DNA from: Branchiostoma floridae
Taxonomy: Eukaryota > Chordata > Leptocardii > Amphioxiformes > Branchiostomatidae
Direction of reading: 5' to 3'
Assembly (NCBI RefSeq): GCF_000003815.2
Contig: NC_049983.1
Location: forward strand, 23,491,494 to 23,555,493
DNA length: 64,000 nucleotides
The position numbers and the translations under genes are program-made. Under the pieces are notes generated by a model. That model made no database searches. It saw only the letters and a program-made list of their open reading frames with translations, and was not told the origin of the DNA. Shown piece after piece: positions 1 to 64,000 of the stretch. The stretch's first letter is position 1, and each line of letters opens with the position of its first letter.

Positions 1-165
1 CATTATCATCATCATCAACATCACCCCCATCATCATCATTATCATCGACATTATCATCATTATATCATCATCATCATCATTAGCATCATCATCATCACTA
101 TTGTCATTATTACTAATATCATTATTATAACGATGATGAAATTACCTTTTGGAAGGGACACCCTG
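1..165. repeat. (ATC)n microsatellite in the last intron of GPCR copy A
   Basis: An imperfect ATC/ATT trinucleotide tract. It lies just 3' (minus sense) of the TM1 exon, in the same intron as the tracts at 7345-7510 and 15000-15110. Confidence 0.85.
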
Positions 166-211
166 GCATGAAACAGTCATAAGAATTATTGACAGAATTA
201 CAGAAATGTAC

Positions 212-491
212 CTGTCTGTAGGTGCAGAAGGTAAGAATGACCAGACCGTTGCCGATGGTACCCACGATGCTGTAGATGCCCGTCACTGTAGAGCTGACTG
301 CCACTCCATATGCCGCTGCCATAGTTTTGTTCTCAGCGTCATATGGGGCTGGGTTGGGAGGGGTAACCGATTGGTTTCCTACACAAAGAGACCAATAGCG
401 GAGCTCGAGTGAGCAACTCAAGAAAACCACGGGACATTATCAGCTGTACATATGTACATAGAGAGAGAGGGAGAGGGAGAGAGAGAGAGAC

Positions 492-524
<33 letters not shown>

Positions 525-2213
525 TGCCAGATCACACCAACTTCCCTTGAGCCGAGACGGGGGCCGGTACCGACTTCCAACGACCTTTGCCCTGCTGCAA
601 TAAAGATTACTGTATATTGCTACTGTTCGTTCAATTCATGATCCCATTATAAGATCCCGCTAGTCTGATCAGTTGTGAAGAAAACCTATCATTATAACAC
701 ATTGTTATACCTTGAAGTGTTTCTCACCAGATTCTGCCGGGAATGAATCGCCAGGGGACACAGAAGCCTGCCCACCGTCGTGTGTTTGGTTGGTAGGAGC
801 GGCCGTCTGTGACTGGGCTTCCAACGAAGGCAGAATAATCGCTGAGAAAAAAAATAACGTTACAGCATTACAGTTTATCCTATTCACTTGATTTTAGTTT
901 ATCATAATCACTTGAAAGTAGTAAACTGGTGAGTTTCTACTTGTAGTTTGAAAAGCATTTATGACGATGAGTGTCCTTCGGGGATACTTAAGCCCAAGTC
1001 ATCCACATACACAAGTTTGCATCATTTCGTTTAAATGTAAGAGCACATACAGTAGGTCATGTTAGGTATATTTCATTTGGTCTGCCAATACCCGTAGTGG
1101 AATAATCCCAAAGATTTATATATAAAGATGGGGAAAATGGCATCCATGCCAAATATCAAGTCATTTGGCCCATGGACGATGAAGATGAAGCCATTTAAAG
1201 ATTTTGGCAGGAAAACCAGCAGTCGATTCTGAAGGCAGAAGTACGTTCACAGGAAATGTTTTTTGTAGACAATTGCGTTGTCATTAACCACCTAATCTTC
1301 CCCGTTTGATAAAACCGCCTTGCTTGCACAAAGCAAGACCAATTCGAGTCGTCTTGAAAAACGAGTTTATAATGAGGTCATTAATTATGCGAAAGATGCC
1401 GACATCGATTGTATCCACGCATAACAATAGAAACCCATGCATTAAATTAGTGTGATTTATCGAGACTCTAGACAGCGCCTAGCCTCTACCAGGCTCCACA
1501 GGTCGCTTGAAAAATAGTAGAAATTGGCCAAATAAGAAAGAAAACGCGGTAGATGGCCGAGGAGTACCGTTTGCGACTTAAGGCCGGCCGGCTAACGTTG
1601 ATACTCCTGGGCCATTTAACTCCTACTCAGCTTTTATTCCTAACTTGGCCTAAGTCCCCTATTCGGCCAGGCGGGATTCTGGTAGAGACTAGACAACGCC
1701 CCACGCCCGTAGCTTCGGTGGATCCATGGAAAATACAAAATGCCGGCGCGCATCTCCCATATTATCTTACAGATTTCTCGACAAAAATGGTGTCGCTGTG
1801 TTTCTTTAGATTCTGGACGTCCTCAGCCTCAGCAGGGCACCCCAGCTCAAGATGAGCTCTTTGGTCTGTGGTATGGAGTGAAGTTTTACAAATAGCATAT
1901 TCCACTCCTATACCTATGCTATGGGGCGACATATAAGATTGAGCAAATGATGAGAAAAAAACAAGCCATTAAGGGGGGGGGGGGGTATACTCATTTCAAG
2001 ATTTCATCAAGACCTATCCACACTCCAAATATCAAGACAATACATCCAGGTGTTCTCGAGTTATACTGTCCATTCACAATCATACATGCCGTATGACACA
2101 TACAAACGCTACAGAAAGCAAAATATTCTTGGCAAAGATAAAAAAAAATACATACCTATCGATGTCAACCAGAGCAATAGACTCGATAACAGACAGGTGA
2201 TGAGTCTAGTCAT
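212..2213 (-). CDS. GPCR copy A (moody/GPR84/melatonin-receptor-like), 5' part; continues past left edge
   Basis: Three minus-strand exons are visible. Exon 1 (2156-2213, 58 nt) encodes a signal peptide starting MTRLITCLLSSLLLWLT. Exon 2 (728-841, 114 nt) encodes a Ser/Thr-rich N-terminal segment with an NQT sequon. The TM1 exon (212-378) encodes an ENKT sequon and a TM1 with GTIGNGLVIL, holding the class A Asn1.50 motif. Splice sites are canonical and phases agree: exon 1 ends in phase 1, exon 2 is 1-1, and the TM1 exon is 1-0. The TM2-TM7 exon expected next would lie left of base 1; the intron leading to it is the (ATC)n tract at the edge. The 78-nt exon of copies C and D was not found here. 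Family assignment comes from the paralogous TM exons of copies B and C. The receptor is expected in the plasma membrane; its ligand is unknown. Confidence 0.72.
455..525. repeat. (GA)n microsatellite
   Basis: A GA-rich tract between the TM1 exon and exon 2 of copy A. The paralogous tract in copy B is at 8127-8237. Confidence 0.8.
1480..1691. mobile_element. Foldback MITE (TAGCCTCTACCAGG termini), 212 bp, 9-bp target duplication
   Basis: Left end TAGCCTCTACCAGGC, right end GGTAGAGACTA. Flanks are gacagcgcc (1471-1479) and gacaacgcc (1692-1700), a 9-bp duplication with one mismatch. The matching intron of copy C near 20103 has one uninterrupted copy of this site. A 9-bp duplication points to Mutator-like elements; that class is an inference. 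Confidence 0.7.
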
Positions 2214-2517
2214 TATTCTACCCGAGAAATAAAATTTAAAAAAACGTCGGAAAAGGGTGGACCTCAGATCCACTGCTTGCTGTAGAGCTTGGGTCATCAG
2301 CACTGGTCTCTTACACAACTTTTTTGTGCCGAAAACGCAAATGGGACTGTTACACAAGCAGGTAAGGACCGTTGGCATGGAAACGGGTGCGCTACACGCG
2401 GTTACTTAACGATGATAACAGAATAAACCCAACCTGTTTAGAAATAGCCAACATGTGCACTAGTATCCGTGTAGCCTCTTTTCACAATTTGTTAACCACA
2501 CGTTAATAACACGCTTG

Positions 2518-2960
2518 TTTTTGTTGTTGGCCTCGCTTTACGTCTATTATTTTGCTAGACGTGGCCTCTTGGTGCTGAGTAACACAGGATTCGTTTTTTA
2601 GTCAATCGTCTCTCTTGGTATTTAACTCTTGTGCTTGAGAGTTGCTGGAGGTGTTTCTATGAGAGTACGTCGAATCTGTGCGTACTCTCAATGTACCGGG
2701 AGAAGCTAAGGCCTAGCCTCTACCAGGCTTCGTGGATCGGTGGTATGATTGTAGAAATTGGACAAATAGAGTCTATTTTATAGTACGCTAGGGGAGTTAG
2801 CCGACCAGAAGAGTACGTTTTCTCATCCGTGGTGAGGATAATGATTCTACCGATCCACGGAGCCTGGTAGAGGCTAGCTAAGGCCCTGCACACCTGTTTG
2901 CTGATTCCCTCTGAAAGGTCTTCTCTCATTCCAGTTAGCGTGGTGATTATATATCCGTGG
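2518..2960 (-). mobile_element. 3' end of the RNase H-bearing LINE family, with a nested MITE
   Basis: In reverse complement this matches the 3' end of the plus-strand element at 42.35-43.6 kb. Both encode MREDLSEGI and share the 3' UTR with GAGAGTACG and TTAAATACCAAGAGAG. An ACAACA-type tail lies near 2520. The fragment is split at 2705-2885 by a MITE, so it predates that insertion. The paralogous fragment is at 10240-10880. Confidence 0.65.
2714..2876. mobile_element. Foldback MITE (TAGCCTCTACCAGG termini) nested in a LINE tail
   Basis: 163 bp with near-perfect terminal inverted repeats (TAGCCTCTACCAGGC and GCCTGGTAGAGGCTA). Perfect 9-bp flanks gctaaggcc lie at 2705-2713 and 2877-2885. The interrupted LINE sequence is continuous when the element and one flank are removed. 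Confidence 0.75.
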
Positions 2961-3080
2961 CTCTGCTGATCTACTGCTTACTTTTAAGTCTGGGTTATCA
3001 GCACTGATCTTTCACACAGCTATTTTTATCCTAAGTGCCGTAAACGAAAATTGCGTGAAACGCCCAAGGCATCATCTGAT

Positions 3081-3982
3081 TAACCTCAATCTACCAGGCT
3101 CCGCGGATCGGTGGTCTAATTGTAGAAATTGGACGAAAATAGATTCAATGGTACGCTAGGGGATTCGGCCTGACAGAAGAATCAAAACCCTCACCTATTT
3201 ATAGATGGCGATTAGTGGACTTCAAAGATCATGTGTGTACTTTTATAGATCAATAGTTTATTTTCAGGCACCAAGGCCCATAAAAACAGACAATTAGACA
3301 ATACATTTAAAAAGAACAACAATCCAGTGGCAATACATTAAATCAAAAGGCAGGAAGGATTTACACTCGTGCACGTGGTCTGTGTACTTGACCGTAGGTC
3401 TTCCAGAACATACTTGTAGCAATAACATCGAAATCAGATAGGACTGTGATAATGTCGTTCTCAGACGCCATGAGGCGAGCCGCAAATGAGTGCGTCAGCT
3501 GACGCCTCCTGGCGTCGAACGTGTCTACGCGCATCAGTGCGAAGAGGCAGCTGTTGCTAGTGGATCTAGGCTGTGACGTCATGATTTTGAGAGCGTCATG
3601 GAAAGCAACTTTGACTCTCTGCAGCGCGGCGGCGCTGTGATTAGACCACACCTGTATACAGTATAGGGGGCAACAATGAGACATGAATAAGAGTCGTTTT
3701 GCCTCAGCACTCAGCAGAACAGTTGCCGAATGTCCGGGATAGGGTGTTGGCTTTTATGTCCAGGAAAATTAGCAGTGTACATTTTACAATTTGTATCACA
3801 GCTAATGGACAAAAGCTAAAGCCTCTCGAGCCTCTCTCAAACATAGCGACGCCGCACAGGCTCCGTGGTGAGGATTTTGATTCTTCTGGCCGGTTGACTC
3901 CCCTAGCGTACTATTGACTCTATTTGTTCAATGGACATTTCTACAATTAGACCACCGATCCACGAGAGCCTGGTAGAGGCTA
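3081..3982. mobile_element. Foldback MITE of the same family, split by a LINE fragment
   Basis: Outer ends match TAGCCTCTACCAGG (left copy mutated). Flanks are tcatctgat (3072-3080) and ccatctgat (3983-3991). The 288-bp paralog at 10994-11281 is uninterrupted, which shows that about 3230-3838 is a later insertion. Confidence 0.65.
3230..3838 (-). mobile_element. CR1/L2-like LINE 3' fragment
   Basis: A minus-strand frame at 3361-3684 reads like the C-terminal part of a LINE reverse transcriptase (LYCIQVWSNHS, LQRVKVAFHDALK). It is followed by a 3' end containing CCTGAAAATAAACTATTGATC. It lies inside the MITE of copy A only, so it was inserted after the A/B duplication or was lost in B. A similar short tail occurs near 35706-35753. 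Confidence 0.6.
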
Positions 3983-4197
3983 CCATCTGATCCATAAGCC
4001 TTTTAGGACCGTTTTCATAGAAACGGGTGAGCTATACGCAGTTACTAAGTGATGATCACAGAAATAGACGATTAATAATAGCTGGGTTATTGCTATAATC
4101 CGAGTGCTAGTTTTAAAAGAGAGTAAGTGCGATATATATAGAGGCAGTGACAGATCTTATAAACGAATCATTCAAGTTTTGTCTCTTTGAACCTGTG

Positions 4198-4203
4198 TTT
4201 ATT
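4198..4203 (-). terminator. Possible polyadenylation signal of GPCR copy B
   Basis: AATAAA on the minus strand about 960 bp beyond the stop at 5162. The equivalent AATAAA beyond copy C is at 13214-13219. The distance is long, so the assignment is weak. Confidence 0.25.
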
Positions 4204-4789
4204 CATGAGAAAGCTCAAATCGGCCGACAAGCCGCTTTTCATTGAGGTCATGGGGTAATGGTCAGCTAAACAGAGATACAGATTACATCATTCTAGATAG
4301 TCCCATAATCAATGTATCAACACACATCATTACATATACAAGGTACGAAAGGTACGAAACATATAGTTGAGAAAAAAGCTAGTTCATGGTCCGTGTCCAT
4401 CTTCTGATTGTCTCTCGCTTAGGTTTTGGGAATAGCCATCAGATTGCTTGTGTTTTGTCTGGTTGTTCTTATGCTTTGGTCTCTGCATTACACAGACATT
4501 ACGTTTGCCGAAGAGGAGTGCACGTTGGTTAGCATAATGAAGGCTGTGCGATCAGTATAGATTACCCACCGCTGTAGAGGAGTTAGCAATCAATTTGCAG
4601 GTAATGAAACGGAGGATTAAAAAAAGGGCGCAGCGATCTTGTTGCGATGATCCTGAGTTTGAATATGACTCATTTTTCTTCGTCGGCATCAGGGTCATGC
4701 CTCCTCGTAATTTAGAGCTCGCAGACTCGTCGTCCGATCGATTTTCGCTACATGTGACGGGGCAATACAGGAGGGCCTGCATACGGTAA

Positions 4790-5050
4790 CGTGGCAATCG
4801 CACAGATGTTGTACGTACGCGCGTGTAAGCACGTGCAACCCACGTACCACTCACGTACAACTCACGTACGGACGATGCACGCAACCGGCTCACGGCCAGG
4901 CGTGGCGTGCAGACCACATATACATTACACCTTGCGCAACCGTGAGAATGACGTGTGTTGAGTCGTACTCCCCCCTGCTCTTTCAATTCCTAAATGTGGC
5001 GGATGTGACGGACAAAAAGCACGTACAGCAGGTTGTGCCCTTAGCTTAAG
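4790..5050. repeat. CGTACG-rich dispersed element in GPCR 3' flank
   Basis: Dense in CACGTAC and GTACGT words, ending TTGTGCCCTTAGCTTAAG. The duplicate is at about 13800-14060. A related element with the same GTTGTGCCCTTAGCTTA end lies in the EndoU gene intron at 28404-28802. Confidence 0.5.
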
Positions 5051-5524
5051 TTAAGTACCGCCTCCGTACAAAATTCTACGGAGTCAAACGAATTTAGGAG
5101 CACGCAGACATGCAATGGCACTTGAAGTGCATGCAGTTTGGTAGCGACAAAGGTTTGACGGTTAGTTTACTGGCGCTCCGGGTTGGAACGGCAGCTGCCG
5201 CTTGCAGCGAACCAGGGCCTTAAAGGCACGCCTGAACACAGGCAGCTTCCAGGCGTACAGAAAAGGGTTCAGGACATAGTTCATGCGGTACAGCATAAAC
5301 AGCACTACTATAGCTGCCTTTGGCAAGAAGCCTTCATGCACATTGATGCTGAACAACAGCACGCTCGGAGCCGAGCAAACCGTGAATACACCAAAAATGA
5401 GTAACATGTGTTTAGTGCGCTGTATTACCCTTTTTGACACGTATTTCTCATGGTTGGCAATGTTTTGATTCCGTGCTGCCATCGTAACTACAGAATCATT
5501 CACGAATAAGTAGATCCTCAGGTA

Positions 5525-6876
5525 CGAGGGGCTAAAACCGTAATGGTCCTGACCCACTTCCAGTTGTCTGATCTAAATGAAATTTTGTATGTGTAATAAT
5601 TCATATCTCTATGGGTTATGTTGCAAAAGACAGCTCTGAACTAATTGTGGTTTCTGATTTACTGGTGTTTGAACTGAGTCAGGTGCGAAATGGACCAGGT
5701 GTGAAATGGAACCAGTTGAGTGTCGCGCAGTGATCCGGTTTTTGTATTTGAAAGGACGCACACCAAAGAAGACTTTTGATGAAATAAATGAAACTTATGG
5801 TGATGATGCCCCATCATATGACCTTGTAAAACGCTGGCATCCTGAATTCAAACGTGGCTGGAAGTCTGTGGAAACAGCTCCCAGACCTGGTCGTCCCTCT
5901 TCTGCCATTGATGAGGCATCCGCATATAAACGGCATGCCCGAGCGGTTNNNNNNNNNNNNNNNNNNNNNNNNNNNNNNNNNNNNNNNNNNNNNNNNNNNN
6001 NNNNNNNNNNNNNNNNNNNNNNNNNNNNNNNNNNNNNNNNNNNNNNNNNNNNNNNNNNNNNNNNNNNNNNNNNNNNNNNNNNNNNNNNNNNNNNNNNNNN
6101 NNNNNNNNNNNNNNNNNNNNNNNNNNNNNNNNNNNNNNNNNNNNNNNNNNNNNNNNNNNNNNNNNNNNNNNNNNNNNNNNNNNNNNNNNNNNNNNNNNNN
6201 NNNNNNNNNNNNNNNNNNNNNNNNNNNNNNNNNNNNNNNNNNNNNNNNNNNNNNNNNNNNNNNNNNNNNNNNNNNNNNNNNNNNNNNNNNNNNNNNNNNN
6301 NNNNNNNNNNNNNNNNNNNNNNNNNNNNNNNNNNNNNNNNNNNNNNNNNNNNNNNNNNNNNNNNNNNNNNNNNNNNNNNNNNNNNNNNNNNNNNNNNNNN
6401 NNNNNNNNNNNNNNNNNNNNNNNNNNNNNNNNNNNNNNNNNNNNNNNNNNNNNNNNNNNNNNNNNNNNNNNNNNNNNNNNNNNNNNNNNNNNNNNNNNNN
6501 NNNNNNNNNNNNNNNNNNNNNNNNNNNNNNNNNNNNNNNNNNNNNNNNNNNNNNNNNNNNNNNNNNNNNNNNNNNNNNNNNNNNNNNNNNNNNNNNNNNN
6601 NNNNNNNNNNNNNNNNNNNNNNNNNNNNNNNNNNNNNNNNNNNNNNNNNNNNNNNNNNNNNNNNNNNNNNNNNNNNNNNNNNNNNNNNNNNNNNNNNNNN
6701 NNNNNNNNNNNNNNNNNNNNNNNNNNNNNNNNNNNNNNNNNNNNNNNNNNNNNNNNNNNNNNNNNNNNNNNNNNNNNNNNNNNNNNNNNNNNNNNNNNNN
6801 NNNNNNNNNNNNNNNNNNNNNNNNNNNNNNNNNNNNNNNNNNNNNNNNNNNNNNNNNNNNNNNNNNNNNNNNNNNN
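5525..6876 (+). mobile_element. mariner-family DNA transposon inside the TM5 codons of GPCR copy B
   Basis: The element starts after TA at 5523-5524 with CGAGGGGCTAAAACC. About 180 bp later an ATG at 5706 opens a mariner transposase N-terminus: MEPVECRAVIRFLYLKG, then APSYDLVKRWHPEFKRGW and RPGRPSSA, the usual helix-turn-helix and linker. Sequence enters the gap at 5949 after 81 codons. On the far side (6877) receptor coding sequence resumes at the aligned position. Left end to right gap edge is about 1,350 bp, close to the usual 1.3 kb of mariner elements, so the gap probably holds the rest of the transposase and the right end. Confidence 0.75.
5949..6876. other. Assembly gap (928 N)
   Basis: Run of N inside the mariner insertion of GPCR copy B. 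Confidence 0.99.
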
Positions 6877-7344
6877 TGCCGATAACTACACAGAAGACGA
6901 TCAAATAGAAAAGCCCATAGATGTTGGAGACGTAGTCTCGACTGTAAGAACTCTTGTCCATTAGAGCGCAGATTTGTGAATTTTTGTTCCAACCGAATTC
7001 ACCATAGCCTAGAAACCCTGGAGCTACCAACAACCCACTCACAACCCACGATAACACGACCCACAGGAACGACCTGAAAGGACTGAACAGTTTCCTGTAC
7101 GTCTCTGTTGATTTCGTGACGCGTATGCATCGGTTAAAGGCGATCAGGACCATAGATAACAGCGATATGTAGATACTGAAGTAGAATAAGGCGCCTATCA
7201 TTGGGCACATGGCGTGTCCGAGAGAAGGGGCACCGATGATCGCGGAGGCTGTTGATACTGGGTACTGGAAACCGGTTATCATGACGTCACTGATGCTGAT
7301 GCTCAGGATGAAGGTGTGCGCGGACGTCCGTACCTGCGGAAATA

Positions 7345-7510
7345 ATACACTTGTATCATAATCATCATTATCATCATCATCATTATCATCATCACTATCA
7401 TCAACAACATCATCATCATCATCGTCATTATCATCATTAACATCATCATCATCATTAGCATCATCATCATTATTATCATCATCATTATCAATTATCATTA
7501 TCATTATTCG
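7345..7510. repeat. (ATC)n microsatellite in the last intron of GPCR copy B
   Basis: ATC/ATT tract just upstream (minus sense) of the TM2-TM7 exon acceptor at 7334-7335. Same intron position as in copies A and C. Confidence 0.85.
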
Positions 7511-8126
7511 CAGATCATTTAGCATAAGACTAGAAAGGCAACATGTTCACGACAATGCAAATGAAGACCTTTTGTCAAGCTACTCGCATACAATACTATA
7601 TCATTAAGCTCACACTTTCGTATCGTAGTAATGTAGCCACCCTACATCTGCTTGGTTTCCGTACATGTTGAGACAAATCCGCGGGGGGTACAAGGCCAAA
7701 TAAAGTTACGCATAGGATGATGAAACTGTCTTTTGAAAGGGACACGCTGTAATTTATGTAGACCACTGGAAGAATAGCTGGCAACATAATGTTGTAATAG
7801 CTAAAAGTGGATCTGAATAAAGTCAAGTCAAGACATAAACAGTCATAGGAAAAATTGACATAATTACAGAAATGTACCTGTCTGTAGGTGCAGAAGGTTA
7901 AGATGACCAGCCCGTTGCCGATGGTGCCCACGATGCTGTAGATGCCCGTCACTGTAGAGCTGACTGCCACTCCATATGCTGCTGCCATAGTTTTGTTCTC
8001 GGTGTCAGGTAGGGATGGGTTGCCAGGGGTAACCGATTGGTTTCCTACACAAAGAGACCAATAGCGGAGCTCGAGTGAACAAATCAAGGAAACCACGGGA
8101 CATTAGCAGCGGTACATATGTACATA

Positions 8127-8204
8127 GTCTCATAGAGAGTGAGAGAGAGTGAGAGAGAGAGGGGGAGAGAGAGGGGGAGAGAGAGAGGGGGAGAGAGAGA
8201 GAGG

Positions 8205-8237
<33 letters not shown>
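8127..8237. repeat. (GA)n / GAGAGGGG microsatellite
   Basis: Paralog of the GA tract at 455-525. Here it is longer and carries GGGG interruptions. Confidence 0.8.
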
Positions 8238-8238
<1 letters not shown>

Positions 8239-9227
8239 GATAGATAGATGCTAGATCACACCAACTTCCCTTGAGCCGAGACGGGGGCCGGTACCGACTT
8301 CCAACGACTTTTGCCCTGCTGCAATACATATTACTGTATTTGATGTTGTTACTGTCCGTTCAATTCGTGATCAGTGTCCCATTATAAGATCCTGCTAGTC
8401 TGTTAAGTTGTGAAGAAAACCCATCATTATAACACATTGTGATTTTTAACCTCCTTGGTTACACCTTGCAGTGTTTCTCACCAGATTCTGCCGGGAATGA
8501 ATCGCCAGGGGACACAGAAGCTTGCCCACCGTCGTGTGTTTGGTTGGTAGGAGCGGCCGTCTGTGACTGGGCTTCCAACGAAGGCAGAATAATCGCTGAG
8601 AAAAAAATAACGTTACAGCATTACAGTTTATCCTATTCACTTGATTTTAGTTTATCATAATCACTTGAAAGTAGTAAACTGGTGAGTTTCTACTTGTAGT
8701 TTGAAAAGCATTTATGACGATGAGTGTCCTTTGGGGACATGCCCAAGTCATCCACATACACAAGTTAGCATCATTTCGTTTAAATGTAAGAGCACATACA
8801 GTAGGTCATGTTAGGTGTATTTCATTTGGTCTGCCAATACCCGTAGTGGAATAATCCCAAAGATTTATATATAAAAATGGGGAAAATGACATCCATGCCA
8901 AATATCAAGTCATTCGGCCCATGGACGATGAAGATGAAGCCATCTAAAGATTTGGCAGGAAAACCAGCAGTCGATTCTGAAGGCAGAAGTTAGTTCACAG
9001 GAAATGTCTTTTGTAGACAATTGCGTTGTCATTAACCACCTAATCTTCCCCGTTTGATAAAACCGCCTTGCTCGCACAAAGCAAGACCAATTCGAGTCGT
9101 CTTGAAAATCGAGTTTATAATGAGGTCATTAATTATGCGAAAGATGCCGACACCGATTGTTTCCACGCATAACAATAGAAACCCATGCATTAAACAAGTG
9201 TGATTTAGCGAGACTCTAGACAGCGCC

Positions 9228-9439
9228 TGGCCTCTACCAGGCTCCACAGGTCGCTTGAAAAATAGTAGAAATTGGCCAAATAAGAAAGAAAACGCGGTAG
9301 ATGGCCGAGGAGTACCGTTTGCGACTTAAGGCCGGCCGGCTAACGTTGATACTCCTAGGCCATTTAACTCCTACTCAGCTTTTATTCCTAACTTGACCTA
9401 AGTCCCCTATTCGGCCAGGCGGGATTCTGGTAGAGACTA
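9228..9439. mobile_element. Foldback MITE, paralogous copy of the element at 1480-1691
   Basis: Same 212-bp length and same 9-bp flanks (gacagcgcc at 9219-9227, gacaacgcc at 9440-9448). The insertion therefore predates the A/B segmental duplication. Confidence 0.7.
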
Positions 9440-10270
9440 GACAACGCCCCACGCCCGTAGCTTCGGTGGATCCATGGAAAATACAAAATGCCGGCGCGCA
9501 TCTCCCATATTATCTTACAGATTTCTCGACAAAAATGGTGTCGCTGTGTTTCTTTAGATTCTGGACGTCTTCAGCCTGTGTGCAGGGCACCCCTTGGTCT
9601 GTGGTATGGTGTGAAGTTTTACAAATAGCATATTCCACTCCTATACCTATGCTATGGGGCGACATATAAGATTGAGCAAATGACGAGAAAAAACAAGCCG
9701 TTAAGGGGGGGGGGGGCAAAAATATACTCATTTCAAGATTTCGTCAAGACCTATCCACACTCCAAATATCAAGAATATCTATCCAGGCGCTCTCGAGTTA
9801 TACGGTCCATCCACAAACATACATACCGTATGACCACACATACAATCGCTACAGAAGGCATAACATTCTTGGCGAAGATAAAAGATATACATACCTATCG
9901 ATGTCAACCAGAGCAATAGACTCGGTAACAGGCAGGTGAGTCTAGTCATTATTCTACCCGAGAAATAAAAAAATCACGTCGGAAAAGGGTGGACCTCAGA
10001 TCCATGCACTGCTTGCTGTAGAGCTTGGGTCATCAACACTGGTCTCTTACACAACTTTTTGTGTGCAAAAACGCAAATGGGACTGTTACACAAGCAGGTA
10101 AGGACCGTTGGCATGGAAACGGGTGCGCTACACGCGGTTACTTAACGATGATAACAGAATAAACCCAACCTGTTTAGAAATAGCCAATACCAGTATTCGA
10201 GTAGCCTCTTTGCACAATAATGTTAATCACACGTGAGAAAAGCTTGTTGTTGTTGTTGCCCTCGCTTTAT

Positions 10271-10452
10271 AATGTATTCCAAATGCGAGACCAGATTAAT
10301 CATACATAACTGTACTTTTACTCGATAATGTTTTGTTGTTGCTTTGTATGTAGCCTCTTAGTACTATTGTCTGTATAGCTCTTAGTTGTTATTAATTGCC
10401 ATACATTGTACCCTGTGCGATTGTTGAGCAATAAAATTCATTCATTCATTCT
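10271..10452 (+). mobile_element. Short 5'-truncated LINE 3' end with ATTC tail
   Basis: Ends GTGCGATTGTTGAGCAATAAAA followed by ATTC repeats. It resembles the 3' end of the LINE at 11.28-13.02 kb. The paralogous site near 2541 lacks it, so it postdates the duplication. Confidence 0.6.
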
Positions 10453-10628
10453 ATTATTTTGTTAGACGTGGTCTCTTGGTGTTGAGTAACACAGGATTCG
10501 TTTTTGAGTCAATCGTCTCTCTTGGTATTTAACTCTTGGTGCCTTGTGCTTGAGAGTTGCTGGAGGTGTTTCTATGAGAGTACGTCGAATCTGTGCGTAC
10601 TCTCAATGTACCGGGAGAAGCTAAGGCC

Positions 10629-10786
10629 TAGCCTCTACCAGGCTTCGTGGATCGGTGGTCTGATTGTAGAAATTGGACAAATAGAGTCTATAGTACGCTA
10701 GGGGAGTTAGCCGGCCAGAAGAGTACGTTTTCTCATCCGTGGTGAGGATAATGATTCTACCGATCCACGGAGCCTGGTAGAGGCTA
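10629..10786. mobile_element. Foldback MITE, paralogous copy of 2714-2876
   Basis: 158 bp, same ends. 9-bp flanks gctaaggcc at 10620-10628 and 10787-10795. Confidence 0.75.
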
Positions 10787-10993
10787 GCTAAGGCCCTGCA
10801 CACCTGTTTGCTGATTCTTTCTGAAAGGTCTTCTCTCATTCCAGTTAGCGTGGTGATGTCCGTGTGTCTGCTGATCTACTGCTACTATATTGAGTCGGGG
10901 TTATCAGCACTGATCTTTCACACAGCTATTTTTATCCTAGGTGCCGTAGACGGAAATTGGGCAAGACTCGAAACGCCCAAGGTACCATCTGAT

Positions 10994-11281
10994 TAGCCTC
11001 TACCAGGCTCCGTGGATCGGTGGTCTAATTGTAGAAATTGGACAAAAAATAGAATCATAATAGTTCGCTTGGGGAGTTGGCCGGCCAGAAGAATCAAAAC
11101 CCTCACCTATTCATAGACAGCGATTAGTGGACTTCAAAGAACATAGTGACCCCGCACAGGCGTCGTGGTGAGGATTTTTATTCCTCTGGCCGGCTGACAC
11201 CCCTAGCGTACTATTGACTCTATTTGCCAATGGACATTTCTACAATTAGACCACCGATCCACGAGAGCCTGGTAGAGGCTA
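10994..11281. mobile_element. Intact 288-bp foldback MITE with long inverted arms
   Basis: Arms of roughly 115 nt run inward from TAGCCTCTACCAGGCTCC and its complement, with shared interior words such as GTAGAAATTGGACAAA. Left flank is ccatctgat at 10985-10993. The right flank was replaced by the adjoining LINE. The paralog at 3081-3982 still has both flanks. Confidence 0.7.
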
Positions 11282-11283
11282 CC

Positions 11284-13018
11284 TGCCTATCAGGACCTTA
11301 GTCCTTTATTATTTAATTTATTCATCAATGATATATCTGAGTGCTTTGACCCCACAAAATGTGACCCTGCAGTCCTAACCTCAAAATCTCTAAACTGTTT
11401 ATCCTGGGCAGACGATCTCGCTCTGATTTCATTGTCAAAACAAGGGCTACAGCATTGTATTGACTGCCTAGAAAACTATTGTAAGAAATGGAAGCTATCT
11501 GTCAATGTTTCAAAAACCAAGGTAGTTGTTTTTAGCAAAGGTTCTAGCAAGAATAACAAAGACCAATTCCATATTTATGGCAAAAATATAGAAATCACTG
11601 ACTGCTATACATACCTCGGCATTCCTTTCACATCCTCCGGAAAATTCAAAACCGCCAGGAAATATTTGAAAACCAAAGCAATGAGAGCACTTTTCAAACT
11701 CAAGGCTCTTTTACTCTCTAACAAGGACATTTCAATCAATCTCGGAAAAAATCTATTTGACAAATTTGTAAAACCCATCTTTATGTACTGTTCAGAAATC
11801 ACTTGCTTTGACCGCTTTTCTAAAAGTATAAGAATCATTGTATCACATACCAATAACATCTGCGAACCTTCCTCAAAGGTTTTTTCTACTTTACTTAAAA
11901 AACTTAATATTCTAGATAACTTTCCAGCTACCATTCGAAAAACCACCTCTTCTGCATTGAATACTACTTATGTTGTATGTTTGGAAAGAAATACAGATAA
12001 AGAAATACTATTGCGTCATGCCAATAGCCATATTTTACGAGATAACGGTTTCCAAATTATAAACCTAGACTCAAATCAACAAATTCCAGAATTTGACATC
12101 ATTGACATGCGCTTCCAAAAATTAGGCATTCATGCCAAAGCCTCAAACGATGGTGTCAGGGGAGAATTGGGAACTTTCCCAGCTAGGATTGATGCAGAAA
12201 TGCAACTTGTGAAATATTGGCATCGTTTAGTTAATCTGCCCGAAGATGCCCTTCTTCGTGATGAGGCATACAATACTGTTTCATTCGGAGAACATGATTG
12301 GATTGTCCACGTAAATGCGTAAAAAATATCCTCAACTACCAAGGCTTTGGACACATATGGCTGAACCCGAGGTCATACCACATAGACACAATCACCACTC
12401 AGTTACGACAACGTTTACAAGATATATACGTGCAAAATTGGCATTCCTCTATTCGAAACAATTCCAAACTCTCCTCTCTTTCTACATTGAACAAGCATTA
12501 CAAGCAACAAAATTACATTTCAACCATAAAGAGCCTTGACGCTCGTAGGGCAATCACACAACTCAGAATTGGCTGTCACAAATTAAATATAGAAACCGGA
12601 AGATTCCAAAAAATCCCTATCGATCAGAGGGTTTGTCCATTCTGTCCAGAGCTAATCGAAGACGAATATCACTTTATGGTTGTATGTCCCAAATATTCCG
12701 ATATACGCAATTCTCTATACAGAAGGCTGTCATTTTGTACACAAGGATTTATCCAAATGGACCTGAAGTGCAAATTCAGATACATAATGACATGTGACAA
12801 TCCCTGCATGGCAGATATAGGAAAATATATCAAAGAAGGTTTTGACATTAGAAATTCCCCAAATGATTGTAAAAGCCTCCAATGATTGTAAGAAACTTAT
12901 CCCATACTATAACTCCTGTATTAGTTAGATAAGTCTTAAGTTAAGTTATAGCACTGTAGTTATGTAGATGCCATACTTTGTACCTCGTACAATTGTTGTG
13001 CAATAAAGTTATGTATGA
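11284..13018 (+). mobile_element. 5'-truncated LINE: reverse transcriptase C-terminal half, one frameshift
   Basis: The reading frame begins in the palm region (DLSPLLFNLFINDI), passes the catalytic motif SWADDLALIS near 11405, and continues through 11432-12322. It shifts frame near 12310 and continues to 12885 with a zinc-binding cluster (CPFCPELIEDEYHFMVVC). The 3' end is CAATAAAGTTATGTATGAC. No RNase H domain follows, unlike the element at 42.35 kb. The target, compared with 3983-4030, lost a few tens of bases. The frameshift and truncation mean it is dead. Confidence 0.8.
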
Positions 13019-14999
13019 CATGAAAACGGGTGCGCTACACGTAGTTACTAAGCGATGAACACATTAATAGACAATTAATAATAGATGGGTTGTTGCCATA
13101 ATTCGAGTGTTAGTTTTAAAAGAGAGCTAGTGAGATCCTCTGAGGAAAAATAGACAGAGGCAGTGGCAGATCTTATAAACGAATCATTCAAGTTTTGTCA
13201 CTTTGAACATGTGTTTATTCATGAGAAAGCTCAAATCAGCCTACAAGCCGCTTTTCATTGAGGTCATGGGGTAATGGTCAGCTAAACAGAGATACAGATT
13301 ACATCATTCTAGATAGTCCCATAATCAATGTATCAACACACATCATTACATATACAAGGTACGAAAGGTACGAAACATATAGTTGAGAAAAAAGCTAGTT
13401 CTTGGTCCGTGTCCATCTTCTGATTGTCTCTCGCTTAGGTTTTGGGAATAGCCATAAGATTGCTTGTGTTTTGTCTGGTTGTTCTTATGCTTTGGTCTCT
13501 GCATTACACAGACATTACGTTTGCCGAAGAGGAGTGCACGTTGGTTAGCATAATGAAGGCTGTGCGATCAGTATAGATTACCCACCGCTGTAGAGGAGTT
13601 AGCAATCAATTTGCAGGTAATGAAACGGAGGATTAAAAAAAGGGCGCAGCGATCTTGTTGCGATGATCCTGAGTTTGAATATGACTCATTTTTCTTCGTC
13701 GGCATCAGGGTCATGCCTCCTCGTAATTTAGAGCTCGCAGACTCGTCGTCCGATCGATTTTCGCTACATGTGACGGGGCAATACAGGAGGGCCTGCATAC
13801 GGTAACGTGGCAATCGCACAGATGTTGTACGTACGCGCGTGTAAGCACGTGCAACCCACGTACCACTCACGTACGAACGATGCACGCAACCGGCTCACGG
13901 CCAGGCGTGGCGTGCAGACCACATATACATTACACCTTGCGCAACCGTGAGAATGACGTGTGTTGAGTCGTACTCCCCCCTGCTCTTTCAATTCCTAAAT
14001 GTGGCGGATGTGACGGACAAAAAGCACGTACAGCAGGTTGTGCCCTTAGCTTAAGTTAAGTACCGCCTCCGTACAAAATTCTACGGAGTCAAACGAATTT
14101 AGGAGCACGCAGACATGCAATGGCACTTGAAGTGCATGCAGTTTGGTAGCGACAAAGGTTTGACGGTTAGTTTACTGGCGCTCCGGGTTGGAACGGCAGC
14201 TGCCGCTTGCAGCGAACCAGGGCCTTAAAGGCACGCCTGAACACAGGCAGCTTCCAGGCGTACAGAAAAGGGTTCAGGACATAGTTCATGCGGTACAGCA
14301 TAAACAGCACTACTATAGCTGCCTTTGGCAAGAAGCCTTCATGCACATTGATGCTGAACAACAGCACGCTCGGAGCCGAGCAAACCGTGAATGCACCAAA
14401 GATGAGGAACATGTGTTTGGTGCGCTGGATTACCCTTTGTGACACGTATTGCTCACGGTTGGCAAGGTGTTGATTCGCTGCTGCCATGGTAACTACAGAA
14501 TCTTTCACGAAGAAGTAGATCCTCGTGTAGATGGCAATGACTACGCAGAAGACGAGCAAATAGAAAAGCCCATAGATGTTTGAGACGTAGGCTGGACTGT
14601 AAGGACTGTCGTGCAGATTTATGAGACAGACATGGTTATCTTTGCTCCAGCCGAATTCACCATAGCCTAGGAACCCTGGAACCACCAACAACACACTCAC
14701 AACCCACGACACCAGAACCCATAAGAACGACTTGATAGGGCTGAAGAGTTTCCTGTACGTGTCCGGCGACTTGGTGACGTGTATGTACCAGTACCATAGA
14801 TAGCGACGATACGTAGATACTTAAGAAGAACAAGGCTCCGACCACAGGGCACATGGCATGTCCGAGAGAAGGGGCGCCAGCGATCCTGGAGGCTGTTGCT
14901 GTTGGGTACCTAAAGCCTGTCATCATGACGTCACTGATGCTGATGCTCAGGATAAAGGTGTTTGCGGACGTCCGTACCTGCGGAAATAATACCCTTGCA

Positions 15000-15110
15000 T
15001 CATCATCTTGATCATCATCATCATCATGATCATCATCATGATCATCATCATCACCATCATCACCATCACCACCATCATCATCATCATTATTATTATTATT
15101 GTTATTCTTA
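15000..15110. repeat. (ATC)n microsatellite in the last intron of GPCR copy C
   Basis: Trinucleotide tract with GATCATCATC variants just upstream (minus sense) of the TM2-TM7 exon. Confidence 0.85.
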
Positions 15111-16049
15111 AACAGGCTATATAGATTCATAAATTATCCTTATTCACAAATAATTGAGCAAAGCCATACAAGTAAAGAATTTGAAGAGGAACGACGGTAT
15201 TATGTGCACGTTGAGACAAACCTACAGGGGGCACAGTAAAAAAGGAAACTGTCTATCTGTAGGGCTCGCTGACATCATAACAGTCAGAAAATAATTTGAC
15301 AGAACTACTCTGTCAATGGTGGGAAATGTTTATTTCCAAGCAGATCCCACGGTAGCATAAGATATATAGTATCAAAAGCTGTCAGAGGAGTGGAGCCGGT
15401 CTAGGAGTGTTTCGCTACATTCCTTGGCCAGTTTAGTACTTATCTTATGCCATCGTAGGATCTGCTTGGAGATTAGGGAAACGTACCTGTCTGTAAGAGC
15501 AGAAGGCCAAGATGACAAGACCATTGCCTACGGTACCCACGAGGCTGTAGATGACCGACACCGTGCTGATTACCACTTCAAATGCTGATGTCACGGTTTT
15601 GTTCTCAGAGTCAGGTAGGGCTGGGTTGAAAGAGGCAATAACAAAAATGAAGTCAAACCCCACGATAATAGTAATGTAGGTTTCAGAATCGTATTCGATA
15701 TTCTGTATGTACATGTTAATCTTTGTATGTTAGAATTTAGATTATTTACCTGTTTCAATCACTTCATGTATTTGTTTTTGTTCACTTGCAATTAGCCCCA
15801 TTGGCATGAATTTGCAATAAAACCTTTATCAGGTCTACAATAACCGGTTGGTTAGCTACACGAGGACACCAATACCGGAGTTCTAGTAAACAAATCACGA
15901 CAAGCATACGAGAATACCAGCCCGTGGTTATGTGAATATGTCTAACCTGACGCAAGTTTGTGATCTGTATATTGATTTTACATTCCCTGTTCTTCATATG
16001 TCTCAGACTATGCCTGGAAGATAATATATAGACATACACCAGAATCCAC

Positions 16050-16229
16050 CAAAATCCCTTGAACAGAGATGGGGGCTGTTACCGACTTCCAGCGACTTTT
16101 TGCATGTTTTGAGCCGTTGTCCACGTCACTTCAACAGAGATGGGAGTATTACCGACGTTTATCGACCTTTGACCCGTTGTTCACCTCACTTAAGAAGAGA
16201 CGGGGGCCGGAACCAACTCCAAGTGACCT
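16050..16229. repeat. Three tandem units of about 60 bp
   Basis: Units contain AACAGAGATGGG, ACCGACTTCCA and CGACCTTTGACCCGTTG with variation, running up to the gap. Single related units occur at 545-600, 8270-8325 and 21340-21400 near other receptor copies. Confidence 0.55.
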
Positions 16230-16329
16230 NNNNNNNNNNNNNNNNNNNNNNNNNNNNNNNNNNNNNNNNNNNNNNNNNNNNNNNNNNNNNNNNNNNNNNN
16301 NNNNNNNNNNNNNNNNNNNNNNNNNNNNN
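16230..16329. other. Assembly gap (100 N)
   Basis: Run of N of placeholder length. Confidence 0.99.
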
Positions 16330-16335
16330 TAAATC

Positions 16336-16545
16336 TACTCTCCAAGCAGAGGTTAGACTCCGCCTGTTTTTTTAACGTTTTTTTTAGTCGTTTATATCGG
16401 GCTTTCTATTTTGTGTTGTATCTTGTATTGTCAAAGCCTTGTTTGGAAGGCGTACTTCAAGGAAAGTGACAAAATAGAAAGCCCGATAAAAACGACTAAA
16501 AAACGTTTAAAAAACAGCCGGAGCCTAACCTCTGCTTGGAGAGTA
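16336..16545. mobile_element. Foldback MITE (TACTCTCCAAGCAGAGG termini), 210 bp
   Basis: Long inverted arms: TACTCTCCAAGCAGAGGTTA at left, TAACCTCTGCTTGGAGAGTA at right, with matching inner words AACGTTTTTTTTAGTCG and GGGCTTTCTATTTTGT. The right flank gtgtaaacc (16546-16554) agrees at five of six readable positions with the left flank, which abuts the gap. Confidence 0.7.
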
Positions 16546-16574
16546 GTGTAAACCGCCTTGTGGCTGATACGAGA

Positions 16575-16797
16575 TGGAGGCCTCTATTCGGTTGACGTGC
16601 GAAGCACGGGACCTTCATTTAACGTCCTATCATAGGGTCGGCTTTAAACAAAGCTAGATACTCATTTTCACCTGAGTGAAGTGAGGAAAGTCGTGTTTCC
16701 CAATGGCACAAGATCGGTGACACGGCAGGATTCAAACCCAGGACCGCTAGGACCTGAGCTAAACGCACTTCATTGCCGATTACGCCACGCGATCTCA
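16575..16797 (-). mobile_element. tRNA-derived SINE
   Basis: On the minus strand it has an A-box-like TGGCGTAATCGG and B-box-like GGTTTGAATCC. A conserved body follows (TGCCATTGGGAAACACGAC, then TAGGACGTTAAATGAAGG). The same body words occur in the SINEs at 21861 and 26079. Confidence 0.6.
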
Positions 16798-17707
16798 CCA
16801 TTATACCAGAAGTCGGCAGTAATGAATGTTGCCACGTACCTGTCGTGACGTTGCCAGCGACGCCGTCCGGTTCCTCGACATAGAGGGCCCTGTAGAAGGC
16901 CGTTGTCGAATCCATTCCTGACAATGTAACGGTAAAGGGGCATTCACGTTATCAGCTGATAATTGACTAATGTTTATTGCAAGTTCATGCCCGTAGGCTA
17001 ATTGCAAGTACATGGTAGAAACAAGATAGGCAATGTGCTTGAAACAAGGAACTGTGATAACTATTAAACAAAGAGACTACTCGAATACTTGTGTAGACTA
17101 TATCTAGATAGGTTGGGTTTGACTTCTTTTTTCAGAAATAGATGAAGACAAAGAGTGACAATTTTTCTACAATATGGGTTTTGTGATCTGAGGAGAAAAG
17201 TGGCTTTCTGTAATAGGCCCTAGAAAGGACAGCATTTTGCAACCACTGACTGTACCAAGAGAAATAATTGTTAGTTTGACATGCCTTGGACAGCCTAGGT
17301 ACCACCCGGGTGTCGATGCAAATCGACAACGGTGCCGGTGCCGCATTCTGATCAATCATAATTAGCGATACACACAGGAAAGTAAGGGATATGCAGGCAT
17401 TGGCCATCAAAAGGAGCGAAACGTATGCCAGAGCAGAGGGAATAAGTACAGACTGCAAGGGGGGAATGGCTCCTTCTGTTAACATTGATAATGAGCTTTG
17501 TTGTTCTAAAAAGCCAAAGACTGCAATGTTTCGAATATTTTCTGTGGAAATTCTGGTTTCAAAATGCAATCTGTAATCTTCTTAGAAATGTATGTAGCAA
17601 AGAACAAATGTGACTTTTCAGAAATTCGACAAAGGAATTCACCAAGGGATCTATGTGCCATACAGAAGTTTGCAAGTTTGGGTAGGCTATATGATAATAA
17701 CGTTAAT

Positions 17708-18030
17708 GAATGAATGAAAGACCTTTATTGTACATTCATGCCTCGACGGGCTAGGTACAGGTCACTGATAACAGACATGACTGATAACAGACATAACAAA
17801 CATATGCAAAAACAACAAGATACAATTAACTAGCTGAAGGTACTAAGCTAACAGGATGGTCGACATCTTCTCGCTTCTTTGTACAGGTGTAGATATAGGA
17901 ACAGATAATGTTTGATATACAGGGTTTGTCTAGGCGCATCAAAAATAGAAATTTATCCGTTGCATTAAGGTGTTCAAAATATGGGAACTCTTTTCTTATA
18001 TATTCATAAAGCACAATCCGTTCATTATGG
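17708..18030 (-). mobile_element. LINE 3' fragment with ATTC tail
   Basis: A minus-strand frame at 17826-18014 encodes the end of a LINE polyprotein (DKFLFLMRLDKPCISNIIC, then KKRE). An AATAAAGGTCTTTCATTC end lies near 17708-17735. Same broad family as 11284-13018. Confidence 0.6.
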
Positions 18031-20624
18031 TACAGTTTACAGTGTAATGACCCGCCTGTTCCTCGGTGTACATGGTGTCATAACGCCTGGTCCTTTGCTA
18101 TAATCACCGAATAAAACCACCTCGGGCGGGTCATTAACCATTGATTTTGACATGCCTTGCATGGACACATTCACTTTAAAGTGACTCATTTTGTACAATG
18201 AAGCCACTGCAAGACTCAATTGTCCGGCATAAGATCAACGATCAACATGTGGCCATAGGCAACACCTCTGATAATGCAGTATTTGCATGTATCTGTACTT
18301 ACTATTATAATAAAAATAGGTTTGACAGCAATCGTATATGTGGCGACTAACCTAAAGCCATATTGTGAGGTTATTGAACCAATAGTACATTGTACCGTAT
18401 TCATGTGTTAGACCGTGGACTTAAGCTTATCTTAACATGAATATATTCGTACCAGCTGCTACACCATGCAATATTTTTCTTATCTCCAGTCAGATCTATA
18501 GCGGGCAAAGACAATACCCAAAACCTAAATAGTGTCCAACAGGCCAATTGGACACTGTGTAGCCCTTGGTCTGTCTGTGCCCACCCGATTGATCTGCTTG
18601 GAGATTGTGTTCTCACCAGATTCTGTCCAGTACGAATCGTCAGGTGAAACAGAAGTGTGCCCATCCTCGTGTGTTTGGCGTGTGGGAGCGACCGTTGCCG
18701 GACGGGCTTCCAACAGAGGCTGAATAGTCACTGAGAACGAAATAATGTGACGGCATTTCATCAGTTATCATATTCACACGATAGTAACACGTTGGTGAGT
18801 TTCAAATCTGAGAAGTGCGTCATTTCTGGTCTCATTGATGTATTACTCTGAGTGGGCACCCTAAAAGAGATCCGAGCCAAAAAATTAACGGCTGCATAGA
18901 CGCGTCTTTTTAGCGGTGAGAAATTCCCTTTTAGGCAGACGAACTGATCTCAAAAGTTAGATTGGTGAAAGCTTGTTTGTAACTGAAGAAATTAGCAGGT
19001 AAAGTTTTGCAACCGCGCGCTAGGTCGGAGGTTCACAGGCCTGAGTTCTGAGTGGTGCGGTTGTAGCCTATTGTGGGGATTGAATAATTGTAGTTTGTAA
19101 TTGCTATAAAAAAAGAACCTATGTATAGTTGACGTTGGCAACTTTTTCCCACGATATAGGGTAAATGTGCTCAACATAGAATAAAAAATCTGCTACAATT
19201 TTACGTAGCTTCATTATGAACGCGTCCATGTAAACCACGAATTATAACATAGATGTCCATGGGAAGAAGAAACTCATCAATGAGACCTTCCTTATGTATA
19301 TTTTTTGCTTTGCTAAACGGTTTTGATACATTCTATCCTACCGACCAATGCAATGATGCTCTAGACTATTGTGTTACAATAACATGACATTTGGAGTACG
19401 GAATATACATTTTCCGTCTGAAAAAAATTAAAATTCTCAAATGTACAATTTTGAAGTGGTGTTTGTCCAAACCAATTTTTTAGTAAAACAAGTTAAACCT
19501 CTTTGGTGACAACACCAGTGCACAGGAGCCTAAGATTAAAAAGATTTTGTCTGCAAATAACAAAGGATTACAAATTAAATCATGTTTAAGCATCGTATGA
19601 CCAAACGTTGTGAATGGCGTCCTTTGGATATGTCCAAGGTATCCCCATACGAAAGTTCGGATCATTTTAATCTAAAAATTGGGGGAAATAACGTCTAAGG
19701 GTATTTTACCTAGTCTGCCGTCATGCCAGATATCATGAAAGTCAGCCCAGGAACGATCAAAATGAACTTGTAATGAGAAAATGTCTCATTTTTATTTCGT
19801 CAGGTCTTTTAGATTTGAAGTCGATTCTGAACACAGAGTCCAAAATCCCAGGACACAAATGTTACCGTGGTTTACATAGATAATCTATAGATAATCCTTA
19901 TTTCATGTTCATTCCCCAGAGGGATAAACAATGATGGCGCTGGCATGAACCTCCTAATTACAACCTCCTTCGTATGAAGAATGCCCGATTTGAGTCATGA
20001 AAAACAAGTTTTAATGACATCAGCAATTATGCAAAAGGTACAGACATAATTGTTTCCAAGCATAACAATAGCAAAAAACAAATGCATGTAATTTGTCCAC
20101 GGTAGACGACATGCCCAATCCCACAGCTTCAGTGGAAAACACAAAATGCCGGTGCGCGTTTATTTTTCTAAATTTCTCCAGTTTTTGTTCCCGATTTCTC
20201 GACAAAAAGGGTCCTGCACTTTTTTAAGAGCGGGCGGCCTCTGTCTAAACCGTCACAAGCAGCATTACACACATGAGAGCGTCATTTGACAGGCGGACAC
20301 CCCCTTGTGGAAACACTCGACAAGTAAAAATGAAGGGAAACGCAGGGAAAAGAATTCATTTCACTTCCATTACCATATCTCTGGTATGGAGCATGATTGA
20401 AAAACCATATATTTCACTCCTATACCGATGGTATAGAGCGACATATAACATTACGTAAAAGATAGACAAGAGCAAATATACCCAACTTGACTGGTAACAG
20501 TTACTCAAGTAGCTATATACACATATACTTGATTTTGGAAACCGTCAGACGTTCCAGGCAACATCCTTTACCTCTATCTTTTGTCTGTGACTGGAGCTGT
20601 ATCTGAAATTCACCAGCTTTTAAC

Positions 20625-21345
20625 AGAATTAGGCGAAGACGATTTTTAGAAAAAAGAAAACAGGAAACAAAATGAGAGCAAAAATACATACCTATCGGTG
20701 TCAACCAGAACAGTAGACTTGGAAACAGGCAGGCGAGGAATCTATTCATTTTTACACCCAAGGAAAAAACACGTCCCTTGTCAACCACAGCGAGGATAAG
20801 GTTATGCCCAGATCCATTGATTAACGTCTTTTCTGAGTAATTAGCACAAGGCTCTCCTATGGTCACTTTGATCCTAGAGGATATAGCGAACGGAAGTGAG
20901 GTGAGACACGCAGATCAGCATGCCTATTTAGGAAGGTAGTCATGGAAACGGCCGCGGGTGCGCCACATGCGGTTATTGATGCGATTTTGCTCTCATTTTT
21001 GTTTCCTGTTTCCTTTTTCTAAAATTCGTCTTCGCCTGATCAAACATCATTAATGCTAGTAATGGTCACTACATACAAGCCAAGTGTCAAAACCTGTGGA
21101 CGTCAAAAGCCCTAGCTTATTTGCTCTCATATTCAAAACACACCCAGACATTATGGACTCATGCAGTTGTACTTAAAATAAGACACCAAACGGCCCCGTG
21201 TGTAAACTTAGCGCTATGAGTCTCCTCGAAAACGCGCGTGTAAGCCCCGCCATTCCTCATTCGCAGCTGTAAGAAGGGTTAGCAATCAATTAATTGCCTC
21301 CATGATTTCATGGATGCTATATTTTCACTAGCGTTTGTCTGTCTG
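20625..21345. repeat. Segmental duplicate 1 carrying the signal-peptide exon of copy C
   Basis: About 720 bp nearly identical to 23501-24224. It includes exon 1, the upstream region and a pair of inverted arms (20631-20684 and 20985-21037). It ends at CTAGCGTTTGTCTGTCTG. Confidence 0.75.
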
Positions 21346-21512
21346 TACCGACTTCGAGTGACCTTTGAAACGTTGCACGCCTTGCACCTCGGATATCTTG
21401 AAGAAGACCAGAGGACCGGTTGAAAATTTGGTCAGTCGCTGGAATCTAGTCCAATCGTCGTCATTGTACCAGAACTCGAGATCGGTACGTAGTAATTAAT
21501 GCTGCCACTTAC

Positions 21513-23624
21513 CCATCGTGGCGTTGCCAGCGACGCCGTCCGGTTCCTCGGCATAGAGGGCCCTGTAGAAGACCGTTGCCGAAGCCATCCCTACCAATGT
21601 AACGGTAAAAGTGCATTCAAGTTATCAACTGATAGTAGCCCCTAGAAAGGACTGTGTACTCATTTTTCAACCACTGACTGTACAAAGAGTATCCTTTTCA
21701 AGCTGAAATGATCCAAAGGCTATGCCACACATCCAGACCGGAAGTTTGATTAGTAACAGTGACTGATCGAAAGCTTGTTGGTGAGCGCTTCATAGTAATA
21801 GTATGCACTGATTTAAAAATAAAACTGTAAAATTGTATCATAATGTTGATTAATGTTGACGAGACTGAGTGGCGCAGCGAAAGCGTATTCGAATTCGTGG
21901 CCTAAAGGTCTTGAGCTCGAATCCTGCCTGCCATGTACCCGATCTAGTTCCCTTGCAAAAGGCTTCGGCTTGGGCCGTCCCTCGGATAGGACGTTAAATG
22001 ACGGTATGGGGAGAGCCGCACCGCACCCCAATCTCTAAAGAACCCCCACATGTGCGATGGTGCGGTGTGCGATGGTGCAAAATCCTTCCGTCTGGAATTG
22101 GTGATTCTCTACAAATCACCTGGACTCCAGGAAGAATAGTGACATATCAGTCACTAATGGAGATCAGTATAACCAAACCAAACCAAAAACCGTCAAAAAT
22201 GAACTTAGATCCAAGTATTGAACATTTCTGTTAGAAGTGTTGGGCTGTGACCTTCTTGTGCAAGTTGGTCATGATTCAAAGTAGGATAGTCACATCACAG
22301 CTGGTAGTTCCAAGTTCTTTTGCGGCCCCGTGTGTAAACAGATCGATACTGACTTTAGAAACTGGCTGCCACCACAGGGAGGTCAGATCACTGGCAGAGT
22401 AACTCGCAACAGCCACAAACTGAACTGTCCTAAAGCAAAGACGAACCGGTACTTGAACTCCACCATACCGTACCTGACTAGACTGATAAATAAGAATGGG
22501 CAGTGATCTGCTCCGTATCTCATGTCAATATGATAGTAATTTTATCTATTGTCTGTCTAGCCTTTTTAAGTGCAAAGGTAAAGCATTGTTATTGATATAG
22601 TAAAGCCACATTTGATGCGCTCCTGTCAAGTTATATAGGTTTTAAAGATTGTAAATTGGTTTTTAATGCAGTGGCCAACGCTATGATATCCAAAAAAGCT
22701 ATCTTGTATCTGAGTGTGCAAACCAAACCAATGCTACAGCACGCAATGTTTCTCTAATCTCCAAACAGATTTATCGGAGGCCAAGACAGTATCTAAAGAC
22801 TAAACAGTGTCCAACCGGCCAATTGGACACTGTCTAGCCTTACGATACTGGCTGTGCCCCGGACATATCTACCAGGACTTTCGCGGTGGTTTAATGTTTA
22901 GTGGCCGCTTCACCGTGAAATTAAAACCACCGCGAGCATTTTCCATGGCAGTAAGAGACTACAGTGCATGGTGCTACCGCGAACTTGAAACCACCGCGAA
23001 AATTCCTTTTTCCCGCTACCACGAAATTGATTGAATCCACGCGAACTTGAATGCATTTACAGTACGTTTCCCACCAGATTCTGTCGAGTACGAGTCGTCA
23101 GGTGAAACAGACGTCTGCCCATCCTCGTGTGTTTGGCGTGTGGGAGCGACCGTCACTGGCCGGGCTTCCAACAGAGGCTGGATAGTCGCTGAAAACAAAA
23201 TAATGGGACAACATTTCAGTTTATCATATTCACAAGATACTAGTAACACGTTGGTGAGTTTCAAATCTGATAAGTGTGCCATTTCTTCTATGTATATTTT
23301 TTTCTTTGCTTAAACGATTTTTATACATTCTATCCCATAGACCAATTCAATAATATTCTAGAAACTAGTAATAAATACAATAACATTTTTGTAGGGTCTG
23401 CCGCTACCAGCCCAAAGCTGCCTAGGCAGATCCATGTAAGGACTTGTCTCATCGTCAATGACATGTGGAGTACAGAATATACATTTTCCGTCTGAATATA
23501 GAATTAGGCGAAGACGATTTTTAGAAAAAAGAAAACAGGAAACAAAATGAGAGCAAAAATACATACCTATCGGTGTCAACCAGAACAGCAGACTTGGAAA
23601 CAGACAGGCGATGAATCTATTCAT
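21513..23624 (-). CDS. GPCR copy D: first three exons only, no TM exons found
   Basis: Exon 1 (23567-23624) encodes the signal peptide MNRFIACLFPSLLFWLT. Exon 2 (23075-23188) encodes a Thr-rich segment that includes VTVAPTRQTHEDGQTSVS. Exon 3 (21513-21590) encodes a 26-residue segment with FYRALYAEEPDGVAGNAT. All are in phase 1 and flanked by canonical splice sites. The next downstream exon-like sequence is the signal exon of copy C at 20692-20749. D is therefore either a gene that lost its transmembrane exons, or a set of alternative 5' exons for copy C. An RNA read joining 21513 to 15620 would support the second reading. The block from 21.5 to 24.2 kb is a diverged duplicate of the matching part of copy C. 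Confidence 0.55.
21861..22193 (+). mobile_element. tRNA-derived SINE with AACCAAACC tail
   Basis: A-box-like GAGTGGCGCAGCGA and B-box-like AGCTCGAATCC lie 45-50 bp apart. They are followed by a body containing CGGATAGGACGTTAAATGACGG and a tail of AACCAAACCAAACC. Confidence 0.65.
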
Positions 23625-24224
23625 TTTTACACCCAAGGACAAACAACTCGTCCCTTGTAACCACAGTGGTCATAAGGTTATACCCAGTTCCACTGATCAA
23701 CGTCTTTCCTGATCATCAGCACCTGTCCAGTCCCTTTTACGATCACTTTGATCCTAGAGAGGAAGCGAACGGAAGTGAGGTGAGACACGCAGATCAGCAT
23801 GCCTATTTAGGAAGGTAGTCATGGAAACGGCCGCGGGTGCGCCACATGCGGTTATTGATGCGATTTTGCTCTCATTTTTGTTTCCTGTTTCCTTTTTCTA
23901 AAATTCGTCTTCGCCTGATCAAACATCATTAATGCTAGTAATGGTCACTACATACAAGCCAAGTGTCAAAACCTGTGGACGTCAAAAGCCCTAGCTTATT
24001 TGCTCTCATATTCAAAACACACCCAGACATTATGGACTCATGCAGTTGTACTTAAAATAAGACACCAAACGGCCCCGTGTGTAAACTTAGCGCTATGAGT
24101 CTCCTCGAAAACGCGCGTGTAAGCCCCGCCATTCCTCATTCGCAGCTGTAAGAAGGGTTAGCAATCAATTAATTGCCTCCATGATTTCATGGATGCTATA
24201 TTTTCACTAGCGTTTGTCTGTCTG
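23501..24224. repeat. Segmental duplicate 2 carrying the signal-peptide exon of copy D
   Basis: Near-identical partner of 20625-21345. Inverted arms lie at 23506-23559 and 23864-23916 and bracket the exon at 23567-23624. Confidence 0.75.
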
Positions 24225-24920
24225 TCTGTCAACAAGAACGGCTCAATGGATTGGTCTCAAACTTGGTGTGTTGGTGGGGTGTGATAAAAGCTGGAAATGA
24301 TGAGATTTTGGGCCCCCTAGCAGCTTCCCTTGGTACTGCAGCGCAACTTCCGGTTTTACTATCTCGTGCTCTGAACAAGCTATGGTCACGAATTTTGAGT
24401 ATTAGATAGCTCTTGCGCTCAGGAACAAGTGACATAAGTTTGGCCCCCCTAGCGACTGGTTAAACTTGGGATAGCAGGGGCGTTTTTGTCAAAACTTTTT
24501 AAGCGGATAACTCAAGAAGGGAACAACGAATTTTTATGATTTTTGGTATGTAGGTACCTTAGACAATATTGTACAAAATGAAATACTTACTATGCAAAAT
24601 AGGAGTACATTTGCATATTAATGAGAATGATCTATCTTGGCATTTTTTTCAATGTATCTCTTGTCTCAGGCAAGATATGGTCTTGACATGGTAGTAGATA
24701 GCTTTCAGTGTCTTGACAAAGCGGGGCAAGTTTCAGCCCCCTAACATCTATTTTTGGAACTGAAGGGGCATTTTTGTCAAGACATTCCAAAGAGGATAAA
24801 TGCAGAAAGGAATGACGGATTGACATCATTTTAGGCATGCGGGTAGCTTAGACAAAGATGTTCATAATGATATACATGTTGTGCAAATGAGGACTTAATT
24901 TGCATAATTAATGTGGAAAT
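24225..24920. repeat. Dispersed repeat with two diverged internal units
   Basis: Two units (about 24470-24632 and 24760-24915) share GGGCGTTTTTGTCAA-type starts, a TAGGTACCTTAGACAA-type middle and TTTGCATATTAATG-type ends. No coding potential was seen; likely an ancient transposable element. Confidence 0.45.
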
Positions 24921-25060
24921 TGCATGATTTCATCGTTTTCAATAAGTGGACTTGGCAGCCATTCTTCATTCATAAACTAGCTGTGGTCCGCTTTACACAT
25001 GCGTGTCTGAAGCGACTCGCGGAGTACACTTTGGAGCGTTCTACATGTTCTAGTGTATAT

Positions 25061-25215
25061 GTCACAGTAGAGATCACGATCCAGTAGAATCGTCGATTCT
25101 ACTAGTAGAATCGGCTAGTTCAGATTGCGATCGGGATCTCTCCTAGGAGAAACTCCGATCGCGATCTCTCCTAGGAGAATCGGCAATTCTACTGGATCGT
25201 GATCTCTACTGTGAC
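25061..25215. mobile_element. Short 155-bp palindromic foldback element
   Basis: Ends GTCACAGTAGAGATCACGAT and ATCGTGATCTCTACTGTGAC are perfect complements extending about 28 bp inward. The interior repeats GATCTCTCCTAGGAGAA twice, itself palindromic. Flanks are GTATAT-like on both sides. Confidence 0.6.
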
Positions 25216-25259
25216 GTATATATACGTAGATGAAGATTAGACATCCGGGTAATAAGATT

Positions 25260-25332
25260 CGCCAAAAAGCAGTTAATCAAGCAACAGGAGTTCCAAAATC
25301 ATATCCAGTTGCTTGAGTAAATGCTTTTTGGC
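25260..25332. repeat. Small hairpin repeat
   Basis: GCCAAAAAGCAGTTAATCAAG and its near-complement CTTGAGTAAATGCTTTTTGGC flank a loop of about 30 nt. Probably a minimal MITE. Confidence 0.5.
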
Positions 25333-25516
25333 GCAGTGTATATATGATCATTTTCGTAGCTTCTTTGTACAATTTACAGAGCTTTAATTTGGAAATGGAC
25401 GAAACTTGATGTGCGCGCTGATGTCATCCGTATAATCAAGTCGGGTGTATCATCACCGCCATTATGACAATATAAACATTACACAGTATGACATATTTGT
25501 CTTCGCCCCTCGGCCC

Positions 25517-25709
25517 TACTCTCTAAGCAGAGGTTGTTTTTAACGTTTTTAGTCGTTTCTATCGGGCTTTCCATTTTGTATTGTATCTTGCTGTGTGTTA
25601 GTTTTTGACACAGCAAGATACTATTTTGAATACAAAATATAAAGCCCTATAAAAACGACTAAGAAAAGCGTTTAAAAACAGCCGGAGCCTAACCTCTGCT
25701 TGGAGAGTA
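25517..25709. mobile_element. Foldback MITE (TACTCTCCAAGCAGAGG termini), perfect 9-bp target duplication
   Basis: 193 bp. Ends TACTCTCTAAGCAGAGG and CCTCTGCTTGGAGAGTA. Flanks cctcggccc at 25508-25516 and 25710-25718 are identical. Same family as 16336-16545; a solo end is visible near 59569-59588. Confidence 0.75.
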
Positions 25710-25978
25710 CCTCGGCCCTACCTCTTTACTCTCTGACCTTCCCAAATATGACTGTAGACGTAATGGGGATTTCCAGGTTCTGTTTACACTTACCCTTGGA
25801 TCAAGGGATTTGAATAGAGGCCGCTTCTTGCTTGGGTGAACGACAATGCCTGACGTACTCCACACGTCATCAGGGCGGACCCTGAAACAAGGGCTCTGAT
25901 TGGCCGGTGAATGGTGTATTACGTCACCGAAACCTTTCGTAGATCTCAAGACATAGTAGATCAACACAACTCAGAGAT

Positions 25979-26078
25979 NNNNNNNNNNNNNNNNNNNNNN
26001 NNNNNNNNNNNNNNNNNNNNNNNNNNNNNNNNNNNNNNNNNNNNNNNNNNNNNNNNNNNNNNNNNNNNNNNNNNNNNN
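25979..26078. other. Assembly gap (100 N)
   Basis: Run of N of placeholder length. Confidence 0.99.
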
Positions 26079-26290
26079 CGTAACTGGTAGAGCTTTCGTA
26101 TCGGGATCTATAGCTCCTGATTTCGATCCCCGCCGTGCCCCCGACGTTGTGCCCTTAGGAAAGGCACTTTACACGACCTTCCTCCCTTCACCCAGGTGTA
26201 AAAATGGGTACCTGACTTCGGTCGGGGAGGTAAAATACTGCCTTTACCTTCTGTCTGTACTGTGTATGTGGCACTGTTAATATATTAATT
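26079..26290 (+). mobile_element. tRNA-derived SINE, 5' end cut by the gap
   Basis: AACTGGTAGAGC (A-box-like) and GATTTCGATCCCCGC (B-box-like) are followed by TGCCCTTAGGAAAGGCAC and CACCCAGGTGTAAAAATGGG. These are body words shared with 16575-16797 and 38110-38295. Confidence 0.6.
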
Positions 26291-26652
26291 ATTAAGTTAC
26301 AAAACTTGAGTGCAGTGCTACATTGTTCTCGTCTGTCAAAAACCAAAATAAAAAACCTTGCTTTGCAGAACGACTGTTTTCTGCCCCTTCCTTTACCCAT
26401 GATCCTTTTCAAACTTAGCTGGGTGGGGAACCCCCTGCAGCTCAGGTGTTTGTTTGAACCTTTGTAGTGACGACCACTTCCGGAGTCCTTTTCTTGACAT
26501 GTGCAAATAGCAACCTTACATGTCACATGATTTTGAACTACATGGTAAGATGGCTGTCGCCATTTCGATAAGAACAAGTATTAGGTTGTGGCCATGTACA
26601 TTTAAACATGTTTCTTGAATTAGAGCGTGTGACCACATATATTGTCGTCGCC

Positions 26653-29600
26653 ATGGGATCTCTCTCCAACATTTGCTCGAGACTGTGGGATCTTGACCAT
26701 AACAGGCTGAAGAAAGGGGTGGATTACGAAATAAAACTCACGCCGTCAAGAAAGGTAAGTGATTATCTATTATATAATCAAGCAATCGGTCAATATATCG
26801 ATTTCAATCAATCAATCTATTTATTTATTTATTTATTTCATCTTGAAACAGATGGGTAGCCCCTACAACAGTGTATAGTTGATTTCCAAGGGGGCCCATC
26901 AAACATACATGTAATCAATCAATCCATTCACTCATTCGTGTTTTGAGTTAGATTAATCGAAAGTCCTATCTTGTGGGTCTAAAGTGTGGCTGAAAATAAT
27001 AGAAGCATATTGAATACCACAATCTGCAACTAAAACAAGGATTGTAATGTTACAATTCAACGTGTTGTCTTGTTTTGCCCTTTGTCCGGTAACGCTGTGT
27101 AGTGGCCCGCTTTGGTTATCGAAATAGCACACGGGGGGAAGCACAATGGAACAATTGTACAGGAGACACGCACATGTAGTTAGTAATACGAAAACACAGT
27201 TAGGTCAACCTATATAAAACATATCACACAGGTTGACTTCATGGGTGACGGTGAAGAAAAATGTAAACCTCCGAATTTGGTGCAAAATAGATTGATTGGT
27301 CCAAAGGTAAAAAAATCAATAAGACTTACAAGAGTGGCATATAACTAACAGTGCACAGGCATCGGTATCATATTTTCACCGGTCTTAACCTGCATGCAAT
27401 CGCATTACATCGCTTCAAGGGGATTCCATGGCATGTTACTTGAGCTTTGAAGTTCCATTTGTCATTGCAGGTTACGAAATTGTTTACCTTTGTGGACACC
27501 AGAAAATTGGGGAACATTCCAACGTACAGTGGTGAGTACAATCTCGATAGTATCATAGTGTGTACAGGAAGAGATATCCTAGTCGACACTTTAAACACGG
27601 TTTTATATTTGTTTTTAGCACTATGTCTAGTGCTTTTTTTCCATTGAAACGACCGCATAGGGAAAAGAAATGATCAAACGTATTAGTGCGTGCGGTACAG
27701 AAGCATTGCTTGCTTGTTTGCTTTCAAATCGATACTGCTTAGACAGTAGCTGTGTTGTTGTTTTTTGTGTGTGCTAAATATGGCAATATGAAGACATTTG
27801 CATAACAAATGAGGAAATACTAAAATTCGTAATTCAGCGCATTGTAACGCCTTTTATTTCAGCCTTTAGTGAGCTGCTGAACAACTACAAATCTGAGGCT
27901 TCAGAAACTGAGGTGGTAACATCCAGGCAGAGGATCAAGTCTCGAAAGTTCCTAGATCGTTGCCTGGAGACTGATGTCATGAAAGAGGCATACTCCTACT
28001 TGTTTCGCAAAAGTATGATTAACTAATTTGCATACTTTTGTTTTGTGGTACACCACACGACTTATGATTTTCTTTGAAAGACCTTCGATTTCGCCAATGT
28101 TAACGTTATGTTCTAGATAGCGTGTGCAGTTTTAATTGTAGTTGGTCTGAAGATAGTGTGAAAATAGTATATTAACAAAGACCTTGCTGGTTCTATGGGG
28201 CCTTGGTCTACATACACAATGGGCAACGCTTCACCTTAACTTTTTACTAGTCACACTCACTGTTTCATGATCATTCGCTAAAAATTCATGCATCAATTAT
28301 TAGGACTTTTACCCCCGGGTGACATGATAGACTTCAGAACGAAGCTGTACGAGCTATGGTTCGACCTCCACCCTAGGCCTAGCGGAGACAGCACACTTAG
28401 GTATGTGCAACTTAGGGCGCGGTCGCATAGGTCGTGTGATCACCGTACGGTCGCGATCGCTAAAGCTATAAGTGCACAATTAACCCGCCGTACGTGCAAA
28501 TACGTGCTGTTTACGTATCAAGACGTGGGCAATCTTTTGGGATCCGTAAGTGGTAAGTACCGCCTCCGTACGAACTCGTAGGGAATCGGACGGATTTTGT
28601 AGCACGCAGACACGCCGTAGAACTTAACGAGCAGGCAAAACTTTGTGTGTCATCGGACTCCGGATTCGCCGCCCGTACGTGCCAGTACGGGCGACGCGCC
28701 TGCCCTGTACAGCCTGAACGTTTTCAGAAATACGTGGCGGACGTGGCCTCCCAAAAAGACGTACGGAAAAATTGCACGTACGGCGGGTTGTGCCCTTAGC
28801 TTAACGTGGGGCATTTTTCAGGACAGCCGTGCATGTGTCCTGCAAAGTTCAGCTGTCTTGCTGAACAGAATGCTGTCTTGGGTCCTTTTAGGTGGTTTGT
28901 TCTGTCACAGCCTGCTTGAAAATACCACAGCATCAAAATTGTTCGACGATCGCACGGCGTATGTGACCACGCACTTATGAAACAGCATCAGTCAACTTTG
29001 ATATGTTTTCGTGATTGCCATATTCCGTCAACAAGAAATCAATTTGGTTCGATTGTAATCTTTATCTGCTTACACATTGTATAACAAAACATAGAAAAAT
29101 TTTCTCAACTTTTGATTCCTACCGTTATTCATTCCTCGAACTACAGATCGGCGTTTGAACACGTCTTTGTGGGAGAAACACAACGTGGCCAGGTCATTGG
29201 CTTCCACAACTGGGTCCGGCTGTATGAGGAGGAACGTCAGGGGAACGTCAGCTACAAACGCTGTCGGGTTCGTTTTTGGTGGATTCAATCTTTAAACTTA
29301 AATCTTATTGTCTCTATCTCAGATATGTCTAGATTTCTTGTTCTGTATTGAATCAAAGCTTTTTCACTTAACTAAATGTCTGTAGTTTACGATCCGATTG
29401 ACTTTTCTCGCCTTTTTAGCCTCATGCATGTGACGACCACATCATCACGATAGACTTTAGTTGGAAGGGTAGGAAAAAGAGCTTCGGCAGCTTCTTCCTG
29501 GGCACGAGCCCGGAGTTTGAGCTGGCCATCTACACCGTCTGCTTCCTGGCAGCTGGGAAGGAGGATGAGACCATGGTCATCCTTGGGAGCGAGCTTGCCA

Positions 29601-32600
29601 CAATCGTCACTCACCATGCGAATGGCCAAATCGGAGCTTCCTATCCCAAGCATCTGGAGGTAAGATACGGTTCAGAAATTTTAGACCTTACAAGAGGGAC
29701 AGATGTGCGTCTCTCTTGTTAATTGTTTAGCGTAACTTTGCTTATGTTCCTAATTTCAACAAATGTGATACTATTTGTATGTTTACTTGCTTCTTTCACA
29801 GAAGAATACTCTTAACTTCTTCATGGCATGACATATTCACAAAAAGTTGTGATGTATGTTGCTGCTCTTTAAAATAGTGTACCCAGGTCAAACTTGATAT
29901 AATTCTCAAAGAGCATTCCGAAGCAAGGCAATCTATTTCAATTCGTCATAGCATCTGTCCATTTGTCGTTCTTTGGCCCTGAAGTAGTTTTCTGTTTTCT
30001 TTTCATCTCACAGGCACAGCGAAACATGAAGGATAAACAAAGCCTGCTCTTGCGTCTCTGGAGTACACTTTATACCCAGCTGAGTGAGCGGGTATCGGGT
30101 AGGTCCTTAAAAGTACAAGATTCCCACAAAAAGGAGGAACCCTTACCCTCTGCGCATCCAAGGTCACGTGTGGTAAATCCATCCTCATTGTATCCCCATC
30201 CCATAGTAAATTCCCCAACCAAACCGGAGTCCCGACAGGGTCCGGGCAGAAAGGGCAAAAGCCCTTCGCTCTCACGGTCGCGAACAGTTTCTTTATCCTC
30301 CTTGTATTCCCATCCAATGCAAAATATCTCGTCAAACGAACGGCAAAAGCTATCATTAAAACAGGAGAGAAGCAAACCTGTATCTCAAGAACAGACATTT
30401 GGGAAACAAGACGTCCTCTTACGTACTTACAGTCCATCGCTCCTTGACAGGACACAGGAACTTACTCGGTCCACATTGGTGCGACATTCCGAAATAAAGG
30501 ACCAAAGGCCTTCGTCATCACAGCTACTTTGTTATAAAGAGTCTTCGCTATATCCCCACTATAGGCAAGATACCCATATCCAAGTAGGATCTAAAGGCTC
30601 ATCAACAGAAGAAGGACTAAAGTCCTTCTCCCGAACAGACATAGGCAGACTTTCTTCTACCGAACAAAAAGAGACGACCGAGAGACCAAATGTCTGCAGG
30701 CGTTTTTACACAACAAAACCCCATCGTGAGGTACAGGTTCGGGATAGAAGCTCATCGCCGATGGCTTCTGAGACAAGGGATAAACCGTCTTTCTCGTCAC
30801 AGCCACGCACAGCTCTTCGATCCTCATTGAGTCTCATTTCACGACAGCGTGTCCAAGTCCCTGAGGAATCAAATACGAGCTCGTCAGATGACGAAGATGA
30901 GCACGTTTCCATCCTATCAGACACGGTTAGACCTACATACCATCAGTACCAGATGAAAGAAAGACAAGACATCGTCTCGCGTCCGTTGGTGACAACCTCC
31001 CAGCTCGGCACACGGGTCCCGGACAGGTCCTCTTGGCTACAAGGCTATGACAGAAAAGAGGTTATGCCATCCTCCACACAGCTACAGGTAAAGGCATCTA
31101 AAGCTTCTCTATCCCCATTGCATCCCTCTTCCAAACATGATGTCCGAAATCAACTTAAACCAGATAAAATGCAGTCATTTGGCGACAAGAAAAGCATTCA
31201 ATCAACACGAGACAAGGCCGAACCCATGTATTACGAACAGATCGAGATGCATGAAAAACGGATCGTTCGAAGCCGACTCGCATCAGAGGTAAAATTACCA
31301 CCTACCAAAGAGCAAAAGTCACCAATACAACCTGCTAAATTCAGAATATCGCCAAGTGATGGGAGCCAGATAACTGAAAAACAAGATAACGTCTCGTGTC
31401 CGTACCCTACAGCCGCCCTATCTAGGACACGGGGTCCTGCTAGTTACTCATGGATGATAGAGTCTGACAAAAAGGAGGAAACAACTTTCGCTCCACAGTC
31501 GCACACAGATTCATTATACCCACTTTATACCTATCCAAGACATTCTGCCTTCAGTAAAGTCAAGTCTAAGATTATCCCGTCAGATGACAAAGAGCGAAAG
31601 AGCGTACTCCTAAGAGACAGGGTCCGACCCATCTCTGGCGGACAAAGCAAAATGAATGATAGACAAGGAATCCGGACCCAACCCACGCTAAATGTGAACT
31701 CGTCAGCTGACCAATGTAAGACAGGTTCGCTGCAGGCAGTGGCTGGCAGACCTATCCCTGACGAACGAAGAGAGATGACCGAAAGACGTGACGTCTTCTC
31801 GCGTTCTCACACCACACACCCCCACAGTGAAATACAAGATCGGGATAGTCCCTCATCTCTGCCTGATTATGCGACGAAAGACAAACCGTCTTCCTCGTCA
31901 CAGTCACGCACAGTTCGTATATCCTCGCTGGGGCAGTACCCAAGACGGCATACTCTAGTTCAACAAAAAGTGAAAGTGGACAACTCCTCAGATGACGAAG
32001 GTCAACAATTTCTACTCCGAACAAACAGGACCGAAAAAATATATAATGACAAATACCAGATTCCTGAAAAGCAGACCTCCTATAATCATCTTGGCACAGG
32101 CTACCCACCTGCTTTCGAAAGCCCAAAGTACCCATTCCAACGAGACACGACCAAAGCTTTCCGTCACGAACGGACCATGGTGCCTAATACTCAGGCTTTA
32201 AGCGCCCGATTCAAATCCCTAGACATCTTTTCAGCTGACATAGACCAACAACTCCCGCTCAAACGGGACCGAGTCATATCTTCCGAGCAGAGCCTGATAC
32301 CAGGGAGACAAGCTGCCCGCGACACACTCGAGTACAGGGAAATCTCGCCGACAGACAAGGAGCAGAAGATATCAGTGCAACAAAAAAGGAGCAAACCACC
32401 ATCTCAAGAACAGAGACAGACATCTGGAACACAAGACGTCTTCTTACGTACTTACAATCCGCCGGTCCTGAGCAGGTCACAGGAACTGATTGGGTCAAAA
32501 TTGATGCGACGTGCAGACATGAAGGAGCAAAGGCCTTCGTCATCACAGCCACTTAATTATGAAGAGTTTTCGTTATATCCCCACCATAGAGAAGATACCC

Positions 32601-33355
32601 ATAACCAATTAGTATCTAAAAACTCAACAATAGACGAGAGACAAAAGTTCGTCTCCCGAATTACAGACATAGGCAGACCTTATTCTGACGAACAAAAAGA
32701 AACGACTGAGAGACCAGACGTCTGCAGGCGTTTTTACACGACAAAAACCCATCGCGAGGTGCAGGTTCGGGATAGACCCTCATCGGTAAAGGGTTCTGAG
32801 ACAAGGGACGAACCGCCTTCCACGTCACAGCCACGCACAGTTCTTCAATCTTCAGCAAGGCATGTCCAAGCTCACCATGAACTGAACATAGAAAACTCGT
32901 CAGATGACGAAAGCCAACAGTCTTCATTCGGACAAAACGGGATTAAAAATCACATATATATTGATATGACGTCTGGGTCGACGGCAAGACCACCCGAATT
33001 CGACATGACACCGTTGCCTCAGCGACCCAGCCATCGCACACAACACCTGGACAATCGTACCTGTGTACCAGACGTTGATTCATATAGTGATACCGTCAGT
33101 TACACAGACCATATCCACCCCAATGTGCGTCAGGTAAATGACCATGTACAGTTGGACATAGGGCAGACTGAACAGAGCCCTCCTTCCAATAGGCCATGTC
33201 CCCAGCGAGAATCACTCAAGGTGGACCCCTCGCAACCTTCCCCGATGCCCTTAGCTAACGACTCTCCGCCCCAGGGTTGGAGCCCTGTAACATACATCAT
33301 GTCCTCTCTAGTTTGGGCATTCCAAACTCGCCCTTCAAAAGTAGAGATTGTTTAA
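26653..33355 (+). CDS. EndoU-domain endoribonuclease with a very long repetitive C-terminal tail
   Basis: Seven exons: 26653-26754, 27471-27531, 27863-28012, 28304-28400, 29147-29267, 29420-29659, 30014-33355. All junctions keep frame, giving 1,370 residues. Residues 5-257 form an XendoU/EndoU domain (LWDLDHNRL, SELLNNYKSE, FEHVFVGE, GFHNW, DFSWKG). Putative catalytic residues are His142, His157 and Lys193, all present. EndoU enzymes cleave single-stranded RNA at uridines using a metal, leaving 2',3'-cyclic phosphate ends; that is family knowledge. The tail (258-1370) is one exon, rich in Ser, Arg, Gln and Lys, built of degenerate units of about 90-120 residues with SSQ-RT, SSLYPH, SSDDE and ERQDV-SR motifs. 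The start at 26653 has a strong context (GCCATGG); an in-frame ATG at 26608 would add 15 residues. The donor after 29267 (GTTCGT) is weak. Confidence 0.85.
28404..28802. mobile_element. CGTACG-rich non-autonomous DNA element in an EndoU-gene intron
   Basis: Partly inverted ends: CTTAGGGCGCGG at left, TTGTGCCCTTAG at right, with matching inner AACCCGCCGTACGTGC words. Relatives flank the GPCR genes at 4790-5050 and 13800-14060. Confidence 0.45.
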
Positions 33356-34448
33356 TCATGTTGGCAGACGCAAGTTCTTCCCATTCGTTCAGAGGTCACA
33401 GGTACACTTTCGTGGTGAAATTCTTAGCTAGGGTGCTACTACTTTCCTTTACATTATCTCGTCACTTTTAGGAACGGAAACCTCTGCCTGTATACCTGTA
33501 GGAACTTAAACCTACTTTGTCTAAATGTGCACTCAGTTCTGACATGGAACCTGCAGAAGGTACAGCAAAGGGAGAGATGTACTTTTTATCTAAAAATTGT
33601 TCACTTCAACACACAGGCATTCTCATGTACCTTTCATAGCATATGTTATCTTTTCTTACAATTTTTATGTGTATAATATTTATTATTCAGTGTACTGAGC
33701 TCTTATTGGGCTTGTATATTTGTAAATCAAAATATTGATTCAGACATGTATACAAGGAAGATAAAGTATTATTCCTTCCTTCATTCTAAATCTCAGACAT
33801 TCTGCCAGGTCACTCAACAACAATGCACAAAATATCCACATTTATTTATTTCACCCATATTGCGAATATACATTTATGATCCTTAAGCACGCATTCTAAT
33901 AATGTGTTACCTTCAGTTGGCACATGAGCCAAAATTACAATAAATAAACAGATGCAACCCATACACCAAATAGAATCTATTAGTAAGAAAATAACAGAAC
34001 AGATTGCTTTCCAGTAAAAAAAAAAAGATTTAACAATCAGGCCTAATGCAGACTGCAATATCTCGTTTCCAGCTTTGTTTTGACAGTTGGCTACTGCAGA
34101 ATTGCTCTGTGCTTTTTGCTATGTGAAAAGTTGAACTGTACCTTCTGAAAGAAAAAAAATGGACTTGCCCAAATTATCTTTATCAAGGAGTGCATAATCC
34201 ACCACTTCTGTGATGTCACTTTATGCAGATAGAACATGTGACTTGGTGAGCAGTGGATCATAAGTTGCAGAAATTGACGTCACAGAAGTGGTGGATTGCT
34301 CATTTTTTGACAAAGAAAGCACTACCTAGCTGCAGTTTGAAGTAGAGCTAGTCAGTATTGCCATGAGGAAGGTAGCAAATGGCCCACCAAAATGTCAACA
34401 GAAATAAAAAGTTGTATGAGCATATTCTAAAAACACCCTATTCCTTAG
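33356..34448. other. Convergent spacer between EndoU gene and SLC25A26-like gene
   Basis: No coding exon seen. It contains the two 3' UTRs; a minus-strand AATAAA lies in the TTTATTTATTT tract near 33840 for the carrier. A hairpin at about 34196-34299 (AATCCACCACTTCTGTGATG and its complement) looks like a small MITE. Confidence 0.5.
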
Positions 34449-37400
34449 CTAAGTTACTACATCCTTGGAAAAGTTTGACATGACAGCTTTCGACTTGTCG
34501 TACACCCCCAGGAAAATGAACCCACCCAGACTGATCCACAGGGTACGGGGGCCCACTCCAGCAAACAACCTGTGGGACATGAAAACAACAATATTGATAT
34601 GGTCAGACCTATGCAATGCCATTTCCTTGGTTAGCTTAATGTCACATTTCCACAAAATGTCCCGGCCATGCAGAATTTGGGAACGAAAAAGTATGATATA
34701 AAAGAGAACAAAAACACAAAACCTACCAAAGATAATACAACAGTATGCCCTGTGCGTATCTATTGGCATAAACTTTAATTTTTCGTATACGCAAACAGCC
34801 CGGTCGGGCCCCGGGTAGGAAATGTGACATATATATATATATATATATAGGTCTTATGCAGCAGGGCCGTCTCCAGTTTGAATTTTTTTCATTGACTCAT
34901 TGCTGGGAGTCCATGTTGTTCAGTTTCTTTGTTTAAGCTTAACAAAGCACATTTTCATCAACATCATGTCATGAAGTTACAATTTTTTGGACAGACAAGA
35001 TGAAATTCTTGTTATACCTAACAGTGATTTTATGGCACTACAATACAATATAAACTTAGGCCCAATCTATACACAGTTTTTGCCGATATCTGTGGAGATG
35101 TCGGGAGGGATCTGGAACGTTGGCCGCGGGACACCCGTGGCGCTTGCAGTCATAAACAGCCATATAGCCTAATGAGCCCGCGTTATATGCTAATGAGCCC
35201 TCCCAAAGTCGGGACACATCTACACGCGCGTGGAAGCTGTCAGGGACCCCTGCCAAGCTATCGGGGACCCCTACTAAGCTATTGGGCGAATGCTCCGGAC
35301 CTTTTGGTAGTAATTTTGCCGATATCTTTATGGCGATATTGCAGTTCCATTTAGACGCTGAAAAAAGCTGTTGGCGGGAGGTTGTAGGCTTGCCGATCTT
35401 GGGTAAAACTGTGTCTAGATCGTGCCTTAGCCACACTTACCCCCTCATGCCGTCTGTTCTCCATATTGATTTTAACACAGAAGGAATGCTTCCTCTTGCA
35501 GTTTTTGTCCCAGCCTAAAAAAAGTTTTATCAAACACACAAATCGTCATGCAATAGTAGTACAATACATTATGCAATACATAGCAATGGAATACATACAA
35601 AAATCACTCAAACATTTGCGACTTATGTGCAGAAAAACTGAAAGCAAAATGATCTAAGGAACGTTTGGGGCATATATTGTTTTCCAGCTCTCATCTTATA
35701 GTTCTGTTTATTGTCAGGCACTATGGTCCATAAGGACGAACAATTTGACAGTTCTGTCATTGAAGAAAAAAAACACATCTATCTTCTTTCATCATTTTCG
35801 AGGATCAAGGAAGTTGGATAACTTCTTAGAAGTCTAGATCTGATACTCTATTTTGTATTTTCCAATGGCATAGTTCGAATCAAACTATCATTCTTCAATT
35901 TCTGGATGAGTGATCTTCACAAGTGTACTAGAAGTAAGCCCTCACAGAATTTCAAATGAGCTATTCTTACCTCAGCCAACATGATTCTGGTTTTTGCTAC
36001 ATCCAGTGGTGTGGTTATTGCTGCTGAAAATCCACCTGGAGAATAATAAATTAAAGTAGAGATAAGGAACATCTAAATTAAAAATGCATGGTCCATGAAC
36101 ATTGTAACACTGCATCTTAGCAGGCATGTTGCACCTGATGTTTGATCCTTTAAAGTATATATACACTTCAGACTTTTAGGTGTTGGAGACAATTTTGAGA
36201 AGGCCTCTGTTTTTGGGGCGGTATTACGGCCTTAGTGGAGTTATGACAGGTAATGTTACAGATTCTGAACCACTCAATTGACTTGAAGAAGAGAGATTTT
36301 AAGCCTCAATTACCCTCATCTGTAAGAAACTACCACAAAATGATGTAATAGGATTTGGGGACCAAAGATAAAAATACTAGCACTTTATTGTGATCCCACT
36401 GCTTCAGTATTGGTATTGGTATCGCAGTATACCTGATATCGCCCCACACACCGCTCCCTGCCAGGGGTCCACCAGTTTGCCTTGTCTGGTGGACCACGAT
36501 TTCTATGGGATGGAAAAAATTAGGAAATCAGGTGAAATTGTAGTAGTACTCACTAAGTTTTGTGACCTCTGTAACGTCTGCTTGAAATTGCAACCTAAGT
36601 CTTATTCTGACCAAATAAAGAGACTCCTACTATACACAACAACTGATTTATTTCCACTGACGTTTTGGTGACCGTCTTTTACCTTCACCAAGGCAATTCT
36701 GACAAGTTCACATTGTACAACAGCAATATGTGTCACTGCTTAGATGTCACTGCTTAGAGATGCGTATTTAACGTTAGTTCACCTTTATTCGCGGGGCAAC
36801 CTATATCCGTTGTGTTGATAAACAAGGTATCTACTAGTAGGAATATCAAATCCCCAGACGGTGTTTTCAAATTGTAATATTTTCAAACTATTCCAGTTTG
36901 AAAACACCGTCCTTGTACTTGAAATACATTGTTTTTAAAAAGAACGGATATAGGTTACCCTGTGGTTAAAGGTGAACTAGCATTACATGTATAGTGTGTT
37001 TGTGATGCTTACGTTCCAAGATGTAAAGGAGTGTGATGTGTATGTACATATCATGTATAACAGTTCTTTTAGCTGTAAAACAACAGAATTACATTTATTC
37101 CAGATGGAAGAAAAAGACTTTGTACCGGTAGTATGAATAAAAATACTTACTTTCAGAAACTCCCAGATTGGAAACTGCACAAATGAAAACGGAACCTGCA
37201 GGGGATGAAATGTTCTGATAAGTTTCTGAGCCTTTCAATGCAACAGTGTACTACAGACAAATCACAAACTGTTACATTTTCCTTGCCATTAGAGTATATT
37301 TGTACTTAACAATTATGACTGTTTAGCTGTTAATTGTGTTTCACTGAGAATATAGATTCAACATTAACAATAATGTGACAATTTGTAATGACATATACCT

Positions 37401-40400
37401 CTCTGATAACTGTGCTAAGATACCCTCTGTAAAGTCCCCTAAATCCCTGCAAGAAAAGAAAAGATGACAAGATTAAAAAAAGACTGGTTAAGAAGATAAA
37501 ATTCCTTCTTTTTCCCTTATCATCATCAGTCCCATCTTGGGGTGATACCATTTCTTTTTGTTGGACGGGTCCAGAAAATAAAGACCTAAAAAAATTAGTG
37601 GACCAGATTTTAGAATGATTTGAAACTGAACAGATTATACCTGCAGGCGTTCAGGTGTTTTGGGGCTTACAGTTACAGGTCCAAGAAAATAACAAGAGTT
37701 TATAGTCATTGCTATGTTTCTTCAGTCAAAATTGGTCTTAGCTAGCAGTGGCAGTTAGTGTTGTTTACATGAATATGTATTGCTCATTCACAAGTTTTCA
37801 CAGACAATCAGGTCCAGGTTCAGGTCAAAACCAGAACCTGATCCTCTGTAGTACCTGGACTGAACCCTTACCTGAATTTTCTGTACCAGTACCCACCCCT
37901 AGTCATATCCATTATCCTTACCTCCTGTGTGACAGTTCTCCTCAGCACACTGTAGCTGGAATGTCCTGGGTTGGCCTGGGCTCTCTGTTTCACCACCTCG
38001 ACTGGTACTCTCACTATACAGGCTCCCTGGAACATAGAAGAGATGGCAAACAACATTAATAACATACTGGTTAAATAAGAGGAAAGTTCATGCAGTTGAA
38101 TTGACCCAAAGTTTTGTCCATTTATCATCTATCAGAGGGATATGTCCCCAACTGAAGCCAGGTGCCCATTCTACACCTGAGTTAGTGAGGGGAGTCATGT
38201 TAAGTCCTCTTCCCAAGGGCACAATGTTGGAGCATATCAGGGGACTAGAACCAAGGACTTCTGGGCTTTGAGTGAAACATCTTACTTGATAAGTATTGTA
38301 GAACAACATTGTGAATCTTTACAGTGTAACCTGTAATTGCTTTTCAACCAAGCTGCAGAATACGAAAATAGGGCTGATGATGTTTGTCCATCGGAAGTCG
38401 CTGAGGACCTTGCTTGACTTCAGCTTCAGTTCAGTCTTGTGAGTCCGGGCGTGACTTATCAGTCTGATCCTTGCACGGAAGCACCGGCCGCAGACGTTGC
38501 ACTGAAGACCAGGTGGTGGTTGTGTGGGTGGGTCTGCTTTCCATGCTTTACATGTCTCCCACCTGATGTCCAGGGCAGTTCTGTGTTGCTCATCAATGCT
38601 AGCACTCTAAAGGACTAAAGCTTTAGTTAATAGGTAAAAGCTCCTTGGTAAAAGTCTTCCAAAGCTGTACTCACCACTTCTCCTGCGGAAGCTCCTATCA
38701 TGTGACTGACAGGTGCAAGGGATTCTGGGAGGAGGCTTCCCGTCAGGCTTTTCACGAACTCGTAGGTGACAAAAAAGACAGCAGCTACGGAAACAGAGAC
38801 AAACTGTTAATGCAGGGGCAATAAAAAGTCATAGCACTCCTATAAACCTATTTTCACAAGGAATCATCAACTCCTTTGACTAAGCAATTTTTTTCTACAT
38901 ACACAAGAATCAAAACACTCACTGTCATTCTTATGTATTACACTGCAGAGGATCACCCATATACAGATATTTGCTGTGGCCTTATATTATATATATATTT
39001 TGTTCCACACTGTAAATACGAGCAAAGCACGCTAGCCTGAGATCAAAATTAGATAGTAATCCTCATGGTGGTTGTAGATGTAGTGTGGTGGCCTGTTAAT
39101 AGTACACTGGAATCAAGTAGCTAGAACCCTCATGATAAAGACCCTACATCACCAGAATAAGATATGCCTGATGAGAATAAATTACAAGACTCCCTACCTC
39201 CCGGCGCTGAGCCGACCGCAGCTGACCCCAGCCCAGAGTAGATACCCCGGAACCCTCCTGACCTCCAGAACCCAGCCTCGCTCTGAAGCCGTGTCTTCAG
39301 CGTGTCCAGGGGAAACAGGGTCACATCCACCGCTGTTCCCGCCAGCCCTCCTGCCTGGAAATAATGTGTATACAGTCAAAGTCAAAGTCAAACCTGGCCA
39401 AAGCAACTACTAAGTACTAAGGGGACTATAGATAAAATGATAAGACTGTACAAGCATCTGGACCTCAAGAAGCCAGCTTCGTTCTGCAGCTGTGTCTTCA
39501 GAGTGTCAAGAGGAAACATTATCAGTGTTTGCCACATTTTCCGCCAGCCATCCTGCCTGGAAATGATATGCATACAGTCAAACCTGGCCTTTAATAAGCA
39601 ACCACTCAAGGGAGCTTCACTCTTCAGCTGTGTCTGTAACGTCAGGAGAGTTCGGGGGAAACATTGTCATGTCTATAGCTGTTCCTACAAGCCCTCCTAC
39701 CTGGATATACCACAAATTGGCACAATATGTAATTTGGATTTAAAAGGAGTTTCCAACATTGAAGAAGTTTAATTTCTATTCCAGAGGCCGGCTTCTTTCT
39801 ATATTGTATCTTCAGCGTATCCAGGGGAAACAGGGACACATCCACAGCTGTTTCTGCCAGTCCTGCCTGGAAATTATGTTTTGATGACTTTGCATTGGTA
39901 TTAACTGCACACAACAATACATATGTCATTATCCAAGAACCCTGGCATTTTCATTTGCACTGGCTATAAATGGTCTAACAGTCATACAGTCAAACCTGTC
40001 TATTGCGGCCACTCAAGGGACTGGTCAAAATTGGCCACTATAGAGAGGTGGCCACTATAGAGAATATGCTAATTAGTTGACCACAAGCAATAAGTTACAC
40101 ATGGTTATAGTACCCACTGATCTTTATTCACATAATACAGTACTGTACATGTACTGCAATGATTTTTGCATTATATGTATAAGAAAACAAAAGCTATAAA
40201 AAGTTTTGAGTGTTACTACAGTTCTTATTGCCTGAAGAGACCGGTATCGTCATATTTCTTTGATCTTTCGTCTTGTATCCTTTGATACTTCGCCGCCGCT
40301 CGCGTTCACACGTCAGATTCGCCCATTATGCTAATGTGGTACTCACAAGAAAAGTCTCGTCATTTTAGACTTATCTCTTAATAAATGTAAGAATAAAATC

Positions 40401-41625
40401 CACCATAGTCTGAAGTTCATATTATTTTGTCTTTGTAACAATTTATTTAGAAACTTTTTGTGCTGTAAATTAACCTAAGCGATAGTGTATTAGAACGTAA
40501 CTTTAACACAATTTACCTCCCTAATATTGGTGTCGTGTATTGACCTTATATGACCTCGTTTGTCAGCGGGTATGAGTAGCGCCAGTTTACGAAGTTTTGT
40601 TTTGAAAATAAGTCAAAGAGGTTTTAAATCCGACGTAGGGTGACGATACGGCCGCTGTGTATGGCCGAACGCGTGCCGAAACAAAGATCAGCGGTCCACG
40701 TGGCCGTAATCGGCAGTGTTTTTGCACCTGCGGGACCAGAAATCGTGTGGCCGTGGCCGCGTTGGACAGGTGGCCGCTAAGCCTATTTTTTAATCATTAC
40801 GAATCCAAGGGACCGACAAAAAGTGGCCACTATGGGCAGGTGCCCGGTATGCAAAGGTGGCCGCTAATACAGGTTTGACTGTATTTGGATATTTTTTTAA
40901 TCATTTTTCTATTTCTAATACAATTTTTAACAAAAATAGGGCAGACTCGGGAGGGGGTGGGGTAAGGTTCACAACATGTTTCTAAAAAAACTTCCCCTTG
41001 CCTTATGAGTTTTGACAATTATTTATACTTTGCAACGTGGAGAACTTGGGCAGAGTTTGGTTGGGCAGGCTGAAAGAAATATGATTTAAGAAAGGACATG
41101 AAAGGCATATGATTTCTACATCTACATCTAGATTTTTTTTTAAGTCACAATCTTCTCCACACAATGTCTTCTTGGAAAGCTCATTTGAGGCTTGTTCTAC
41201 CGCTTCTGATCGATTCATAAAACTAGGACAAAGCTAGCCGCGAGGAACCATACATTTTTGTACATGCTGCGCTGCGGAGCTAACGTTAGCTGCAGCTACA
41301 CATAACACTGAACGACTCTAAACGTGACTCTAAAACACTTTTTAAACATTCTCCTGGTACATACAGATTACACATAGATTCGACATACTCCAGCAACTCT
41401 CAATCACAAGGCACCAAGACGGCATGAGTACCAAGAGAGCTTGACTCAAAAATTATTGAACTCAGCACCAAGAGACGAGGCTAGAGACCGGCCACGTCTG
41501 GTGAAATAATATAGACGTAAAACGACGACGACAACAACAATCAAACTCACCACCAGACACTTGACAAAGCTTGGCTCCAGGTCGTCTGCCACTACGCTCA
41601 GTTCCATGTCCTCTGCCGCCGCCAT
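34449..41625 (-). CDS. SLC25A26: Mitochondrial S-adenosylmethionine carrier
   Basis: Ten minus-strand exons: 41551-41625, 39198-39354, 38675-38784, 37922-38026, 37399-37446, 37151-37195, 36433-36502, 35971-36035, 35441-35514, 34449-34569. All phases agree and give 289 residues, near the usual 270-280. The three carrier signatures are FPLDTLKTR, VPVEVVKQR and TPLDVAKTR, one per repeat. VQFPIWEFLK and SLGGFIFLGVYD match the SAM-carrier subgroup. The protein sits in the mitochondrial inner membrane and exchanges cytosolic SAM for matrix S-adenosylhomocysteine, supplying methyl groups for mitochondrial RNA, DNA and protein methylation (family knowledge). Exon 9 (AGTKTARGSIPSVLK) is short but fits frame and both neighbours. 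Extra degraded copies of exon 2 lie in intron 1. The start MAAAEDMELSV lies in a GCCATGGCGG context. Confidence 0.9.
35071..35414. mobile_element. Inverted-repeat DNA element in an SLC25A26 intron
   Basis: Terminal ACACAGTTTT and AAAACTGTGT. An internal direct repeat TTTTGCCGATATCT occurs at about 35080 and 35318. It ends about 27 bp from the donor side of exon 9. Confidence 0.5.
36778..36976. mobile_element. Palindromic MITE in an SLC25A26 intron
   Basis: GTTCACCTTTATTCGCGGGG with CAACCTATATCCGT at the left mirrors ACGGATATAGGTTACCC with AAAGGTGAAC at the right. An inner pair is ACGGTGTTTTCAAA and TTTGAAAACACCGT. Confidence 0.65.
38110..38295 (-). mobile_element. tRNA-derived SINE remnant
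   Basis: On the minus strand: GGTTCTAGTCC (B-box-like), TTGTGCCCTTGGGAAGAGGAC and CTCAGGTGTAGAATGGGCACC. These match the SINE body at 26140-26220. Confidence 0.5.
38365..38615 (-). mobile_element. LINE C-terminal fragment encoding a C2H2 finger
   Basis: A minus-strand frame encodes LQCNVCGRCFRARIRLISH followed by ARTH, preceded by ALDIRWETCKAWKADPPT. This combination is typical of a widespread animal LINE polyprotein C-terminus. It sits in an SLC25A26 intron and has no exon role. Confidence 0.5.
39430..39870 (-). pseudogene. Three relic copies of SLC25A26 exon 2 in intron 1
   Basis: Relic 1 (about 39460-39562) keeps FPLDTLKTQLQNEAGF but is frameshifted before it. Relic 2 (about 39620-39705) is badly degraded. 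Relic 3 (about 39780-39872) reads AGLAETAVDVSLFPLDTLK in frame, then diverges. Relics 1 and 3 start after an acceptor-like TTTCCAG matching the functional exon at 39198-39354. Intronic words beginning ATACAGTCAAACCTGG also repeat with relic 1. Confidence 0.7.
39987..40881. mobile_element. TA-flanked inverted-repeat DNA element, Tc1/mariner-like ends
   Basis: Ends CAGTCAAACCTGT and ACAGGTTTGACTG are flanked by TA at 39985-39986 and 40882-40883. Interior begins and ends with GGCCAC/GTGGCC words. No transposase frame seen, so non-autonomous. Confidence 0.6.
41385..41542 (+). mobile_element. LINE 3' tail next to the SLC25A26 exon 1 donor
   Basis: CTCAATCACAAGGCACCAAGA, TACCAAGAGAG and a GACGACGACAACAACAA tail match the 3' UTR of the element at 42.35-43.6 kb. 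The tail ends within about 8 bp of the donor at 41545-41550 on the opposite strand. Confidence 0.6.
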
Positions 41626-41958
41626 GGCGCGTATATGAGCGGTCCAACGACTGAGAAACACCGGCCGACCGACCTCGAACCACGAGCAACTTTCTCTCCA
41701 ACTTTCAGCTGACCTGAAGAAAACAACTTCCGGGTGGAATGCAACATTTGGAATAAAAGGGGCGAGAATTTTTAAACAAAATGTATGATTAACGTTGTAT
41801 CACAATATCTTAATTCGTCTTAATATATATAATATCCATACATAATTTTAAGTGTTTTATTTTAGTAAAAATAAGGATTGCCAATGGCAATACTTGTTCT
41901 TTGAATTTTAAAAGCGACATCCCCTTTGAATGAATCGACTCGTCCCTTCAGGTCCAAG
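41626..41958. promoter_or_regulatory. Bidirectional promoter between SLC25A26 and the Lys-rich gene
   Basis: Two start codons diverge across 333 bp with no TATA box. A perfect ETS/GABP core (ACTTCCGG, 41726-41733; CCGGAAGT in reverse) lies between them. AAGATGGC (41957-41964), a YY1-like word, overlaps the plus-strand start. This arrangement is typical of housekeeping mitochondrial genes. Confidence 0.5.
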
Positions 41959-44900
41959 ATGGCCGAAGTTGGGAGTTTGCAAGTCGACCACAGTTACAAA
42001 CGGGTCGTAGAGAGCTGGTTTCCAGACTTATTCCGGAACGAACAACCAAAAGGCAAAGCTAGTGATGCAGGGGAAGCAAAAAGTGACGTTGGGAAGAATA
42101 GGAGCGAGACTGAGAGGTAAGAGAATGGCGTATTTGTGGACGCCGTTTGTGATTTTTTTTGGGAGGGGGGCGTGATGTGCGTACACGTGTGTACGAGTTT
42201 GTAAAGGTTTCCTGGCGCAAAACTGAGAAAATTCAATTGCAATTTTTTAATGTATAGTTCTGTTCCTTGTCAAGTAAGGTTTGGGAAGACAACGGCAAAT
42301 TAGAACTCTTAGTTAAAGTAACATGTTACGTTACATGTATTGCGCAATCAATAGGATCATTTCACTTCCTCCCTTCACCATGGGCAGCATCATTGGGTCC
42401 TTTACAGCTACAACCATCACCACCGGGGGAAAAGACAAGGCACGAGGGGAAATCCTGACCATACTACAAGACATCACAAGTAATAACGTACCCACCACAG
42501 TCATCTTCACAGACGGCTCAGCCCTTGGAAACCCTGGGCCCACTGGTTGCGCCGCAGTTGTGTATGAAAACTGGGGATGCTCTGAGCCATACGCTGTACG
42601 CAAACCAGTAGCCAGCAAATCTAACAACTACGAAGGGGAACTTGAGGGACTACACCTAGCCATAGACACCATCACCAGAAGACCGACCACATCAAACAAG
42701 ATACTCCTCCTCTGCGACTGCAAATCTGCGATTGAAACAGTGACAGGGGTGCAGCAAGTGGAAGCCTACAACAGCCTGATAAACACACTCAGAAGCAAAC
42801 TCAGCATACTCAAATCTAAAGGCTACACCATACAGATCACCTGGTGCCCAGGACACATGGGAATTCCTGGTAACGAAATTGCAGACAAAGAAGCTAAGCT
42901 AGCAGCAGAGGAAGCAAGAAACTGCCAGAACCACACATCCTGGACAAAACAACAAGCCATGAAACACATCGAGTCACAAGCACATGAGAGATGGAACAGA
43001 AGGACCAAGCTGAACACAAGAAGTGAACACATGCAGAAAATCGCCACCAACATGAAGAAGAAGGGACAAACACTGGGAAGAAGAAACACACAAGTCATCA
43101 TCAACCAGCTGGTGAGCGGCCACACCAGACTTAACTCCTATCAAAACTGGATGAACCCTGAAATCTCACCTAGCTGCGCAAACTGCGGTGCTGTGGAGAC
43201 CACCAACCACTTCCTGTACCACTGCCCTCGCTATGAAAAGGAGAGACAACACATGCTGCTAGAAGTGGAGAACATATTTGAGACATACAACACAGCAGGG
43301 GACAGCAGAGACACCGACATCACCACGCTGGCTGGAATGAGAGAAGACCTGTCAGAAGGAATCAACAAACAGATGTACATGGCCTTCTCCCAGTACATTG
43401 AGAGTACACACCGTTTCGACGTACTCTCCTAGAAACTCCTCCAATAACTCTCAAGCACAAGGAACCAAGAGTTAAATACCAAGAGAGACTATTGACTCTA
43501 AAGCAAGCCATGTGTTACTCAGCACCAAGAGACCACGTCTAGCGAAATAATAGACGTTAAATGAGGACAACAACAACAACAACAACAACAACAAATTTAA
43601 AAATTTCAAGAAATTCGATTCCTTGTAATAAGAATCTTGAGTGACCAGCGTTAACTCTTACAGAATGACAGCGCATATATGTAGTGTATTACATCTAAGA
43701 TGCTCTTTTTATACCCCCTATATATATTAAAGGGATTAATACATCATACACTCATCCCTTTAATTTTAAGTTTTAAAGTAAGACTCAGGAAGTTACATGT
43801 CAGCAAGATGCGGCATTCAGAAAAAAAGTTTCCTTTTTAAAATCACCTTGAAACGTCTTTAGTAGCGGACTGTCTTTAATTCCTTTGATCTCATCTCCTC
43901 AGTACCAGTTTAGAAAAGCCCTCCCTGAAATCTCAGGAGAAGAAGAAGCAATCCGTTCCCATGGCAACCAAGATCGGCAGTCTGGTGGAGGGGAAGATCC
44001 TCCCAAAGCTGAAGAAAAGACATCAGCAGCAGCAGAACCAGCAGGGAGGTGCAGGATGTTTGTTTGCTTGTTTGTTTGTTTATTTTGTAAGATCATAGAG
44101 CATAACACACTCAAGGCATGACACACCAAATTTTGTACAGTGACAACATCCACAGGAAAACAAGCAGAAAGGTGGGGAGAATATTTGTTTGTTTGTTTGT
44201 TTATTTTCCATGATTAGACTACAGAATAAGACATTCAAGGCATGACACACCAAATTTTTTATGTGTCAAAAGACAACAGGTGCAGGAAAACCAGAAGAAA
44301 GGTAGGTGAATGTTTGTATATCTTGCATAATCATAGAGCATAATATTGAGGCATTTGAGGCATGACACACCAAATTTGTACAGTGTCAAAATACAACAGG
44401 TGCAGCAGAACCAGCAGAAAGGTGGGGATAATGTTTGTTTGTTCGTATAACCATAGCATTCGTCAGTCTTGTACCAGTATCAAAGGCACTACTATAAGCT
44501 GCATAAGACCATACTACATTATCTTAAAATTTGATGGACCCCATTTCTTATTTAAGTGTGGTGGGTTCTTTATCATGCTTGAGATGTCGCTTTGTCGATT
44601 TATTAGCATCGATTATGTCAGAAGAATTAAAACCATTTTTCTTTGCTATAGCAGTGTTGGGCAAAATGACTAGATATCAACTTGAACTTCTTTTGATAAA
44701 TATTGCAAATATTAGATATCTGTTTCTTAAGATGAAATTCAAAAGGTCTTCATTGCTTCTTACTAATTCTTATCCAGGAAATCCTTGTAACAAAGTGCCC
44801 GCAGCTGACCCAGATGAAAGTGACGACCAGGACAGTAAGCTGAAGTCACTGTCTCAGCAGAAACAACAAGTTAACACACAGCAGCAGCAGGGAGGACAGA

Positions 44901-47900
44901 AGATGTCCAGGAGTCAGGTCCGGAGGATGAAGAGGAGACAGAAAAAAGCTCAGATGGAGCAACAGGCAGCCGGAACACAAGAGTGAGTACTAGTATACCA
45001 TAGTATAGCTATCCTCCTACGCAGGGACATCCAATGGCGAAACCGCCTGTCTGGATGTAAGCTGCTTTCTCAACCGTCACACTTTGTTCCTGACCACCCG
45101 GCTTATGAATATTAATGAGCTTACCCTTATGTATATGCGAGACCCCTTTTGAAAACTAAAAGGCCTAATGATTCTCTGATTGGCTGACAGCTGGTTTGGG
45201 GGTGAATGTCCACAGCAACTAAGGGTTACGGTTGAAAGAGCAGGGTACATCCAGACAGGCAGTTTCGCTGTTGGATGTCCCTGTGTAGGAGGATGAGTAT
45301 AGCAGGGGCTTTTGTAGGAAAAAATTTCAGAACCAAGTAAACGGAGTGATGCAGGAACTGGGTTTGCCCTCATCCACAGGAGTTTTAGAGAGCTTTAAGT
45401 TGAAATGGTGAATTCTAAGGTTTACAGAGGGATGGCTAAGTTTGTTACCAGAAGCTCTGGGGAAGATATTTTGAAGTTCTACCAATCTGATGAAATAATT
45501 TTCAGAACTACAACTTATAAAGTTATGGCCTAAACCAATCTGCTGTTATGTAATCCCCCAGGGTGCCAGAGCCAGTGACAGGACAGTTTCCCACTCTGGA
45601 GAACCTCCTACAGAGCCCCTCCAAGCTGTCACAGGGAAAAGTGGAAGGCAGTGAACAGAACAAGGACAAAGATAAGAGTACAGACAAGAAGAACAATGGC
45701 CCCAAACAGTCACCAAGTCACACAGGAATGAATATAAAAGTAGAGACACCATCACAGAAACAGAAAGCTGGGAACAAGGAAAAAGAGTCTATTTCTCCAA
45801 CTAATTCTTGGGGAATGAAGGACTCTACAGGCAAGAAAGCGTCCACCCCTTCTACTCAAGTGGGACAGATGGAACCTCAGACTGGTAAAACAGTAAATGG
45901 AGGAGACATGAGCTCACCTGTATCTAAGAAAAAGAAGATAAAAAAGCAGCAACAAAGTCAAGAGCAGTCTGTAACAGAGTCACCAAAGTCTTCCAAACAA
46001 ACACCAGAAAAACAGCTAGACTCTGATCTAAAGTTGTCCAGTCCGAATGCTGAGGCAAAATCGAACCAGGCTACTACTCCAAGCCCAGTGAGCAAAAACA
46101 AAAGGAAAAGACCCCATGCTACACTGGAGCAGCCGTCACCAGGTCTTCCAGTTAATCCTAAGCAACACAGCGCTGATTCAAACAAAACTACTGATGCTTT
46201 GCTTAAGGGTGACTTGGAACAGGTAGAAGTAACTCAAGATGAGAGTGGCAACGTGTCAAAGAAAAGGAGAAGGAAAAGACGCAGCAAATCCAAAGAACCA
46301 CCTTCTGAAGGCTTGGCAGAGTCTAAGGAAGATACAGAAGACTCAAAGAAGCCAGTGAATGTAATCCAGGTGAATGTAATCATAAGTCCAACAGGTAATG
46401 GAGAACAGGTAGGAAATACTGAAGGAGAGATAAGCACACCTGGGGATGGTAAGAAGAAGAGGAAACAGAGAAAGGCCAAGAAAGTTGTGACACCTGAGAA
46501 GCAAGAACCCCATGCACCTGTTGAACCATCACCCAAAAAACCCAAACTGCAAAACCAACCTGACCTGTCAGGAGGCGCTGCTAAACATGCAATAGAAAAA
46601 CAAATGTCCACATCTTCTGTTTCTCCTACCAGTCCTACTGGTGAAGAATCTAGTCCAGCTAAAAAGGCAAAGAAGAAGAGAAAGAATCCTTTGGTTTCAG
46701 AACAGGGCAGTGGAAAGAAAACAGCAGAAGAGAACATTTTGTCAAATGCAGAAGAGACACCAGCAAAGAAAGAAAGACTTTCTGTAGAGCAGAATGAAGC
46801 TGATACAGGTGCACAGCCAACAGGTGCCCTGAAAAGGAGGAGGAGGGCAAGAGGGAAAAGAAAAAGAACAACATCTGAACAGGTACATGTATGATTTAGT
46901 TGCTTATAAGACTGGCTTTGCATCTTTTTTTCACCTTAAAGTTTGTGCCATTCTTGCATGTAAAAAACTAAAATGTAGAATGCTATTCTTTGTACAGAGG
47001 TCAGAAATGACTGTTCTCTGTACTAGCCTGGGTGCCATCCTCCAAAGGTAACACTGGCTCAAAACGGTCAACAAAATCTTTTCATGGTATACATAGTCAG
47101 CGGTTACCCAGAGAATGGTACTCAGGCTATCTCTACACTACACTACTGTACACCCTATCTGTGTAGAAATTGGACTGAGAAATTTTCCCAGTGGAAGCCA
47201 AAAGGAACATCACAAGACTATTTTTCTAGTTACATTAATTTTGCATTGTTTTCTCTAACTTTAGAGTCAGTCTTCAGAGACAGGAGCCAGTACTACAGTT
47301 AAGTCTGGCTCAGAGGAGGGTGTTACAGTCAGTTCTGCAAAACTTGAGGTAAGTTGTCAGTGCTGGTCTGATCAGACTAGTTTCTGCATGCTGCTGGTAG
47401 AAGTTGCACTGATATGGGATGTAAAGCCGGAGATCCCATGTTTTAGGAGAGCCACACCTTTAATATGTTAATGATCCCATTACACTTATCAAAAACAGTA
47501 GGTGTTCATCTCGATGTGAATCAAATCTTACAGTCTGGTCTTATAGTAATAGTATAAAACTGGTGCGTTATGCCTTCAATTAGGATACCACTTATGGAAA
47601 ACAGACACAATTGGTCTCACTGGTGTTTCGCCACTCTGTTATGCCAATGCCTTACCAATGTTATGTTAGATTGAGACACCCTAGGTTCCTATTTTTAGCA
47701 CCAGCACCACTTGCCAAGTTCATGTCCGACCCTCCCTGTCTAACTCTGACCTGATACGGGAGCCCATGTGGTTCTTACCTCCTCCAGGTGCTGATGTTAC
47801 ACCTGAGACAAACAATGCCCCATTGTTCTTATACACCTGAATTAGTCGGTAGGGTTTCACTGTGAACCACAATGGCAACAGACTCAATGACATGTACATG

Positions 47901-48597
47901 TACCAAATGTGACTTGAGTTTAGACTGTTCCATTTTGGGAGTGGGGAATTGTTTTTTTTCATTTGTTTTGAAAGCCTGCTAAGTGATTTACTTTTTGTGA
48001 TATTTATGTAACCAAAATACAAAAATTATTTCTAATACTTTTATTAAATCTTGAAAATAATGTAACATGTAGCATTTTTGTATATTAAACTTTAACACAT
48101 GTTATTTTAATCTAAAGCAAAAAAGTTCTTTTCTGCTGATGAAGTATTTAAGTGTTGTTTTCTTTATCTTATTTTCAGGATGAATCGGCAACTACTTTGT
48201 CACCAAAGAAGAGAAAGAGAAGAAGAAGAAACAGACATAAGAAGGATGCCATGCCAGGGGAAGAGTGGTACGTACCAGGAAATTAGACTTTCTTCAAAGA
48301 TTATGAACCAAAGTCATGACTGGATTTTAATTTTTTGTAGGAACTTGGAATTGTCCAGGGTTTGTGACTAGAGGGTTGCATTTTGTATTTGACACAACTT
48401 CTGGCATGCCATGAGGCATGCATGTATAGTACAAAATGACTACTTACAACGGTTACCTCTCATTCATAACATCAGGCCACACAAGACAAACACACCTGTC
48501 TAAATCAAGTTCTTTGTTGTACATGTAATTCTATTGCAGCTGAATTCACTTTTCAGAAAAGTCTGTGTTTTCTGTCTTTCTACAGAAGCTGGTTTGA
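41959..48597 (+). CDS. Lys/Ser/Gln-rich basic protein, probably nuclear or nucleolar; not recognised
   Basis: Exons: 41959-42116, 43903-44048, 44778-44982, 45562-46882, 47265-47348, 48179-48271 (or 48267) and 48586-48597. Junctions are GT-AG and in frame, giving about 690 residues. The N-terminus (MAEVGSLQVDHSYKRVVESW, FPDLF) is the only ordered-looking part. The rest is low complexity with polyQ, SRSQVRRMKRRQKKAQ and many KKKRK-type clusters that could be nuclear localisation signals. There are repeated SP-rich blocks but no enzymatic motif. The start at 41959 (AAGATGG) is preferred over an in-frame ATG at 41926. If the sixth exon ends at 48267 the stop TGA forms across the junction; if at 48271 the end is KLV stop. 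A family name cannot be given. Confidence 0.7.
42350..43595 (+). mobile_element. 5'-truncated LINE encoding RNase H, (AAC)n tail
   Basis: An open frame to the stop at 43432 encodes an RNase H domain with the expected acidic residues: VIFTDGSALGNPGP (Asp), YEGELEGLHLAID (Glu), LLLCDCKSA (Asp) and GNEIADKEAK (Asp). A CANCGAVETTNHFLYHC zinc-binding end follows. The reverse transcriptase is missing. The 3' UTR ends in about nine AAC units at 43565-43593. It is inserted in intron 1 of the Lys-rich gene, same sense. Other tails of the family occur at 2518, 10240 (minus) and 41385 (plus). The intact frame suggests a recent insertion. Confidence 0.8.
44042..44440 (+). repeat. Tandem repeat of about 120 bp that includes the tail of an exon
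   Basis: Three to four units share GGCATGACACACCAAATTT, a GTGTCAAAA-type middle and a GTTTGTTTG run. Each contains a copy of the exon 2 end (AGAACCAGCAG) followed by a donor-like AAGGTGGGG or AAGGTAGG. Confidence 0.65.
45004..45302. mobile_element. MITE with about 70-bp inverted arms
   Basis: ATCCTCCTACGCAGGGACAT at the left mirrors ATGTCCCTGTGTAGGAGGAT at the right. Continuing pairs include GCCTGTCTGGATGT with ACATCCAGACAGGC. Lies in an intron of the Lys-rich gene. Confidence 0.65.
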
Positions 48598-51350
48598 CTC
48601 AGGCTGACAATTAAAGAAGCAGCAACCTCAAGACCTTAAATGAAAGAGTTATTTCTTCTGAGTTTAGAACAATCGCTAAGTGCCAATGTGTATTACGTAA
48701 AACTGTGTAGGCAGTGTCAACAACAGAGTAAGACTACTTTAGGATGAAAAGTATAGATAGAATACCCAAACATGCTTTTTTTAGTTAAAAGCTAATTAAT
48801 GTTGCAATATACCATAAATCTACTAAAAGTTGCATTCATTTTTCAAATTTAATGTTCCCCACAAACACATATAGTTGGCTTGTGCTATTGCCAAAAGGGG
48901 GTGGATGATGTACAAAATGATTTTGCTTAAAATAAATGACACTAACTTAGTGCAGAAGAAAGAGTGTCCTATATAATACTGCTAATCTTGAAATCAATGA
49001 ACCAATGATAATGATCACTATTTAGAATCATTGCATTGCCCTTGTAGTATAGGCATTTCACTTAACATTGATACATGTATGACCAAAAATCTTCCATTTG
49101 TAAAACAGTAGAGCTTGACTTGACTTTATTAAGATCCACATTTAGCTAACATTATTTACATTTAGCAAATTTTTGTCTTGATTTTGTACATGTTTAAGAG
49201 GTAGGTAATGTATGCATAACTCTGGAATTAGTTATGTCATTTGTTTGACCACTTACATTTGTAGTCGTTCATTTAGTTAAGACTGTGTAAGGCCCATATG
49301 CATATGTTATTAGTTAGAGTTGCATCTACAAAAAGTCATTCACAGTTAGCCTTTTGAGTACAAAACAGGAAAATCTATGTTTTTTTAATTACTAGATACT
49401 TTTAATTATGTTGATGCATTGTGTGAAATTTATAGGTTTTAAAATGTTTTATTGTTATTATTGACATTATTTGTTTGTGTTCTTCATTTTGAGGGCCAAG
49501 ATGATTTTTAATGTTTCCTGTTTTATAGATAATTCTCTAGAGGAAAAAAAAACATTTGTTGACTTTGGTTGGAAGTACTCAAATTTGCTTTCATTTCAGT
49601 AAACTGCCAATATTCAGAAACTAAAAAGATATATTCATTTACTTGCTTGTTTTCATATCATATTACATGTAAGTGTATGAACTACATGTAAGCTTTGACT
49701 TCATACACGTTCTGGTTCAGAGTTAATTAAGTTGATAGGAACATTCGGTTATTTTGATCAAGGAGGTTAAAGTTCTTTAACCTCCTTGTTTTGATGTTGT
49801 TACATTGTTAGTTTTACCCAAGTTGTGTTACAATCTTCAGAACAAATATCTAGTCATCAATAAGTACAAACCTTGAGCAGATTTTATAGCATTCTGTAAC
49901 TGCTGCATTTTATTTTCCTTCTCTAACAGAAAAATATGATTGCTTTTGAATATTTAAACATTTTCTTACATTGACACAAGCATTATAGTCAGAGTTTATG
50001 CAACCTGTTGAAATTACATAGAGACATAAAGATCATTTCTGTTGTTTGAAACCCATTCTTTATAGTCTGTTGCCCCATAGAGTTTAGAGATTGTATGGGT
50101 AGTGTGTTGTTATCCACTGTGTCTAGGGTAAGGTATTGGGAGCTGCTGTGGAACCCACACCTTTCCCTCACAACCAAAGTCAGGTGTCCATATCCATATT
50201 TACACTTGAATGGAGTGAGAAATGCTGTATCTGTATCTGTATCTATAGAGCCGGTATAACCACCCTTTGGCCTAACACACCAGCTCCGCAGGCACACGGC
50301 GCGGCAGCAGCTGGTTATATTACACTGAAGGACCCGTCACACCTAACTGTTGCACATCTATCTGCAAGATGATGCCCCTACTGTGCTTGGTGATAACACA
50401 TTCCACTCTACGATAGTTCTGGGAAAATACAAATTTTTGATTGTAACACATCAATCCTAGGTTACATTTGCTGTGCTAAGTGTCTTTCCCCAGGACACGA
50501 CATTGGTGGCATGTCAGTGATTTGGAATGCAGGACCTTTAGGTTCTGAGCCACACCTCCTTACCATTACTCCAACACGATGCCTTTTGTCTGCAGTTTCA
50601 ACTGTGACCTTTTTTGTGTGGATTCTCCTGTCGATTCGACAGATGAGCAGGCAGACAGGCATTTACCTGTTTGTCTGACCTGCACATGGCTTTTTATGTT
50701 GAAGGAGGGGTGTGCAATTCCTCCTCCACCCTCTCGTCTACTGGAGCACTTAACTCACAGGGGCAACTATATGCAACGTGTGAGGCGGCTCCAGCAGATG
50801 CAGCTTTGTTGTACGGAGTATCCGTCTCCTAGGAGGACTTCCAACCAAGGATGTAAGGGGTTCCTCCTACCCCCAACTGTGACTACGCAAGCTAGAAATT
50901 TACCTTTCATTTCTTTCCAAAGACTTTGTTTAACCACGATGCCGTTTCAACCTTGGCAATGGCTGGTTGCTGGGTTCATTTATTTACCCTCAGGCTATGC
51001 TGATTTAATTATATGAAGGACATTGTTGGGAAACTGGTGTGAGCCTGCGAATAAGAAAAAGAGTTGGGGGGGGGGGTTGATGCACTCGTGTAATGTCTGC
51101 TTTTGTGGCGCCATGAAAATAACTTAATGTAACGTTAATGACTTGAGTATGCCGTTACCACGAAGAAGAGTTCCGACGAAGTAAATTGATAATTAACCCA
51201 TTGTATCACCACAGCTAACTGGGTAACAGTCGTTTTAATCATTTAAACAAATCAACCACCGTTTGTGTGTATTCTACTAATCCCAATTGCCTGCTAATTC
51301 AGATACACCAGGTGAAAACAAGCTTGATTTAGGAGTGTCGGGCTCGCAAA
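48598..51350. other. Intergenic sequence, 3' UTR and old repeats
   Basis: AT-rich sequence follows the Lys-rich gene; an AAATAAATGAC polyadenylation-like signal lies near 48930. A SINE-like remnant lies at about 50455-50585 (minus; CCTGGGGAAAGACACTTAGC). No credible exon seen. Confidence 0.5.
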
Positions 51351-51364
51351 GTGTAGTGTTCCAG

Positions 51365-51652
51365 GGAGTGTTATGTTCTAAAGTTGAAATTCTGTTCTAA
51401 GGTTCTGTTCTAACGTTCCATTTTAGTGTTCTGTTCCAGTGCTATGTTTTAATGTTGGAATTCTGTTCTAAGGTTCTGTTCTAACGTTCCGTTCTAGTGT
51501 TCTGTTTCAGTGTTATGTTCTAATGTTGGAATTCTGTTCTAAGGTTCTGTTATAACGTTCCGTTCTAGTGTTCTGTTATAAAGTTGAAATTCTGTTCTAA
51601 GGTTCTTTCTAAAGTTCCGTTTTAGTGTTCTGTTCCAGTGTTCTGTTCTGAA
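51365..51652. repeat. Minisatellite built on GTTCTGTTCTA
   Basis: About 280 bp of 10-12 bp variants (GTTCTGTTCTAA, CGTTCCGTTCTAGT) with a higher-order period near 70 bp. Related to the array at 56382-56728. Confidence 0.75.
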
Positions 51653-53212
51653 AACAGTGGCTTTAATCGCTTAAAATCACATCAGCCACAGTTTGTATTT
51701 ATTCTGCTAATCCCGATTGCCTGCTAACTCAGATACATCAGGCGAAAACGAGCGTGATTTAAGAGTTGACACAAACAAACTACAGTTCCAGGGCCAGTTT
51801 GTCACGAGTGTCGGGCGCACAAAGCGACTGTTTGAACGATGATAGGTCAAGTGGTCCGTAGTCACATATTACCTCAGCTACTGTTGATAAGACCCGCGAT
51901 AGTGTCACCAACACAAAGCAGGGCAAACTTCGGCAGAACAACTGTGCGGTGACAAATTTGCGTTTGCGTAACTGCTCGCTTGTGTAACACCAAGAGGGGG
52001 TTATATTTGTCTTGGCTGTTTGGGTAAAAGGAGTGAATGGAGTACACGGTTGTTTAAATGTTTTGTATATAATTAAGAAAACTGCAGGGAAACAGAAGCC
52101 TTGAAATTATTACTTTTTTCGCAAACTCTTCACAAAGTTTAAATGTCATAAATATTCCTTTTGTTAGCGCATGATTTGTGATCGCAGAACAATGTAGATC
52201 AACAATTGCAAGTCACGTTTTTGCTGCAATTTGGTTACCGCACACAACGGTACGGGGGATTGTAAAAAAGGACTGCACATGTGAGGATTACGTAATGTCC
52301 AAGCAGCTGTAAGGATTCTCCGGGGTTTTGTGCCTGTTTTGGTACTATTTGGTATTGCTCTTCTGTAGTCAAATATTGTATTTTTCATGGCTCACTTTGC
52401 CTTCTCCTACAAAAAGTTCCAATTTACCATACTCAAATACAATTCTTTCTATACAACTCGATAAAAAAAAGTACATTTACTTCCGAAAATAAATCTCCGT
52501 TTTTACCCAGTTGTAAAGATTGAATTGTATTTGGATATTGTTTACCTGGATGTCTTACCTTCATGAAGAAATGTACTATTCTGTACTAGAAAGCTGTGCT
52601 AAATGTTGCCAAAACACTGTTATTACATTTCCTTAGAGATTAGTGGTTCACAGCGACTACTACAGTTTTACCTGAAAGACGGAGAAGACGAAAGAAAACA
52701 TTCTTACGAAACGAAATGGCGTAAGATGAATCATCACTGAGAAGGACTGTAAAAATATAGTAGCAGATTAAAGAATCAAAATCTCGCAAAACTCATCCTT
52801 GTCGACCAGAGGGATGCAAATATCAAATCAAAATGTCCGGAAGAACTTTCATCGGAGCCCACCCTTATCAGATCCCGGCCAGTCAAGTACTTTGTTATTC
52901 CCGCACAGGCGCCTCAGACTTTGGCCCAGATTGTCAGCTATCCTCGCTATTGTGCGTTTGTCTGAAGGAAAATAAAACATCTACTGATTTTGATGTCGTA
53001 GGCTATGTATCTCCCTTTGCAAAGAGTTTATTGGAAAAAAATCATCGTCTTCGGTAGCTTCTTCTTTTGAGATTTTTTTTTGGTCGGCACATATCCCTAA
53101 CGTTACCGGCGCAATGGCCAAATGAGGCGGCTGTTCGTCTCGCCGTTTCTAGAAGAATTTACAATGGTACATGCTGCTTTCTCTGCTTAGCACTCAGCAT
53201 TCAAGTGTGGTA
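51653..53212. other. Intergenic sequence with no gene recognised
   Basis: Unique-looking AT-rich sequence. Short open frames (for example 52833-53057) lack splice context or protein-like composition. Words from 51240-51330 recur at 51665-51760, flanking the minisatellite as a diverged direct repeat. Confidence 0.4.
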
Positions 53213-54273
53213 AGCCCCGGTCACAAAGCACGTACGATTTCTTGCGATGGCATATTCCGCATATCGTACGATGAGCGCAGTAAATCGCAGCAAAATCGTA
53301 AGCAAAATCTGCCATCGCAATGCATCGGATGATGTTCAAAATTTTTCCAGCGTCGCACGATTTTTCACTTGTGTCTCTTCTGTATAGCCGTCTGATTGCT
53401 TTTATGCTTCTTTAACCAACAAAATGTGGACATAGCTGTTGAATACCTTCGTATAATATCTTTAACTGTAAAAATAAATTAAAAAAGACCATGACAACAA
53501 GAGTATTACAAGCAAAAGTTCAAATCAAGCGTGAGTACTGGTATGGTTATCTCGGCCTGCTTGCCGGCTCTACGTGTCAGGCTCTTTCGAAGATCGTATC
53601 ATAATATGCTATCAACAAAAAGATGCCATCATACAAAAATCATATCATAAGCATTATATCATATGTATTTCCGACTCATAGAGCCTGCCTTTATGTTCGA
53701 GTTGTCCCCATGGTTATTACGATTATGGTAAAATGACCCAAGACCGACGAGAGCTGAGATTTGATCTAATTATAAACTCACGTGCACGAAGCGATCAAAC
53801 GATTGTCTGCATCACCTGTGCGGGGCGCGCTGTTCTCTGGTTGCGACTGTAGCAGTTGCGACTGATAAATTTTCCCCTTTCGTTAATATCTACAATATCA
53901 GGGAAAACTAAAACCATCACAACATGCTAAATATTCATAAATCTATAACCTCATCAGTAGACAAAAATTGCCGTAATGAATTCTGCTATGGGGGCAAATA
54001 AAATCTTACGACGATAGCGAAATTTTGAACATGTTCAAAATCCATTTCAGCTCTATTTTTCGTCATAGGATGCTCCCCGATTTACTATGATTTACTGCGA
54101 TTGACGCAGGTACGCTCTTATGACCTCATCGTACGATGCACTACGCGCTTTGTGACCACGGCTTTATATATTTAAACCATTGCTTCCGATTCTCCCCCGA
54201 CTTACGACGCACTGCGCTGATACTGCGCATCGGAAGGAATCGCAAGGAATCGTACGCGCTTTGTGACCGGGGC
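53213..54273. mobile_element. 1.06-kb DNA element with CCCCGGTCACAAAGC inverted ends
   Basis: Left AGCCCCGGTCACAAAGCACG and right CGCGCTTTTGTGACCGGGGCT-type end (read here as GCGCTTTGTGACCGGGGCT) are complementary. ATCGTACGA and TCGCAAGGAATCG-type words recur inside. A second internal end (GCGCTTTGTGACCACGGCT, about 54148-54166) suggests nesting. No transposase frame seen. Confidence 0.6.
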
Positions 54274-55212
54274 TGTAGCTGAACACAAAAATTACTAGTG
54301 CGCTGCCGGTGGACTAGCCCCCTGCTGTAGTGATTTCTGTGTGGCCCAGGGCTACTGAAACGGAGATGGGCGCCGCCCGATTTACCATCTTTAGACTACA
54401 TGTCTCTAACACTACGTACGGAAAGACGGCATAATTACTCTAAGTTGTCATTAATATGTTATGTTATTGCCTCGCCTGAAAACGTGTGACAAAATTGTAG
54501 AGCGTGTGTGCCTTAACCTTAACCCACAATGTAGACTTTGCACTTCGTCGCTACCCTACATACATCGCTCACTGTGTACCATACAAATGCACGGAAACGT
54601 ACACAGGAGTTACTTTATACTAGACCACATCTCAAATGCCTCGAAAAAATGGGTCGACTTGGTATAGTTGGAGTACCGCAAATACCGTGAGTGTGTGCGT
54701 ACACAATTTGCCCATTCTCTATCGCCGTGCTGATTAGTTTACGGTATTAAGCGGTATTAGATAGGGGTGCATTTGTTCTCCCGGTGAATGGGGCCCTATA
54801 AATGTGCAACTAGCTCCCTCCAAAGGGAGCTGTGGTTGCATTTCGACTTTGTTCTCAGGTTTTAGCTGGTGGACAAAGCCCGAGTGTTTGCGATAGGTGT
54901 ACTTAGCCAATGGTGGAAAGGACTTGGTATAATGTAATACCGCAGGATACAGTGATACAGTCTCGGGTGTCAGCCACAGGTCGCGGTAGCCTATTCAGAC
55001 CGGCGCAACTCTATCTTTGCCCCCGTGCAAACAAGCGTCTCGGGTGAGGCGTAGGCGCTCGGTTCGCGGGGGCACGTCGCGTTGCGAGGGTCGACAGAAA
55101 GGGGGGACACACACAACAAACCGGAGGAAGATTTTTTTCCCTCTCTTACGCGGAGAGGGGACTCCGCGATTTTAACAAGGGATTTCAGGAGGATGCATCA
55201 ACAGCTTTAACC
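54274..55212. promoter_or_regulatory. Upstream and 5' UTR region of the gene at 55.2 kb
   Basis: GC content rises from about 54950. GGCGCAACTC, CGGGTGAGGCG and CGCGGGGGCACG stretches precede the start codon, consistent with a CpG-type promoter. No TATA box is obvious. No exon seen at 54274-54900. Confidence 0.35.
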
Positions 55213-58200
55213 ATGGCAGACGAGGGACCGACAGCCACCTTACCGGCGCTGTACATCCCTCCCCTCACCGGGCCGGAGGAGGCTCAGCCGGCGGTGGGGG
55301 AGGCGATGCTGCCCGCCGGTGGCGACGTCAAGCTGCCCTTCCTCTCAGGTAAGCCTTATCACAAACTTTCACGCCTCTTAAGAAAACTTTCTTAACCCCA
55401 GGGATATGTTCTGGATCAGAGGAGTCTTAAAAATGCGTCTTACACGACTTACGGGACTTTACGGCAAGGAGTTTAGCTGCAGGAACTTGAGGAATGTAAT
55501 CCTGTTTCTTAGCTGGCGAACCTGGCGGATGGCTTTGGCGCTGTGTGAGCCCAACCATGTCGCTAGGGTGGGGCTTTAGGAAACGTCACTGGTGCGGGAG
55601 CAGGACGTTCTGTTTGTGACAAAAAGCGACGAAATGCTAGCGATTGGTGTTCAAGCATGTTCAAGCATATCTATATTTTTTGGCTCAATTTGTGTTAGTC
55701 ATTTTGCTCGCTTAGTAAAGCATTCTCACGAAATCATCACCTGAAATGCTAGGAGCTGCAAAATGTACAACAACGAACAGGGACTATACATATGCACACA
55801 GTGTGCTTCTTATTCAGATGTATTTGGTACATTACTAAAGGATCATTATTTGTTTTTAGTGTGAAAAAACTGTACGTATACGTTTCTTGTCCTTTTGAAA
55901 ACGTTGTGTACCTCTGTGAAGCAGTGTATATATTTGACTACGTCGACACAGATTTAACTAAAGCTATAGAATCAGTAGCGAGTATTCAGCTTTTAGCCTT
56001 TTCCTTGTATTGATGTCAACTCCATGAAAACTGTTAAGAAAGTGCTTTAGTATCTAATAGTAGTAAAGCAGCTTAAGTGTGAGTCACTGAAATAACGTTA
56101 TGGCAAAGCTTGTTAGGAGACATTGTTTACGCAACAAACAGGCCAAACTTCTGTCAAAGGTTATCTAAGTGTACTGAGTGACCTAATGTAATGAACAGAT
56201 TAACTGCACGAAAAGCACGACAAACAAGAAATAGTAACATATACACATTTATCCGTCGTTACGTATCTGTTAGGGATGCATTACGACTCTCCAGGACGAT
56301 AGAAACAACCTTAATTAAACTTAATTGAACTATAATAAAATGACGTTCTAGCTATCTTGCAGGTTACTGCCTTTTTTTAGTAGTGTTCTGTTCTAATTTT
56401 CTGTTCTACTGTCCTGTTCTAGTGTTCTGTCTAATGTTTCGTTCTAACGTTTTTTATGCAAGGCAGGTCTGAGTGCAAAAGATCTGGATGAGGAAGTTAT
56501 CCGAGCGAGTGTTCTGTTCTAATGTTCTGTTCTTGTGTCATGTTCTGATGTTTTGTCTTGGTGTTCTGTTCTAATGTTCTGTTCTAGCGTTCTGTACTTA
56601 TATTCTGTTCTAATGTTCTGTTCTGGCGTTCTTTACTTATATTCTGTTCTAATGTGCTGTACTTATATTATGTTCCAATGTTCTGTTCTAACGTTCTGTT
56701 CCAATGTTCTGTTCTAACGTTCTGTATGTCCCGCAGGACTGGGCGGCGAGGCGCTGGCTGAAGAAGTTCTCCGAGCTCCGCCCGAAGGCGACGAGGCGGA
56801 GAACGCGGACCTGCTCTCGCCCGACAAGCTGCCTCCCATCCCCCATCCCCCCGTCAGAGTAAGGCGCCTGTTTGTTTGTTTGTTTGTTTGTTTGTTTGTT
56901 TGTTTGTGAAAATAATAGTTTGATTGATCCTACAGTCAAGGCTCCAAGTTAAGGCGCTTACGTTGTTTGTTTGAGGGCAGAATGGTCTGGTTCTTTCTCC
57001 CATCCCCCGTCAGGGTAGGGTCCTATTGGTTTTTGTGTTTTGTCTATTTGTTTGTAGACAATGTAGAATGATTATCTCTCCCATCCTTAATCGCCTATCA
57101 CCTAGAGTAAAACTACAAGGGACTGCAAGTTTTATTACCAACTTGTGTGTGCTGAAGAAAATTATGTCCACGCCGACGGAGTGTTTTTCCAGTCATTTTA
57201 ATATCGTCATTACCTCCTGTAGTTACTACGCATTCTGAAGTCCAGACACAAGTTACAAATTAGCAAATATAAAACACGAAATGTAAGCATGCACACTAAA
57301 ATATATGAGCACGACAGCTACACTGAAAATACGTTTAGACTGTTCGTAAAAGTAATGAACTTGAAATTATTAACATCCAGCTTAAATTGCCTACAAAAAT
57401 GACAAGAAATGACACATTAAAAGGGCGAAACAACAACCTGACACACGCATGATGATTTATACCAAACTAATGTAGATTTATTTACTTAAAAGCAGTCTGT
57501 CGATGTAAAGCGCCACCACCCTAATCTCGAACACAACACGAGTTTACATTGTTAAGAGTGCTCCTACGCGCACATATAAGAGTGCTCTTTTTATGTTTGC
57601 CGTCTGAAGTGGGCCGGTTTTCTCTACAAATGGCCCGGTCTGTGTCCTGTCCTCTCCTGTAGTAGTTGTCGATGGTGTTTACGTTTCTTCCCTATTGTAG
57701 TCTAAGTGCTACCGGTTCCATTAAACGTAAGCTGTCTTTTAGAATCGAAAATTCGTTTGCCCCCCCCCCCCCCTTAAGTTGTTTATCAAAGACCAGTTTC
57801 TTGCTATTTTTGCTGCGACGTTCCCACGATGGGAGCATTCTAAATAAAATCAATTATCGCCGAGTTGTGCCTCCATTGTGTCACCATAAGACTATTAGAA
57901 AAACGTCTTAAAATCTGATTTGAAATTCGTATTGTCCAGGTAGACTACGTGACGTTTACCTTGAATTGACCGCTTTTCTTCGGTTATTTGGACCTTCTTT
58001 GGTGCCATTTTAACATCTTCCCCGACTGTGACATTCACAATCAACTCAATTATCGCAGAATACACCCTTTTTTTGGAGATACAAAGACTTCAAGGACAAG
58101 TGAAAATCTCATTTTCCTGAGGCGTCGTTTGGAATGCTCTTTTTTCTTGGCTTCTGTTTTCTCTACACTTGAACCGACCACTTGTTGGATTCTGTAATAG

Positions 58201-61200
58201 GGGTTAGAGACAGGGTCAGATTTTTTCTGTTGAACAACGTTTGTACACCTAGCTCTTAAATACAGCGTATGTAGTCATGGCCCAAGTGTCTGCTAGTGTG
58301 AATTGCTGGAAAATTAGATGAAATCGCGGGTAAATGACCGGTGAACACCCTTTGTCCCACTCCAAGAGCCCGTACGGAGAGGATGTTCGGATAGGGACAC
58401 AGGTCTGATTCAAGTTTATTAGTTGTTATCCTCAACACGATTTGTGAGTTTGCAAATGAAGCAAACTTGGTGTTTTTAGACGTCAAAACAATGGCTCTAG
58501 ATACCTTCTCTGGTTAAATGCTTACAGATGTGTTAGACAAAGAAAAAAAGGCAAAAGAGCTAACTTAGCAATTTCAAACTTAATGCAAACTAAAGCTTCC
58601 TGTTTTGGGGCAAAGTTCTGATTACCAATATCATTAAAGTTCATTAATCTCTTGGAATGTTGAGTATGTTGTAGCATGGGCCATGAGAGAGGCTATTTTC
58701 TGTTTAGCCTATTATATGACACCTTTAAGGCCAAGGAAACGGAATCACAACAGATCAAAAGTTTTCTTAACGTTTGGCCACAACTCTAAAAGCCATTGAA
58801 GGTTTACATAACCTCCGGGTCCCTCTGAAGAAAGACTCGAGGAATCCTGTTTGTTGACATCAACAACTTTCGCTGTAACCCACCACGCCGTTGCTAGGGG
58901 CAACGATGATGAAACGCCTAGGGCTGTACCACCATCCCACACAGGGGGGTAGAAAACCTTTGTTAAACAAACCCAGTCGAAGTTAACCCAGCAGAGTGTC
59001 GTTAGTTGAGGAAATTGTGGTGTTTTTGGATTCGCTGGACCAGCTCTTTTGCTTTTCGAAGCTTGTACATGTTGTAGTATTGGGAAAGATCGTTTGTTTT
59101 CTTCTCTGGCGACATATGCCTCACAAAACAACTCAGGAAACCTAACCCGTCCCCAAAGGCCAATGCACCTTTCTTGTTGCTTCTCGTTTTTGTTTATTTG
59201 GGTCGCAGGTAGGACAAGGTTTCTTCGGGATGAAACGCCGCGGGTTCTCGGGTTCGTGTCCCGCCACCTGTTGTCGCTAAGTCAACGGGAACGAAGTCCC
59301 TGGGGAATGTACAACATTGGAGTACATAGGAGATTCGTGATCTTCAAACAGATGTGGGGATCTCGATTGTTTGTCACTTGTTTTTTGTGAGGTTTTAGAC
59401 TACTCTGTATACAAGCACGTGTTATACTCCGGCTTGTATTGGACGGCTTTTTAGGCATTTCTTTTATCGGCCTCTTTCAGCGGTTTTGTCTGCTTTTCTT
59501 GGTATATTTTGGTCTTATCTAGAAAAACAATAAAACACTGCAAATGTCGTGCGAACCGAGTGGCAGCCTGACCTTAGCTTGGAGAGTAGTGTTGTACTTG
59601 TTTCACATAGCACACGTTTTTCTATTACTGTGTACGGAGGAAACCGTGCACCGTTAGAAACACACACAAAATGCCACAAAGAGATCTAAAAAACGTTCAA
59701 AATGACCCTGGATCGTACTTCTACTTGGGGATTAGAAGATTAAAGATGTTAACTTGTAGTACCTTCGCCTCTGCACGTATAACCCGTACATCACTTGGCG
59801 CTTTGAGGGCATTAAAGAAGCTGTGGTTGTGACATTAACGCGTTACCAGGATATATTGAGTCGTAAAAGGAATGTCCTCTTGTAGAGTAGACTATGACCT
59901 TAATGTGAAAAGCGGGCTATACCAGACAACAGAAATCTCTTATACCTTTTCTCCCTCAGATCCGTGATGATTTATTCGGTCCTCCGTGGTGATTAAAGTG
60001 AAGTTTATGTTACCTCATGCTACGATTTTGCACCGGATTCTCCAACTTTTCTTCATCCATAAAGAAAATGATTTAATTGCGTGTAGTGATGTTATTGTAA
60101 TAATTACAATAAGTGACCTTGTAGTGAATGGGTGCATTCATACTCACAGTCCGAAGCAATTTTTAGTTTTACGGTCACTGCCCTTAACTGTGTACAGTGA
60201 TAGGTTCCTTATTCAAAAGTTTAAAAGGCAGGTAACCTACTTTATCTCAAGGCTTTTAAATTATCCAACCATGTTTTGAAAAACGACACTGCGCCTTCAT
60301 TCGTCGCCTTGAAAAGAAATTTGTAGCGCGGAATTGCAACAATTGTTTCCATGGTCAGAGAATAACTCTAGCGTCGAAGAAGCGGATGTCCACATTTCTT
60401 ATCCATTGGCTGGGAAATACCACACAAAACAAGAAACTGCAATCCCTCCCCGCCTCTGCACCTGCTTTATTCTGTATGTCATCTGTATCATTTTTGTCGG
60501 TTGACTCAGTCTAAATTCCTTTGTGATGAGCCGTTGTCTGTTTCGGACTCTACTTAGAATAACCATACCTGTAATTGAAACCCTGATGCTATCACTGAAT
60601 CATCCTTAGAGTCAATCAAGTGAACAAAACGTGTGAAGAGAAACCGTAGCCGTCTATCGTCCCACTCAGTATGGGTCACAATAACAAGATTTCATCATAA
60701 CAATTTCGTGCGTCATTGTCAAGATGGCCACGGCCTATCTGGTGTCAAACGCCTTCGAAAAGTCGAAAACAACTTACGAAACCATTGAAAAGGACTGGCC
60801 GCTTTGACATTTGAAACGTTACGACTGTCAAATCGCATCATGCCATTTTCTTAAGAAAATTGAGATAAATATAATTTTTTTTCTCTGACAGTCGCTTCTC
60901 TTTAAACTACTGTATCCCTCAAGTAGCAGGTATACAAACCACCACAACCTTTCACGGTTTCCCTCGTATCGCATTGTGCCGTTTGTCTAACTGGTATCAA
61001 ACGCCATCGAAATGTCGAAAACAACCCATGAAATCATTACGAAGTTTGGCAGATTTGACCTTCGTTCATCTGATTGTACTTTACATAACATGTTCTCCAG
61101 TAAAAGTTGAGGAGGGTGGGTACCCCGGCCCAGTAGCTTCATTTCTTTTACTACAGCAGGTACAGGGAGCTAGGGTACCCTGGTAACTCTTTGTGTGCTC

Positions 61201-63631
61201 TGTTCTGCTTTGTACTTGTGCGTTGGCAAATTTGCGGCAAGAACAAACCGTTTTAATGGCCGCTACTCCAGACGGTTACCCGGGTAACGGCGTGTGTGCT
61301 TCCGAATGTTAACTCTCGTGTAAGGCCCTCAGACTAACGTGTGAGTCACAGTCGTTAGAAACACCTGTGCGGAAGTGAACAATGGCACGGGCGCCATTGC
61401 TTCCTCCTCAGTCAAAATATGCTTTACATACGTGTCGAACTCATGGACGGAAACAGAAAAATTGCAACCTTCCCTGACGACCACCATTATAAGCTTTGGC
61501 TGAACCTAAAATGATTTTGTAAGATGGCCTATTCTCAATAAATAAGTCGTGCCAAACTGGAACAATTTATTTCCCAGGAAAAAAATATCCAAGTAAGCTT
61601 TCATTTCGATTTCACAGAAAGGCTAACTTGTAGAAAGCCTGGAACAAAATGTAGTCAGGTCGCAAAGAAAGTATACATTTTCTAGTTGGAGATAACGCTT
61701 AAGGATGGGCAATATACCTAATCATACATTAAGTATTTCAGACGTGAATAATACAAGAGAGAGATTTTAAGAAAATTGGTTTCAGGCCACTCAGGCGTGT
61801 TACGCAACGAATTTCCTTCACTTATGTTGCACCTGGCAATGTATTGACGCTAGAAAGTTTGTAGAGGCTTAGGTGTATTTGAGTTAGAGTGGACCTTTAT
61901 TCCAGTATATTGCGCTGGCGTCATAAATCTTGGCTATATTGTTGCCCTCCAGTATATTGATGGTTGCACATGCCTACTTTTCTCACGTAGAAGAGGCTTT
62001 AATTCTTGTACTTTCGCACAGTTCATCTTGGCTATGGTCTTGAAACTTTTTGCAATATTTTGATGGGTGAATGGCAAAGATATGTTGATAGTTATCTACT
62101 GTTATGGTATCGCTCAGTCACAGCAATCTATTCAGTGGTCGAATTAAATTCTGAATGTCTTGTTGTAAAGCATTCAGGTTTTACAGTCACCACATGCACA
62201 TGTTGTCATGTCATCTTGATTTAATCCTTCAAAACGAATAAATCAAATCAATCAATCAACGATTTGAGAGACCAGTCTCCCTTGAAACCTAGTAACGTCG
62301 TCTGGAAGTTTCAATGATACCATATGTTATGGTAACAGTTTTTTTTTAATTTGCCTCTGTACAACCTTTTGCATTTATACGCATACGGACAGTGAAGTTT
62401 GCCTGAGTGTATAATCAATAAGGTTGTCCAAATTCTGACTAGTGTATTTCAATTCTCCTTCTCGTGGAGGACAAGGCTGAGTAGAAAAGAAGACTCCATT
62501 GTGACCCATGATGAACATGATTTCCACGTTCAAGGATCAAGTGTTTTTAGACCTTAAATGACCCATGTTTGTTTCTATTTGTTCAGCCCAAGCGAGAGAA
62601 GATGCGGTACATCACCTTCACAGCCGAGGCGACCCGGCACACCAAGGAGCTCAAACGGACCAAGCGGAGGCGCTTCAGTCTAGAGCAGAAGACAGAGGAG
62701 GAGGAAAACGCTAAAAAAGTAAATTTCAATCATACTGTTTGTATGGAGAAAAAAACATTAGAAAATGAAATTTATCTAATTTATATATATATTTTCTTTG
62801 TTCTTATTTGTACATTATTTTGTCTTTCTAGAGGTACGTTTTCCGTTGAGCAATAAATGAGGACGGCCTAAAATACTGTCTCATTGCCTTTTTCTTACTT
62901 TATTCTAATAAAATAATGATAATAATTCTGATATAGATGAATGTGATATATGTCGCTGGCTGATTTTATTTATTCTTTCTAAAAAATATCAAACCACAAT
63001 CATGTATATATGATTCTTATTCTTGAAAAAAGTTTTGCTTGTCTGTAAAGGTCTGCGTTTCCTAAACATAGTCTTATGTTTCCTATTGTTTGCTCTTCCT
63101 ACAGCAGAAGGGACCGCTGGGTCCGGAGGAGTGTCTGAGATGCGCGCTACGCATGGAACACGCACAATGCGAACCGGTAGGTGGCGCTATTTACCAGCAC
63201 AACTTAACACTTTTGCAAAGCCCATTTCTAAATTACAAGTCATTCGTTATTTACTTGTCTTTACATGTGCATGTTTTTTTCTTCAAAGAGCACGTTTTTT
63301 CCTATGTGTCGTTATCTTCCATGTCCTTTACATCTACAGGAATCTTACTGTGTTTCATTATCTGGATTTCAAATGCCTTCTTTGATTGAAATTGACCAAT
63401 TGTAAAACACAGAAATGAAGACAAAAGGATGCTAACTTTTGCCCCCCCCCCCCCTCCTTCAGCACAAGTACATCCGGGTCGGAGGTGGTTTCCGGCACAG
63501 CTACTGGTACTGTAAGCTCATCATCCAGAAAATGCAGGAGGAGGCTGAGGACGAGGTCAGGATGCTGCTCTTCGACGCGGAGAGTGTCGGGAAGGAAGCT
63601 CCCAACATCCGGGTCCGCGCAGACGGCACAG
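55213..63631 (+). CDS. Unrecognised protein, first five exons; continues past right edge
   Basis: Exons: 55213-55348, 56737-56858, 62587-62718, 63105-63176, 63463-63631, all GT-AG and in frame; the last ends in phase 1. The predicted 211 residues start MADEGPTATLPALYIPPLTG (context ACCATGG), with an acidic/proline-rich N-terminus. A basic helix-like stretch follows (RHTKELKRTKRRRFSLEQK), then a Cys-containing segment CLRCALRMEHAQC, then HKYIRVGGGFRHSYWYCKL. The last two exons look ordered and conserved, unlike the first two. Spacing CxxC-x8-C could be part of a metal site, but ligands are incomplete here. The composition suggests a nuclear or cytoplasmic scaffold; no family could be named. 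Intron 2 is 5.7 kb. Confidence 0.7.
56382..56728. repeat. Minisatellite built on GTTCTGTTCTAA, ending at an exon acceptor
   Basis: Units of 10-12 bp with higher-order copies (TTATATTCTGTTCTAATG). Interrupted at 56460-56507 by an exon-like sequence. It ends about 9 bp before the acceptor of exon 2 at 56735-56736. Confidence 0.75.
56467..56507 (+). pseudogene. Relic copy of exon 2 of the 55.2-kb gene
   Basis: After GGCAG it reads, in the phase of exon 2, GLSAKDLDEEVIRA against GLGGEALAEEVLRA. The copy then runs into minisatellite and a stop, with no donor. Upstream words (CGTTCTAACGTT) match those before exon 2. Confidence 0.65.
56859..62586. other. Large intron 2 of the 55.2-kb gene
   Basis: Contains a (TTTG)n run at 56870-56906, a poly-C tract near 57762, and a solo end of the TACTCTCCAAGC MITE at 59569-59588. 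The two similar blocks GTCAAACGCC/GTCGAAAACAAC (60740-60785) and ATCAAACGCC/GTCGAAAACAAC (60995-61025) form a diverged direct repeat. No exon seen. Confidence 0.45.
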
Positions 63632-64000
63632 GTACGTAACCATAGCAACAGGAAACTCATGTCACATGCAGTTGACATAAAGATTATGACAACATATGAT
63701 GATTATGTCGAATACGTCTTAGTCAAGTGTTCTTTCAAATTAACGTATTCGTTTGTTCATAGTCATCATCATCATCATCAGAAGTGCATGGTATTATTGA
63801 TGGTGAAAGCTTACTGTTCAAGGCAACTGCAAAGAAACATGTCCATCATCGATATCATCGCCCAGAAGACGAACCGTCTTCTTGACTCAGTCCAGCTCAC
63901 TCTGTCCTGTACTGGTCTTGGCCATGTGGGACCCATGTGTTTGGCAAAGATGTTGCGTCACCGCATACTTGGACGCCATCGTGACGCTCTGAATTTTGGT

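Follow-up and report, generated by a model that had tools for sequence, protein, structure and literature searches.

The window (the whole 64,000-nucleotide stretch of lancelet DNA analysed here) contains on its forward strand a predicted gene of seven exons (Table 1), with GT-AG borders at every intron and one continuous frame, whose product of 1,370 residues would comprise a 257-residue EndoU nuclease encoded by six exons and a C-terminal tail of 1,113 residues. The preliminary description had read a complete EndoU spliced in phase 0 to a single 3,342-nt exon free of stops, and both the gene model, with its predicted phase-0 junction 29659 to 30014, and the profile search agree with it: the XendoU family PF09412 is matched over positions 2-262 of 262 (E 3.8e-69, 233.3 bits against a cut-off of 32.3). 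Residues H142, H157, K197 and E147 align with H285, H300, K343 and E290 of human EndoU (numbering from the portion of PMC11275989 consulted), and therefore the His-His-Lys catalytic triad is conserved in the tail-bearing enzyme, as is the equivalent of E290, the glutamate through which calcium is coupled to catalysis in the human protein (same portion of PMC11275989). The nuclease itself looks ordinary and intact and is probably active, and its homology to human EndoU suggests that it is probably switched by calcium; as an animal EndoU it would be expected to cleave RNA at uridylates in dependence on calcium or manganese. No signal peptide is apparent by eye at the EndoU N-terminus; the model begins at 26653 directly in the domain, upstream exons being possible, and the ATG of the paralogs P2 and P3 sits at the same place. 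A search of the whole window with Rfam at gathering scores gave no match, and a tRNA search found none.

Table 1. Predicted features of the EndoU gene and its tail, in window coordinates
Feature	Position	Strand	Remarks
EndoU exon 1	26653..26754	+	predicted; residues 1-34; ATG in GTCGCCATGGG
EndoU exon 2	27471..27531	+	predicted gene model
EndoU exon 3	27863..28012	+	predicted gene model
EndoU exon 4	28304..28400	+	predicted gene model
EndoU exon 5	29147..29267	+	bears catalytic H142 and H157, plus E147
EndoU exon 6	29420..29659	+	bears catalytic K197; ends at phase-0 donor GTAAGA
Single tail exon	30014..33355	+	3,342 nt = 1,113 codons + stop; preceded by ctgttttcttttcatctcacag
Twelve-unit repeat region	30014..32953	+	alignment and leave-one-out HMM (U8 weak)
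Unit U1	30014..30379	+	
Unit U2	30380..30652	+	
Unit U3	30653..30934	+	
Unit U4	30935..31225	+	
Unit U5a	31226..31351	+	
Unit U5	31352..31630	+	
Unit U6a	31631..31753	+	
Unit U7	31754..32041	+	
Unit U8	32042..32278	+	
Unit U9a	32279..32398	+	
Unit U10	32399..32680	+	
Unit U11	32681..32953	+	
Clearest duplication, copy A (U2-U3)	30332..30910	+	62% aa identity to copy B
Clearest duplication, copy B (U10-U11)	32351..32926	+	62% aa identity to copy A
Predicted helix, tail start	30017..30097	+	tail residues 2-28; block pLDDT 55-78
END segment	32990..33337	+	homologous to Ty3/gypsy polyprotein C-terminus
Predicted C-terminal helix	33284..33328	+	tail residues 1091-1105, within WSPVTYIMSSLVWAF
AATAAA, candidate polyadenylation signal	33939..33944	+	

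The tail exon is coding. Its frame shows no stop in 1,113 codons, whereas the remaining frames hold 48 and 67 stops (forward) and 70, 34 and 32 (reverse), and 1,000 dinucleotide shuffles of the tail contain on average 43.9 stops, none of them with an open forward frame. The period-3 signal reaches 6.2, against a maximum of 2.9 among 100 shuffles, and the spacings between repeats, found at the DNA level with the frame ignored, are multiples of three in nine cases out of nine. An open frame of this length together with exclusively in-frame spacings requires selection against truncation. The protein ends in PSKVEIV and thus has no CaaX end; a lone match to the CaaX-type pattern near the gene, at 35340, was judged implausible.

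Up to its last 133 residues, which do not qualify as a unit of the repeat (their score is reached by 65 of 500 shuffles), the tail is built of 12 degenerate units, typically of about 93 residues, nine of them long (79-122 aa) and three short (40-42 aa). In a leave-one-out HMM analysis, 11 of the 12 outscore all 500 of their own shuffles, U8 being weak (13/500 reach its score), while two control stretches of the EndoU domain fail (188/500 and 179/500). The same analysis serves as the control, in place of shuffles of its own, for a suboptimal self-alignment in which tail residues 107-299 and 780-971 are 62% identical; a BLAST self-comparison returned the full diagonal only. The repeated architecture was thus rightly seen in the preliminary description, including its clearest pair (30387-30920 and 32404-32930, the two copies just aligned) and a partial copy near 31745-32010, recovered by the DNA spacing search, the alignment and the delineation of units. 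Its unit length of 90-120 residues has to be revised, given a typical size of about 93, three units of 40-42 and one of 122, and the SSDDE motif that it placed once in each unit occurs in exact form just three times in the tail. Between copies A and B dN/dS is 0.71 (bootstrap 0.47-1.09), and four other pairs of units give 0.68-1.33. The repeats are therefore weakly constrained, which fits a spacer but also a tail without a selected role. Among the best candidates of a whole-genome search, U10-U11 has no other copy at E<1; beyond its own exon there are seven weak matches (E 1.9-8.5), five of which were retrieved as loci; the two inspected (L053 and L054) showed nothing related.

Apart from one helix at either end, the tail is predicted to be disordered, in keeping with the first reading: FoldIndex is positive in 3% of its windows against 55% of those in the EndoU domain, and an AlphaFold model of the single tail sequence has a mean pLDDT of 32.6, with 1,068 of 1,113 residues below 50. 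The composition (R 9.2%, S 14.6%, Y 3.1%) gives a pI of 9.6 and a net charge of +36. Nothing in the tail passes a Pfam cut-off, RNA-binding domains included, and a search of the PDB gave no match at E<=10; CATSPERE_NTD2, at E 0.069 and below its Pfam cut-off, was taken as chance. The predicted C-terminal helix resembles the gypsy C-terminus W-[NS]PV---MT--V-AF, although AlphaFold on the alignment of the END segment yields a poor model with one helix (pLDDT 48.9, pTM 0.18).

This resemblance extends over the whole END segment. Tail residues 993-1108 align right up to where the gypsy frame ends, with 39-46% identity, matching seven gypsy loci (E 1.2e-15 to 9.2e-6); a second search gave the same seven at E<=1e-3, five of them carry a matching integrase core, and an eighth and weaker match (C11, E 0.22) is gypsy by its flanking sequence. 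At the DNA level the identity is 65-69% over 91-284 nt and, for three of the seven loci, dN is 0.41-0.45 and dS 1.14-1.41. The resulting dN/dS of about 0.3-0.4 indicates that at least one lineage has maintained the segment as protein, and the gypsy elements may account for part or all of this constraint. No integrase was found within the window, where the gypsy query matched in the END part only, besides matches at E>=2.4, and the repeat units have no gypsy match. As judged from the alignments, END either derives from the tail at the C-terminus of a Ty3/gypsy polyprotein or has a common origin with it. That a gypsy element captured END from the host EndoU gene, and not the host from gypsy, we consider unlikely. 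Such a capture would fit the finding that, among the best-scoring candidates, END-type ends occur in one gypsy subfamily only (five loci with integrase cores 97-100% identical, and the pieces C11, C12 and C13) and are absent at 14 longer gypsy loci of 59-63% identity. On the other hand, the ends of the sister loci C7 and C207 consist of a basic stretch followed by LPxYLxDFVFPxDAF and Ser-Asp residues, and they align with the first part of END of the subfamily (E 1e-6 and 1e-5, values inflated by a proline-rich linker), so that END looks native to gypsy at its start, which would favour the gypsy-to-host direction. This comparison covers four of the 14 sister loci, C7 and C207 matching, C8 weakly and C13 not, and the END of the gene studied here matches the sister ends weakly.

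In a tree built from collinear exons, the gene sits in a clade of eight EndoU paralogs (support 92/96). All eight members have a candidate tail exon after the EndoU domain, preceded in seven of them by a clear phase-0 GT donor right after the domain (read by eye); P3 shows no clear donor, and a stop in its match to the family is no sign of decay, the exon itself being open and the stop falling in the bases ahead of it. In three more distant EndoU genes (P6, P7 and P10), coding stops at the end of the domain. The tails of the clade are of different types. Three paralogs from the same C5 cluster as the studied gene carry tails of about 42-74 residues with CaaX-type ends before the stop codon (CIIL and CTIL on the two candidate last exons of P1, CTIL in P3 and P4), ends of a kind expected to be prenylated. 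Three others carry an N-terminal domain of MOV10, of about 82 residues (MOV-10_N, PF21632, cut-off 27.4 bits), with P9 and P12 over the cut-off at 35.9 and 29.8 bits and P8 at 27.2, short by 0.2; the P8 tail is absent from the genome matches to the family, and the studied tail does not match it. The tail of P2 (603 aa) is an acidic, minisatellite-like repeat, open in other frames too, and for these reasons is possibly not protein. The remaining type is the tail described here. Branching within the clade is mostly without resolution, and the order of tail changes is unreadable from the tree. Both the gypsy-related C-terminus and the diversity of paralog tails were missed from the window alone, as the genome is needed to see them.

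The differing tails of sister genes at a common splice point suggest that tail swapping re-aims EndoU in the lancelet. The reading that we regard as reasonably probable is that the nuclease domain is followed by an exon serving as an exchangeable C-terminal cassette, one that would set where an otherwise ordinary EndoU sits. In the studied gene, this cassette would consist of a short helix, twelve units of about 93 residues generated by repeated in-frame duplication, and the END segment with its final helix. Once joined in vivo to the nuclease exons, END would act as a docking element and the repeats as a spacer or multivalent scaffold, whereby the enzyme would not be secreted but kept in a compartment of the cytosol or the nucleus. 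Tethering by the tail would be compatible with what the paralogs carry, namely CaaX-type ends and MOV10 N-terminal domains.

A less favoured alternative, to which we give little though not negligible weight, is that the tail is baggage that the gene tolerates: an intronless stretch would have turned into the terminal exon, been enlarged by duplication and now drift near neutrality behind a nuclease that works without it. A dN/dS between internal copies indistinguishable from 1, the lack of further U10-U11 copies and the disorder predicted for nearly the whole tail would be expected of such material, but the selection against truncation would not, and neither would the constraint on END, with the caveat on the gypsy side given above, nor the recognisable sorting or interaction tails that paralogs retain at the same exon. 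Decidedly improbable is the proposal of the preliminary description, a tail whose multivalent repeats drive condensation or RNA tethering, here with the END helix being incidental: a basic, Arg- and Ser-rich, repetitive chain predicted to be disordered would suit this role, but composition alone cannot reveal condensation, the tail has no RNA-binding domain in Pfam, and the nameable paralog tails point to CaaX-type ends and the MOV10 domain instead. Highly improbable is a split into two genes, or a last exon that is used alternatively, with EndoU ending in intron 6 and the big exon in another transcript, since, even if exon 6 can be read in frame for 60 nt beyond the donor before a stop at 29720-29722 and the two candidate last exons of P1 make alternative ends possible in the family, donor and acceptor are consensus-like (unscored) and of matching phase, and the donor position recurs in six paralogs.

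Where and what animal EndoU cuts is a standing question, and both secreted and cytoplasmic forms have been reported (consulted portion of PMC11275989). If tails indeed work as exchangeable localisation cassettes, one nuclease carrying CaaX-type, MOV10_N or gypsy-ended tails would be a natural experiment in re-aiming an RNase, and the variety of tails predicts distinct locations for the EndoU forms. MOV10 is a helicase that restricts retroelements, and an anti-retroelement role of the studied gene is, from its sequence, possible. In its full form, which we hold quite unlikely, a cytosolic EndoU set would have been aimed at retroelement RNPs by last-exon swaps, three copies taking MOV10_N and the studied one a gypsy docking tail; the latter would sit with the retroelement protein and cut RNA there, a calcium-gated nuclease domesticated for restriction. 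Should retroelement RNPs indeed be the target of the forms with MOV10_N and gypsy tails, EndoU would have to be added to the nucleases known to work against retroelements.

With the animal EndoU/XendoU proteins (PF09412; Xenopus XendoU 2c1w and human ENDOU 9ftw, PDB chains of 292 and 410 aa) the studied gene shares the complete domain, the triad and the calcium-coupling glutamate, but no signal peptide or somatomedin-B domain is apparent in its model, which adds 1,113 residues at the C-terminus. No description of such tails was found in the parts of the open-licence PMC papers covered, and PMC3482391, in the part consulted, deals with EndoU in bacterial toxins. The paralogs P8, P9 and P12 have the same clade, exon layout and phase-0 tail exon, with MOV10_N and no repeat, while P1, P3 and P4 share the position of the tail exon and bear a short CaaX-type tail instead. 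In Ty3/gypsy polyproteins, the tail homologous to END at protein and DNA level follows the integrase (rve) and an SH3/p58_C domain, whereas the studied protein lacks integrase and has END joined to a host nuclease via repeats. Fv1 is a restriction factor made from retroelement parts. The p22/p18 restriction factors of yeast Ty1 are likewise a piece of retroelement protein that could meet the products of the element (PMC8458377, portion consulted). The studied gene differs from both in that the C-terminal tail of a polyprotein is carried by a nuclease.

The gene at 26653-33355 is an ordinary EndoU gene with an extraordinary last exon. The preliminary description had the EndoU domain complete by residue 257 and joined in phase 0 to a single exon of 3,342 nt, and this structure holds, since seven predicted exons form one frame of 1,370 codons and residues 1-257 cover positions 2-262 of the 262 of PF09412 (E 3.8e-69). 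All introns are GT-AG and the gene contains no N-run. The predicted start codon is the ATG at 26653, within GTCGCCATGGG, with an ATG at the equivalent position in the paralogs P2 and P3, and no signal peptide was seen by eye at the N-terminus. In a PDB search, the domain could be aligned to Xenopus XendoU and human ENDOU. A study of human EndoU (PMC11275989) places the catalytic triad at H285, H300 and K343 and the residue for coupling at E290; the alignment equates these with H142, H157, K197 and E147, respectively.

The tail of 1,113 residues encoded by the last exon is protein-coding according to three tests independent of homology. Its 1,113 codons contain no stop, whereas dinucleotide shuffles contain 43.9 on average, with an open forward frame in 0 of 1,000, and the other two forward frames of the exon hold 48 and 67 stops. 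Its period-3 signal reaches 6.2, a level that none of 100 shuffles approaches (maximum 2.9). Between repeat copies detected from the DNA sequence alone, nine spacings out of nine are divisible by three. The repetitive nature attributed to the tail was likewise borne out. In a suboptimal self-alignment, taken without shuffle control, residues 107-299 and 780-971 share 62% identity along an alignment of 188 residues; eight more registers, at 22-31%, jointly span nearly the whole tail. Unit borders were set by eye from the self-alignments, yielding nine long units (79-122 aa) and three short ones (40-42 aa), 12 in all, with the approximate consensus.S.EQ.qm.ERQDV..R.y.T ... PSSSQ.rT...SSLYphpR ... 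SKnSS.DE.QK ... RP. In a leave-one-out HMM test, which also excluded any near-identical partner unit, 11 of the 12 units scored above all 500 of their own shuffles, a result not fully independent because the units were picked from the same sequence; unit U8 is weak, its score being reached by 13/500. The repeat HMM matched neither the last 133 tail residues (65/500 shuffles reach the score) nor two EndoU control stretches (188/500 and 179/500). Constraint between repeat copies is weak at best, with a dN/dS of 0.71 (bootstrap 0.47-1.09) for the clearest duplicated block and of 0.68-1.33 for the other four pairs of copies, and units U10-U11 found no further copy at E<1 among the best candidates scored in the whole genome.

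The tail is also predicted to be disordered, as had been described, FoldIndex being positive in 3% of its windows versus 55% of those of the domain. AlphaFold, run on the tail alone without alignment, gave a mean pLDDT of 32.6 and two predicted helices (residues 2-28 and 1091-1105); as single-sequence models are sometimes poor for folded proteins too, this model is supportive of disorder rather than decisive.

Homology links the end of the tail to a retrotransposon. Searched against its own genome (513 Mb, 431 contigs), the tail matched this gene and seven other places (E 1.2e-15 to 9.2e-6), all seven confined to residues 993-1108 (32990-33337), a segment called END hereafter. Six of them lie within frames of at least 413 aa, and the seventh, on contig C12, in a frame of 137 aa. 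At loci L025 and L027, an rve, a Tf2-1-like SH3 and an integrase p58 C-terminal domain score above the Pfam cut-off, L026, L028 and L029 read alike at the protein level and have a matching integrase core, and L030 has a zinc-knuckle-like stretch alone, below cut-off. An END-only query added a match on C11 (E 0.22), also gypsy by its adjoining integrase-type sequence, and two more at E 2.3 and 3.9. The homology is visible in DNA (65-69% over 91-284 nt), and comparison with three of the seven gypsy loci gives dN 0.41-0.45 against dS 1.14-1.41, which indicates that one or both lineages have maintained END as protein. An AlphaFold model of END, built from an alignment with the related gypsy sequences, again showed the C-terminal helix alone, with low confidence.

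Among the best candidates scored, the integrase core of the END-bearing gypsy subfamily is 97-100% identical at five loci, plus a 90% fragment on C11, followed by fourteen longer sister loci at 59-63% and three fragments at 60-66%; the END query, likewise scored on best candidates, reached none of these fourteen at E<=10. Their C-terminal ends were examined at four loci. Those on C7 and C207 show a basic stretch, LPxYLxDFVFPxDAF and acidic Ser-Asp residues, and match the first part of the gypsy-subfamily END with E values (1e-6 and 1e-5) inflated by a proline-rich linker; the C8 end matches weakly and the C13 end not at all. The END of this gene itself matches the sister ends weakly. The likeness at C7 and C207 favours, without settling it, a transfer from gypsy to host rather than the reverse.

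PF09412 matches 35 places in the genome, grouped into 12 genes including this one. An EndoU first exon at C5:23461585 (L011:1585-1680), followed by an assembly gap region, may belong to paralog P4 or to a further one. Paralogs P6, P7 and P10 end exactly at the domain end, and the last exon of P11 was not found. The remaining eight genes (P1, P2, P3, P4, P8, P9, P12 and this gene) form a clade (support 92/96), mostly unresolved in its internal branching; by eye, a clear phase-0 donor follows the domain in all of them except P3.

Exons of the EndoU-tail gene and tail exons of its paralogs (bare coordinates, window; L, loci and C, contigs of the same genome)
Feature	Location	Strand	Remarks
EndoU-tail gene, exons	26653-26754, 27471-27531, 27863-28012, 28304-28400, 29147-29267, 29420-29659, 30014-33355	+	
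P1 tail exons, two candidates	L009:4766-4987, 7645-7791		CaaX-type ends; possibly alternative last exons
P3 tail exon and second copy	L010:9588-9734, 9751-9864		second copy continues beyond CCTIL
P4 tail exon	L014:2423-2548		CaaX-type end
P2 tail frame, 603 aa	C5:23448766-23450574 (L009, L010)	-	EQDDCSSED-type acidic repeats behind phase-0 acceptor
P9 tail exon, MOV-10_N (PF21632)	L018:4517-4762; C5:19.84 Mb	-	35.9 bits, cut-off 27.4
P12 tail exon, MOV-10_N (PF21632)	L021:3967-4212; C1:8.82 Mb	+	29.8 bits, cut-off 27.4
P8 tail exon, MOV-10_N-like	L017:6600-6842; C5:19.83 Mb	-	27.2 bits, 0.2 below cut-off 27.4

The short tail exons of P1, P3 and P4 carry CIIL or CTIL just before the stop, which we take to be a CaaX box. 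P2, whose last domain exon is the most similar to that of this gene, has a minisatellite-like tail frame, with other frames open as well. The genome holds four MOV-10_N matches over cut-off, those of the P9 and P12 tails and two beside helicase-like frames, which on inspection by eye resemble true MOV10 genes; the P8 tail, 69% identical to that of P9, is absent among them. A MOV10-like helicase gene, again by eye, lies at C5:23297252 (L048), on the chromosome that bears the EndoU cluster and ~145 kb away from it. According to one report, amphioxus has three Mov10 genes, and the mov10 genes of such species lie on one chromosome (PMC9319325), with which the pair of helicase-like genes seen on C5 is consistent. 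In P8, the second catalytic His is replaced by Gln (GLQNW versus GFHNW or similar with His elsewhere; L017, exon-5 region), and from its sequence this paralog may be inactive as a nuclease.

The EndoU cluster also contains an open frame of 1,164 aa (L011:6509-10000), the sequence of which resembles a Helitron-like protein. In the window, GPCR-like text, apparently in tandem copies, one interrupted by an N gap, occupies 5795-8102 and 14167-15133 (minus strand) and bears a resemblance to melatonin-type receptors, and the frames at 11276-12885 and 42317-43432 (plus strand) look by eye like reverse transcriptase and RNase H parts of non-LTR retrotransposons. A tandem array at 51367-51649 (71-nt unit, 3 copies, 92% matches) is built from 13-nt TTCTGTTCTAAGG-like subunits, with related arrays at 56384-56725.

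The most likely reading of the common exon layout is that the sorting or docking information of the subfamily resides in a replaceable last exon. With a CaaX-type end, EndoU would be anchored at membranes, a MOV10_N tail would direct it to the partners of the MOV10 N-terminus and, as we infer for the tail of this gene, a gypsy-type end would be displayed on a long arm. In the case of HIV, one study states that the N-terminal half of Mov10 is required and nearly sufficient for inhibition (PMC2816699). In the case of LINE-1, one study names 563-675 and 907-1003 as essential MOV10 regions (PMC12140422) and another reports that helicase motifs are required (PMC3475670), so that a MOV10_N tail alone is no proof of antiviral action. 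No published description of such EndoU tails was found in the open-licence PMC literature, and what is new here is the exchangeable tail exon together with a retrotransposon-related end.
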